A stretch of DNA of 44,345 nt, taken from contig JABXIA010000089.1 in assembly GCA_013373325.1 (NCBI GenBank), positions 1 through 44,345 on the forward strand, given 5' to 3'. Shown here piece after piece: positions 1-44,345 of this stretch. A model generated the notes under the pieces. The model saw only the letters and a list, made by a program, of their open reading frames with translations. It did not search any database and was not told the DNA's origin. This DNA comes from Paracoccaceae bacterium. Lineage in GTDB: Bacteria; Pseudomonadota; Alphaproteobacteria; Rhodobacterales; Rhodobacteraceae. The number at the start of each line of letters is the position of its first letter. The stretch's first letter is position 1. The position numbers and the translations under genes are program-made.

Positions 1-383
1 AGGTAGGACGGCACATCCAGAAACAGCGGGAAGGAGCCGAACAGCCAGCGGGTGCCTTCGGAAAAGATGAGGATCAGCGCAAAGGTTGCCAGAACCTGGT
101 CCAGGTGGTCGCGCCGGTAGAGGCGCCGGATCACCACCAGCTCCATCAGCGCGCCCGCGGCGGCAGCGGCGGCCAGGCTTGCGATCAGCGCCAGCAGGAA
201 CGATCCAGTCCAGCCTGCCACTGCGGCAGCGGCAAAGGCGCCCACCATGTAGAGCGAGCCATGGGCCAGGTTGATCAGCCCCATCACCCCGAACACCAGC
301 GTCAGCCCGGCTGCCATCAGGAACAGCATCATCCCGAGCTGGAGTCCATTCAGGATCTGCTCCAGAACTAGAATATAGGTCAT
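1..383 (-). CDS. Branched-chain amino acid-type ABC transporter permease, LivH family (partial, C-terminus off the left edge)
   Basis: Reading the minus strand from the ATG at 383 gives an open frame to the window edge without a stop. It begins MTYILVLEQILNGLQLGMML and continues with the LivH hallmark AGLTLVFGVMGLINLAHGSLYMVGA, then hydrophobic stretches and a cytoplasmic ELVVIRRLYRR segment. LivH permeases form half of the inner-membrane channel of HAAT-type ABC importers for amino acids and related solutes. About 127 of the usual 290 or so residues are present, so the truncation is due to the window, not mutation. It lies 71 bases downstream of the solute-binding protein gene on the same strand, as expected for one operon; livM, livG and livF would be expected further left. 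The substrate cannot be read from this fragment. Confidence 0.9.
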   Translation of the reverse strand, partial: MTYILVLEQILNGLQLGMMLFLMAAGLTLVFGVMGLINLAHGSLYMVGAFAAAAVAGWTGSFLLALIASLAAAAAAGALMELVVIRRLYRRDHLDQVLATFALILIFSEGTRWLFGSFPLFLDVPSY

Positions 384-414
384 TTGATTTTCCGAAAGGG
401 TAGTCTTGCCGTGT

Positions 415-439
415 GCGGAGGCGCCTCAGACGCCTCCGC
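415..439 (-). other. Perfect intercistronic stem-loop between binding-protein and permease genes
   Basis: Arms GCGGAGGCG and CGCCTCCGC (9 bp, perfect) enclose a 7-base loop, 15 bases past the stop of the binding-protein gene. No strong U-run follows on the minus strand. It is more likely a 3'-end mRNA stabiliser or weak attenuator that lets the binding protein be made in excess over the membrane subunits than a full terminator. Confidence 0.6.
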
Positions 440-454
440 TTTCAGGGACATGCC

Positions 455-1591
455 TTACATCTTGCACTCGCCCGCATAGGCGTCGGTATGATCGCTCAGG
501 CCGGTGGCGATGATCTTGTTGGTGAAGACATCGCCTTCTTTGATCACTTCACGGACATAGATGTCCTGGATCGGATGGTGGTTGTCGCCGAATTTGAAAT
601 CACCGCGGACCGATGCGAATTCCGCCGCTTTCAGAGCCGCGCGGAAGCTGTCCTGGTCAGACACCTCCGCCTTGTCCAGCGCGCTCAGGATCAGATTGGC
701 AGTGTCAAAGCCCTGGCTGGCATAAAGCGACGGCAGACGGCCGTATTTCTCCTGGAAAGAGGCGACAAATTCAGCGTTGGCCTCATTGTCGATGTCCTTG
801 TTCCACTGCGAGGTGTTCTTCACCCCCAGTGCCGCGTCGCCCACCGCCTGCAGGATGCCCTGATCGAACGAGAACGCCGGGCCAACCACCGGCAGGTCCA
901 CGCCGCTGCCCGCATATTGCTTGAGGAAGGAAATCCCCATGCCGCCGGGCAGGAAGAAATAGACCGAGTCGGCGCCCGAGGCGCGGATCTGCGCGATTTC
1001 GGCGGCATAGTCGGTCTGGCCCAGCTTGGTGTAGATCTCACCGGCCAGCTCGCCCTGATACATCCGCTTGTAGCCGGTCAGCGCATCCTGCCCCGCCGGG
1101 TAGTTCGGCGCCAGGATGAAGCTGTTCTTCAGCCCCGCCTCATTGGCATAGGCGCCCGCGGCTTCATGCAGGTTGTCGTTCTGCCAGGCGACGTTGAAAT
1201 AATTCGGATGGCAGCGCTTGCCAGCCAGCGCCGAGGGCCCGGCGTTGGGCGACAGGTAGAACACGTTTTGCGCGGTTGCCGCGGGCACCACCGCCATTGC
1301 GAGGTTCGACCAGATGATGCCGGTCAGGATGTCAACCTTCTCGGACTGTATCATCCGGTCGGCGATCTGCACGGCCACGTCGGGCTTGCGCTGATCGTCC
1401 TCGATCACCACCTCGACGCCCTCGCGGCCGTCCTGTTCAATCGCCAGCATAAAGCCGTCGCGCACATCCACACCCAGCCCCGCGCCGCCGCCGGACAATG
1501 TGGTGATCATGCCAATCTTGGTGTCAGCCTGGGCTGCAACAGCCAGCGCCGGAACCGCAGCCGCCATGGCGAGCATCCGAAGGGTCTTCAT
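455..1591 (-). CDS. ABC transporter substrate-binding protein, branched-chain amino acid (LivK/HAAT) type
   Basis: This encodes a periplasmic type-I solute-binding protein of 378 residues. The start at 1591 is preferred to an upstream ATG at 1645 because GGGAGGAAAG lies just before it and the product then begins with a clean signal peptide, MKTLRMLAMAAAVPALAVAAQA. The mature part opens with TKIGMITTLSGGGAGLGVDVRDGF, the typical first strand of Peripla_BP_6 proteins, followed by IEDDQRKPDVAVQIADRMI and the SNLAMAVVPAATAQNVF region that contacts the ligand amino/carboxyl group in LivK-like proteins. The length is normal. The permease gene follows on the same strand after a stem-loop. The ligand is unknown; relatives bind leucine-type amino acids, amides or aromatic acids. 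Confidence 0.9.
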   Translation of the reverse strand: MKTLRMLAMAAAVPALAVAAQADTKIGMITTLSGGGAGLGVDVRDGFMLAIEQDGREGVEVVIEDDQRKPDVAVQIADRMIQSEKVDILTGIIWSNLAMAVVPAATAQNVFYLSPNAGPSALAGKRCHPNYFNVAWQNDNLHEAAGAYANEAGLKNSFILAPNYPAGQDALTGYKRMYQGELAGEIYTKLGQTDYAAEIAQIRASGADSVYFFLPGGMGISFLKQYAGSGVDLPVVGPAFSFDQGILQAVGDAALGVKNTSQWNKDIDNEANAEFVASFQEKYGRLPSLYASQGFDTANLILSALDKAEVSDQDSFRAALKAAEFASVRGDFKFGDNHHPIQDIYVREVIKEGDVFTNKIIATGLSDHTDAYAGECKM

Positions 1592-1746
1592 TACGTCTTT
1601 CCTCCCAGAATATGCCCCGGCCCTTGGGCCAGGATTCTTGATCAAATGCTTGCGACTGTAACGCCGCCCCGGCAGAAGCCAAGACCCGCTGCAGCCGGCA
1701 TCGTTGCGGCTGATCTTGCGCCAGCCCTCGTAATCAGCCTACGCAG

Positions 1747-1796
1747 GCTTGAATATATATTTCAAGCATAAAATAAGTAGGGCAATATTGTTGCCC
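1747..1796. promoter_or_regulatory. AT-rich inverted repeats upstream of the ABC operon
   Basis: Two perfect inverted repeats lie 156-205 bases upstream of the binding-protein start: GCTTGAA and TTCAAGC around a TATATAT centre (1747-1767), and GGGCAA and TTGCCC around TATTG (1780-1796). The first looks like an operator; the second could be a weak terminator hairpin for the lysR gene that ends at 1919. The rest of the 327-base gene-free stretch 1592-1918 holds a dispersed repeat at 1839-1889 and nothing else I can identify. Confidence 0.4.
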
Positions 1797-1838
1797 CAAT
1801 TGCTGCAAATGCTTTCCAGACGTCGCGGCGGCACGTGC

Positions 1839-1889
1839 GAGGGGCCAGCCCCTCGCGCTCCCCGGAGTATTTCGGGAAAGATGAAACGG
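1839..1889 (+). repeat. Dispersed palindromic repeat, copy 1
   Basis: The element starts with a perfect hairpin, GCGAGGGGC and GCCCCTCGC around CA, and continues as CGCTCCCCGGAGTATTTCGG followed by GAAAGATGAAA. A second copy occurs inverted at 34449-34505. From memory, very similar sequences recur near gene ends in Roseobacter-group genomes; within this window only the two copies, plus a doubtful third near 9394, can be seen. Confidence 0.6.
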
Positions 1890-1918
1890 TACTGCAAGCC
1901 TCGTGCAGGCGGCACCGG

Positions 1919-2806
1919 TCAACCGGGCCCGAAACAACCCGCCAGATGGTCAATCAACGCCCGGATCCGCACCGTCAGATGACGGCTGGAAGGATAGACG
2001 GCAAACAGCGTTGTTGGGTCGGTTTCCTGTTGTTCGAAAAGCACTTGCAGCCTGCCGTCGCGCAGGAACGGTAGCGCTGTGTAATGCGGGCAACGGGCAA
2101 TGCCGAGACCACTGGCCGCCATATGCGCCACCGCCCGGGGGGAATTGGCGCGGAAACTGCCGCCGACGGTGACCGTCCGTTGCGCAACACCCTTGCCAAA
2201 GACCCAGGCATCGGGCTGCGGCGAGGTCATCTGCAACAGGCAATTGTGGGTCGCCAGCGCCTCTGGTTCCACCGGTTCGCCTTCTGCCGCCAGATACTCC
2301 GGCGACGCCACCACCACCAGCCGCATGCTGCACAGCCTGCGGGCCACCAGCGTCGAATCCTTCAGCGCACCAAAGCGCACCGCCAGATCCACACCCTCCT
2401 CCAGCATTGGCAGGTGGCGGTCGGAAAGAACAAGCTCCACCATAACCTTGGGATGCGCCTGCTGGAACGGCTGCAGCGCCTCCACCAGTTCGCGGCTGCC
2501 CAATCCTGTGGGTGCAGTGATGCGGATGGGGCCTGCCAATTCCTGCTGGCGCAACTGCACCACGTCCTGCAGCTCATCGAACTGATCCAGCAGCGGCAGG
2601 CAGCGCTCCAGATAGGCGCGGCCGGTGTCGGTCAGCGTCACCTTGCGGGTAGTGCGGTTCAAGAGCTGCGCGCCCAGCTGCTCCTCCAGCCGGGCGACAT
2701 ATTTGCTGGCCAGCTTGGTACTGATCCCCAGCTGCCGGGCGCCGGAGGTAAAGGAGCTTTGCGCCGCAACGGCGGCAAAGGCGCGCATGCAGTCCAGCTT
2801 GTCCAT
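1919..2806 (-). CDS. LysR-family transcriptional regulator
   Basis: The product is a 295-residue LysR regulator. Residues 1-60 carry the winged helix-turn-helix: MDKLDCMRAFAAVAAQSSFT, then GARQLGISTKLASKYVARLE and LLNRTTRKVTLTDTG. The effector domain follows from about residue 90, with GPIRITAPTGLGSRELV. The start at 2806 was chosen because GGAGGC sits a few bases upstream and the LysR fold begins there; an upstream ATG at 2851 would add 15 residues without a family counterpart. It is transcribed away from the glutathione transferase gene and shares a 141-base promoter region holding a LysR-type inverted repeat. This layout suggests that it controls itself and the GST-PNPOx pair; the inducer is unknown. 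Confidence 0.92.
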   Translation of the reverse strand: MDKLDCMRAFAAVAAQSSFTSGARQLGISTKLASKYVARLEEQLGAQLLNRTTRKVTLTDTGRAYLERCLPLLDQFDELQDVVQLRQQELAGPIRITAPTGLGSRELVEALQPFQQAHPKVMVELVLSDRHLPMLEEGVDLAVRFGALKDSTLVARRLCSMRLVVVASPEYLAAEGEPVEPEALATHNCLLQMTSPQPDAWVFGKGVAQRTVTVGGSFRANSPRAVAHMAASGLGIARCPHYTALPFLRDGRLQVLFEQQETDPTTLFAVYPSSRHLTVRIRALIDHLAGCFGPG

Positions 2807-2849
2807 CCCAGTGCCTCCAGCATCATTTATGAACAACATGTACATAATC

Positions 2850-2880
2850 ATTCCATGGATTGGAATATTATCTCCATGGA
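2850..2880. promoter_or_regulatory. Putative LysR operator between lysR and the GST gene
   Basis: ATTCCA and TGGAAT form a perfect 6-bp inverted repeat around TGGAT (2850-2866). The palindrome TCCATGGA occurs twice, at 2852-2859 and 2873-2880, 21 bases apart or about two helical turns. LysR regulators commonly bind such spaced dyads between divergent genes. No experimental support. Confidence 0.5.
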
Positions 2881-2947
2881 CGGCACGGTGTATCTACCGG
2901 GTGTCTTCAGAAACCAGCGGCCCCTGCCGCAGCAAAGGACCCCAGAC

Positions 2948-3568
2948 ATGGCACATCAGATCCGCATCCACAGCTTTCCCCTCTCCGGCCACGCCCACCG
3001 GGTGGAGCTGTTCGCCAGCCTCACTGGCATCGCTCATGAGGTGGTGAACGTCGACCTCGCCGGCGGCGAGCACAAACAGCCGCCCTTCCTGGCGCTGAAC
3101 CCCGCAGGCCAGGTACCGGTGATCGAAGACGGCGAAGCAGTGATCAGCGATTCCAATGCCATCCTGGTCTACCTCGCCCGTAAATATGCGCCGTCCTGGC
3201 TGCCTACCGATCCGGTGCAAGAGGCCGAGGTGCAGAAATTCCTGACCCTGGCCGCGGGCGAAATCGCCTTTGGCCCGGCGGCGGCGCGGCTGATCACCGT
3301 CTTCAACGCCCCGCTGGATGCGGAATTCTGCGCCACCGTTGCAGCCCGCGTGCTGGGCAAGATCAACGCCCATATGGAGGGCCGCAGCTTCCTAGTCGGG
3401 GATACTCCCACCATTGCCGACGTGGCCGCATACTCCTACATCGCCCACGCGCCTGAGGGTGGCATCTCGCTGGAGCCTTACCCCAACGTGCGCGCCCTGC
3501 TGGCCAATATCGAAGGCTTGAAAGGCTTCAAGCCGATGCCCGCCACCAAGGCCGGCCTAGCCGCCTGA
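2948..3568 (+). CDS. Glutathione S-transferase family protein
   Basis: This encodes a cytosolic GST of 206 residues, normal for the family. The thioredoxin-fold N-domain runs from residue 4 (IRIHSFPLSGHAHRVELFAS) through NPAGQVPVIEDG to SDSNAILVYLARKY, the region that holds glutathione in GSTs. The all-alpha C-domain includes FLVGDTPTIADVAAYSYIA, the N-capping box that supports folding. The chosen ATG has AAGGA about 8 bases upstream and begins the thioredoxin fold; the longer open frame upstream runs through the promoter and overlaps lysR. It is followed after a hairpin by a PNPOx-like gene. GSTs of this class act in detoxification or as stress proteins; no substrate can be assigned. Confidence 0.92.
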   Translation: MAHQIRIHSFPLSGHAHRVELFASLTGIAHEVVNVDLAGGEHKQPPFLALNPAGQVPVIEDGEAVISDSNAILVYLARKYAPSWLPTDPVQEAEVQKFLTLAAGEIAFGPAAARLITVFNAPLDAEFCATVAARVLGKINAHMEGRSFLVGDTPTIADVAAYSYIAHAPEGGISLEPYPNVRALLANIEGLKGFKPMPATKAGLAA

Positions 3569-3575
3569 TCCCGCT

Positions 3576-3600
3576 GGCGGCGGTCCACCGGACCGCCGCC
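3576..3600 (+). other. Perfect stem-loop after the GST gene
   Basis: GGCGGCGGTCC and GGACCGCCGCC form an 11-bp perfect stem with a 3-base loop, 7 bases past the GST stop and upstream of the next gene. No U-run follows, so readthrough into the PNPOx gene is likely; it may act as a 3'-end stabiliser. Confidence 0.55.
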
Positions 3601-3627
3601 GCACCGCTTCAGCTACAGGAGGTTCCC

Positions 3628-4614
3628 ATGCCCCATGACGCAGACAGCCCCTCGCCCTTCCACGCTGGCGAACAGGAAATGCAGCGCCGCGCGGGCAAGC
3701 GCGACATGGCAGAAACCCTGGGCCGCCGGATGATCCGCCCCTTCATGCCAGACCAGCACCGGGAGTTCTTCGCTCAACTGCCGTTCCTCGTTGCCGGTGC
3801 CGTGGACGCGGACGGCTGGCCCTGGGCCAGCCTGCTGAGCGGCCCGCCCGGCTTTGCCGTCTCGCCGGACCCGGAACACCTGCAGGTCACGCTGAACAGA
3901 ACCGCTGAAGACCCCGTCCAGGCCGCCATCCGCGAGGGCGCACCGCTGGGGTTGCTGGGGATCGAACTGCACAGCCGCCGCCGCAACCGGCTGAACGGGC
4001 GGGTCACTTCAACAGGCCGCAACGGCTTCACTCTGCGGGTGGACCAGTCCTTTGGCAATTGCCCGCAATTTATCCAGGAGCGCGATCTGACCCCGGCCAA
4101 TGACGTGCCCCCTGCAGCCCCGCAGACCTTGACCGGGCTGCTGCCGGACCACAGCGCGCTGATCGCACAGGCCGACACCTTCTTTGTCGCCAGCCATATC
4201 CCCGCTGCCGCAGCCCCTGAACGCGAGGGCGTCGATGTTTCTCACCGCGGCGGGAGGCCCGGCTTTGTCCGGGTGGCGGGCAATACCCTCACCATCCCGG
4301 ATTTCCGCGGCAACAACCACTTCAACACGCTGGGGAATTTCCTACTGAACCCGCGCGCGGGCCTGGCCTTCCCGGACTTCGAGACCGGCAGCCTTCTGCT
4401 GCTGACAGGCGCGGTGGAGTTGCTGGCGGTGGACCACCCGGAGCTGGCAGGCTTTGAAGGTGCGCAGCGCGGCTGGCAGGTCACCCTGCACAAGGGCCTG
4501 TGGCTGGAATCGGCCCTGCCCTGGCGGACCGGACCCGGCGGGTTTGCCCCGCAGACCCTGCGCACGGGCACTTGGGCGGAAGCCGAGGCCCGCACCCCAG
4601 CACCCGGCCCGTAA
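3628..4614 (+). CDS. Pyridoxamine 5'-phosphate oxidase-like (split-barrel) flavoprotein
   Basis: A 328-residue protein with two stretches resembling the FMN-binding split barrel: residues about 40-120 (FFAQLPFLVAGAVDADGWPW, ASLLSGPPGF) and about 180-300 (ADTFFVASHIP, then DFRGNNHFNTLGNFLLNPRA). The second matches the conserved part of PNPOx-like proteins in which Asn-rich loops contact flavin phosphate. The ATG follows AGGAGG at ideal spacing. The gene sits 59 bases after the GST gene and is probably cotranscribed, suggesting a shared response to electrophiles or oxidants. It is longer than PdxH and lacks its overall architecture, so vitamin B6 synthesis is unlikely; the reaction is unknown. 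Confidence 0.85.
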   Translation: MPHDADSPSPFHAGEQEMQRRAGKRDMAETLGRRMIRPFMPDQHREFFAQLPFLVAGAVDADGWPWASLLSGPPGFAVSPDPEHLQVTLNRTAEDPVQAAIREGAPLGLLGIELHSRRRNRLNGRVTSTGRNGFTLRVDQSFGNCPQFIQERDLTPANDVPPAAPQTLTGLLPDHSALIAQADTFFVASHIPAAAAPEREGVDVSHRGGRPGFVRVAGNTLTIPDFRGNNHFNTLGNFLLNPRAGLAFPDFETGSLLLLTGAVELLAVDHPELAGFEGAQRGWQVTLHKGLWLESALPWRTGPGGFAPQTLRTGTWAEAEARTPAPGP

Positions 4615-4645
4615 CGCTGCCTGCGGTAAGCTCCCGCAAATTTCT

Positions 4646-4694
4646 CTGGACAAGGCTGTCCAGGATCGCCGATGAATTGGACAGAAATGTCCAA
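4646..4694. promoter_or_regulatory. Two tandem palindromic operators upstream of the demethylase/MttB operon
   Basis: Site 1 is CTGGACA-AGGC-TGTCCAG (4646-4663) and site 2 is TTGGACA-GAAA-TGTCCAA (4677-4694). Both are perfect, share the core TGGACA-N4-TGTCCA, and are 31 bases apart centre to centre, about three helical turns. They end 57 bases before the start codon. The best candidate to bind them is the TetR regulator encoded at the end of the operon. A further perfect palindrome, CGGGAAGCTTCCCG, lies at 4705-4718, and CCTGTC/GACAGG can pair at 4719-4741 in the leader. Confidence 0.65.
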
Positions 4695-4751
4695 AGGTCA
4701 GATTCGGGAAGCTTCCCGCCTGTCCTGTGGCGGCAGACAGGGAGCAAGGCC

Positions 4752-7157
4752 ATGAAGTCGCACTATCGTGCCGTTGTCATCGGGGGCGGCGTTGTCGGTG
4801 CCTCCGTCCTCTATCACCTGGCGAAATTCGGCTGGACCGATGTCTGCCTGATCGAACGCTCGGTGCTGACCGCAGGGTCCAGCTGGCACGCGGCAGGCGG
4901 CTTTCACGCATTGAATGCGGACCCCAACATTGCCAGCTTGCAGGCCTATACCATCGACCTCCTGTCAGAGATCGAACAGGAATCCGGCCAATCTGTCGGC
5001 ATGCATATGACCGGCGGCATGACGCTGGCGGGCACCCCGGACCGCTGGGAATGGCTGCAATCGGCCTACCGCACCTTCCAGTCGATCGGCATCGACGACT
5101 GCCGCCTGATCACACCGCAGGAAGCAGGCGAGCTTTGCCCGATCATGTCCACCGAGGGCATCCTCGGCGGCATGTGGGCCGACCGCGAAGGCTATGTCGA
5201 CACCACCGGCACCGTGCACGCCTATGCCGGGGCGGCCAAGAAACGCGGGGCGGAAGTGATCGAACACAACCGCGTGCTTGAGCTGCACCAGGTCGCGGAC
5301 GGCTGGCAGGTTGTCACCGAAAAGGGCACCATCCACGCCGAACATGTGGTCAACGCCGCAGGTCTTTGGGCCAAGCAGGTGGGCCGCATGGCGGGCATTG
5401 AACTGCCAGTCTCACCGCTCAACCACCACTATCTGATTTCCGACACCATCCCCGCGCTGGAACAGCTCGATTTCGAGGTGCCGATGACCGTCGACCTCGA
5501 AGGCTTCACCTATATGCGGCAGGACCAGAAGGGCATTCTGCTCGGCATCTACGAGATCGACCACCAGCACTGGATGATGGACGGCGCGCCCTGGGAATAC
5601 GGGTTCGAGCTGCAGCAGGAAGACCCCGACCGGATTGAGCGCGAACTGACCCTAGGGTTCGAACGCTACCCGGCGCTGCAAACCACCGGCGTCAAGACCT
5701 GGGTCAACGGCGCCTTCACCTTTGCCCCGGACGGCAACCCGCTGGTCGGCCCGGTGCGCGGCAAGCCCGGCTACTGGTGCGCCTGCGGCGTGATGGCCGG
5801 CTTCCTGCAGGGCGGTGGCGTCGGCAAGTCGCTGGCCGAATGGATGATCCACGGCGAGCCGGAGGCGGATGTCTTCGGCATGGATGTGGCGCGTTTCGGC
5901 GACTACGCCCAGAACAAGCGGTTCATCAGGGAAACCACCGGCCAGTTCTACACCCGCCGCTTCGTGATGACCTACCCGAATGAGCAGCTGCCCGCAGGCC
6001 GCCCGCTGAAAAAGGCCCCCGCCTACGACGGCATGACAGCTGCAGGCTGCCGCTGGGGCGCAAGCTACGGGCTGGAAATCCCGCTCTACTTTGCCCCGTC
6101 GGAAGACTTCACCGAAACCCCGACCCTGAAACGCTCCAACGCCTTTGAAATCGTCGCCGAGGAATGCAAGGCAGTGCGCGAGGCCGTGGGCCTTCTGGAT
6201 GTCTCCGCCTTCTCGCGGTTCGAGGTCACGGGCACAGGGGCCGAGGCCTGGCTTGACCGACTGATGGCCTCCAAACTCCCCGCGCCGGGCCGCGCCAAAC
6301 TGGCGCCGATGCTGTCGCCGGAGGGCCGCCTTAAGGGCGACCTCACCGTGTTCAACTGGGGGGACGGCAGCTGGTGGATCATGGGCAGCTACTACCTGCG
6401 CGAATGGCACATGCGCTGGTTCCAGGACCACATGGGCGACGGCGTCGCGGTGCGCGACGTGACAGATGCCGTCACCGGCTTCAGCCTCTCCGGACCGAAC
6501 AGCCGCGAGGTATTGGAAAAGCTGACGGATGGCCCCATCGCTGACCTCCCCTTCATGGGCTGCGGCACCTTCGACATCGGCATGCTGCGCCTCAAGGTTG
6601 GGCGCCTCTCGGTCGCAGGCGAACTGGGCTACGAACTCCACTGCTCCGCTTCTGAGCACATCACCCTGCGCGAAACCCTGCTTGAGGCCGGTGCGGACCT
6701 CGGCCTCCGCGAAATCGGCTTCAACGCGCTCCTCAGCCTGCGGCTGGAAAAAAGCTTCGGCATCTGGAGCGCTGAATTCACCCAAGGGTACACAGCAGCA
6801 CAAACCGGCATGGACCGCTGGATCGACTGGGATAAGGACTTCATCGGCCGCGGCGCGGCGCTGCAGGAACGCGACGCAGGCGGTCCGGTGCAAGCGCTGG
6901 TGACATTGCAAGTGGACGCAACGGACGCCGACGCCAGCGGCTATGAACCTATCTGGCAGGGCGAAACCCGCGTCGGCTTTGTCACTTCAGGCGGATATGG
7001 GCACACCGTGGGCAAATCACTCGCCATGGCGATGGTAGACCGCAACGCAGCCGCCGAAGGCACGGAACTGACCGTGCATATCGTCGGTCAGGAACGCCCT
7101 GCGCGCGTGATTGCGCCCTCCCCCTACGACCCCTCCGCCAAAGCGATGAGAGGCTGA
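4752..7157 (+). CDS. FAD-dependent dimethylglycine/sarcosine dehydrogenase-like protein with GcvT domain
   Basis: An 801-residue protein. Residues 5-35 form the FAD dinucleotide fold (VVIGGGVVGASVLYHLAKFG). SSWHAAGGFH at about 44-53 matches the site where the FAD is covalently linked to histidine in dimethylglycine and sarcosine dehydrogenases. A DAO-type oxidase domain runs to about 370, a linker (FAO_M-like) to about 440, and then a GcvT-like aminomethyltransferase domain that in relatives binds tetrahydrofolate and captures the removed methyl group as methylene-THF. The family oxidatively demethylates N-methyl amino acids. The start has GGGAG upstream and begins the Rossmann fold; longer frames overlap the previous gene. 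The MttB-like gene follows after 4 bases. The exact substrate is not determined by sequence; a methylated amine handled together with MttB is likely. Confidence 0.9.
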   Translation: MKSHYRAVVIGGGVVGASVLYHLAKFGWTDVCLIERSVLTAGSSWHAAGGFHALNADPNIASLQAYTIDLLSEIEQESGQSVGMHMTGGMTLAGTPDRWEWLQSAYRTFQSIGIDDCRLITPQEAGELCPIMSTEGILGGMWADREGYVDTTGTVHAYAGAAKKRGAEVIEHNRVLELHQVADGWQVVTEKGTIHAEHVVNAAGLWAKQVGRMAGIELPVSPLNHHYLISDTIPALEQLDFEVPMTVDLEGFTYMRQDQKGILLGIYEIDHQHWMMDGAPWEYGFELQQEDPDRIERELTLGFERYPALQTTGVKTWVNGAFTFAPDGNPLVGPVRGKPGYWCACGVMAGFLQGGGVGKSLAEWMIHGEPEADVFGMDVARFGDYAQNKRFIRETTGQFYTRRFVMTYPNEQLPAGRPLKKAPAYDGMTAAGCRWGASYGLEIPLYFAPSEDFTETPTLKRSNAFEIVAEECKAVREAVGLLDVSAFSRFEVTGTGAEAWLDRLMASKLPAPGRAKLAPMLSPEGRLKGDLTVFNWGDGSWWIMGSYYLREWHMRWFQDHMGDGVAVRDVTDAVTGFSLSGPNSREVLEKLTDGPIADLPFMGCGTFDIGMLRLKVGRLSVAGELGYELHCSASEHITLRETLLEAGADLGLREIGFNALLSLRLEKSFGIWSAEFTQGYTAAQTGMDRWIDWDKDFIGRGAALQERDAGGPVQALVTLQVDATDADASGYEPIWQGETRVGFVTSGGYGHTVGKSLAMAMVDRNAAAEGTELTVHIVGQERPARVIAPSPYDPSAKAMRG

Positions 7158-7161
7158 TCCA

Positions 7162-8718
7162 ATGACCTTTGAAAACGAAGGCAATCCACGCGGCCGCCGC
7201 CGGCGGGGGCGCGGAGGCGACGCCGCCCCGGCCCCGCAGCGCAACACGAACTACCGCCAGCTGAAAAACCCCTTCCCGCTGATGGAAGTCTTCCCGGCGC
7301 ACCAGATTGCGGACATGCATGAAACCGCGCTGAAGATTCTGGAAGAGCTGGGCATGAAGGTGCTGCTGCCGGAGGCCCGCAAAATCTACGCCAAGGGCGG
7401 CGCCCGCGTCGATGAAGACAGCGAAATGGTCTATATCGGCCGCGACATGGTGGAGGCGGCACTGGCCACAGCCCCCCGCACTATCACTTGCCGCGCCGGG
7501 GCGCGGGAGCGTGATATCACGCTGGAGCTGGGCAGTCTGGTGTTCCAGGCGGGTGCAGGTGCCCCCAACGCCACCGATCTGGAACGCGGGCGCCGCCCCG
7601 GATCTGCCCGGGACTATCTGGAATATCTGCAGCTCACCCATCACTTCGACGTTTTCCACATGATCTCCCCCCAGGTGGAGCCGCAGGACGTCCCCATCCA
7701 TCTGCGCCATTACTTCACCACCGAGGCGCAGATGACCCGGACCGACAAGTTCCCCTTCATCTTCTCGCGCGGGACGCCGCAGGTGATGGACTGCTTTGAA
7801 ATGATCCGCGACTTCCGCGGGGTGTCTGACGCGGAGTTTCAGGCCGAGCCGCGCTGCTACACCATCATCAACACCAACAGCCCGCGCACGCTGGACATTC
7901 CGATGGCGCAGGGGCTGATCGACTTTGCCCGCCACGGGCAGGTCTCGATCATCACGCCGTTCACGCTGATGGGGGCAATGGCGCCGATCACCGTCGCGGG
8001 CGCCATCACCCTCAGCCATGCGGAGGTGCTGGCCGCCCTGACCCTGACTCAGCTGGCAAACCCCGGCGCGCCGGTGTGCTATGGCACCTTCACCTCCAAC
8101 GTGGACATGAAGTCCGGCGCGCCGGCCTTCGGCACGCCCGCGCATTTTCAGGCTTCGCTGGCCGCAGGCCAGCTGGCGCGGCACCTCGACCTGCCGTGGC
8201 GCTCTGCCGCGGGGTCCGCGTCAAACTGTAACGACGTGCAGGCGGCCAATGAAAACCAGATGGGGCTCTGGGGCTGCCTGATGGCGGGCGCCACCGTGAT
8301 CATCCACTCAGCCGGCTGGCTGGAGGGCGGGCTGTCGGTTTCTTACGAGAAACTCATCACCGACGCCGAAGTCCTTAACATGATTGCCGAACTTTGCGCA
8401 GGCGCCCAGGCCGGCACGGACGAAATCGGCTATGCAACCGCGCTGACACAGGTGGAGCCGCAGGGGCATTTCTTTGCCGCGCCTCAGACGATGGAACGCT
8501 ACAGCACCGAATTCTATGAGCCCGTGGTGCATGACTATGCCAATTTCGGCACCTGGACCGAACGCGGCAGCATGGACGCCAGCCAGCGCGCCACCCGGGT
8601 CTGGAAGGACATCCTGGCCCGTGATACCCGGCCCGCAACGGATGAAACCCGCGTTGAAGCGCTTCAAGCCTTCATCGCCAAGCGCACCGCAGAAGGCGGC
8701 GCCCCGCCGGAGAGCTGA
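7162..8718 (+). CDS. Trimethylamine methyltransferase (MttB) family protein, non-pyrrolysine type
   Basis: A 518-residue protein with the MttB superfamily TIM barrel. After a basic, low-complexity N-terminus (GRRRRGRGG) come MHETALKILEELGMKVLLPEAR and ARDYLEYLQLTHHFDVFH, both typical. There is no in-frame TAG, so it is not a pyrrolysine-dependent trimethylamine enzyme. Characterised non-pyrrolysine members (glycine betaine MtgB, and others acting on carnitine or proline betaine) move a methyl group from a quaternary amine to a corrinoid protein. No corrinoid protein, activase or corrinoid:THF methyltransferase is in this window. It is tightly packed between the demethylase-like flavoenzyme and the TetR gene (1-base gap). 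Inference: part of a quaternary or tertiary amine demethylation route. Confidence 0.88.
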   Translation: MTFENEGNPRGRRRRGRGGDAAPAPQRNTNYRQLKNPFPLMEVFPAHQIADMHETALKILEELGMKVLLPEARKIYAKGGARVDEDSEMVYIGRDMVEAALATAPRTITCRAGARERDITLELGSLVFQAGAGAPNATDLERGRRPGSARDYLEYLQLTHHFDVFHMISPQVEPQDVPIHLRHYFTTEAQMTRTDKFPFIFSRGTPQVMDCFEMIRDFRGVSDAEFQAEPRCYTIINTNSPRTLDIPMAQGLIDFARHGQVSIITPFTLMGAMAPITVAGAITLSHAEVLAALTLTQLANPGAPVCYGTFTSNVDMKSGAPAFGTPAHFQASLAAGQLARHLDLPWRSAAGSASNCNDVQAANENQMGLWGCLMAGATVIIHSAGWLEGGLSVSYEKLITDAEVLNMIAELCAGAQAGTDEIGYATALTQVEPQGHFFAAPQTMERYSTEFYEPVVHDYANFGTWTERGSMDASQRATRVWKDILARDTRPATDETRVEALQAFIAKRTAEGGAPPES

Positions 8719-8719
8719 C

Positions 8720-9391
8720 ATGGCCAGACGCGCCGCCCCGGTGCTGCACCGGGACAACCCCGACAAGGAACCCCTCAGCGGCCATGTGAAGGTCACGCCG
8801 GAGGACTGGCTGAACGTGGCACGCGACCTTCTGATCAGCGAGGGGGTCGCAGGCGTCAAAGTGCTGGCAATCGGCGAACGGCTCAGCGTCTCGCGCTCCA
8901 GCTTCTACTGGTACTTCAAAAGCCGCAAACACCTGCTGGAGGCGCTGCTGGACGATTGGGAGGCGCGCAATACTGCGCCCATCCTCAACCACTGCGAATT
9001 GCCCGCCGCCAATATCTCCTGGGCGGTCTGCAACTTCTTCCGCTGCTTTGTCGACCCGGACCTGTTTGATGCCAGCCTCGACTTCGCGGTCCGTGAATGG
9101 TCCCGCCGCGACGGCAAGGTGCGCAACAGAATCGACGCGGCGGACGCACGGCGGCTAACCGCGGTGACCGCGATGTTCGAACGCCACGGCTATACGTCTT
9201 ACGAGGCGGAGACCCGCGCCCGGATTCTCTATTTCATGCAGTGCGGCTACCACGCGCTGGAGGTGCGCGAGCCGATGCAGGCCCGCACTGCCTGGCTGGA
9301 AGGTTATCTGCTGGGCTTCACCGGGGTTGAGCCGGACCCGGAGGCCGTGGCCGCCGCCCGGAAATTTGCCGAGGGCAAGATGGCCCCCTGA
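8720..9391 (+). CDS. TetR/AcrR-family transcriptional regulator
   Basis: A 223-residue TetR-type regulator. The helix-turn-helix spans about residues 32-78: DWLNVARDLLISEGVAGVKV, then LAIGERLSVSRSSFYWYFKS and the conserved KHLLEALLDDW. The C-terminal ligand-binding part has no recognisable signature. Only one base separates its ATG from the mttB stop (TGACATG), so translation is coupled and regulator level follows operon expression. This supports autoregulation through the tandem palindromes at 4646-4694. The 20-residue N-terminal extension before the HTH is longer than usual. The effector is unknown; a methylated amine or breakdown product is plausible. Confidence 0.9.
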   Translation: MARRAAPVLHRDNPDKEPLSGHVKVTPEDWLNVARDLLISEGVAGVKVLAIGERLSVSRSSFYWYFKSRKHLLEALLDDWEARNTAPILNHCELPAANISWAVCNFFRCFVDPDLFDASLDFAVREWSRRDGKVRNRIDAADARRLTAVTAMFERHGYTSYEAETRARILYFMQCGYHALEVREPMQARTAWLEGYLLGFTGVEPDPEAVAAARKFAEGKMAP

Positions 9392-9393
9392 GG

Positions 9394-9426
9394 CGCTCCC
9401 CGGGGTTTTTCCAATCAGAAAGAAGC
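9394..9426 (+). repeat. Possible degenerate copy of the dispersed repeat
   Basis: GCGCTCCCCGGGGTTTTTCC followed by AATCAGAAAGAAGC just after the tetR stop resembles the second half of the repeat at 1839-1889 (GCGCTCCCCGGAGTATTTCG, GAAAGATGAA) but lacks the GAGGGGC hairpin arm. CCCCGGGG plus TTTTT could also act as a weak terminator between the convergent genes. Confidence 0.3.
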
Positions 9427-9439
9427 AGCGGATGCTGGT

Positions 9440-10405
9440 TCAGCCCCGGTTGTGAAAGATGAAGCCAAGGAAATTCAGCAACAGCTGTGCTGCCAGGATC
9501 TGGGTGCTCTCGGAGGGGTCATAGGCCGGGGCCACCTCCACCAGGTCGATGCCAGCCACATCGCCGCGCTGCGCCAGCCCCTGCAGGATTTCCAGCACGT
9601 CGTAATACAGAAAACCGCCATGGCTCGGTGTGCCTGTGCCCGGCGCGATTGAAGGGCAGAAAGCGTCGATATCAATCGTCACATAATACCGCGCACCCGT
9701 GGGGATACGGTCCAGAACCGCCCCGGTGCCCAGCTTGCGCACCTGCCGCACCGACAGGATATCGGAGCCGCGGGCGCGGGCGTCCTCGTAGCCCTCCCGC
9801 GCCGTGGAGGACACATTGCGGATACCCAGCTGGGTCATGCCGTTGACATAATCCTTCTCGATCGCGCGGCGCATCGGGTTGCCGTGGCCCTCGGTGACGC
9901 CATGGCGCTCATCAACGAAATCCAGATGCGCGTCGATCTGCACCACATGGATCGGGCCGTTCCTGGCGCAGTCCTCCTCAAAGGCGCGTATGCAGGGGAT
10001 GTTGATGGAATGATCGCCGCCGATCACCACCGGCAGCGCGCCTGCCTTCAGGATCTTCCGCACCCCGTATTCGATATTGGCGTGGCTTTCCCCGGTCCTG
10101 GTGTGGACGATGTCGGCATCCCCCAGATCGACAATCCGCACATCCTCCCCCAGATAGGTGGCATCATCCTCGTGGTCATAGGCGCCGGCATGGCCAAAGC
10201 TGAACAGGGTGGACGCCTCGCGCACCGCCCGCGGGCCGAACCGCGCGCCGGACCGGTACTGGCAGCCGAAATCATAGGGCGCGCCAAGGACCGCAACATC
10301 CGCGTCGATGCTGTCCCAGTCGGCAACATAAGGTTTCTTGCCAAAGGTCGCGATGCCGGTGAACGGCAGGTTCAGGCGGCCAGTTTCATATCCATGTCCG
10401 GACAT
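9440..10405 (-). CDS. Agmatinase/ureohydrolase family protein
   Basis: This encodes a 321-residue member of the arginase/agmatinase family, which hydrolyses guanidino compounds to urea and an amine at a binuclear metal centre. Metal ligands are visible: GGDHS (H132), QIDAHLD (D158, H160, D162) and TIDID (D245, D247). The last motif continues as AFCPSIAPGTGTPSHGG, where classical agmatinases have GLDP, so the substrate may not be agmatine; guanidinobutyrate, guanidinopropionate, guanidinoacetate or guanidine are alternatives. The start at 10405 is chosen because AGGAGA precedes it, over an upstream ATG at 10456. It is divergent from a LysR gene across 128 bases with a LysR-type dyad, suggesting substrate-inducible control. 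Confidence 0.88.
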   Translation of the reverse strand: MSGHGYETGRLNLPFTGIATFGKKPYVADWDSIDADVAVLGAPYDFGCQYRSGARFGPRAVREASTLFSFGHAGAYDHEDDATYLGEDVRIVDLGDADIVHTRTGESHANIEYGVRKILKAGALPVVIGGDHSINIPCIRAFEEDCARNGPIHVVQIDAHLDFVDERHGVTEGHGNPMRRAIEKDYVNGMTQLGIRNVSSTAREGYEDARARGSDILSVRQVRKLGTGAVLDRIPTGARYYVTIDIDAFCPSIAPGTGTPSHGGFLYYDVLEILQGLAQRGDVAGIDLVEVAPAYDPSESTQILAAQLLLNFLGFIFHNRG

Positions 10406-10480
10406 TTGCGTCTCCTGCTGCAAGGTTTCAACGCAGTTGATCACAGCTATTCGCATGAAAAAATATCTTGCTGCTTATCC

Positions 10481-10503
10481 ATACATAAAATGATTTCATG
10501 TAT
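10481..10503. promoter_or_regulatory. Putative LysR operator between the ureohydrolase and lysR
   Basis: ATACAT and ATGTAT form a perfect inverted repeat with an 11-base spacer in an AT-rich stretch between the divergent genes. This fits the LysR box (T-N11-A with dyad symmetry). It sits 31 bases before the lysR start and 76 bases before the ureohydrolase start. Confidence 0.5.
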
Positions 10504-10533
10504 CTCGATCACCTGCAAAAGACAGAGCACCCG

Positions 10534-11445
10534 ATGAAACTGCTGCGCAACGCATTGCTGGAAACCTTTGTAACCGTTGCCGACTGCGGCGGCTTCTCCG
10601 AGGCGCAATACGCGCTTGGCATCACCCAATCCGCGATCAGCATCCGCATCCGCGATCTGGAGGCCTCATTGGGCTACCGCCTGTGCGACCGCGGGCGCGG
10701 CGGTTTCCGCCTGACAGAACGGTGCGAGACCGTCTACCGCAGGGCCCGCAGCATGCTGCGCAGCGCCCGTGACTTCGACGCCGGGCTGATGGAGCTGCGC
10801 GGCACCGTGACCGGCGATTTGCGCATTGGTGTGGCGGACGCCGTCAGCAGCCTGCCCTGCCTCAACCTGACACAGGCGCTGCAGCGTTTCGGGGCGCGGC
10901 CGAACGACGTGCAGCTCGATATTACCGTGGCCTCCCCGGCTGAGCTGACGCAGCAGCTGATCACCGGCGCGCTGCATGTCGCCATCGCCCCCTTCCGCAA
11001 CCAGATCGCCGATCTGGAATATGAGGACCTGTGCCAGGAGGAGCACCGGCTGTATTGCGGTGCCGGGCATCCGTTGTTCACCCTTCAGGGTCAGGAGGCC
11101 GCCCCGCAGGATATCGCGCAGTACCCGCTCTGCCAGCGGTCCTATGACCGGCTGCCGATTGCGGGCCTTGCCGCCGGTGAACCCGCGGCCTCCGCCGCCA
11201 ACATGGAAGCCCTGGCGATGCTGATCGCAACCGGCCAATACCTTGGCCCGCTGCCCGCGCATTTTGCGGACGCATGGGTCCGCGGCGGCAGGCTCCGGGA
11301 GGTGAACGGCCCGGAATTGCGCTGGGTCACGGCATTTCACCTCGCAACCCGCCGTGGCCAAATGCACCGGCGGGCGATCTCCCTGTTCGCCGAAGATGTG
11401 CGCCGCAGCTGCCAGCCCCCGCCTGCAGCACCCGGCCCGGGCTGA
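10534..11445 (+). CDS. LysR-family transcriptional regulator (ureohydrolase neighbour)
   Basis: A 303-residue LysR regulator. The HTH is at residues 4-62: LRNALLETFVTVADCGGFSE, then QYALGITQSAISIRIRDLEA and LGYRLCDRGRGGFRLTERCE. The effector-binding domain begins near residue 90 (GDLRIGVADAVSSLPC). The ATG at 10534 places the HTH at the family-typical position; an ATG at 10498 would add 12 residues, lacks a ribosome-binding site and overlaps the inverted repeat. Neither start has a strong Shine-Dalgarno sequence. Divergent orientation to the agmatinase-like gene implies it regulates that gene; the inducer is unknown. Confidence 0.9.
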   Translation: MKLLRNALLETFVTVADCGGFSEAQYALGITQSAISIRIRDLEASLGYRLCDRGRGGFRLTERCETVYRRARSMLRSARDFDAGLMELRGTVTGDLRIGVADAVSSLPCLNLTQALQRFGARPNDVQLDITVASPAELTQQLITGALHVAIAPFRNQIADLEYEDLCQEEHRLYCGAGHPLFTLQGQEAAPQDIAQYPLCQRSYDRLPIAGLAAGEPAASAANMEALAMLIATGQYLGPLPAHFADAWVRGGRLREVNGPELRWVTAFHLATRRGQMHRRAISLFAEDVRRSCQPPPAAPGPG

Positions 11446-11567
11446 CCCGGCAGCCCTGCACGAAATCTGCACAAAAGCCCCCTGAAACCTGCGGAGACTG
11501 CCCGCCAAAGATGCAAGCACAGGCCGCATCACTGCAGGCAATGAACATTGCAAGCAGGAGACAGGAC

Positions 11568-13094
11568 ATGAGGCAGGAACTGGTCATACACGGCGTGCCC
11601 GACAGCATCAGGCTGGATGCATGGTGGCTGGAGGCCGCAGGCGGGCCGCCGCAGGCGCAGCCCCGCCGCCGCAAGGATAGGGGCCCGCTCTACGCCTCTT
11701 TGCGGATGCGCCATGCAATTCCGCTTCTGGCATCGCTGGTTGCCGTTGCGGACTGGCTGTTCTGGGATCAGCCGGCAGGCATTTCGGTTGCTGTCTTTGC
11801 GCTGATCCTCTCTGCCGCAGTCATGGCGATGAAGCCCCGCCGGCCAACAGCCCGGGAATGGGCAGGCGCCGCTGTATTTGCCCTGCTCAGCAACCTGCCT
11901 GCGGCAATTGAGCTGCAGTTCCTGTCCGTCCTGTTCAGCCTTGGCGGCCTGATCTGCCTGACAGCCTGGGCGGTCTACGGTCCGGCCGCCAGCGAACGTC
12001 TGGCACTGCGCACCGCCCTGCGCCTGCCAACATTTGGCGCCGTGCTGCTGCTGCGCGATGCATTCCGCGCCATGCCTGCCTCGGACCTCAGTGCAGGCGC
12101 CCGCCGCCAGGCGGCCGCACTGGCGCTGCCGCTGCTCATGGGCGCCGTTTTCCTGACGCTGCTGGCCTCGGCCAACCCGGTGCTGGAGGAGTTTCTGGCA
12201 GAGCTGGACCCGGGCCGCCTGTTCGAGCTGGAGTTCTGGCTGCGGCTTCTGTTCTGGACCGTGATGGCGGCGCTGCTGTGGCCTTGCCTCAATCTCAGCG
12301 AGGCATGGCTGGGCAGCGCCGCACCTGCCGCCAACGTGCAAAAGGCCGGCCCCAGCAGGGCCGCCTTTCTGATCAACCCGGTGTCCGTGCGCAATTCGCT
12401 GGTGCTGTTCAATATGCTGTTTCTGATTCAAACAGTGATGGATCTCGGCATTCTGACCGGCGGCGTCTCCCTGCCTGAGGGGATGAGCTACGCCGCTTAC
12501 GCCCACCGCGGTTCCTATCCGCTGGTGGTGACGGCGCTGCTGGCCGGTGTGTTCACACTGGTGACCCGCAGCATGACCGGCGCCGACAAAACCCTGCGTG
12601 CCCTGGTCTACCTGTGGCTGGCACAGAATATGTTCCTGGTGCTGACGGCGGCCATCCGGCTGCACCATTATGTCGGGGCCTACGCGCTGACCTACCTGCG
12701 TGTGGCCGCCTTTATCTGGATGGCGCTGGTGCTGGCGGGACTGGTGCTGACGGTTGTCCAGATCCACCGCGGCCACGGAAATGCCTGGCTCCTGCGCCGT
12801 TGCTTTGCCGCCCTTCTGGGCACTCTCTACATCTGCGGTTTCGTGAACTTCGCCGAAGTCATCGCCCGCTACAACCTGACTCATGGCAGCACGCTGGTGA
12901 AACAGGACACTTACTATATCTGCAGCCTCGGCGCTGGTGCCTACCCCGTTGTCCATGCCTTTGAAACCGAAACCGGACAGCAGGTCTGCGGCAGCGCGAT
13001 GCACTATGACGTCTATAAAAACACCATCACCAACTGGCGCGAATGGGGCTTTCGGAGGTGGCGGATCCAAGCCTATTATCAGCAGCAGAATTGA
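11568..13094 (+). CDS. Polytopic membrane protein of the DUF4153/DUF4173 type
   Basis: A 508-residue inner-membrane protein with about a dozen hydrophobic segments after a soluble N-terminus of about 45 residues (MRQELVIHGVPDSIRLDAWW, then a proline/arginine-rich linker). The signature MSYAAYAHRGSYPLVVTALL and the following membrane segments match a family of uncharacterised bacterial membrane proteins catalogued as DUF4153 or DUF4173; I cannot separate the two from memory. AGGAG lies upstream of the chosen ATG; longer upstream frames overlap the preceding lysR. It ends 13 bases before a response regulator gene, and the three genes through the kinase look like one operon. It may supply or be controlled by the signal sensed by that kinase. 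Function unknown. Confidence 0.8.
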   Translation: MRQELVIHGVPDSIRLDAWWLEAAGGPPQAQPRRRKDRGPLYASLRMRHAIPLLASLVAVADWLFWDQPAGISVAVFALILSAAVMAMKPRRPTAREWAGAAVFALLSNLPAAIELQFLSVLFSLGGLICLTAWAVYGPAASERLALRTALRLPTFGAVLLLRDAFRAMPASDLSAGARRQAAALALPLLMGAVFLTLLASANPVLEEFLAELDPGRLFELEFWLRLLFWTVMAALLWPCLNLSEAWLGSAAPAANVQKAGPSRAAFLINPVSVRNSLVLFNMLFLIQTVMDLGILTGGVSLPEGMSYAAYAHRGSYPLVVTALLAGVFTLVTRSMTGADKTLRALVYLWLAQNMFLVLTAAIRLHHYVGAYALTYLRVAAFIWMALVLAGLVLTVVQIHRGHGNAWLLRRCFAALLGTLYICGFVNFAEVIARYNLTHGSTLVKQDTYYICSLGAGAYPVVHAFETETGQQVCGSAMHYDVYKNTITNWREWGFRRWRIQAYYQQQN

Positions 13095-13107
13095 AGGACC
13101 CCATTTG

Positions 13108-13800
13108 ATGCCAGCCCGCATTCTTGTTGTCGATGACGATCCCGATATCCTTGAGGTGACCGGCTTCGCGGTGGAAAAGGCAGGCTTTGAGACCGTCTTT
13201 GCCAGCGACGGCCTCGCCGCGCTGAACGCGAGCCGGGAGGAAACCCCCGACCTGATCGTGCTGGACATCGGCCTGCCGGAAAAGGACGGGCTGGAAGTCT
13301 GCCGCGAGATCCGCAAATCCTCCGACGTGCCGATCCTGTTCCTCACCGCCCGCGATGACGAGATCGACCGCATCGTCGGGCTGGAGCTGGGCGCCGACGA
13401 TTATCTGACCAAACCCTTCTCGCCGCGCGAACTGGTGGCCCGGATCAAGGCGATCCTGAAACGCAGCGCCCCAGCCCCGGCTGCGCCCGAACCGGTGCTG
13501 GCGCAGGGCAGCCTGCAGCTGGACCCGGAACGGCACCTCTGCCGCTTTGCCGCCGCGCCGGTGGCCCTGACAGGGTCGGAGTTCCGGCTGCTGGCCACCC
13601 TGATGGCCCGCCCGGACCGGGTGCTGTCGCGGGCGCAGCTAGTGGATGCGCTTTACGGCTACAACATCCATGTCTCCGACCGCACCATCGACAGCCATAT
13701 CCGCAACATCCGCGCCAAGCTGGCCCAAGCGGGCTGCGCCGAGGGGATCGTGACCGTGCACGGCGTCGGCCTCAGGATGGGCGCATGCACGCCAGGCTGA
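13108..13800 (+). CDS. Two-component response regulator, OmpR/PhoB family
   Basis: A 230-residue regulator. The receiver domain spans residues 3-115 with the acidic pocket VVDDD, phospho-acceptor D53 in LIVLDIGLPEKDG, the T in FLTARD and K in YLTKPFSPRELVARI. A winged-helix DNA-binding domain covers residues about 130-225 (LTGSEFRLLATLMARPDRVL, SDRTIDSHIRNIRAKL, VTVHGVGLRMG). It overlaps the downstream kinase gene by 16 bases, so the pair is translationally coupled. The organisation with a polytopic membrane protein is reminiscent of CreBCD, but sequence evidence is not enough to name it so. Confidence 0.93.
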   Translation: MPARILVVDDDPDILEVTGFAVEKAGFETVFASDGLAALNASREETPDLIVLDIGLPEKDGLEVCREIRKSSDVPILFLTARDDEIDRIVGLELGADDYLTKPFSPRELVARIKAILKRSAPAPAAPEPVLAQGSLQLDPERHLCRFAAAPVALTGSEFRLLATLMARPDRVLSRAQLVDALYGYNIHVSDRTIDSHIRNIRAKLAQAGCAEGIVTVHGVGLRMGACTPG

Positions 13801-15332
13801 ACCGCAACAGGCTGACCCGCAAATGGCGGCCCCGGCTCTGGGCGGTGGTGCTTCTGGTGCTGGCACTGGTCCTGTGCCTGCCGTTCGCCGGGCTGATCCT
13901 GTTCCGCTTTTATGACAGCCAGCTGGTGCAGCAGACCGAGGAAAGCCTGCTGACTCAGGCCGCAGTGATGTCGGCGGCCTACGCAGAACTTTACGCAGGC
14001 GCGGCCGGCACCAAGCCCCCCCGCGAGCGCCCGGTCTCCGGCGAACACGCGGTGTTTCCGTCGCTGTCCGTCAACCGCGAAACCGTGCTGCCACCGCGCC
14101 CCGACGCCAAGCCGCTCTCCGGTCCTGCGGGCGCTCCCTACCGCAAAATCGCAACCCGGCTGACCCGCATCGCCAATGCCGCGCAGGCGCAGACGCTGGC
14201 CGGCTACCGCTTCCTGGATGCCCGCGGCAACGCCTTTGCAGGCACCGCCGAAACCGGCACCTTCCTGGGCCATGTGGAGGAGGTGCAGGGCGCACTGGCC
14301 GGCCGGACCGTGTCAGTCGCGCGCACCCGCGTGCGCGCGGATGCGCCGCCCGCGCTTTATACTCTCAGCCGCGGCGCGCGGGTGCGCGTCTTCGTGGCGA
14401 TGCCGGTGTTTGCGGACCAGACCCTGATCGGCGCGGTCTACCTCAGCCGCACCCCGAACCACATCTTCCGGTTTCTCTATGGCGAGCGCTTCAATCTGGC
14501 CAAGGCCGCGGGATTTGTTGTCCTGTCCACCATGCTCATCGGCTATGTGTTCTGGCGCTTCATCACCCGCCCGATCCAGCTGCTGATCCAGCGCAGCCAG
14601 CTGGCAGGCCACGGCAGCCAGACATGGGAGCCGCCGGACCAGCTTGGCACCCGCGAGATCGAGGAGCTGAGCCGCAGCTTCCAGTCGCTGACCACCCGCC
14701 TGCAAAGCAAGCAGGACGCCCTGAAGACCTACACCGCCCATGTGACGCATGAGCTGAAATCACCGCTCACCGCCTTGAAAGGCGCCGCAGAACTGCTGCG
14801 CGACGACGATCTGCCCCCGGCACAGAAACACCGGCTGCTGGACACCGTGGACAAGGGCGGCAGGCGGATGGAGGACCTGCTGGCCAACATGCGCGCCTTC
14901 AGCCTGGCAGATCAGAGCGCGATGGCAGGAAGCTGCTGCCTGAACGAAATCCATGCGCAAGTCTCACAGGCCTTCCCGGCCCTTGCCGTCAAGGTGCAGA
15001 ATGGCACCCTGCCGCTGCCGGTTGCCGCCCCCACCCTTCAGATCATCCTGACCCATCTGCTGGAAAACGCGCAGCAGCACGGCGCCAAGCAGGCCGTGCT
15101 GTCCGCCTGCCAGGACAGCGCGGCCACCTGTCTTCAAATCACGGACGACGGTCCCGGCATCAGCGAAGGCAACGCAGACAAGATCCTGCAGCCCTTCTTC
15201 ACCACCCGGCGGGACAGCGGCGGCACCGGCATGGGGCTCAACATCGTCAAGGCAACGGCAGAGGCCATCGGCGGCACCCTGAGTGTTGTCCCGTCCAGCA
15301 GCGGCGCCTGTTTCCGGCTGACCTTCCGCTGA
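13785..15332 (+). CDS. Two-component sensor histidine kinase
   Basis: A 515-residue membrane kinase. Transmembrane segments at about residues 19-41 and 242-260 flank a periplasmic sensor region of about 200 residues. A HAMP-like linker (FITRPIQLLIQRSQ) follows, then the dimerisation/phospho-acceptor helix with H322 in THELKSPLTALKGAAELL. The catalytic domain has an N-box (LLENAQQHG), G1 (DDGPGIS), an F-box (PFFTTR) and G2 (GGTGMGLNIVK). It phosphorylates the preceding response regulator. The sensor region does not match a domain I can name, so the stimulus is unknown. A perfect hairpin 6 bases after the stop ends the operon. Confidence 0.92.
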   Translation: MHARLNRNRLTRKWRPRLWAVVLLVLALVLCLPFAGLILFRFYDSQLVQQTEESLLTQAAVMSAAYAELYAGAAGTKPPRERPVSGEHAVFPSLSVNRETVLPPRPDAKPLSGPAGAPYRKIATRLTRIANAAQAQTLAGYRFLDARGNAFAGTAETGTFLGHVEEVQGALAGRTVSVARTRVRADAPPALYTLSRGARVRVFVAMPVFADQTLIGAVYLSRTPNHIFRFLYGERFNLAKAAGFVVLSTMLIGYVFWRFITRPIQLLIQRSQLAGHGSQTWEPPDQLGTREIEELSRSFQSLTTRLQSKQDALKTYTAHVTHELKSPLTALKGAAELLRDDDLPPAQKHRLLDTVDKGGRRMEDLLANMRAFSLADQSAMAGSCCLNEIHAQVSQAFPALAVKVQNGTLPLPVAAPTLQIILTHLLENAQQHGAKQAVLSACQDSAATCLQITDDGPGISEGNADKILQPFFTTRRDSGGTGMGLNIVKATAEAIGGTLSVVPSSSGACFRLTFR

Positions 15333-15338
15333 AATCAG

Positions 15339-15366
15339 CCGGGCCGCCCTGCATCAGGCGGCCCGG
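15339..15366. terminator. Hairpin at the convergent kinase/dctM junction
   Basis: CCGGGCCGCC and GGCGGCCCGG form a perfect 10-bp stem with an 8-base loop between two convergent genes (55-base gap). T-runs are short on both sides, so it is a probable bidirectional terminator of moderate strength. Confidence 0.6.
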
Positions 15367-15386
15367 TTCAGCGCATCAAAGGCGTG

Positions 15387-16787
15387 TCAGACCTGCCCCG
15401 GCAGCCACAGCACAATCGCCGGGAAGGCCACCAGCAGAGCGATGGTCACCGCATCGGCAATGAAGAACGGGGTCACCCCTTTGAACACATCCTGCACGCT
15501 CAGGTCATCGCGCACACCGGCCACCACAAAGCAGTTGAGGCCGATGGGCGGGGTGATCAGGCAGAACTCGGCCATCTTGACCACCAGGATGCCGAACCAG
15601 ATCGCACACATCGGACCGGACATGCCAAAGGTGCTGTCCGCGGCCGAGACCGCCTCGCCGCCATTGAGCGCCATCACCGCGGGGTAGACCACCGGCAGCG
15701 TCAGCAGCAGCATACCGATTGCATCCATGAACATCCCCAGCACCGCATAGGCCAGCAGAATGCAGATCAGGATCAGCATCGGGCTCATGGTCAGCGAGGT
15801 GATCCAATCGGCAAAGGCGCCGGGCAGGTCGGCAAAGCCGAGAAAGCGCACATAGATCAGCACCCCCCAGATGATGGTGAAGATCATCACGCTCAGCTTG
15901 GCGGTTTCCAGCAGCGCATCCTTCAGTTCCCTCCAGCGCATGCCGTGGCGCAGGGCCATCAGGAACACCACAAACGCCCCGATGGCCCCGCCCTCAGTCG
16001 GAGTGCCCCAGGCATCGCCGCCAAAGGGGTTATAGACAAAGAAGATGATGGTCACGACCACAAACACAATCGGCAGCGCAGGCGGCAGGGCTGCAAACCG
16101 CTGGCGCCAGGTGAAACCGGTGACGCGCGGCCCGAAGTCCTTGATCACCATCGCCATGCCAACAATCAGAAGGCCATAGATCACCGCCGAGAATGCCCCG
16201 GGAATGAAGCCTGCCAGCAGCAGCTTGCCCACGTCCTGCTCGACGATGATGGCATAGATCACCAGGATCGCCGAGGGCGGGATCAGCGACGCCAGGGTGC
16301 CGCCAGCCGCAACAACACCCGCGGCAAAGCGCTTGTCATAGCCGATTATGAGCATCTCCGGGATGGCGATACGGGCAAAGACGGCTGAGGTCGCCACGCT
16401 TGCGCCGGATACTGCAGCAAACCCCGCGGTGGCAAAGACAGTGGAGACCGCCAGACCGCCCGGCACCCAGGCCATCCAGCGCTTGGCGGCCTCGAACAAT
16501 GCCTTGGTCAGGCCCGCGTAATACGCAAGGTAGCCGATCAGGATAAAAGTCGGAATAAGGCTCAGCGCCTGGCTGGACACTTTGGAGTGCGGCACCTGGC
16601 CTGCGGTCTTGACCGCGATGGTCAGCGCCTTGCCGAAACGCGCCGGGTCATAGCCGAACTTGGCCCAGAAGATCCAGATCAGGCCGATCATCCCGGCGGC
16701 GGCGGCGGCAAAGGCCACCCGCATGCCCAGGATCACCATCACCAAGAGCCCGGCTGAGACGATCAGCCCAATTTCAATCGGTTCCAT
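15387..16787 (-). CDS. dctM: TRAP transporter large permease subunit, DctM family
   Basis: A 466-residue inner-membrane protein with about a dozen or more hydrophobic segments. Family motifs include GMRVAFAAAAAGMIGL near the N-terminus, AAVSGASVATSAVFARIAIP, VAAGGTLASLIPPSAILVIYA and the C-terminal LITPPIGLNCFVVAGV, which match DctM/SiaM elevator-type sodium-coupled carriers. It works with DctQ in the membrane and the periplasmic DctP to import organic acids. It is the last gene of the operon, 12 bases after dctQ. Substrate specificity resides in DctP and cannot be inferred here. Confidence 0.95.
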   Translation of the reverse strand: MEPIEIGLIVSAGLLVMVILGMRVAFAAAAAGMIGLIWIFWAKFGYDPARFGKALTIAVKTAGQVPHSKVSSQALSLIPTFILIGYLAYYAGLTKALFEAAKRWMAWVPGGLAVSTVFATAGFAAVSGASVATSAVFARIAIPEMLIIGYDKRFAAGVVAAGGTLASLIPPSAILVIYAIIVEQDVGKLLLAGFIPGAFSAVIYGLLIVGMAMVIKDFGPRVTGFTWRQRFAALPPALPIVFVVVTIIFFVYNPFGGDAWGTPTEGGAIGAFVVFLMALRHGMRWRELKDALLETAKLSVMIFTIIWGVLIYVRFLGFADLPGAFADWITSLTMSPMLILICILLAYAVLGMFMDAIGMLLLTLPVVYPAVMALNGGEAVSAADSTFGMSGPMCAIWFGILVVKMAEFCLITPPIGLNCFVVAGVRDDLSVQDVFKGVTPFFIADAVTIALLVAFPAIVLWLPGQV

Positions 16788-16799
16788 GTCAGAAATTCC

Positions 16800-17432
16800 T
16801 CAGCTGTCGTGGCCGGAGACGTGATCCGCCTCCATCGCTGCCTGCGTGGCGGCATCGGCGATCATCGGGACGGCAACGGGGTGGTCAGTGCCGCTGCGGA
16901 AGGCCCGCCCATAGGCCCAGAGCTGCAGCGACAGGCGCAGGCACAACACGCTGAACGCCACCGGCGCCAGCAGTTTCGCAGGCCAGAGCGGCAGCGAGAT
17001 ATCCATCGAGCTGTCGGCGCTCCACCACGGCGCGGCAAAGTCGAAACTGCGCTGAAAATGCGCCCAGCTGCCCCAGACCATCAGCAGCATCAGAACCAGC
17101 ACAGCGGCGGTGGTCAGGAACTCGGCCAGATACAGCGCCCGGCCCCTCAGGGCGCCCACCAGCATATCCATGCGGATATGGCCGCCATCGCGCTGGGTGA
17201 AGGAAATGCCCATGAAGGCAATCAGCGGCATCGCCTGCTCGATCCAGTCCACGTACCCCGGCAGCGGGCTGTTGAACAAATTGCGCCCGCCGACAGAGCC
17301 AACGGCCAGCAGCATCAGGGAAAACACCGCCAGGCCGCTGAGCAGGGCAAGGGGTTTTTCCAGGCGGTAGAGGTTCTGGTCAAGCGCGCTGAGACGGCTG
17401 CCGTCTGTCAGCACGAGGGATGAGCCGGCCAT
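16800..17432 (-). CDS. dctQ: TRAP transporter small permease subunit, DctQ family
   Basis: A 210-residue membrane protein with four transmembrane segments (about residues 30-50, 65-82, 103-125 and 150-172). The motif GISFTQRDGGHIRMDMLVG between the second and third segments is the DctQ signature. GGAG lies upstream of the ATG. DctQ supports assembly of the DctM transport domain. It lies between dctP and dctM on the same strand; a strong hairpin separates it from dctP. The C-terminal cytoplasmic tail (about 30 residues) is somewhat longer than usual. Confidence 0.93.
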   Translation of the reverse strand: MAGSSLVLTDGSRLSALDQNLYRLEKPLALLSGLAVFSLMLLAVGSVGGRNLFNSPLPGYVDWIEQAMPLIAFMGISFTQRDGGHIRMDMLVGALRGRALYLAEFLTTAAVLVLMLLMVWGSWAHFQRSFDFAAPWWSADSSMDISLPLWPAKLLAPVAFSVLCLRLSLQLWAYGRAFRSGTDHPVAVPMIADAATQAAMEADHVSGHDS

Positions 17433-17469
17433 GGCGGGACTCCATCAGTTTTTCAGGGAAAAATGCAAA

Positions 17470-17496
17470 CGCCCCGCAGCGCGCGGCTGCGGGGCG
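17470..17496 (-). other. Strong stem-loop between dctP and dctQ (probable attenuator or partial terminator)
   Basis: CGCCCCGCAGC and GCTGCGGGGCG form a perfect 11-bp stem with a 5-base loop, 8 bases after the dctP stop. On the minus strand it is followed by GTTTGCATTTTTCC, a T-rich stretch. It can terminate part of the transcripts and protect the dctP mRNA 3' end, giving more binding protein than permease. Confidence 0.65.
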
Positions 17497-17504
17497 CGGC
17501 AGGG

Positions 17505-18515
17505 TCAGCTGCCGTCGGCGATCAGGCCTGTCACCAGGTCGTAAAGTTCCTGCGCAGGCAGGCCGCGGGCGGCGTTTTCCGCGATCCAGGCCTGGGCCGC
17601 AGGTGCCGCGGCGGCCTCCTTGAAGGCAGCGATTTCCGCATCCGGGAAGGTCACCAGCTCAATCCGGGCGGCATCCAGCGCGGGCTCCCAGGTGTCCAGC
17701 GAGTTGAACTTGTAGAAATCAACGTAATGGGCCAGCGCCTCATCCACTGAACCCAGCAGCGCTTCGCGGTGTTCATCGGACAGGCTGTCCAGCGCATCGG
17801 TGTTCACCACCACCGGGCAGTTCACCGTGCCGGGGTTCAGGTTGGTGGTCCACCAGGTGCCGTTTTCAATGGTGCCAAAAGACATATGCGCGTGCGGTGC
17901 AAAGGCGACCGCCTTGACGATGCCGCTGTCCATCGCCTGGCGCACCTCAGTTGCCGACATTGAGGTAGGCACTGCGCCCACTGCTTCCATCGCCTTGCCG
18001 ATACCGCCGGTTGCGCGCACACTCAGCCCTTCAAAATCCTTCAGCGTGCCGGGCACATCCCCGGTGCCGACCAGATTGTACTGCGGCAGCGGCGAGGGCA
18101 TCAGCAGGGTCGCGTTCCAGCGCGCCAGATCCTTTTGCACTGCAGGGTGCTGGTAGACCGCCTGCGAAACGGCGATTTCCTGCTCCAGCGAGGTCACGCC
18201 CAGGAACGGCAGTTCCAGCACAGTGATGGTCGGGTTCTTGTCGCGGTGGTAGCCGGCGCAGAACTGCGCCATTTCAAAGGCCCCGATGGAGATGCCGTCG
18301 AGGTTCTCCTTGTTCTTGCTGAGCCCGCCATAGCTGATGTTCAGGGTGAATTCGCCACCGGTTTTCTCAGAGACCAGATCGGCCAGTTTCTCGACGTGTT
18401 CGGTAAAGGCCCGGCGTTTGCCCCACAGCGAGACGTTCCATTCGGTGGCCAGGGCTTCGGTGCCAAAGGCAGCGGTGAGGGCGGCCAGCGCGGCCCCCTT
18501 GAGATAAGTGCGCAT
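17505..18515 (-). CDS. dctP: TRAP transporter substrate-binding protein, DctP family
   Basis: A 336-residue periplasmic protein. The start at 18515 has GGGAGGAG just upstream and gives a signal peptide MRTYLKGAALAALTAAFGTE followed by ALA; the longer upstream frame has neither. The DctP fold shows in WNVSLWGKRRAFTEHVEKLA, the YGGLSKNKENLDGISIGAFE strand and LSVRATGGIGKAMEAVGAVP, whose arginine normally forms the salt bridge to the substrate carboxylate. It delivers a carboxylated solute to DctQM. Despite adjacent DctBD the substrate need not be a C4-dicarboxylate; the SLWGKRRAFTEH opening differs from classical DctP. Confidence 0.92.
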   Translation of the reverse strand: MRTYLKGAALAALTAAFGTEALATEWNVSLWGKRRAFTEHVEKLADLVSEKTGGEFTLNISYGGLSKNKENLDGISIGAFEMAQFCAGYHRDKNPTITVLELPFLGVTSLEQEIAVSQAVYQHPAVQKDLARWNATLLMPSPLPQYNLVGTGDVPGTLKDFEGLSVRATGGIGKAMEAVGAVPTSMSATEVRQAMDSGIVKAVAFAPHAHMSFGTIENGTWWTTNLNPGTVNCPVVVNTDALDSLSDEHREALLGSVDEALAHYVDFYKFNSLDTWEPALDAARIELVTFPDAEIAAFKEAAAAPAAQAWIAENAARGLPAQELYDLVTGLIADGS

Positions 18516-18612
18516 CAGTGCTCCTCCCAGAAACATGCGGATATGATTGGGGGAGTATCCGGGACGGCGGGCGGCCTGCCTATGAAGGAAACCGCGCGGC
18601 ATCTGCGGGCGG

Positions 18613-18632
18613 CCCTGCGGATTTCCGCAGGG
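18613..18632. promoter_or_regulatory. Perfect inverted repeat upstream of dctP (DctD site or dctD 3' hairpin)
   Basis: CCCTGCGGA and TCCGCAGGG around two bases, 98 bases upstream of dctP and 8 bases past the dctD stop. The centre GCGG-N4-CCGC recalls, from memory, rhizobial DctD-binding sites. Its position after a stop codon also fits the 3' hairpins found elsewhere in this window. I see no -24/-12 sigma-54 promoter between it and dctP. Confidence 0.5.
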
Positions 18633-18640
18633 CGTGCGGA

Positions 18641-19978
18641 CTACAAAAGGGCGTCCTTGTCGAGGCCCAGCTTGACGATCTTTTCGTTCAGCGTGCGGCG
18701 CCCGATCCCCAGCGCCTCGGCGGCAGCATCCATGCGGCCCTCATGGGCTTTCACCGCCTTGCCGATCAGTTCGCGCTCAAACGCGGCCACCGCTTCGCGT
18801 AGGGTGTCCGGCACGTCGTCCAGGTGCTGATCCATGCGGATAGCGTCCGCCATGGTGCCGCCGCCGCGGCGCGCGGCCAGCACCCGGCGCTCACAGACGC
18901 TGCGCAGCTCCCGCACATTCCCCGGCCAATCATGCGCCAGCAGCGCGGTCAGATCATCCTGAGAGATGTCCGGCACAGCGGTTTCGTAAAGCTGCGCGAA
19001 ATGCGCCAGGAAATGCGCTGCCAGCAGCATCAGGTCATCACGACGCTGGCGCAGCGGCGGCAGGGTCAGCACCATGGTATTCAGGCGGAACAGCAGATCC
19101 TTGCGCAGGCGGTTCTCCTGCACCGCCAATCCAACGTCCTCATTGGTGGCTGAGACCACGCGGAAGCTGACGGGCACCGGCAGCTGGCCGCCTGCGGGCA
19201 GGATCTGCTTGTCCTCGATCACCCGGAGCAGCATGGCCTGCACGTCCAGCGGGCAGGAACAGACCTCATCCAGAAACAGCGTGCCCCCCGAGGCCGCCAG
19301 CAGCCGCCCGCCGGACCCGCCATCAGTGCCAAACATGTCAGCCTCAAAGGTGGCGGGCGACAAGGCAGCGCAGTTCAGCGCCAGAAACGGTGCATCGGCA
19401 TTAGGCCCCAGATCATGCAGCGCACGCGCAACCAGCTCCTTGCCGGTGCCGGTCTCGCCTTCGATCAGAACCGTGGTCCCGGTCTCCGCAAGATCCAGAA
19501 TATCCTGCCGCAGCTGCACCACCGGCGCCGACTGTCCCAGCAGCAGCCGGTCCAGCCCCGACAGCGCAAACAACCGCGCCTTCAGCCGCGCGTTGCTTTG
19601 CTGCATCCGGTGCTGCTCGGCGGCGTGGCGCAGGATCGCCAGCAGGCGGCGCGGCTCATAAGGCTTTTCGACAAAACTATAGGCCCCGTCCTGCATTGCC
19701 TTCACCGCCATCGGAATGTCGCCATGGGCGGAAATCAGCACCAGCGGCGGCGCGGCAGGTTGCAGCGCGGCCAGCAGATCCAGCCCGGACATGCCAGGCA
19801 TCCGCACATCGGACAGGATGACATCGGGCTGCAGCTCCGCCAGCCGCTCCAGCCCTGCCGCCGCCCGTGCCGCCGCAGTAACCTGCCAGCCCGCGGCCTC
19901 CAGCAGTTCCGCCACCGACTGGCGCATCGCCTTGTCGTCATCAATGACCAGAATGCTGAAGGGCCTTGCGTTGCTCAT
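18641..19978 (-). CDS. dctD: DctD-like NtrC-family response regulator lacking the GAFTGA motif
   Basis: A 445-residue regulator with a receiver domain (residues 8-120; D57 phospho-acceptor, K105), an AAA+ domain (about 145-375) and a C-terminal Fis-type HTH (about 405-440; AAEALGIGRRTLNEKIVKLG). Walker A is GETGTGKE (174-181) and Walker B GGTLFLDEV (231-239); the arginine fingers region FRLNTMVLTLPPLRQRRDD is present. Between these the usual loop GHEKGAFTGA is missing: the sequence runs FEADMFGTDGGSGGRLLAAS straight to Walker B. GAFTGA is the loop that contacts sigma-54, so activation through sigma-54 is doubtful. It overlaps dctB by 4 bases and precedes dctPQM. Probably controls the TRAP operon with DctB. 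Confidence 0.92.
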   Translation of the reverse strand: MSNARPFSILVIDDDKAMRQSVAELLEAAGWQVTAAARAAAGLERLAELQPDVILSDVRMPGMSGLDLLAALQPAAPPLVLISAHGDIPMAVKAMQDGAYSFVEKPYEPRRLLAILRHAAEQHRMQQSNARLKARLFALSGLDRLLLGQSAPVVQLRQDILDLAETGTTVLIEGETGTGKELVARALHDLGPNADAPFLALNCAALSPATFEADMFGTDGGSGGRLLAASGGTLFLDEVCSCPLDVQAMLLRVIEDKQILPAGGQLPVPVSFRVVSATNEDVGLAVQENRLRKDLLFRLNTMVLTLPPLRQRRDDLMLLAAHFLAHFAQLYETAVPDISQDDLTALLAHDWPGNVRELRSVCERRVLAARRGGGTMADAIRMDQHLDDVPDTLREAVAAFERELIGKAVKAHEGRMDAAAEALGIGRRTLNEKIVKLGLDKDALL

Positions 19979-21702
19979 GGCTGATCCTCCTCTGCTGGCC
20001 GGACCGGAAACACGACCCGGAACACCGCACCGCCCGCGTCCCTATTGCGGGCCGTCATCGTGCCGCCGTGATCCTGCACAATACCGGCAGAGATCGCCAA
20101 GCCCAAGCCCATGCCCCGGCCGCTTTCGCGGGTGGTGACAAAGGGCTCCTGCAAGTCAGCCAGCGTCGCGGCGCCCAGGCCATGGCCGTTGTCCTTGATA
20201 TCAAACCAGGTCTCGCCCTCCGCAGCGCCGGTGCGCGCCACGATCAGCGGCGCCGCGCTGTCCTCGCTGGCGTCAATGGCATTGCGCAGCAGGTTGGTCA
20301 TCACCTGCTCAATCCGCAGCCGGCTGCCCTGCACGCTGACCGGTCCGGGGCACAGATCCAGCCGCAGTTCGGCCCCCGCCTCCTCCAGATTGGGGGCAAC
20401 CAGGGCGGCAGAGGCGCGCATCGCGGCGTTCAGGTCAACCGCGGCCTGAATTTCTGCGTCCGGGGTTGCAAAGAACTTGAGCTGCCGGGTGATCCCCTCC
20501 ATCCGGTCCACCAGTGCGCCGATCCTGGAAGGCAGCGCAGCAGAATTGTCCGGGGCGATTTCCGCGGCAACCAGATGGTTCCGCATGGCCGCAATCGGCT
20601 GGCCCAGCTCATGCGTCACCGAGGCGGCCAGCCTGCCCAGGGCGGCCAGACGGCTGGTGCGCTCCAGCTCATCCTGGGTGCGCTTCAGCCGCCGTTCCGC
20701 CGCGCGGCGGTCCTCGATCTCGCCCGCAAGCAATTCATTGGCCCGGCGCAGCTGCGCCTCCTCCCGCTCAGCCCGCGCCAGCGCGGCGCCGATCCGGCGC
20801 GCCCGCTGAACCTGAAACAGGATCAGCGCAAGGCCTGCGGCAAATCCAACCAGCGAGGTGACCAGCCAGCTGCGCGCCACCGCCCGGTCGCCGCTGGCAA
20901 AGTAGTGCAGGGTCCATCCGTGCGGCGGAATATCTGCTGTCAGGTGGATCTGCTCCCGCCCGGATATTACCGCGCGCGGCCCCTCGCCCGCCTGCCAGTC
21001 CAGCGGTTCCAGCGCCTGGCCCGGAAACTGCCGGGCCGCCTGGATCCGCTGCCGCTGCCCTGCGGTCAGCGGCGCCATCACCCGGTACCGCCAGGCGGGG
21101 TCAGAGGCCAGCAGCACAACCCCGTCTTCATTGGCTATCAAGACCTGTTCCCCCGATCCGCTCCAGCTCTGCTCCAGCGGCTGAAAGCCGATCTTGATCG
21201 CGATGACACCCGCCAGCGTTCCCTCCGGGCCGCGCACCGCATCCGCGATGAAATACCCCGGCAGGCCAGTGGTGGTGCCGATGGCATAAAACCGCCCCTG
21301 CGCGCCTTGCAGCGCCTGCTGGAAATAGGGCCGGAACGCGTAGCTCTGCCCGACGAAACTGCCGGGCTGGCGGAAATTGGAGGCTGCGATGGCAACCCCC
21401 GACGTATCCATCAGGTAAATTGCATCCAGCCCTGCCTTAGCGGCAAAGTCCTCCAGCCGCAGGTTCAGCGCGCCTGTGTCTGCACCGGCGGCCGTTGCGA
21501 TAACCGCGGCATCCCGCGCCAGCACATGCGTCAGATGGGAAAACCGCTCCAGCTCCGCAACGACGGAACTTTGATAAAGCGACAGCGGCCCTTCGGCCTT
21601 GGACACCTCCTCCGAGCGGAAATAGGCGCTGGACACCCGGAACACGCCAGCCGCGACGGCAATCGTCACCACAAGGGATATCAGGAACGGGATCAGGCGC
21701 AT
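19975..21702 (-). CDS. dctB: DctB-like sensor histidine kinase
   Basis: A membrane kinase of 575 residues from this start. A transmembrane helix at the N-terminus (MRLIPFLISLVVTIAVAAGV) and another near residue 295 (WLVTSLVGFAAGLALILFQV) enclose a periplasmic region with a double-PAS/Cache-like pattern, as in DctB. A coiled linker leads to the phospho-acceptor helix (LAASVTHELGQPIAAMRNHL) and a catalytic domain with NLLRNAIDAS, DNGHGLG and GRGMGLGLAIS. The ATG at 21732 is an alternative adding 10 residues; neither start has a strong ribosome-binding site. It is coupled to dctD by ATGA and should signal the presence of the TRAP substrate. Confidence 0.9.
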   Translation of the reverse strand: MRLIPFLISLVVTIAVAAGVFRVSSAYFRSEEVSKAEGPLSLYQSSVVAELERFSHLTHVLARDAAVIATAAGADTGALNLRLEDFAAKAGLDAIYLMDTSGVAIAASNFRQPGSFVGQSYAFRPYFQQALQGAQGRFYAIGTTTGLPGYFIADAVRGPEGTLAGVIAIKIGFQPLEQSWSGSGEQVLIANEDGVVLLASDPAWRYRVMAPLTAGQRQRIQAARQFPGQALEPLDWQAGEGPRAVISGREQIHLTADIPPHGWTLHYFASGDRAVARSWLVTSLVGFAAGLALILFQVQRARRIGAALARAEREEAQLRRANELLAGEIEDRRAAERRLKRTQDELERTSRLAALGRLAASVTHELGQPIAAMRNHLVAAEIAPDNSAALPSRIGALVDRMEGITRQLKFFATPDAEIQAAVDLNAAMRASAALVAPNLEEAGAELRLDLCPGPVSVQGSRLRIEQVMTNLLRNAIDASEDSAAPLIVARTGAAEGETWFDIKDNGHGLGAATLADLQEPFVTTRESGRGMGLGLAISAGIVQDHGGTMTARNRDAGGAVFRVVFPVRPAEEDQP

Positions 21703-21965
21703 TCCCGTCGATAGGCCGCAAAAACACGCCATGGCAAGACATTAGTGGCCCACAGGCACCCGCCGCTCTCAAGGCTGGACAACTTCCGCGCGCCTGCCGC
21801 ACACTCCGCAAACAAACCCCGTGCCGCGCGGAACCTTTCCGGGCGGCGGCACGTTGCATCTTTGGACAGCGTTCTGCACGCCGCCGCTGCGGCTCTCGAG
21901 GATGTGACCGCCCCGCGGCTGCAATTTCAGCCGCTTTGGCGCAGTCTTGAACAAAATAATGCCAG

Positions 21966-21982
21966 GGCCGGGCCGCCCGGCC
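21966..21982 (+). other. GC-rich palindrome in the leader of the FMN glutamate-synthase-like gene
   Basis: GGCCGGGC and GCCCGGCC around a single base lie 20 bases upstream of the start codon and just before the ribosome-binding site. The rest of the 300-base gap 21703-22002 between dctB and this gene must hold two divergent promoters, but I see no convincing -35/-10 pair. Confidence 0.35.
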
Positions 21983-22002
21983 GCAAAGGAGCGAAGGAAA
22001 CC

Positions 22003-23511
22003 ATGTCCCAGATATCCAGCACCGTCCTGGCGCTGCTCGAAATCCTGTCCTATGCCTTCATCTTCGCCATCGGCGCCGGCATCCTGTGGGTGATCGTGAT
22101 CTACATCCGCGACAAGACCCAGACCGCCAGCACCCTGCGCCGCAATTACCCGGTGATCGCCCGCTTCCGCTACCTGTTCGAGCATCTGGGCGAGTTCTTC
22201 CGCCAGTATTTCTTTGCGCTGGACCGCGAGGAGATGCCGTTCAACCGGGCTGAGCGCTCCTGGGTTTACCGCGCCGCCAAGAACGTGGACTCCACCGTCG
22301 CCTTCGGCTCCACCCGCGATCTCAGACCTGCCGGAACCGTCTATTTCGCAAACGCCCCCTTCCCGGACCTGGAACACGGCACGACCCCGCCTGCCGGGGT
22401 CACCATCGGGCCCTATGCCCGCACGCCCTATACCACCTCGTCGATCTTCAACATCTCCGGCATGAGTTTCGGTGCCATTTCGGTGCCTGCCGTCCGCGCC
22501 CTATCGCGCGGCGCCAAAAAGGCCGGCATCTGGCTCAACACCGGCGAGGGCGGGCTGTCGCCCTACCATCTGGAGGGCGGCTGCGACATCGTCTTCCAGA
22601 TCGGCACCGGCAAGTTCGGCGTGCGCAAGCCCGAGGGCGGCTTTGACGAAGACAAGCTGCGCGCCGTCGCCGCCCATGAAACCGTCCGCATGTTCGAACT
22701 GAAGCTCAGCCAGGGAGCCAAGCCCGGCAAGGGCGGCATCCTGCCCGGCGCCAAGGTGACTGAGGAAATCGCGGCCATCCGCGGGCTGACGCCGGGCGAG
22801 GACGCCATCAGCCCCAACCGCCACCCCGAAGCCTCCAACGTGGGCGAGCTTCTGGACATGATCGCCTATGTGCGCGAGGCCACGGGCAAGCCGGTCGGCT
22901 TCAAGGCGGTGCTCGGCGCCCATGGTTTCCTTGATGGTCTCTGCCAGGAAATCCTGTCCCGCGGCGAGGCCAGCGCGCCGGATTTCATCACCATCGACAG
23001 CGCCGACGGCGGCACCGGCGCCGCCCCGATGAGCCTGATCGACAACATGGGCATGCCCCTGCGCGAAAGCCTGCCCAAGGCGGTGGATGTCCTGACCCGC
23101 TACGGCCTGCGCCAGCGCATCAAGGTCTGTGCCAGCGGCAAGCTGGTCAACCCGTCAGAAGTCGCCTGGGCCTTCTGCGCCGGCGCCGATTTCGTCAACT
23201 CGGCGCGCGGCTTCATGTTTGCGCTCGGCTGCATCCAGGCGCTGCAATGCAACAAGAACACCTGTCCCACCGGCATCACCACCCATAACCCCAAGCTGCA
23301 GTTCGGTCTCGATCCCGCCGACAAGGCGGAACGGGTCGCCTCTTACGCCAGGAACATGCTCAAGGAGGTGACCGTCCTCGCCCACAGCTGCGGCGTCACC
23401 GAACCGCGGCTTTTGCGCCGCTACCACGCGCGGATTGTGCAGGACAACGGGCGGTCCGTGTCCATGGCTGAGCTGTACCCGGAACAGGCCCAGCAGCACG
23501 CCGCGCAATAA
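22003..23511 (+). CDS. Membrane-anchored FMN-binding glutamate synthase family protein
   Basis: A 502-residue protein related to the FMN/Fe-S synthase domain of GltB. A transmembrane helix at residues 12-36 (YAFIFAIGAGILWVIVIYI) anchors it. The TIM barrel includes NISGMSFGAISVPAVRALSR, NTGEGGLSPYHLEGGCDIVF, the phosphate-binding FITIDSADGGTGAAPMSLID and the cluster motif with C410, C416 and C421 (GCIQALQCNKNTCPTGITTH), matching the 3Fe-4S site of glutamate synthase. It lacks glutamine amidotransferase and GXGXG domains, so it is not a full GltB; N-methylglutamate-synthase-type subunits are relatives. GAAGGAAA precedes the ATG. It is 31 bases upstream of an acetolactate-synthase-like gene. The reaction is unknown. 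Confidence 0.87.
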   Translation: MSQISSTVLALLEILSYAFIFAIGAGILWVIVIYIRDKTQTASTLRRNYPVIARFRYLFEHLGEFFRQYFFALDREEMPFNRAERSWVYRAAKNVDSTVAFGSTRDLRPAGTVYFANAPFPDLEHGTTPPAGVTIGPYARTPYTTSSIFNISGMSFGAISVPAVRALSRGAKKAGIWLNTGEGGLSPYHLEGGCDIVFQIGTGKFGVRKPEGGFDEDKLRAVAAHETVRMFELKLSQGAKPGKGGILPGAKVTEEIAAIRGLTPGEDAISPNRHPEASNVGELLDMIAYVREATGKPVGFKAVLGAHGFLDGLCQEILSRGEASAPDFITIDSADGGTGAAPMSLIDNMGMPLRESLPKAVDVLTRYGLRQRIKVCASGKLVNPSEVAWAFCAGADFVNSARGFMFALGCIQALQCNKNTCPTGITTHNPKLQFGLDPADKAERVASYARNMLKEVTVLAHSCGVTEPRLLRRYHARIVQDNGRSVSMAELYPEQAQQHAAQ

Positions 23512-23542
23512 CCCGCCCGCCTGAAAAACCAAAGGAGACTCC

Positions 23543-25204
23543 ATGCCAGATTCTGACCGCCCCGCCAAAGCTTCCGACCTTCTTGTGGCCGCGCTGGAGG
23601 CTGAAGGCGTCGAATACGTCTTTGGCGTCCCGGGTGAGGAAAACCTTGATCTGCTGGAGTCCCTGCGCACCTCCAAGATCAAGCTGGTGCTGACCCGGCA
23701 TGAGCAGGGCGCCGGTTTCATGGCAGCAACCTATGGCCGCCTCACCGGCAAGCCGGGCGTCTGCATGGCCACCCTTGGCCCCGGCGCGACCAACCTTGCG
23801 ACACCTGCGGCCTATGCCCATCTGGGGGCGATGCCGCTGATCATGATCACCGGGCAGAAACCGATCAAGAAGTCGAAACAAGGCCGGTTCCAGATCATCG
23901 ACGTGGTGGGCCTGTTTGATCCGGTCTGCAAGATGTCGCGCCAGATCGTGCACGGCAACACCATCCCCGCGCTGATCCGCGAGGCCTTCCGCGTGGCCGA
24001 AGAAGAACGCCCCGGTGCGGTACTGCTGGAACTGCCCGAGGACATCGCGGCGGAGGAAACGGACGCCTCTGTCATTCCCACGCACGCCCGCCATTACGCA
24101 GTGCCGGACGAGGCCGTTCTGACCGAAGCGGCTGAAATGATCCGCGCCGCAAAAATGCCGCTGGTGCTGGTCGGCGCCGGCGCCAACCGCCGCAAGGCGC
24201 GCTCGGCGCTCTGTGACTTCGTCGAAAAGGTGCAGATCCCTTTCTTCAACACCCAGATGGGCAAAGGGGTGGTCGACGAAAGCTCGGACCTGTTCCTCGG
24301 CACCGCTGCGCTCTCGGACGGCGACTACCTGCACTGCGCCATCGAACGCGCCGATCTGATCATCAATGTGGGCCACGACGTGGTCGAAAAACCGCCCTTC
24401 TTCATGACCGAGGGCGGCACCAGGGTGATCCATGTGAACTACAAGGCGGCGCAGGTCGATCAGGTCTATTTCCCGCAAGCCGAGGTGGTGGGCGACCTGG
24501 AAGGATCGATCACCCGGCTGGGAGATATTCTCGGCGGACCGCTGGACTTTGACCGCAGCTTTTACCAACGCATGAAGGCGGAGACCGACAGCCACATCGC
24601 AGAGGGCGCCGATGATCCGCGCTTCCCGGTGATCCCGCAGCGGCTGGTTTCGGACACCCGCAAAGTAATGGGCGAAAACGATATCATCGCGCTCGACAAT
24701 GGCATCTACAAGATCTGGTACGCCCGCAACTACAAGGCCTATCACCCCAACACCGTTCTGCTGGACAACGCGCTAGCGACCATGGGCGCGGGCCTTCCCT
24801 CGGCGATGATGGCCGCACTTCTGAACCCTGACCGCCGGGTGATGGCGATCTGCGGCGACGGCGGCTTCATGATGAACAGCCAGGAGCTGGAAACCGCGGT
24901 ACGTCTTGGCCTCAACCTGGTGATCACGGTGCTGAATGACAGCGCCTACGGCATGATCCGCTGGAAACAGGCGCATGAAGGCTTTGCCGACTGGGGGCTG
25001 GAGTTCAACAACCCCGATTTCGTGCAATACGCCGCCAGCTACGGCGCCACCGGCCACCGGATTGAACGGACCGAAGACCTGGCGCCGACGTTCGAGGCCG
25101 CCTTTGCCGCGGGCGGCGTGCATCTGATAGACGTGCCGGTCGATTACAGCGAAAACCAGCGGGTGCTGATCGATGAGCTGGCTGCCAAGACCTGCCTGAT
25201 ATGA
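23543..25204 (+). CDS. Acetolactate synthase-like thiamine pyrophosphate-dependent enzyme
   Basis: A 553-residue TPP enzyme with the standard three domains: the PYR domain (residues about 8-175; E54 in RHEQGAGFMA activates the cofactor), a central domain (about 195-330), and the PP domain with the TPP/Mg motif GDGG (438-441) through LNLVITVLNDSAYG. The length is typical for acetolactate synthase large subunits, but no regulatory small subunit gene is adjacent, arguing for a catabolic or AlsS-type role rather than branched-chain amino acid synthesis. AAGGAG precedes the ATG. It is flanked by the FMN glutamate-synthase-like gene and a RidA gene. Its true substrate pair is uncertain; other 2-oxoacid decarboxylases share this architecture. 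Confidence 0.85.
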   Translation: MPDSDRPAKASDLLVAALEAEGVEYVFGVPGEENLDLLESLRTSKIKLVLTRHEQGAGFMAATYGRLTGKPGVCMATLGPGATNLATPAAYAHLGAMPLIMITGQKPIKKSKQGRFQIIDVVGLFDPVCKMSRQIVHGNTIPALIREAFRVAEEERPGAVLLELPEDIAAEETDASVIPTHARHYAVPDEAVLTEAAEMIRAAKMPLVLVGAGANRRKARSALCDFVEKVQIPFFNTQMGKGVVDESSDLFLGTAALSDGDYLHCAIERADLIINVGHDVVEKPPFFMTEGGTRVIHVNYKAAQVDQVYFPQAEVVGDLEGSITRLGDILGGPLDFDRSFYQRMKAETDSHIAEGADDPRFPVIPQRLVSDTRKVMGENDIIALDNGIYKIWYARNYKAYHPNTVLLDNALATMGAGLPSAMMAALLNPDRRVMAICGDGGFMMNSQELETAVRLGLNLVITVLNDSAYGMIRWKQAHEGFADWGLEFNNPDFVQYAASYGATGHRIERTEDLAPTFEAAFAAGGVHLIDVPVDYSENQRVLIDELAAKTCLI

Positions 25205-25237
25205 TTGGCTGGATCTGACAGCCTGCCCTTTCCCCCG

Positions 25238-25266
25238 GCTGCCGCGGCCGCTATGACCGCGGCAGC
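25238..25266 (+). other. Perfect stem-loop between the TPP enzyme and ridA
   Basis: GCTGCCGCGG and CCGCGGCAGC form a 10-bp perfect stem with a 9-base loop, 33 bases after the upstream stop and 23 bases before the ridA start. No U-run follows. It could tune ridA relative to the upstream genes. Confidence 0.55.
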
Positions 25267-25289
25267 TTACGCAAGGAAAGGCAAAACCC

Positions 25290-25634
25290 ATGACCATCAC
25301 CCGCATCGGCACCACCGCCCGCTCCAGCAAGATCGTCAAGCACAACGGCGTCGTCTACCTCAGCGGCCAGGTGTCCGAGGCCGAAACCGCCGCAGACCAG
25401 ACCCGCGAGATCCTCGCCAAGGTCGACGCCCTGCTGGCCGAGGCAGGCAGCGACAAGACCCGTCTTCTCCAGACCGTGATCTGGCTTTCCGACATGTCCT
25501 ATTTCGCAGAGCTGAACGAGGTCTGGAACGCCTGGGTCCCCGAGGGCCACGCCCCCGCCCGCGCCTGCGGCGAGGCCAAGCTGGCCCGCGAGATCCTGAA
25601 GGTGGAAATCATCGTCACCGCCGCCTGCGACTGA
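25290..25634 (+). CDS. RidA family protein (reactive imine/enamine deaminase)
   Basis: A 114-residue cytosolic YjgF/YER057c/UK114 protein. HNGVVYLSGQVSEAETAADQ, TREILAKVDALLAEAGSDKT and the C-terminal APARACGEAKLAREILKVEI match the family, with the arginine of PARA as the likely catalytic residue. RidA proteins hydrolyse enamine/imine intermediates released by PLP enzymes and protect against 2-aminoacrylate damage. GGAAAGG lies upstream of the ATG. Its place after the synthase-like genes suggests that one of them, or a shared pathway, produces an imine. A strong bidirectional terminator follows. Confidence 0.92.
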   Translation: MTITRIGTTARSSKIVKHNGVVYLSGQVSEAETAADQTREILAKVDALLAEAGSDKTRLLQTVIWLSDMSYFAELNEVWNAWVPEGHAPARACGEAKLAREILKVEIIVTAACD

Positions 25635-25643
25635 TCCGCAATC

Positions 25644-25686
25644 AAAAAAACAGCGCCGGGCCTCAACAGCCCGGCGCTTTCCTTTT
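25644..25686. terminator. Bidirectional intrinsic terminator between ridA and the BCCT gene
   Basis: AGCGCCGGGC and GCCCGGCGCT (10 bp, perfect) with a 7-base loop, flanked by A7 on the left and TTTCCTTTT on the right. It can end both the ridA transcript and the convergent BCCT transcript. Confidence 0.9.
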
Positions 25687-25704
25687 ACGGAAACCTTGCG
25701 TGCC

Positions 25705-27396
25705 TCAGGCGCGCAGGTCCTGCTTTATCCGGGTGCCGTCCGGTGCCATCGTCTCAACTGAGATCGGCGACGCCGAAGGATCGTCGTGCAGCGATTTCAG
25801 CAAGCCCCAGATCATCGCGATCAGCACAAAGGAAATCGGGAAAGCCGCCGCAATGGACGCCGTCTGCAGGGCGCCAAGCCCCCCGGCCAGCAAGAGCGCC
25901 GCCGCCACCACGCCTTCGCCCAGCCCCCAGATGATGCGGAACTTCTTCGGCGGGTTGTCGTCGCCCATCGACAGCATGGTGGTGATCACCAGGGTGCCGG
26001 AGTCGGACGAAGTGATGAACCACGAGAACAACAGGAACGTCGCCAGCAGCGACATCGGCCAGCTAACCCAGCTCATGTCGCCCATCCAGCTGGTGGCGCC
26101 GATGTTGTCGATGGTCCCGAACAGCGCATTCGGCAGGTTCCAGTCGCGCACGGTCTGGATGATGCCCGCCCCATCAGCCGAGGCCACGCCGGACCCCATG
26201 TGCAGCTCCTGCCAGATCGCGTTGCCGCCGAACATGCACAGCCAGAAGAACGCGATGGTGGTGGGAACAAACATCACGCCGACCATGAATTCGCGAATGG
26301 TCCGGCCGCGCGAAATGCGGGCAATGAACACACCGACAAAGGGCGACCAGGAAATCCACCAGCCCCAGTAAAAGATCGTCCAGCCGCCCTGCCAGGCCAC
26401 ATCCGGGCCTTCGGTCGCAGTCCAGAACCCCATCGGAACGAAGCTCGCAACATAGCTCCCGACCGTGGTCACAAACAGGCCCATCAGCCACTGGAACGGG
26501 CCGAAGATCACAAAGGCCGCCAGCAGCACGATCGACAGCCAGATGTTCCATTCCGACAGGATGCGGATGCCTTTGCCAACGCCGGACACCGCGGAAATGG
26601 TTGCGATCACAGAAACAACCGCGATCAGAACCAGCTTGGTCCCGATGCCGGGATCAATGCCGAACAGATGGTTCAGGCCCGCAGCCATCTGGCTGACACC
26701 CAGCCCCAGCGAGGTGGCGACGCCGAACACCGTGCCGAACACCGCCAGAAGATCCACCGCGTGCCCCCAGGGGCCATAGATCCGCTCGCCGATCAGCGGA
26801 TAGAGCGCCGACCGCAGCGTCAGCGGCAGCTTCTTGCGGAACCCGAAATACGCCAGGCTCAGCCCAACCAGCACGTAGAACGCCCAGCCGTGGAACCCCC
26901 AATGAAAGAAGGTCACGCGCATCGCATCCACCGCCCGCTGCATGTCCATCGCCGAATGGCCTGCCAGTTCGGCATGGGGATTGTTGGGATAGCCCCAGAC
27001 TTCGGAGTTGTCGAAGTAGAAAATCGGCTCAGCCACGCCAAAGAACAGGATGCCGATACCGATACCTGCGGAAAACAGCATCGAGAACCAGCTGAAGTTG
27101 CTGAACTCGGGGCGCGAGTCGTCGTCCCCCAGGCGGATCTTGCCGAAACGCGAGAACATCAGCCAGAAGCAGACAAAAAGCCCGATGGAAAACAGGGTGA
27201 TGTAATAGAAGCTGAGCCCGTTTTCGATCCAGCTCCGGATCGATTTGTAAAGGCCTCCGGCAAACTCGACGTTCATGACCGTAAAGATCACAAAGGCAGC
27301 GATCATGCCCTTGGCTGCAATGCTCATCCCCGGATGAAGACCGGTAAAGAAACCGGATTTCGCCACCAGGTGGCTGTTGGAACTGTCTTCAGACAT
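25705..27396 (-). CDS. BCCT family transporter (betaine/carnitine/choline type)
   Basis: A 563-residue inner-membrane protein with 12 predicted helices. The first-repeat glycine motif FSAGIGIGILFFGVAEP and the family signature GWWISWSPFVGVFIARISRG, with the aromatic box FYWGWW that binds the trimethylammonium group, identify BCCT carriers such as BetP, BetT and CaiT. The GIGIG variant differs from the MGMG-type loop of some sodium-coupled members, so coupling ion is uncertain. GGGAGGA precedes the ATG. It lies downstream of the carnitine operon, separated by a terminator, so it probably has its own promoter. By context it is the likely importer of L-carnitine, with glycine betaine or choline as alternatives. 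Confidence 0.92.
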   Translation of the reverse strand: MSEDSSNSHLVAKSGFFTGLHPGMSIAAKGMIAAFVIFTVMNVEFAGGLYKSIRSWIENGLSFYYITLFSIGLFVCFWLMFSRFGKIRLGDDDSRPEFSNFSWFSMLFSAGIGIGILFFGVAEPIFYFDNSEVWGYPNNPHAELAGHSAMDMQRAVDAMRVTFFHWGFHGWAFYVLVGLSLAYFGFRKKLPLTLRSALYPLIGERIYGPWGHAVDLLAVFGTVFGVATSLGLGVSQMAAGLNHLFGIDPGIGTKLVLIAVVSVIATISAVSGVGKGIRILSEWNIWLSIVLLAAFVIFGPFQWLMGLFVTTVGSYVASFVPMGFWTATEGPDVAWQGGWTIFYWGWWISWSPFVGVFIARISRGRTIREFMVGVMFVPTTIAFFWLCMFGGNAIWQELHMGSGVASADGAGIIQTVRDWNLPNALFGTIDNIGATSWMGDMSWVSWPMSLLATFLLFSWFITSSDSGTLVITTMLSMGDDNPPKKFRIIWGLGEGVVAAALLLAGGLGALQTASIAAAFPISFVLIAMIWGLLKSLHDDPSASPISVETMAPDGTRIKQDLRA

Positions 27397-27588
27397 TTGG
27401 TCCTCCCAATTGTTTCTGATGCCTCAGCACCGGGGCCCTCCAGCCGCGGAAAGCTGAGCGGAGCGCGCGGCGGGATGAAGCTCTCCCGATGGCCCGGCAC
27501 TCCGGCATGGTCCTCCCCGCTGCCGCGGTTACGGGCAGCACACCTTCAAAAAACGAGCCGGATCGGGGAGGAGACCCGGCCCGCAAAG

Positions 27589-27620
27589 AGAAACCCGGCG
27601 GCCGCAAACCGCCGGGTTTC
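27589..27620 (-). terminator. Intrinsic terminator of the carnitine operon
   Basis: AAACCCGGCGG and CCGCCGGGTTT (11 bp, perfect) with a 7-base loop starts 5 bases past the lcdH stop. On the minus strand the stem ends in TTT and is followed by CTCTTT. The remaining 190 bases up to the BCCT start should contain the BCCT promoter; I see no clear motif in them. Confidence 0.8.
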
Positions 27621-27624
27621 CAAG

Positions 27625-29046
27625 TTATCCGCGCTGGCCCACGTGGCGCCCGGCGCCTTCGGGCAGCGGCAGGCCTGCGTGCGCCGCGGCAAAGGACGCC
27701 AGCTTGTCCGCCACCTCCGGCGACGGCAGCGAGGTGCCGCGCGCGGTCAGATCCATGTGCAACAGCAGCGTCTCCACCGTCGCCGCCAGCTTGCCCTCGG
27801 GGCCGTGCAATCGGTGGAACAGATGCATCTTCTTGCCGGTCCCTTGCAGCACCTGGGTGGTCACTGTCAGCGCATCGCCCTCGTGCAGCTCATCCAGGAA
27901 GCGCACGTGGTTCTCGACAGTGAAATAGCTGCCGCCCGCGGCGATGTACGCGGCGTCGCAGCCGATCATCTCCATGAACCTGTCGGTCGCCTGGGCCGAG
28001 GCCTCGGTGTAATGCGCCTCGTTCATGTGGCCGTTGTAGTCGGTCCAGCTCTGCGGCACCGGGCGGCTGACGGTGACCGGCAGCTCCGCCGCATCCGGCA
28101 CGGGCAGCATTGCCTCATGGGTGTTGATAACGCCCCCTGCCCCGCTGCCGGACTTCTTCAGCGCCCGCATCATGCCGACCAGGTTGTCATCGCGCAGCCG
28201 CTCCAGTTCGCGGATCGGCATATGGCCGGATTGCGCATCCGACTGGCCCGCGATCAGGTCGACCAGTTCCTCGGTGAACTCGGGCACATCCATCAGCTTG
28301 GTCCACGGCCATTCCAGCGCCGGACCGAACTGGGCCATGAAATGCTTCATGCCCGCCTCGCCGCCGGCAATCCGGTAGGTCTCGAACAGACCCATCTGCG
28401 CCCACCTGAGGCCAAAGCCCATGCGGATCGACTCGTCCAGCTCCTCGGTGGTGCAGATGCCGTCCTTGATCAGCCACAGGCCCTCGCGCCAGACCGCTTC
28501 CAGCAGACGGTCGGCAATATGCGCGTCGATCTCCTTGCGCACGGTCAGCGGGTACATCCCCACCTCGCGCAGCAAATCTGCGGCTTGCGCACAGGTCTCC
28601 GCATCGCCCACCAGCTCTACCAGCGGCAGCAGGTAAACCGGGTTGAACGGATGCGCTACCACGGCGCGGGCGCCTTTGGCATTCAGTTCCGAGGGCTTGA
28701 AGCCGCTGGTAGAAGAGCCGATCACCGCGGTCTCCGGCGCATGCGCCTGGATCTGCGCGTGGATCTTGTGTTTCAGATCCAGCCGCTCCGGCACGCTTTC
28801 CTGGATCCAGGCGGCATCCGCCACCGCTTCGGCGAGGTCGCTGTGGAAGGTCAGTTCGCCTTCGGCCGGCAGCGCCTTGTTATAAAGCGACGGCAAGGAG
28901 CGGCGGGCGTTGGCCAGCACTTCGCCGATTTTGCGTTCCGCTTCCGGGTCCGGGTCGAACACCCGCACATTCCAGCCGTTCAAAAGGAACCGCGCTGCCC
29001 AGCCGCCGCCAATAACCCCGCCGCCGATGATTGCTGCTGTTTTCAT
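27625..29046 (-). CDS. lcdH: L-carnitine 3-dehydrogenase fused to a betainyl-CoA thioesterase-like domain
   Basis: A 473-residue cytosolic protein of two parts. Residues 1-320 are a 3-hydroxyacyl-CoA dehydrogenase-type NAD enzyme: IIGGGVIGGGWAARFLLNGW (NAD binding), ESVPERLDLK, GSSTSGFKPSEL and AHPFNPVYLLPLVELV. Residues about 330-455 are a hotdog-fold thioesterase (WTDYNGHMNEAHYTEASAQA). This fusion is known for L-carnitine dehydrogenases of Rhizobium and relatives, where separate cdhA and cdhB genes of Pseudomonas are joined. It oxidises carnitine to 3-dehydrocarnitine and, by inference, hydrolyses betainyl-CoA to glycine betaine. AGAGGA precedes the ATG. It is the last gene of an operon with cdhC and an acetoacetate-CoA ligase. 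Confidence 0.93.
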   Translation of the reverse strand: MKTAAIIGGGVIGGGWAARFLLNGWNVRVFDPDPEAERKIGEVLANARRSLPSLYNKALPAEGELTFHSDLAEAVADAAWIQESVPERLDLKHKIHAQIQAHAPETAVIGSSTSGFKPSELNAKGARAVVAHPFNPVYLLPLVELVGDAETCAQAADLLREVGMYPLTVRKEIDAHIADRLLEAVWREGLWLIKDGICTTEELDESIRMGFGLRWAQMGLFETYRIAGGEAGMKHFMAQFGPALEWPWTKLMDVPEFTEELVDLIAGQSDAQSGHMPIRELERLRDDNLVGMMRALKKSGSGAGGVINTHEAMLPVPDAAELPVTVSRPVPQSWTDYNGHMNEAHYTEASAQATDRFMEMIGCDAAYIAAGGSYFTVENHVRFLDELHEGDALTVTTQVLQGTGKKMHLFHRLHGPEGKLAATVETLLLHMDLTARGTSLPSPEVADKLASFAAAHAGLPLPEGAGRHVGQRG

Positions 29047-29087
29047 GATCTATCCTCTGATCGCCCTCCCGGTGCGCCCGCCGGTGC

Positions 29088-29124
29088 ACAGGGGGTGTAC
29101 AGGGGGTGCACGCGTGGCACCCCC
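29088..29124 (-). repeat. Direct repeat plus stem-loop between cdhC and lcdH
   Basis: ACAGGGGGTG occurs twice in tandem with an 11-base period (29088-29109). The second copy enters a perfect hairpin, GGGGGTGC and GCACCCCC around ACGCGTG (29102-29124), 10 bases past the cdhC stop. The G-run copies could compete for pairing with the C-run arm. It may tune lcdH expression or mRNA stability. Confidence 0.5.
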
Positions 29125-29134
29125 GCATTTCGGC

Positions 29135-30052
29135 TTACTTCGCCACCGGCGCGCGCTTGGTCAGGCCCAGCTTCTCGCGGACCGCCTCCGGGCCGATGAT
29201 CAGGGCGCCCATGCCCTCGATCACGCCGACCGCGCGCTCCACAAGCTGTGCGTTGGTGGCCAGCACGCCCTTGTCCAGGAACAGGTTGTCCTCAAGGCCC
29301 ACCCGCACGTTGCCGCCCGCCAGCACCGACTGCGCCGCATAGGGCATCTGGTCGCGGCCCAGGGAGAACGCTGACCAGGTCCAGTCCGACGGCACATTGT
29401 TGACCATCGCCATAAAGGTGTTGAGGTCGTTCGGCGCCCCCCACGGCACCCCCATGCACAACTGCACCAGCGCGTTCGGCTCCAGAATGCCCTCCTTTAC
29501 CAGTTGCTTGGCAAACCACAGGTGGCCGGTGTCAAACGCCTCGATCTCCGGCTTCACGCCCAGATCGGTCATCATCTGGCCCATCGCCCGCAGCATGCCG
29601 GGGGTGTTGGTCATGACGTAATCGGCCTCGGCAAAATTCATGGTGCCGCAGTCCAGCGTGCAGATTTCCGGCAGGCACTCGGCGATATGGGCCATGCGTT
29701 CGCTCGCGCCGATCATGTCGGTCGCCGCCTCGTTGACCGGCAGCGGTGCTTCGGTCGAGCCGAACACGATGTCGCCGCCCATGCCCGCGGTCAGGTTCAG
29801 CACCACGTCCACCTCGGAATCGCGGATGCGGTCGGTAAGTTCCCGGTAATACTCAAGTTTCCGGGACGGTGCACCGGTCTCCGGGTCGCGCACATGGCAA
29901 TGAACCACCGCCGCGCCAGCCTTGGCGGCCGCGATTGCGGACTCGGCAATCTGCTTGGGCGAGCGCGGCACATGGGGGGATTTGTCCTGGGTGCCGCCAG
30001 AGCCGGTCACGGCGGCAGTGATGAAGACGTCTCGGTTCATGGTCAGGGGCAT
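29135..30052 (-). CDS. cdhC: BKACE-family 3-dehydrocarnitine cleavage enzyme
   Basis: A 305-residue TIM-barrel enzyme of the beta-keto acid cleavage family (formerly DUF849). It has the zinc ligands in VVHCHVRDPETG (H51, H53) and GGNVRVGLEDN (E254), and the VDVVLNLTAGMGGD motif. BKACE enzymes condense a beta-keto acid with acetyl-CoA and split it; in carnitine catabolism 3-dehydrocarnitine plus acetyl-CoA gives betainyl-CoA and acetoacetate. AAGGAG lies 8 bases before the ATG at 30052, deciding for it over the ATG four codons later. It follows the ligase gene by 18 bases and precedes the dehydrogenase-thioesterase. Specificity is assigned from context. Confidence 0.92.
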   Translation of the reverse strand: MPLTMNRDVFITAAVTGSGGTQDKSPHVPRSPKQIAESAIAAAKAGAAVVHCHVRDPETGAPSRKLEYYRELTDRIRDSEVDVVLNLTAGMGGDIVFGSTEAPLPVNEAATDMIGASERMAHIAECLPEICTLDCGTMNFAEADYVMTNTPGMLRAMGQMMTDLGVKPEIEAFDTGHLWFAKQLVKEGILEPNALVQLCMGVPWGAPNDLNTFMAMVNNVPSDWTWSAFSLGRDQMPYAAQSVLAGGNVRVGLEDNLFLDKGVLATNAQLVERAVGVIEGMGALIIGPEAVREKLGLTKRAPVAK

Positions 30053-30070
30053 GGTCTCGCTCCTTTGGGG

Positions 30071-32017
30071 TTAAGCTTGCAATTCAGGGTGATCCGCAAA
30101 CAGCGCCAGCGCCTGCGGATTGGCGATGCCGGAGAGGTTGCGGACGGGGAGTTTGTTCACCACGTCCCGCACCGCCAGCTCGGCGGTCTTGCCGGACTTG
30201 GTGCGCGGGATGTCAGCGACAGCGATGATCTTGGCCGGCACATGGCGCGGCGAGGCATTCCTGCGGATTTCCGTTTTGATCCTTGCGGTTAGCTCGTCGT
30301 CCAGCGCGGCACCTTCGGCGGGAACCACAAACAGCACCACCCGCACATCGTTGCCGATGCTCTGGCCCACAACCACCGCATCCGCGACCTCGCCGATCTT
30401 GTCGAGCTGCCGGTAAATCTCCGCCGTGCCGATCCGCACGCCGCCGGGGTTCAGCGTCGCGTCCGAGCGGCCCAGCACCACATAGCCGCCGTGCTCCGTG
30501 CGGGTGGTGAAATCGCCCTGCCGCCAGATATTGGGATAGGTCTCGAAATAGCTGGCGCGGTAGCGGGCATTGTCCGGGTCGTTCAGGAACCGCGTCGGCA
30601 TGGACGGATGCGCATTGCGGCAGACCAGCTCCCCCGCCGTGCCCTCAACCGGGTCGCCCTGACCGTTCAGGGTCGCCACATCCAGCCCCAGCATCGGCGC
30701 CTGGATTTCACCCTGATGCACCGGCAGCACCGGGCAGCCGCCGATGAAACAGCCCAGAATATCAGTGCCGCCGCAGATCGAAGCCAGCTGCACATCTGCC
30801 TTCCAGTCGGCATAGACATGGGCAAAGCTTTCGGGCGACAGCGGCGAGCCGGTGGACAGAACCACCCGCAAGGCGCTCAGATCGTGACTGTCCGCAGGCC
30901 GGTTGCGGCGCTTCAACGAGGCATCGATGTATTTGGCGGAAATGCCAAAATGCGTGACTTTCTCCGCCTCGGCCAGATCGAACAGGCGGCGCATGCCCGG
31001 ATACATCGGGTTGCCGTCAAACAGCACGATCACGGCCTCGGAGGCCAGCGCCGCCACCTGCCAGTTCCACATCATCCAGTTGCAGGTGGTGTAATAGAAC
31101 ATCCGGTCGCCCGGCTGCAGGTCGCAGTGCAGCTGCTGCTCCACCAGCATCCGCAGCAGGGTGCCGCCGCCGGAATGCTCGATACACTTGGGCTTGCCGG
31201 TGGTGCCGGAGGAAAACATCACATAGAGCGGATCGCGAAAGCCCATCGGCCGGCAGTCCAGTGCCGGGGCATCCGTCTGCTTGAACGCCTCATAGGCGGT
31301 CATGCCCTTTGGCAATTCCGCGGCATCGCCTGCATAGGGCCAGACCACGATCTGCTGGATCGACGGCACGCGGGCGGCGACTTCGGCAAACGCCGCGCGG
31401 GTCTCAAACGTCTTGCCGTTGTAGAAATAGCCGTCAGCGGCGAACATCAGCTTGGGTTCGATCTGGCCGAACCGGTCGACCACCACATCCGGCCCGCTTT
31501 CCGGCGCGCAGGAGGACCAGACCGCGCCCAGCGATGCCGCGGCCAGCATCGCCGCAACGGTCTGCGGCATGTTCGGCACATAGCCCGCGACGTGATCACC
31601 CGCCCCGATCCCCGCATCCCGCAGGGCGGCAGCGAGCATTTCCACCTCGCGCTTCAACTCGGCGCGGGTCCAGGCCATGCGGCGGCCATCCTCACCGATG
31701 AACACAATCGCCTCGCGCCCGTCAGCGTTCTTCAGGAATGTCTCCACGATGTTCAGCCGCGCTTCGGGGAAGAACCGGACCTGCATCGGGTCCTGATGAG
31801 ACAGCAGCGGAACTGTGCCCTGATCGCCCTTCAGCCCGCAGAACTCCCAGGCCAGCGGCCAGAAGTCCTGCGGCTGCGCAACCGACCAGGCGTGCAGTGC
31901 GGCGAAGCTGTCCAGAGCTGTGCCAGCGGCAGCAGAAGCCTGCGCCATGAAGCCGGACAGCAAAGGTTTGCGGCGCGCCGAAAGGTCCGGCTGCCAGAGG
32001 AGAGGAGCGGTGGTCAT
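30071..32017 (-). CDS. Acetoacetate-CoA ligase (acetoacetyl-CoA synthetase)
   Basis: A 648-residue adenylate-forming enzyme of normal length for acetoacetyl-CoA synthetases. Motifs are MFSSGTTGKPKCIEHSGGGT (P-loop-like A3), YTTCNWMMWNW, GGTDILGCF and GRSDATLNPGGVRIGTAEIY, with the catalytic lysine in PRTKSGKTAELAVRD. It activates acetoacetate with ATP and CoA in the cytosol. As first gene of the operon it removes the acetoacetate that cdhC releases, regenerating, after thiolysis, two acetyl-CoA, one of which repays the acetyl-CoA consumed. Its ribosome-binding site is weak (GAGA). The divergent GlxA-type regulator gene starts 128 bases away. Confidence 0.92.
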   Translation of the reverse strand: MTTAPLLWQPDLSARRKPLLSGFMAQASAAAGTALDSFAALHAWSVAQPQDFWPLAWEFCGLKGDQGTVPLLSHQDPMQVRFFPEARLNIVETFLKNADGREAIVFIGEDGRRMAWTRAELKREVEMLAAALRDAGIGAGDHVAGYVPNMPQTVAAMLAAASLGAVWSSCAPESGPDVVVDRFGQIEPKLMFAADGYFYNGKTFETRAAFAEVAARVPSIQQIVVWPYAGDAAELPKGMTAYEAFKQTDAPALDCRPMGFRDPLYVMFSSGTTGKPKCIEHSGGGTLLRMLVEQQLHCDLQPGDRMFYYTTCNWMMWNWQVAALASEAVIVLFDGNPMYPGMRRLFDLAEAEKVTHFGISAKYIDASLKRRNRPADSHDLSALRVVLSTGSPLSPESFAHVYADWKADVQLASICGGTDILGCFIGGCPVLPVHQGEIQAPMLGLDVATLNGQGDPVEGTAGELVCRNAHPSMPTRFLNDPDNARYRASYFETYPNIWRQGDFTTRTEHGGYVVLGRSDATLNPGGVRIGTAEIYRQLDKIGEVADAVVVGQSIGNDVRVVLFVVPAEGAALDDELTARIKTEIRRNASPRHVPAKIIAVADIPRTKSGKTAELAVRDVVNKLPVRNLSGIANPQALALFADHPELQA

Positions 32018-32083
32018 GGAAGTCTCAGTGGTTACAGAGCGGGCGTCAGGTGGGCGGCGGCGGATCGTAAAGATGCTTGACTT

Positions 32084-32102
32084 CCTGCGTGATTAGCGCA
32101 GG
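32084..32102. promoter_or_regulatory. Putative operator between the carnitine operon and cdhR
   Basis: CCTGCG and CGCAGG form a perfect inverted repeat around TGATTAG; the symmetry extends imperfectly to GACTTCCTGCG and CGCAGGAGTTG. It lies centrally in the 128-base divergent promoter region. TTGACG at 32105-32110 may be the -35 box of the regulator gene. Binding by the adjacent AraC-type regulator is inferred from position. Confidence 0.45.
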
Positions 32103-32145
32103 AGTTGACGCTGCGTTTATACAGTTTCGGTCAAATAGCAGACAA

Positions 32146-33132
32146 ATGCCGCCAAATCAGCCGCCCCTATTCGAATTCCTGCTGTTCGACGGGTTTTCCA
32201 ACATGGTGCTGGCCAGCGCCATGGAGCCGCTGCGCGACGTCCGGATGAACGCGGGCCAGGAGGTTGCCGGATGGCGTGTTACCACGCTGGACGGCGCACC
32301 GGTTCGCAGCTCCAGCGGGCTGCAGATCACCCCTGACGGCGCCTTTGACGAACGCCACGGCAACCGCACCCTGGTGCTGGTTGCGGGCTACCATGCGCGC
32401 GAACAGGTGACGCCTGCCCTGCTGGCCAGGCTCCGGACCGCCACGCGGGCTGCCCGGCTGATACTGGCGCTGGATACCGCCGCCTGGCTGCTGGCCGCCG
32501 CTGGCGTGCTGGACGGGCATAGCGCGACGATCCACTGGCAGGAGCTGGACGCCTTTGCCGAGACCTTCCCCAAGGTCGAGGTTTCCACCGCTCGGTTTGT
32601 CCGGTCCGGTCCGTTCCTCACCTGCGGCGGCGCCAGCACCGCCCTCGACATGATGCTGAGCCTCATTCAGGATCTCTACGGCTCTGCCGCCGCCTTTGGC
32701 GCCTCCACCATGTTTGTCTACGACCCGTCGCGCCAGTCGGGGCTGAACCGCGGCGCCGCGCGGCTGGAGCAGAAAGGCTCGCCCAAGATCCTGAAGGCGG
32801 CGAACCTGATGGCAGAGACCATCGAAACCCCGATGAGCACGGCGGCGCTGGCCAGGCGGGTGTCGCTGTCCGAGCGGACCCTGGCGCGCGCATTCCAGCG
32901 CGAGCTCGGCATGACGCCGGGCAAATACTACAAGATGCTGCGGCTCCAGCACGCCCGCTACCTGGCGGAGGAAACCCATCTGAGCCTGGAGCAGATTGCC
33001 CTGCGCTGCGGGTTTTCCTCTGCCTCCTCTCTGGGGCGGTCGTTCAGCGGGCACTTCGGCCGGACCATCCGCGAGGCGCAGCGACAGGAGAAACCCTGGG
33101 TGCAGAAGACCGGCCGCAGCGGGCGCGGCTGA
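32146..33132 (+). CDS. cdhR: GlxA-family (AraC-type) transcriptional regulator, CdhR-like
   Basis: A 328-residue regulator. Residues about 8-180 form a DJ-1/PfpI-like (class I amidotransferase fold) domain (FEFLLFDGFSNMVLASAMEP, TLVLVAGYHA, LALDTAAWLLAAAGVLDG), and residues about 220-315 the double-HTH AraC domain (MSTAALARRVSLSERTLARA, QRELGMTPGKYYKMLRLQHA, IALRCGFSSASSLGRSFSGH). This matches GlxA-type regulators such as Pseudomonas CdhR, which activates carnitine catabolism. The ATG at 32146 starts the conserved fold; an upstream ATG at 32077 would run through the operator. It is divergent from the operon it presumably activates in response to carnitine. Confidence 0.9.
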   Translation: MPPNQPPLFEFLLFDGFSNMVLASAMEPLRDVRMNAGQEVAGWRVTTLDGAPVRSSSGLQITPDGAFDERHGNRTLVLVAGYHAREQVTPALLARLRTATRAARLILALDTAAWLLAAAGVLDGHSATIHWQELDAFAETFPKVEVSTARFVRSGPFLTCGGASTALDMMLSLIQDLYGSAAAFGASTMFVYDPSRQSGLNRGAARLEQKGSPKILKAANLMAETIETPMSTAALARRVSLSERTLARAFQRELGMTPGKYYKMLRLQHARYLAEETHLSLEQIALRCGFSSASSLGRSFSGHFGRTIREAQRQEKPWVQKTGRSGRG

Positions 33133-33157
33133 AAACGGCATCCGGTCGGCGGCGGCC

Positions 33158-34054
33158 TTAGACGAGGCCCATGGCCACCGGTGAATGCGGCTCAATCCCG
33201 AGGTCGCTAAAACTTGCGACCCCTTCGCCCACGGTATTGTCGCGCCGCATCAGCGCGATCTGTGCCGGGGTAACCGGAGGCTTGGGCAGCAGCGACAGCA
33301 GCGCCGCTGCTATCCGCCACAGAACAAACGGCACCGGCAGCAGCAGGCGGCGGCGGCCGGTCCGGGCGGCCAGCCGCTGCAGGATGTCACGGTAGGCCAG
33401 CACATCCGGCCCGCCCAGCTCAAACACCTTGCGCTGCGCCCGCGGACCTTCCAGAACACGGGCCACCGCTTCCGCCACGTCCTCCACCCAGACCGGCTGC
33501 AGCCGGGTCTGGCCGCGGCCGAACAGCGGGATCACCGGCAGCTGCGCGGCAAGACGCTGCAGATCCCCGAATAACACACCGCCCTCACTGAACATCACGC
33601 TGGGCCGTAGGATCACCGCATCCGGGCAGGCACTGCGCACCGCGGCCTCCCCCTCGGCCCTGGCCCGCACATAGGCCGAGGGCGAATGCAGACTGGCGCC
33701 GATGCCGGAGATATGGATCAGCCGCTGGCCCGGGGTCTGGCGCACCAGCCGGGCGATCCTGCGGGCGCCCTCCACATGCACGCTGTGAAAATCCTGCTGC
33801 CGGGTTTCCGTGTAAAAGCCGATGCAATTGACCACCCACGCGGCACCGCTGAGAGCACGGGCCATGACGCTCTGCTGTGCCAGATCGGTCAGCACCTGCG
33901 CCACCCCCGGTTCCCACTCCTGCGGCGGCGCCGCCCCGGGCGCACGGGTGCCCGCGCTGACGCTGCAGCCCTGCTGCTGCAGACGCCGCACCACCCGGCG
34001 GCCGAGGAACCCCGTGCCGCCCAGCACGATCACTCTGCGCGGGCTGATCTGCAT
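33158..34054 (-). CDS. NAD(P)-binding epimerase-like protein, complex I NDUFA9-like family
   Basis: A 298-residue atypical short-chain dehydrogenase. RVIVLGGTGFLGRRVVRRLQ at residues 7-26 is the dinucleotide-binding loop; VVNCIGFYTE, LIHISGIGAS and ILRPSVMFSEGGVLFGDLQR with QPVWVEDVAEAV follow the pattern of the NDUFA9-like/NmrA-like group. There is a YVRAR segment where classical epimerases have YxxxK, so classical SDR catalysis is uncertain. Relatives bind NADPH and support complex I or quinone metabolism. Hydrophobic residues near 250-270 may associate with the membrane. It is convergent with cdhR (25-base gap) and not obviously part of a pathway here. Confidence 0.82.
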   Translation of the reverse strand: MQISPRRVIVLGGTGFLGRRVVRRLQQQGCSVSAGTRAPGAAPPQEWEPGVAQVLTDLAQQSVMARALSGAAWVVNCIGFYTETRQQDFHSVHVEGARRIARLVRQTPGQRLIHISGIGASLHSPSAYVRARAEGEAAVRSACPDAVILRPSVMFSEGGVLFGDLQRLAAQLPVIPLFGRGQTRLQPVWVEDVAEAVARVLEGPRAQRKVFELGGPDVLAYRDILQRLAARTGRRRLLLPVPFVLWRIAAALLSLLPKPPVTPAQIALMRRDNTVGEGVASFSDLGIEPHSPVAMGLV

Positions 34055-34135
34055 CCGGAAACGCTCCCAATGGGGATCTGCGCCTCCAGATAGCGCATCC
34101 GCACCGCCGCGCCACCCGCCTGCGGCTATTCCGGC

Positions 34136-34342
34136 TCAATCCAGCCGGAACCCTATCTTCAGCCCGACCTGGTAATGGGCGACCTTGCCGTCCTCGACAT
34201 GGCCGCGGATTTCTCCAACCTCGAACCAGCCGATGTGGTCAATGGTCCTCGACGCGCGGGCAATCGCCCCGCTGATGGCGTCCTCAATGCTGGACTGCGA
34301 ACTGCCCACTACATCCACTGTCTTGTAAACCGCGTCACTCAT
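34136..34342 (-). CDS. Dodecin family flavin-binding protein
   Basis: A 68-residue protein with the full dodecin pattern: KTVDVVGSSQSSIEDAISGA, IARASRTIDHIGWFEVGEIR and GHVEDGKVAHYQVGLKIGFR. The tryptophan of GWFEV is the residue that stacks on the flavin isoalloxazine ring in dodecins, and KVAHYQV is the conserved strand. Dodecins form hollow 12-mers that store or buffer riboflavin, FMN or CoA-related ligands. GAGGAGGTG lies just upstream of the ATG and sets the start inside a longer frame. It lies near a flavin-dependent oxygenase/reductase cluster, which may be more than chance, but it is separated from it by a repeat element. Confidence 0.93.
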   Translation of the reverse strand: MSDAVYKTVDVVGSSQSSIEDAISGAIARASRTIDHIGWFEVGEIRGHVEDGKVAHYQVGLKIGFRLD

Positions 34343-34448
34343 CACACACCTCCTCACTCTGCAGCCCTTGCGGCCGCAGTACAGGATCCAGTGTGACCGG
34401 ATCCGCGCCCGCGTCCAGAGTTTCCGAAGCCGCACAGCAGAGATCCCC

Positions 34449-34505
34449 TGTTCATCTGGCCGGAAATATCCCCGGGGGAGCGCGAGGGGGCAGGCAGCCC
34501 CTCGT
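34449..34505 (-). repeat. Dispersed palindromic repeat, copy 2 (inverted)
   Basis: On the minus strand a hairpin of CGAGGGG and CCCCTCG around 8 bases is followed by CGCTCCCCCGGGGATATTTC and CCAGATGAACAGG, aligning with the element at 1839-1889. It begins 15 bases past the aldehyde dehydrogenase stop, in the sense orientation, so it may serve as that gene's 3'-end structure. Confidence 0.6.
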
Positions 34506-34520
34506 TCCCGCCTGCGCAAA

Positions 34521-35984
34521 TCAGCGCATTACAAAGGGATCGGGGATCGGATCGTCGCTGGTGCGCAGCCAGACAGCCTTCACCTTGGTGTAGTCCAGCG
34601 CCGCCTGCAGCCCGCCCTCGCGCCCGTGTCCTGACAGCCCGTGGCCGCCAAAGGGGGCAATCGGGCTGACCGCGCGGTAGGTGTTGACCCAGACAATGCC
34701 CGCGCGGATTCCCCGGATCATCCGGTGCGCGCGGGTGAGGTTCTGGGTGAACACACCCGAGGCAAGGCCAAAAGCCGTGTTGTTGGCTATTTCCATCGCC
34801 TCAGCCTCGGTCTCGAACTCCACCACCGACAGCACCGGGCCGAAGAATTCGTTCGACAGGCAGGGCGCCTCTGGCGCGGCAGAGCAATCCAGCACCGTGG
34901 GCAAAAAATAGAACCCCTCCCCTTCCGGCACTGTGCCGCCAGTGACCAGTTTTGCCCCCGCCTCAACCGAGGCCCCGATCAGCCGCAGCGCGTGGTCGCG
35001 CTGATTCTGGGTGCAAAGCGGCCCGACCTCGGTTGCCATGTCATCCGGCGCGCCGATCACCACCGCTTCGGCTTTCTCCTTCAGCCGCGCAAGAAACGCG
35101 TCCTTGATGCCCTTCTGGATCACCAGCCGCGATCCTGCGACGCAGCTTTGCCCGGTGGCAGCGAATATCCCAGAGACCTGCGCATTCACCGCACTTTCCA
35201 GATCGGCGTCGTCAAACACAATGAAAGGCGACTTGCCGCCCAGCTCCAGCGAGGTGGAGGCGAGGTTCTCCGCCGAATTGCGCACGATGTGGCGCGCGGT
35301 TTCCGGCCCGCCTGTAAAGGCCACATGGGCAACGCCCGCGTGGCTGGTCAGCGCGGCACCGGCCTCCGGCCCGCCGGTGATCACGTTCAGCACGCCGGGC
35401 GGGAAGCCCGCCTGATCAAAGATCCGGGCAAATTCCAGCATCGGCGCCGGGCCTTCCTCGGAGGCCTTCAAGACCACCGTGCAGCCCGCCGCCAGCGCCG
35501 GGCCGATCTTGACAGCGGACAGGAACAGCTGCGAGTTCCACGGCACGATGGCCGCCACCACACCCACCGGCTCGCGCCGCAGCCAGACCTCCATGTCCGG
35601 CTTGTCGATCGGCAGATGCGCGCCCTCGATCTTGTCCGCCAGGCCTGCGTAATAGCGGTAGTACTCCGCCACATAGGCAATCTGGGCCGAGGTCTCGCGG
35701 ATGATCTTGCCGGTGTCGCGGGTTTCCAGCTTTGCCAGCTGCTGCGCGTTTTCCGCCACCAGATCCGCCAGCCGCATCAACAACTTGCCGCGCTGGGTGG
35801 CACTCATCCCGGCCCATTCAGGCGAGAAGAACGCAGCCTCCGCAGCCCTGACCGCCCGGTCCACATCGCCTGCCGATGCGTTTGGCATCCGCGCCCAGGG
35901 TTTGCCGGTCGCGGGATCAAGGCTGTCAAAGGTTTCGCCTGCGTCCTCAAACGCGCCGTCGATATACTGCTGGAAAGACTGCAT
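34521..35984 (-). CDS. NAD(P)-dependent aldehyde dehydrogenase (TgnC-like by context)
   Basis: A 487-residue ALDH superfamily enzyme with all catalytic elements: N150 in VPWNSQLFL, the GGPEAGAAL/FTGGPETA cofactor loops, E247 in LELGGKSPF and nucleophile C281 in GQSCVAGSRL. It oxidises an aldehyde to the acid in the cytosol. AAGGAGC precedes the ATG. It is the last gene of the run AA_synth, hydrolase, flavin reductase, monooxygenase, and is separated from the monooxygenase gene by 148 bases and a hairpin. In trigonelline degradation an ALDH (TgnC) oxidises the ring-opening product; that role is proposed here by gene context only. Betaine-aldehyde or other semialdehydes are alternatives. Confidence 0.9.
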   Translation of the reverse strand: MQSFQQYIDGAFEDAGETFDSLDPATGKPWARMPNASAGDVDRAVRAAEAAFFSPEWAGMSATQRGKLLMRLADLVAENAQQLAKLETRDTGKIIRETSAQIAYVAEYYRYYAGLADKIEGAHLPIDKPDMEVWLRREPVGVVAAIVPWNSQLFLSAVKIGPALAAGCTVVLKASEEGPAPMLEFARIFDQAGFPPGVLNVITGGPEAGAALTSHAGVAHVAFTGGPETARHIVRNSAENLASTSLELGGKSPFIVFDDADLESAVNAQVSGIFAATGQSCVAGSRLVIQKGIKDAFLARLKEKAEAVVIGAPDDMATEVGPLCTQNQRDHALRLIGASVEAGAKLVTGGTVPEGEGFYFLPTVLDCSAAPEAPCLSNEFFGPVLSVVEFETEAEAMEIANNTAFGLASGVFTQNLTRAHRMIRGIRAGIVWVNTYRAVSPIAPFGGHGLSGHGREGGLQAALDYTKVKAVWLRTSDDPIPDPFVMR

Positions 35985-36092
35985 CTTCAGCTCCTTTGAT
36001 GGACCTTTGACGAAAGGTAAACAGGATCTTCACCAGTTAACCGCAAACTGGCTTCAGGAGCGATACGCTCTGCCGCCACACTTTGGCCAAGC

Positions 36093-36129
36093 AGGCCCGG
36101 CGCGCGCCCCCACCCTGTGCGCCGGGCCT
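36093..36129 (-). other. Perfect stem-loop between the monooxygenase and aldehyde dehydrogenase genes
   Basis: AGGCCCGGCGC and GCGCCGGGCCT form an 11-bp perfect stem with a 15-base loop, 3 bases past the monooxygenase stop. There is no T-run on the minus strand, so it may reduce rather than stop transcription into the ALDH gene. Confidence 0.6.
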
Positions 36130-36132
36130 CAT

Positions 36133-37170
36133 TTATTGAAACGCGGGCATGACTTCGGTGATGAACCGCTCAAGCGAGGCTTTCTTGCGCTCGAAACTCA
36201 TGCTGCTGTCGATCCAGAACGAATACTCATCATAGCCCAGGGCTTCGTATTTCTTCAGCCGTTCAATCACCGCCGCCGGTTCACCGATCACCAGATCACG
36301 CTCCATCGCCTCGGGCGAGTAGAACGGATGCGCGGCAATCTCCTCATCTGACAGCGGGTCAATCAAGCCCTGGCTGACATCCCGCTTGTTCATGAACCAG
36401 GCCCCGAAATAGCAATAGAAGCGGTTCAGCTCCTCTGCCCCGCGCTTCACATCCGCCGCGCTGTCCGCCACATAGGTGTGCTGCAGCAGCATGATCTTGG
36501 GCCGCGGCACATCGGCGTGCTTGGCGCAGGCATCGTTGAACTTGCCCATCAGGTCAGTGATTTCCTCATCACCCTTCCACAGAGGCGTCACCTGCACGTT
36601 GCAGCCGTTGGCCACGGCAAATTCATGGCTGTTGGGATCGCGCGCCGCCACCCAGATCGGCGGGCCGTCCTGCTGCAGCGGCTTGGGCGAGGAGATGGTT
36701 TTCGGGAAGGAATGGAATTCTCCCTCCTGCGCATAGTCGCCCTGCCACAGGCCCTGCACCGCCGGGATCAGCTCGCGCATCCGCTGGCCTGCCTCCCAGG
36801 CGTCCATGCCCGGCATCATGCGTTCGTACTCAAACGAATAGGCGCCGCGGGCGATGCCCAGATCCAGACGGCCATCCGTGATGATGTCGGTCATCGCCGC
36901 CTCACCCGCCAGCCGGATCGGATGCCAGAACGGCGCAATCACCGTCCCCGTGCCCAGCCGCACGTTCTTGGTCTGCCGCGCCACGTCAATCAGGTTCAGG
37001 AACGGGTTCGGCGAGATGGTGAAATTCATCCCGTGATGCTCGCCGGTCCAGACCGCGTGCATGCCGCCGTCATCGGCGATTTTGCACAGCTGGATGAACT
37101 CGTCATAAAGCCGCTTCTGATCGTCCCCTTCGGAAATCCGCTCCATATGCGCAAAGAGTGAAAATTTCAT
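36133..37170 (-). CDS. Luciferase-like (LLM) flavin-dependent monooxygenase, oxygenase component (TgnB-like by context)
   Basis: A 345-residue bacterial-luciferase-fold monooxygenase. MKFSLFAHMERISEGDDQKR starts the barrel; WTGEHHGMNFTISPNPFLNL, VRLGTGTVIAPFWHPIRLAG and RLDLGIARGAYSFEYERMMP are typical LLM motifs for binding reduced flavin. Such enzymes need a partner flavin reductase, and its gene overlaps this one by 4 bases (ATGA) upstream. The fold is shared by RutA (pyrimidine ring opening), pyridine monooxygenase PyrA and trigonelline oxygenase TgnB. The full cluster composition best matches the trigonelline system; the substrate is therefore proposed to be an N-heterocycle. Confidence 0.9.
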   Translation of the reverse strand: MKFSLFAHMERISEGDDQKRLYDEFIQLCKIADDGGMHAVWTGEHHGMNFTISPNPFLNLIDVARQTKNVRLGTGTVIAPFWHPIRLAGEAAMTDIITDGRLDLGIARGAYSFEYERMMPGMDAWEAGQRMRELIPAVQGLWQGDYAQEGEFHSFPKTISSPKPLQQDGPPIWVAARDPNSHEFAVANGCNVQVTPLWKGDEEITDLMGKFNDACAKHADVPRPKIMLLQHTYVADSAADVKRGAEELNRFYCYFGAWFMNKRDVSQGLIDPLSDEEIAAHPFYSPEAMERDLVIGEPAAVIERLKKYEALGYDEYSFWIDSSMSFERKKASLERFITEVMPAFQ

Positions 37171-38093
37171 GCGCCCTTGCTCCCTGTGGCCACGGGGCGG
37201 ACCTGCCCGGTGGTCTGATTGCCATAATACACCCCGAAATTGCCCATCCGGGCCTCACTGGCGAACCGCTCCAGCATGGTGCACATCGCCGCATCGGCAA
37301 TGTCCATCAGCGTGGATTGGGTCAGTGCCGTGAAAACACCCTTGGCCGGTGTGCCGCCGGCCGATTGGCACAGGAACGAGATGTGCTGATGTTCGCGCGC
37401 TTTGTCTTCGTAGACGGAATAAATGAACCCCGGCTCCGCCTCGACGCCGGTGTCCGCGATCAGCTTGGCGAGCGCGGCAGAGGCGCCCTCCTTGCCGACG
37501 CGGATTTCAGGCAGCGTCAGCTTGCCCTGGTCGTTGCCCATGAGCAGCACCTTGCCCTCATGCTCAATCAGAGCAGAAACGATCAGCTTGGCCCCTTGGG
37601 TCAGGGCTTCGGCCTCCGCCGCTGCTGTCACATAGGCGCCGCGGGCATATCCCAGCCCCGGCGCTGGCGAGGTCTCAAACGCCTCAACCCGGCCGATCAG
37701 GATCAGGTGGTCGCCCGCCTCAACCCGGTTGTGCATGGAACAGTCGAACCAGGCGGAAACGCCCTCAAACACCGGGCTGCCCTCCGGCCCCTTCTGCCAG
37801 TTGACGGCAGCAAAGCGGTCCTCGACGGGCCGGGCAAAGGTGTTGGAGACGTCCTTCTGGTCCTCTGCCAGCACATTGACGGCAAACCCATCCGCCTGAT
37901 CGAAGGCCGCATAATTGCTGGAGGAATTGGCAATACAGACCAGCACCAGCGGCGGGTCCAGCGACACGGAGGTGAAGGAATTGGCGGTAAAGCCGATGGG
38001 GTTTCCCTCGGGGTCATGCGTTGTCACCACGGTGACGCCGGTCATGAAAGTGCCGAATGCATTGCGCAAGGCGCGCGGGTCGATCTCGCTCAT
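37167..38093 (-). CDS. Flavin reductase with C-terminal Nudix-like domain (TgnA-like by context)
   Basis: A 308-residue protein. Residues 1-160 are a split-barrel flavin reductase (DIM6/NTAB type): RNAFGTFMTGVTVVTTHDPE, GFTANSFTSVSLDPPLVLVC, FAVNVLAEDQ and DHLILIGRVEAFE. It supplies FMNH2 or FADH2 to the adjacent monooxygenase. Residues about 168-260 resemble a Nudix fold (KLIVSALIEHEGKVLLMGND, LTLPEIRVG, GFIYSVYEDKAREHQHISFL) but the Nudix box is degenerate: GKEGASAALAKLIADTGVEA lacks the REXXEE glutamates, so hydrolysis is unlikely and a sensing or binding role is more probable. Both ends overlap neighbours by 4 bases, so translation is coupled to the hydrolase and monooxygenase genes. Confidence 0.88.
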   Translation of the reverse strand: MSEIDPRALRNAFGTFMTGVTVVTTHDPEGNPIGFTANSFTSVSLDPPLVLVCIANSSSNYAAFDQADGFAVNVLAEDQKDVSNTFARPVEDRFAAVNWQKGPEGSPVFEGVSAWFDCSMHNRVEAGDHLILIGRVEAFETSPAPGLGYARGAYVTAAAEAEALTQGAKLIVSALIEHEGKVLLMGNDQGKLTLPEIRVGKEGASAALAKLIADTGVEAEPGFIYSVYEDKAREHQHISFLCQSAGGTPAKGVFTALTQSTLMDIADAAMCTMLERFASEARMGNFGVYYGNQTTGQVRPVATGSKGA

Positions 38094-38893
38094 GACGTTG
38101 CTCCTTCCGTATCCAGCCAGTCCTGCAAGGCGGCGTTGACCGCTGCGGGGGCGGTCAGGTTGACCATATGCCGGTGGCCTTCGATGACAACCGCCCTCCC
38201 CTGCGGCGCGGCATCCGCCATGGCCTGTGCCATCGCGGGCGTCGAGTTCGGATCGCCATCGCCGGTCAGCGCCAGCAGCGGGCAGCGGATGCCCGCGAAC
38301 CCATCCGCATAGGTGCTGTCGCCGCGGGCAAAGGCGGTATAGGCGGCGGCGTAACCCGCCAGGTCCACGCCCGACAGCCAGTCTGCCACCTGCGCCCGCG
38401 TGGCTTGGTCGGCGGGGCTGTTGCCGAACCAGCGCGCCAGCGGCGTTTCCAGATCAAAGCTGCCCGCGCGGATTTCAGCCGCGCGCGCCTCAACCGCTGC
38501 CCGTGCGTCAGCGGAACGGCGGAACACCCCGTTCAGCAGCGCCACGCGGGCCGCGTTTTTCGGATGGCTGACAGCATAGCCGCCGGCAATCAGCGCGCCC
38601 ATGGAATGGCCCGCCAGACTGACCGGCCCCAGATCCAGCGCATGCAGCACAGTATTAAGCCAGGCCACATAATCCGGCAGTTCTGCGCCCTCCGGCAGCG
38701 GCGCGCTGCCGCCATGGCCGGGCATGTCCAGCGCGATGACCTCATGGGTCTGCGCAAAAGCCTCAATCTGCGGCCCCCAGGCCGCCGATTGCATGCCGAC
38801 CCCGTGAATCAGCACCAGCGGCGCCCCCTCCCCTGCCCTGAGGCAGGCAGCAGGGCCGTAAGGCTCAGACAGCTGCAGGGTTGTCGACGTCAT
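38090..38893 (-). CDS. Alpha/beta-fold hydrolase (TgnD-like by context)
   Basis: A 267-residue alpha/beta hydrolase. The oxyanion motif PLVLIHGVGMQSAAW, the nucleophile elbow LAGHSMGALIAG (serine) and the late GHRHMVNL (histidine) form the expected catalytic set, with an acid in LTGDGDP. It hydrolyses an ester, amide or enamide in the cytosol. The start at 38893 (AAGGAA upstream) puts the first strand where the family has it and overlaps the AA_synth gene by 29 bases; the downstream end overlaps the flavin reductase by 4. In the Rut and Tgn systems a hydrolase of this fold processes the ring-opened product, which fits its place here. Confidence 0.9.
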   Translation of the reverse strand: MTSTTLQLSEPYGPAACLRAGEGAPLVLIHGVGMQSAAWGPQIEAFAQTHEVIALDMPGHGGSAPLPEGAELPDYVAWLNTVLHALDLGPVSLAGHSMGALIAGGYAVSHPKNAARVALLNGVFRRSADARAAVEARAAEIRAGSFDLETPLARWFGNSPADQATRAQVADWLSGVDLAGYAAAYTAFARGDSTYADGFAGIRCPLLALTGDGDPNSTPAMAQAMADAAPQGRAVVIEGHRHMVNLTAPAAVNAALQDWLDTEGATS

Positions 38894-39467
38894 GGCCCAG
38901 TTCCTTGAGGTCCTGATAGCGGTCGCCGATCCGGTGATGCGGCCGCCCGCCGATGGAGGCGCCAAGCGCGATCACGATCTCATCCGGGCCCGGCGCATCT
39001 GCCACCGACAGCTGGATGGTCAGGTAGTGGCTGCGCCGCCCGCCGTCGTTCTTGTCCATCAGCGGGATCTGCAGCGAGGCGTTCGCGGGCCCGCGGGTAT
39101 TGGTGAAGGCCAGATAGGATTTCGCCCCCACCGCCTCGCGGAAGTGATTGCCAAAGCGCAGCGTGTGAATAAGGGCAGAGGCATGCTCCACCTCGCCATT
39201 GACGCCGACGATGGCGGATTTACCGTATCCCTCCACCTTGTCGCCGCCGCCTGCGGCCTCCAGCACCATCGCCGTCAGCTTCTCGCCCAGACCCGGTGCG
39301 CAGTCATGGATCGCCGGGCGCAGGTCCTCGACAAAGCCCTGCCCGGCCCAGGGGTTTTTGATCACCGCCACCGCGGCAATCATTTTCAGCGGCGTCTCAG
39401 CTGCCTTGCCGCCCTCGATCAGGGTTTCTTCGACATGCAGCAGCGTCTTGCGGATTTCGGCGGGCAT
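38865..39467 (-). CDS. AA_synth (PF06684, DUF1185) family protein
   Basis: A 200-residue protein of the family named amino acid synthesis, whose biochemical role is not established. Typical parts are RKTLLHVEETLIEGGKAAET, PLKMIAAVAVIKNPWAGQGF, DKVEGYGKSAIVGVNGEVEH and GGRRSHYLTIQLSVADAPGP with IGGRPHHRIGDRYQDLKELG at the end. The start at 39467 gives the family-typical length; the same frame continues far upstream, through the promoter and the divergent gntR, which is not credible. AGGAAAG lies upstream. It is the first gene of the catabolic operon, directly behind the GntR operator. By context it may isomerise or hydrate a ring-cleavage intermediate; that is speculation. Confidence 0.85.
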   Translation of the reverse strand: MPAEIRKTLLHVEETLIEGGKAAETPLKMIAAVAVIKNPWAGQGFVEDLRPAIHDCAPGLGEKLTAMVLEAAGGGDKVEGYGKSAIVGVNGEVEHASALIHTLRFGNHFREAVGAKSYLAFTNTRGPANASLQIPLMDKNDGGRRSHYLTIQLSVADAPGPDEIVIALGASIGGRPHHRIGDRYQDLKELGHDVDNPAAV

Positions 39468-39505
39468 CGGCGGTGTCTTTCCTGTCTGATTCCAGTTGTC
39501 ATAAT

Positions 39506-39532
39506 ATGGTATACCATCATACAGTATGTCAA
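39506..39532. promoter_or_regulatory. GntR-type operator and overlapping promoter
   Basis: Two adjacent perfect palindromes lie between the divergent genes: ATGGTATACCAT (39506-39517), of the TGGTATACCA form common for FadR-subfamily GntR regulators, and CATACAGTATG (39518-39528). On the minus strand TTGACA (39532-39527) is a good -35 box for the AA_synth operon, so a bound repressor would cover its promoter. Confidence 0.65.
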
Positions 39533-39575
39533 TGCAGACTTGTTCCGCTCTGCCCCGGTTGCTATCGGAGGAAAC

Positions 39576-40250
39576 ATGACCAGCCCCATCATGAGCAAAA
39601 TCGACCACCAGCCGCAGACCCTGCGCGATATCGTGCAGGAACGGATGCGCGAGGCGATCATCTCCGGCCAGTTTGCCCCCGGCGAGCGGCTGGTGGAGCG
39701 CCCCCTGTGCGACCAGCTTGGCGTCAGCCGCACCGTGGTGCGCGAAACGATCCGGTATCTGGAGGCGGAGGGGCTGGTGGAGATCCTGCCCGGCAAGGGG
39801 CCGATCGTGGCGCAGCTCACGTGGGCCGACGCGCGGCAGATCTACGATATCCGCCAGATGCTGGAGACCGCCGCCGCCACTGCCTGCGCCCGCAACATCA
39901 CGCCGCAGCTGGCAGAACAGCTGAAAGCGGCGCTGCAGAGCCTGCAAAAGGCCGTGGCCGCAGGCGTGCCCACCCCGATGCTGCAGGCCACAACTGAATT
40001 CTACCGGATCATCTTTGACGGCGCCGGCCACAACGTCGCCTGGGAAATCGCCCAGCGTCTGAACGGGCGCATCAGCCGCTTGCGGGCGGTGACGCTGTCG
40101 ATTGCAGAACGCCAGAAACCCGGCCCCGCCCATATGCGGGATATCTGCGAGGCCATCGTCTCCGGCAATACGGAGGCCGCCCGCACCGCCATCGAACAGC
40201 ATCTGAGCGACGCCAAACACACCGCCGAGCGGCTGCTGAACGAAACGTAG
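39576..40250 (+). CDS. GntR-family transcriptional regulator (FadR subfamily)
   Basis: A 224-residue regulator. The winged HTH is at residues 14-75: TLRDIVQERMREAIISGQFA, PGERLVERPLCDQLGVSRTV and VRETIRYLEAEGLVEILPGK. The FCD effector domain follows from about 85 to 215, with metal/ligand-type residues in YDIRQMLETAAATACARNIT, EFYRIIF and EAARTAIEQHLSDAKHTAER. CGGAGGAAAC precedes the ATG. It is divergent from the AA_synth-hydrolase-reductase-monooxygenase operon and the palindromes between them suit a FadR-type dimer. It is probably a repressor relieved by the pathway substrate. Convergent hutU is unlikely to be its target. Confidence 0.92.
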   Translation: MTSPIMSKIDHQPQTLRDIVQERMREAIISGQFAPGERLVERPLCDQLGVSRTVVRETIRYLEAEGLVEILPGKGPIVAQLTWADARQIYDIRQMLETAAATACARNITPQLAEQLKAALQSLQKAVAAGVPTPMLQATTEFYRIIFDGAGHNVAWEIAQRLNGRISRLRAVTLSIAERQKPGPAHMRDICEAIVSGNTEAARTAIEQHLSDAKHTAERLLNET

Positions 40251-40322
40251 CCGTTTCCCTGCGAGGGAAACGGCCAAAAAAATTCGAATTTTTTTGGCAG
40301 AAATCCGCGCCGGATTTCTGCC
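40251..40322. terminator. Three consecutive perfect palindromes (bidirectional terminator array)
   Basis: First, CCGTTTCCC and GGGAAACGG around 5 bases (40251-40273). Second, a perfect 26-base palindrome with GCC, seven A, TTCGAA, seven T and GGC (40273-40298). Third, GGCAGAAATCCG and CGGATTTCTGCC around CGC (40296-40322). They share edge bases and fill the whole 81-base gap between convergent gntR and hutU. The central element carries T-runs in both directions. Confidence 0.85.
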
Positions 40323-40331
40323 TCCTTCAGA

Positions 40332-42014
40332 TCACCCCAGAATGCCAGGCAGGTTCAGGCCGCAAGCCTTGGCATGGTCTTTGGCGATGTCGTACCCCGC
40401 ATCCGCGTGGCGCATGACGCCGGTCGCCGGATCGTTCCACAGCACCCGGCCGATGCGGCGGTCGGCGTCCTCGGTGCCGTCGCAGCAGATCACCACGCCG
40501 GAATGCTGCGAGAAGCCCATGCCAACGCCGCCGCCATGGTGCAGCGACACCCAGGTGGCACCGGAGGCGGTGTTCAAAAGCGCGTTCAGCAGCGGCCAGT
40601 CGGAGACAGCGTCGGAGCCGTCCATCATCGCCTCGGTCTCGCGGTTGGGCGAGGCCACGGACCCCGAGTCCAGATGGTCGCGGCCAATCACCACCGGCGC
40701 CGACAGCTCACCGTTGCGGACCATCTCGTTGAACGCGAGGCCGGCCTTGTGGCGGTCGCCGAGACCGATCCAGCAGATCCGCGCGGGCAGGCCCTGGAAG
40801 GCGATACGCTCCTGCGCCATGTCCAGCCAGCGGTGCAGGCCCTCGTACTCGGGGAACAGCTCCTTCATCTTGGCGTCGGTCTTGCGGATGTCCTCCGGGT
40901 CGCCCGACAGCGCGCACCAGCGGAACGGGCCGATGCCCTTGCAGAACAGCGGGCGGATATAGGCAGGCACGAAACCCGGGAAGTCAAAGGCGTTCTCCAG
41001 CCCCTCCTCCAGCGCCATCTGGCGGATGTTGTTGCCGTAATCCACGGTGGGAACACCCATCGCGTGGAAATCGCACATCGCCTTGACCTGAACCTTCATC
41101 GAAGCGCGGGCAGCCTTTTCCACCGCTTTCTTGTCACTCTCGCGGCGCTCCTTCCACTCACCCATGGTCCAGCCCAGCGGCAGGTAGCCGTTGACCGGGT
41201 CGTGGGCGGAGGTCTGGTCGGTCACGATATCTGGGCGGATGCCACCAGCTTCGGCGCGCTTCACCAGCTCCGGGAAGATCTCAGCCGCGTTGCCCAGAAG
41301 GCCCACGGATTTTGCTTCGCCATTGGCGGTCCAGCGCTCGATCATCTCCAGCGCCTCGTCCAGGGTCTCGGCCTTCTCGTCCAGGTATTTGGTGCGCAGA
41401 CGGAAGTCGATGCTGTCGGGATTGCACTCCACCGCCAGACAGCAGGCACCGGTAAAGACAGCCGCCAAAGGCTGCGCGCCGCCCATGCCGCCCAGGCCGC
41501 CGGTCAGGATCCACTTGCCCTTGAGGTCGCCGCCGTAATGCTGGCGGCCGGCCTCGGCAAAGGTCTCATAGGTGCCCTGCACAATGCCCTGCGTGCCGAT
41601 ATAGATCCACGAACCAGCGGTCATCTGGCCGTACATCATCAGGCCCTTCTTATCGAGCTCGTTGAAGTGGTCCCAGTTGGCCCAATGCGGCACCAGGTTG
41701 GAGTTGGCGATCAGCACCCGGGGCGCGTCCTTGTGGGTCTGGAAAACGCCGACCGGCTTGCCGGACTGCACCATCAGGGTCTGGTCGTCGTCCAGGTTCT
41801 TCAGGGTCTCGACAATGAGGTCAAAGTCCTTCCAGGTGCGCGCAGCGCGGCCGATGCCGCCGTAGACCACCAGCTCATGCGGGTTTTCGGCGACGTCGGG
41901 ATGCAGGTTGTTCATCATCATCCGCATCGGCGCCTCGGTGACCCAATGCTTGGCAGTGATTTCCGGGCCGGTGGGCGGGAAGATGTCGCGGGTGTTCTTG
42001 CGGGGATCGCTCAT
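40332..42014 (-). CDS. hutU: Urocanate hydratase
   Basis: A 560-residue enzyme, normal length for HutU, converting urocanate to 4-imidazolone-5-propanoate with tightly bound NAD. Clear motifs are [14 protein letters not shown] near the N-terminus, the NAD-binding [40 protein letters not shown] and [20 protein letters not shown] with the conserved cysteine, plus [15 protein letters not shown]. The start at 42014 overlaps the hutG stop (ATGA), which decides it against a much longer frame upstream. It is the last gene of the hut run in this window and ends 9 bases before the terminator array. Confidence 0.97.
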
Positions 42015-42796
42015 GCCGAGGGCCTCCAGTTTTTGAGATCGGTCAGAATGTTGGTTAGATGGGCGCGCAAGTCTTCCGCACGCTCCGGCAGATAAGTCCA
42101 AGGGGGGCTCTCCTGGCAGTAGGTGGCCTGCGCCAGTTCCATCTGGATCGCGTGCAGGCCGTCCGCAGGACGCCCGTAATGGCGGGTGGTCCAACCGCCC
42201 TTGAAGCGCCCGTTCAGGGTGGAGGTATAGCCCTCCGCCGCCTCGCAATGGGCCACGGTCAGCGCCTCAATGGCCGCGTCGCAGGTTTCACCCATGTTGG
42301 TGCCCACGTTGAAATCCGGCAGGCGGCCTTCGAACAGGAAGGGGATATCGCCGCGGATCGAGTGGCAATCGTACAGTATGGCAAAACCGTGGATCGCCTT
42401 CACCCGCTCCAGCTCCGCCGTCAGCGCCGCGTGATAGGGCGCGTGATAGGCGTCGCGGCGGCGGGTGATCTCCGCCTCGTTCGGCTCCTTGCCTTCCTGC
42501 CAGATCGGCAGCCCGTCAAAATCCGTGAGCGGCACCAAAGTGGTGGTGTTTTGCCCGGGATAGAGACTGAGTCCACCCGGATCACGGTTCACGTCGATCA
42601 CATAGCGGTGGATCGGCGTGCGGACGGTCGTGATGTCCTCCACCAGTCCGGAATACAGGTCGTGGATATGCCAGTCTGTGTCCGCCAGCGCCCTGCCCGT
42701 CTCATTGAGGCATTCCCAAACCTCCGGCGGTACATCGGTGCCGGTGTGGGGCAGCCCCAGCACCAGTGGCGAGGCGCCTTGGGTCACTTCGATCAT
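42011..42796 (-). CDS. hutG: N-formylglutamate deformylase
   Basis: A 261-residue N-formylglutamate amidohydrolase. [60 protein letters not shown] and [20 protein letters not shown] are the family motifs; His/Asp residues in PHTG, DCHS and related positions bind the zinc. It releases formate from N-formylglutamate to give glutamate, implying the five-step HutF/HutG branch of histidine degradation rather than formimidoylglutamase. It overlaps hutH and hutU by 4 bases each (ATGA), so the three are translationally coupled. Confidence 0.95.
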
Positions 42797-44316
42797 GCCG
42801 CCACCTTCACGCCTGCGGCATCCGCGACGCGGCCCGCACGGACCATGGCGCTTGCTGCCTCGATGTCGGGCGCCAGATAGCGGTCCTCAGCCAGCGAAGG
42901 GATCTCCTCGCGCAGCATCGCCAGCACGTCCTGCAAGCGGGCCGAGGTCTTGAGCGGCGCACGCGCCTCAACCCCTTGCGCGGCACAGAGCATTTCGACG
43001 CCCAGGATCACCGACAGATTTGCGTTCATCTTCGCCAGACGCAGCGCGCCGTGGGCGGCCATCGACACGTGGTCCTCCTGGTTGGCCGAGGTCGGGGTCG
43101 AGTCAGTCACGCAGGGGTTCGCGAGATGCTTGTTCTCGCTCATCAGCGCTGCAGTGGTCACCTCGGCGATCATGAAGCCCGAGTTCAGACCGGGATCGGG
43201 TGTCAGGAACGGCGGCAGGTCGTGGCTGAGGGTCGGGTCCACCATCAAGGCCACCCGGCGCTGCGCGATAGCGCCGATTTCGGCCACCGCCAGCGCGATC
43301 TGATCCGCGGCAAAGCCCACGTACTCGGCATGGAAGTTGCCGCCGGAAACGATGCGGCCTTCGTTCACCAGCACCAGCGGGTTGTCGGTGACGGCGTTGG
43401 CCTCGATCTCCAGCGTTCTGGCGGCCATCCGCAGCACGTCCAGCGCCGCGCCTACCACCTGCGGCTGGCAGCGGATGCAATAGGGATCCTGCACCCGGGT
43501 GTCATCCTCGCGGTGGCTCTCGCGGATTTCGGACCCGTCCATGATGGCGCGCATCTCACGCGCCACATCGACCTGCCCGGCATGGCCGCGAAGGGAGTGG
43601 ATGTCGGCCACCAGCGGCGCAGTAGATCCCATGATGGCGTCCGTGGTCAGCGACGCGATGGTCATCGAGGCCTCAGCCATGCGCCAGGCATCGAACAACC
43701 CGGCCAAGGCGCAGGCGGTGGAGAACTGGGTGCCGTTGATCAGCCCCAGGCCTTCCTTGGGACCCAGTACAATAGGCTCTAACCCGGCCTTTTTCAGCGC
43801 TTCCGCGCTGGCCATGCGGGTGCCTTCGAACGTGGCCTCCCCTGCCCCTATCATCGCCGCCGCCATATGTGCCAGCGGTGCCAGGTCGCCGGAGGCGCCG
43901 ACGGAACCCTGCGACGGGATCACCGGCACCACGCCGCGCTCCAGCATCTGCTCGATCTGTTCGATCACCAGCCAGCGCACGCCCGATGCACCGCGGCCCA
44001 TCGACAGCAGTTTCAGTGTCATCATCAGCCGGGTCTTATCCTCCGGTAGCGCCTCCCCTACCCCGCAGCAATGGCTGAGGATCAGGTTGCGCTGCAGAGT
44101 GGCCGTATCTTCCGGTGCGATCTTGGTCGAGGCCAGCTTGCCGAAGCCGGTGTTGATGCCATAAACGGCTTCCTCACCCGCCGCGGCGTCCGCCACCATC
44201 TTGGCAGCGGCCTCCACCGGCTCACGCGCCGAGGCATCCAGCCTGGCCGGGGTCAGGTTGCGGTAGATATCTTCCAGCGTGGACAGCGTCACCGTGCCGG
44301 GGATCATCTCGATCAT
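42793..44316 (-). CDS. hutH: Histidine ammonia-lyase
   Basis: A 507-residue histidase that deaminates histidine to urocanate. The MIO cofactor-forming triad A141-S142-G143 is present in [21 protein letters not shown]52 is in [12 protein letters not shown], and [20 protein letters not shown] and [14 protein letters not shown] (interrupted family motif RVQDPYCIR) follow. The ATG at 44316 has GAGGG upstream; an ATG three codons later is possible. It overlaps hutG by 4 bases downstream, and upstream its ATG overlaps the stop of another gene, so it lies inside a longer hut operon. Confidence 0.96.
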
Positions 44317-44345
44317 CGTTTTCCCTCATAAATACGGGTGTAAAG
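44313..44345 (-). CDS. C-terminal tail of an upstream gene, probably imidazolonepropionase (partial)
   Basis: On the minus strand the last codons before the window edge read [10 protein letters not shown] then TGA, and the TGA overlaps the hutH ATG as ATGA, the same junction as between the other hut genes. Imidazolonepropionases of alphaproteobacteria often end with an NPLxxRIxxG-like tail, and hutI is the natural neighbour. Only ten residues are visible, so the identity is an inference from the tail and context. Confidence 0.5.

Follow-up and report, generated by a model that had tools for sequence, protein, structure and literature searches.

A probable tgn-type operon for trigonelline catabolism in a roseobacter genome

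The window analysed here, a stretch of DNA of 44,345 nucleotides, carries five enzyme genes and a divergent regulator gene (Table 1) that very probably form a tgn-type operon for the catabolism of trigonelline (N-methylnicotinate), in Leisingera or a close relative. Trigonelline is a small nitrogen compound of plants and plankton, and its tgn pathway in Acinetobacter is reportedly the subject of Perchat et al. 2018. The first-pass annotation had proposed that the operon opens an N-methylated pyridine or similar ring, and this proposal is supported by identity to tgnA, tgnB and tgnC, by gene order and by the oxygenase tree. At the level of sequence, orthology, gene order, the layout of operator and promoters, and a succinate semialdehyde dehydrogenase (SSADH) gene elsewhere in the genome are established.

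Gene layout and likeness to annotated tgn proteins

The layout first described, with five enzyme genes on the minus strand, a divergent GntR gene and an operator, proved to be real, as Pfam matches and coordinates agree. By coordinates, the AA_synth and hydrolase genes overlap by 29 bases, and the hydrolase and reductase genes, like the reductase and monooxygenase genes, by 4. A gap of 148 bases, in which we found no promoter- or terminator-like sites, separates the monooxygenase gene from the downstream aldehyde dehydrogenase gene. The regulator occupies a frame that is open from 38892, with the ATG at 39576 as its likely start. The genes neighbouring the cluster are hut and carnitine genes, and neither a transporter nor an SSADH gene adjoins it here.

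Table 1. Features of the cluster, with positions in the window
Feature	Position	Strand	Basis
Aldehyde dehydrogenase, TgnC-type	34521-35984	-	Pfam Aldedh, E 3.5e-162
Luciferase-like monooxygenase, TgnB-type ring-opening oxygenase	36133-37170	-	Pfam Bac_luciferase, E 8.1e-50
Flavin reductase, TgnA-type, extra C-terminal domain	37167-38093	-	Pfam Flavin_Reduct, residues 14-156 of 308
Alpha/beta hydrolase, proposed TgnD-type	38090-38893	-	Pfam Abhydrolase_1, E 1.3e-22
AA_synth / DUF1185, first gene of the operon	38865-39467	-	PF06684, E 2.7e-70
gntR promoter TTGTCA-N18-TACAGT	39496-39525	+	Consensus scan
Operon promoter TTGACA-N18-CATATT	39503-39532	-	Consensus scan
Putative operator ATGGTATACCAT, perfect palindrome	39506-39517		Conservation; binding inferred
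GntR/FCD regulator, probable repressor	39576-40250	+	Pfam GntR 1.8e-17, FCD 2.5e-23

Identities were calculated against Acinetobacter sp. PK01, whose tgn names are those of the RefSeq annotation, rather than against the A. baylyi proteins. The monooxygenase was 73.5% identical to the annotated tgnB product, the aldehyde dehydrogenase 69.7% identical to that of tgnC and the flavin reductase 50.8% identical to that of tgnA, over 295 of its 308 residues. The AA_synth protein was 69.4% identical to its counterpart in the PK01 tgn cluster and the regulator 47.2% identical to the GntR protein found there. For the alpha/beta hydrolase the value was 56.1%, with a PK01 hydrolase that occupies the same place and bears no tgnD name.

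The oxygenase tree and the choice of substrate

In a tree of 60 oxygenase rows, the monooxygenase fell in one clade (clade A; 28 rows, 99/99) with the annotated TgnB of PK01. Clustering far from TgnB had been put forward as the outcome against the original proposal, and the shared clade favours trigonelline. Clade A also contains rhizobial and soil members, and the gene order AA_synth-hydrolase-reductase-oxygenase-dehydrogenase is complete in 25 of its 28 loci. Around the clade A loci we found no transporter family widely common to those of roseobacters (one ABC ATPase family occurred in 6/27 loci), a weak negative because genuine genes escaped the simple ORF caller.

A system of the Rut (pyrimidine) or alkanesulfonate type, or another unrelated one built on a luciferase-like oxygenase, would draw on the same enzyme superfamilies, and the hydrolase does match the RutD structure. 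In the 13 genomes searched, no protein exceeded the cut-off of the RutA or the SsuD model, and the E. coli rutA and ssuD genes were therefore included in the tree. Their products lie far outside clade A on very long branches, which largely refutes such a system, and the RutF and SsuD models scored the cluster proteins far under their cut-offs (for TIGR03565, 19.3 bits against 518.2). We consider the probability of this reading negligible.

Homarine (N-methylpicolinate), degraded by a like ring opening to N-methylglutamate, was our first guess for the substrate. The host is marine and, in a study of a sea transect, homarine is given at nM and the far rarer trigonelline only at pM (PMC8269262); a published homarine pathway uses Mgd (cited in PMC13390433). 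The guess was dropped when the tgnB identity and a separate sister clade (clade B) emerged. The oxygenase here belongs to the TgnB clade with its rhizobial and soil members, whereas clade B comprises operons of the same enzyme families, including AA_synth, that are common across marine plankton; one genome (G063) carries both clades. Clade B oxygenases are only 36-42% identical to the one described here, 31 positions separate them from those of clade A, and their loci have other gene orders, the present one being seen in 0/18. A search of the host genome for clade B gave no second oxygenase match at E<=1e-60. PMC8269262 argues on steric grounds that homarine is an unlikely substrate of TgnAB. 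Homarine is thus an improbable substrate of this operon, and clade B is probably the homarine pathway. As a sign of homarine, a tie of clade B to sarcosine-oxidase/mgd-like genes was tried and found weak, SoxB-like matches occurring in 5/80, SoxD-like in 3/80 and SoxA-like in 2/80 loci.

Close homologues can differ in substrate, and the operon might open another N-methylated or plain pyridine, such as 1-methylnicotinamide, or have a broad range. Against this, identity is high over several genes and their order is conserved from gamma- to alphaproteobacteria, which suggests one common substrate; we regard this alternative as very improbable. The scope first allowed, trigonelline 'or other N-heterocycle', can be narrowed: the trigonelline part stands, RutA and SsuD are distant, and homarine is likelier to be served by a sister operon.

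Regulation, proposed reactions and the AA_synth protein

The palindrome ATGGTATACCAT is set within both divergent promoters. In the 21 genomes of the genus this 12-base sequence was present at 22 sites (21/21 genomes, one per cluster copy), each of them by coordinates just upstream of an AA_synth gene, and none was found outside the cluster copies. The form TGGTATACCA lies upstream of AA_synth in 22/26 scored clade A loci; the operator was absent from the divergent loci L072, L074 and L075. Given this recurrence of TGGTATACCA and the 22 sites of ATGGTATACCAT in the genus, chance is not the explanation, and the operator offers a simple means to locate the pathway and to report on it. The divergent GntR protein would bind ATGGTATACCAT and repress both promoters, until released by trigonelline or an intermediate.

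We infer the individual reactions from the chemistry of the Acinetobacter pathway as reportedly established. The TgnA-like reductase would provide reduced flavin, and the TgnB-like luciferase-like oxygenase would cleave the pyridinium ring. The ring-opened aldehyde or lactone would then be oxidised by the TgnC-like dehydrogenase, in which the catalytic residues C281, E247 and N150 are invariant (27 clade A rows). The TgnD-like hydrolase, whose S97 and H242 do not vary across 26 rows of clade A, is predicted to convert the N-formyl enamine diacid to methylamine, formate, CO2 and succinate semialdehyde; its best PDB matches are esterases and an enol-lactonase, with 3kxp among many others. The last steps would fall to SSADH and methylamine enzymes encoded elsewhere. 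An SSADH over the curated cut-off is present in the host genome (G000:C328, a candidate counterpart of TgnE), and in Acinetobacter, Rhizobium and S. meliloti an SSADH gene adjoins the cluster. Outside residues 14-156 the flavin reductase had no Pfam match, and its residues 4-303 match PDB 3rh7, which suggests that this solved but unnamed structure is a trigonelline oxygenase reductase.

The AA_synth protein had been described as lacking an assigned step in the operon, and this holds, yet the family is not peculiar to this operon. It also occurs in the clusters of Acinetobacter, Burkholderia, Pantoea, Rhizobium and Sinorhizobium, and the protein here is the sole PF06684 member of its genome. 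A fold search returned only other DUF1185 structures (3byq, 2qtp) below E 0.001. The next match, dihydrodipicolinate reductase, has E 0.01 and TM 0.27 and gives no functional hint. Tentatively, AA_synth could be an unrecognised enzyme or partner required in flavin-dependent N-methylpyridinium opening, acting at the one stage common to both branches (the freshly opened N-formyl-N-methyl enamine aldehyde), with two paralogous five-gene toolkits serving two isomeric betaines. Lactone opening or Z/E isomerisation are examples of such roles. If so, the trigonelline branch and the sister marine branch, probably for homarine, would be paralogous toolkits for plant and plankton betaines.

Comparison with known systems

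The roseobacter Ruegeria pomeroyi DSS-3 grows better on trigonelline than on homarine (PMC8269262). The passages of trigonelline literature covered, mostly outside subscription papers, held no description of this operon in roseobacters; absence from print is not claimed. The cluster offers a gene-level basis for trigonelline use by roseobacters, set apart from the likely homarine sister operon.

In S. meliloti, trigonelline catabolism genes were reportedly mapped to the symbiotic region of pSym by Goldmann et al. 1991. The orthologous cluster on pSymA sits between nod/fix and nif genes, and ties this old genetically mapped region to a defined gene cluster. It shares with the present one the five genes in order, a GntR gene and the operator, with one mismatch; on pSymA, however, the GntR gene runs in the same direction, and ABC transporter, NIPSNAP and SSADH genes follow the operon. 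The PK01 tgn cluster has the five genes in identical order, a divergent GntR gene and the operator TGGTATACCA, and differs in the adjacent DUF1330, cytosine-permease-like, SSADH, CMD and sarcosine-oxidase-like genes. The Rut pathway of E. coli likewise combines a luciferase-like oxygenase, a flavin reductase and an alpha/beta hydrolase, but RutA lies far outside the clade, and no RutB- or RutC-type gene is among the five here. The published homarine pathway is reportedly a five-enzyme operon with a regulator, named hom. If clade B represents this hom operon, its enzyme families are common to the cluster described here, whereas gene orders and oxygenase identity differ.

Organization of the operon and its control region

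The first-pass annotation had claimed five enzyme genes with a divergent regulator, and these were found in the window at the positions it had assigned to them. The first four genes, from the AA_synth gene (DUF1185, PF06684) to the monooxygenase, overlap by 29, 4 and 4 bases, and a scan of the 148-base gap between the monooxygenase and aldehyde dehydrogenase found no promoter- or terminator-like site. None of the five enzymes scored above the cut-off of an NCBIfam model (best 25 of 44 models for the dehydrogenase; no model for AA_synth). No transporter gene adjoins the cluster. From the nearest records the host genus is probably Leisingera, the monooxygenase being 97.7% identical to that of Leisingera sp. 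S132.

Features of the operon and its control region (window coordinates)
Feature	Position	Strand or direction	Sequence	Remark
AA_synth	38865-39467	-		first in transcription order
Alpha/beta hydrolase	38090-38893	-		second
Flavin reductase	37167-38093	-		third
Luciferase-like monooxygenase	36133-37170	-		fourth
Aldehyde dehydrogenase	34521-35984	-		last
GntR/FCD regulator	39576-40250	+		divergent from operon
Putative operator	39506-39517		ATGGTATACCAT	12-base palindrome in AA_synth-gntR gap
Operon promoter		towards operon	TTGACA-N18-CATATT	consensus scan
gntR promoter		towards gntR	TTGTCA-N18-TACAGT	consensus scan

The consensus scan gave two divergent promoters in the AA_synth-gntR gap, compared with 0.2 in shuffles. 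At the operon promoter the putative operator overlaps both spacer and −10 box; at the gntR promoter it sits inside the spacer. We scored it in the 26 of 28 loci of clade A (the oxygenase branch holding Acinetobacter tgnB) that had an AA_synth gene as anchor; TGGTATACCA was exact in 22 of these and carried one mismatch in Sinorhizobium meliloti. Of the loci scored, L072, L074 and L075 lack it; none of the three has a close gntR next to its cluster, and a weak match (25%) is present at L075. Loci L071-L075 form a divergent clade A branch (oxygenase 66-69% identical) in which the cluster is likewise not adjoined by a close gntR. The palindrome occurred at 22 sites in all 21 genus genomes, always 37-50 bases away from an AA_synth start, and a reversed control pattern in 0 of 21. 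In one of these genomes, G004, the cluster is present twice, and each AA_synth copy (C1:38450 and C4:116875) has an operator of its own, two sites in all. With one mismatch allowed, the operator was matched in 21 of 100 shuffles of the window; since a chance match in the window alone is not rare, the case for the operator rests on conservation rather than rarity. The simplest reading is that the predicted GntR protein would bind here and repress both promoters.

Phylogeny of the oxygenase

The monooxygenase was matched at E<=1e-60 in 37 of 149 genomes sampled from the family, either at 66-100% identity (clade A, 22 genomes) or at 36-42% (clade B, 16 genomes, 17 places); a single genome, G063, carries both. 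In a 60-row tree, clade A (28 rows, support 99/99) takes in the window, Acinetobacter TgnB, Burkholderia, Pantoea, Rhizobium and S. meliloti, and clade B is separate (26 rows, 98/93). Escherichia coli RutA and SsuD lie far outside both; the six outgroup branches, being very long, may be joined falsely, and the union of A and B is supported by only 91/58. Of 28 clade A loci, 25 show the window's gene order in full; the exceptions are L071, L072 and L073, of which L073 is a contig of 8,014 bases. None of 18 clade B loci shows this order. The earlier proposal of trigonelline or another N-heterocycle can be narrowed, most probably to trigonelline: the oxygenase groups with TgnB, distant from RutA and SsuD.

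On pSymA of S. meliloti ml47 the clade A cluster is followed by NIPSNAP, four ABC transporter genes and a succinate semialdehyde dehydrogenase (SSADH) gene, with nodD2, stc3, ccoNOP, nodL and noeAB on one side and nifT, nifB, nifA, fixAB-type genes and nifH on the other. Goldmann et al. (1991), cited in PMC12489286, reportedly mapped trigonelline catabolism to this region. At the level of the region rather than of individual genes, the location supports the trigonelline link independently of the Acinetobacter annotation. Along its full length of 311 residues the S. meliloti reductase (L105 19069-20004) matches PDB 3rh7, deposited as 'Hypothetical oxidoreductase', and differs visibly at a single position; 3rh7 extends over the C-terminal portion of the reductase in the window as well.

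Clade B is widespread. A search of genome contigs confirmed 508 of 539 pattern matches, and the best 80 of these, those most like the query, include Planktomarina, SAR116, Roseovarius, HTCC2150, Granulosicoccaceae and Acidimicrobiales. The clade B oxygenase had no match in the window's own genome (90.5% complete) at E<=1e-60. Homarine is reported to be the abundant isomer in the sea; the same study argues on steric grounds that TgnAB is unlikely to act on it, and found that R. pomeroyi DSS-3 grew less effectively on it than on trigonelline (PMC8269262). Homarine catabolism is the subject of a 2026 paper cited in PMC13390433. Clade B is likely to represent a homarine operon. At the base of clade B, Agrobacterium fabrum pAt (L106 7466-14256) and L076 branch off on their own; the former encodes flavin reductase, dehydrogenase, oxygenase, hydrolase, CMD, NIPSNAP, AA_synth and glyoxylate/hydroxypyruvate reductase, with a glycine betaine/proline transporter nearby.

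Proposed chemistry and the AA_synth protein

In the Acinetobacter trigonelline pathway, two-component ring cleavage is followed by a dehydrogenase, a hydrolase yielding methylamine, formate, CO2 and succinate semialdehyde, and SSADH. By analogy, the window's enzymes would take the same steps. C281, E247 and N150 of the aldehyde dehydrogenase (27 length-filtered rows) and S97 and H242 of the hydrolase (26) are invariant in clade A; we take these to be the usual catalytic Cys/Glu/Asn and Ser/His, respectively. The hydrolase matches PDB 3kxp, alpha-(N-acetylaminomethylene)succinic acid hydrolase (E 1.8e-12), whose reaction is chemically similar to the proposed step; six structures outscore it, including esterases, an enol-lactonase and RutD. 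The genome encodes one SSADH above the curated cut-off, and long sarcosine-oxidase-alpha-like proteins, the best four 33-37% identical to that of Acinetobacter sp. PK01.

AA_synth is a core component of the operon with no assigned step, present in 26 of 28 clade A loci and, in clade B, in 16 of 18 loci of one set and 64 of the best 80. The window's genome has a single PF06684 member; some relatives have more. In a fold search, the AA_synth structure model (mean pLDDT 88) matched nothing below E 0.001 except other DUF1185 structures. Across 24 sequences, the invariant residues include E94, H95, H101, N107, R110, N123, R125, R145, D157, R179 and R183, some of which (e.g. E94-H95 and R110) recur in both solved family members.

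Neighbouring genes and the Acinetobacter tgn cluster

A carnitine cluster (25705-33132; names from the matching Leisingera sp. S132 plasmid) adjoins the operon and comprises a BCCT transporter, carnitine 3-dehydrogenase, 3-keto-5-aminohexanoate cleavage protein, acetoacetate-CoA ligase (above its NCBIfam cut-off) and a GlxA-type regulator. Urocanate hydratase, N-formylglutamate deformylase and histidine ammonia-lyase genes for histidine utilization lie at 40332-44316, by synteny with S132. Translations read by eye suggest dimethylglycine-dehydrogenase-like, trimethylamine-methyltransferase-family (MttB-like) and TetR-like proteins at 4500-9391, where the region resembles a betaine-use island; Ruegeria sp. 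SCSIO 43209, too, has an FAD oxidoreductase and an MttB-family gene next to its cluster. At 15387-21732 the translations suggest a three-gene TRAP transporter and a two-component system, the transporter being a possible uptake route for one of the betaines.

Among 72,556 plasmid records, 326 matched the monooxygenase by tblastn at E<=1e-40, including PK01, in which the matching gene is annotated tgnB. The PK01 order (divergent GntR, amino acid synthesis protein, alpha/beta hydrolase, tgnA, tgnB, tgnC) is that of the window. Identities are 73.5% (monooxygenase/tgnB), 69.7% (dehydrogenase/tgnC), 50.8% (reductase/tgnA), 69.4% (AA_synth), 56.1% (hydrolase) and 47.2% (GntR), the comparison being with the PK01 proteins and the tgn names being RefSeq annotation. 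Together with the tree, these identities and the shared order support the kind of system first suggested, a ring-opening N-heterocycle operon, and more narrowly its trigonelline reading. The operon probably belongs to the known trigonelline pathway family and has a well-defined putative operator and one unassigned protein.
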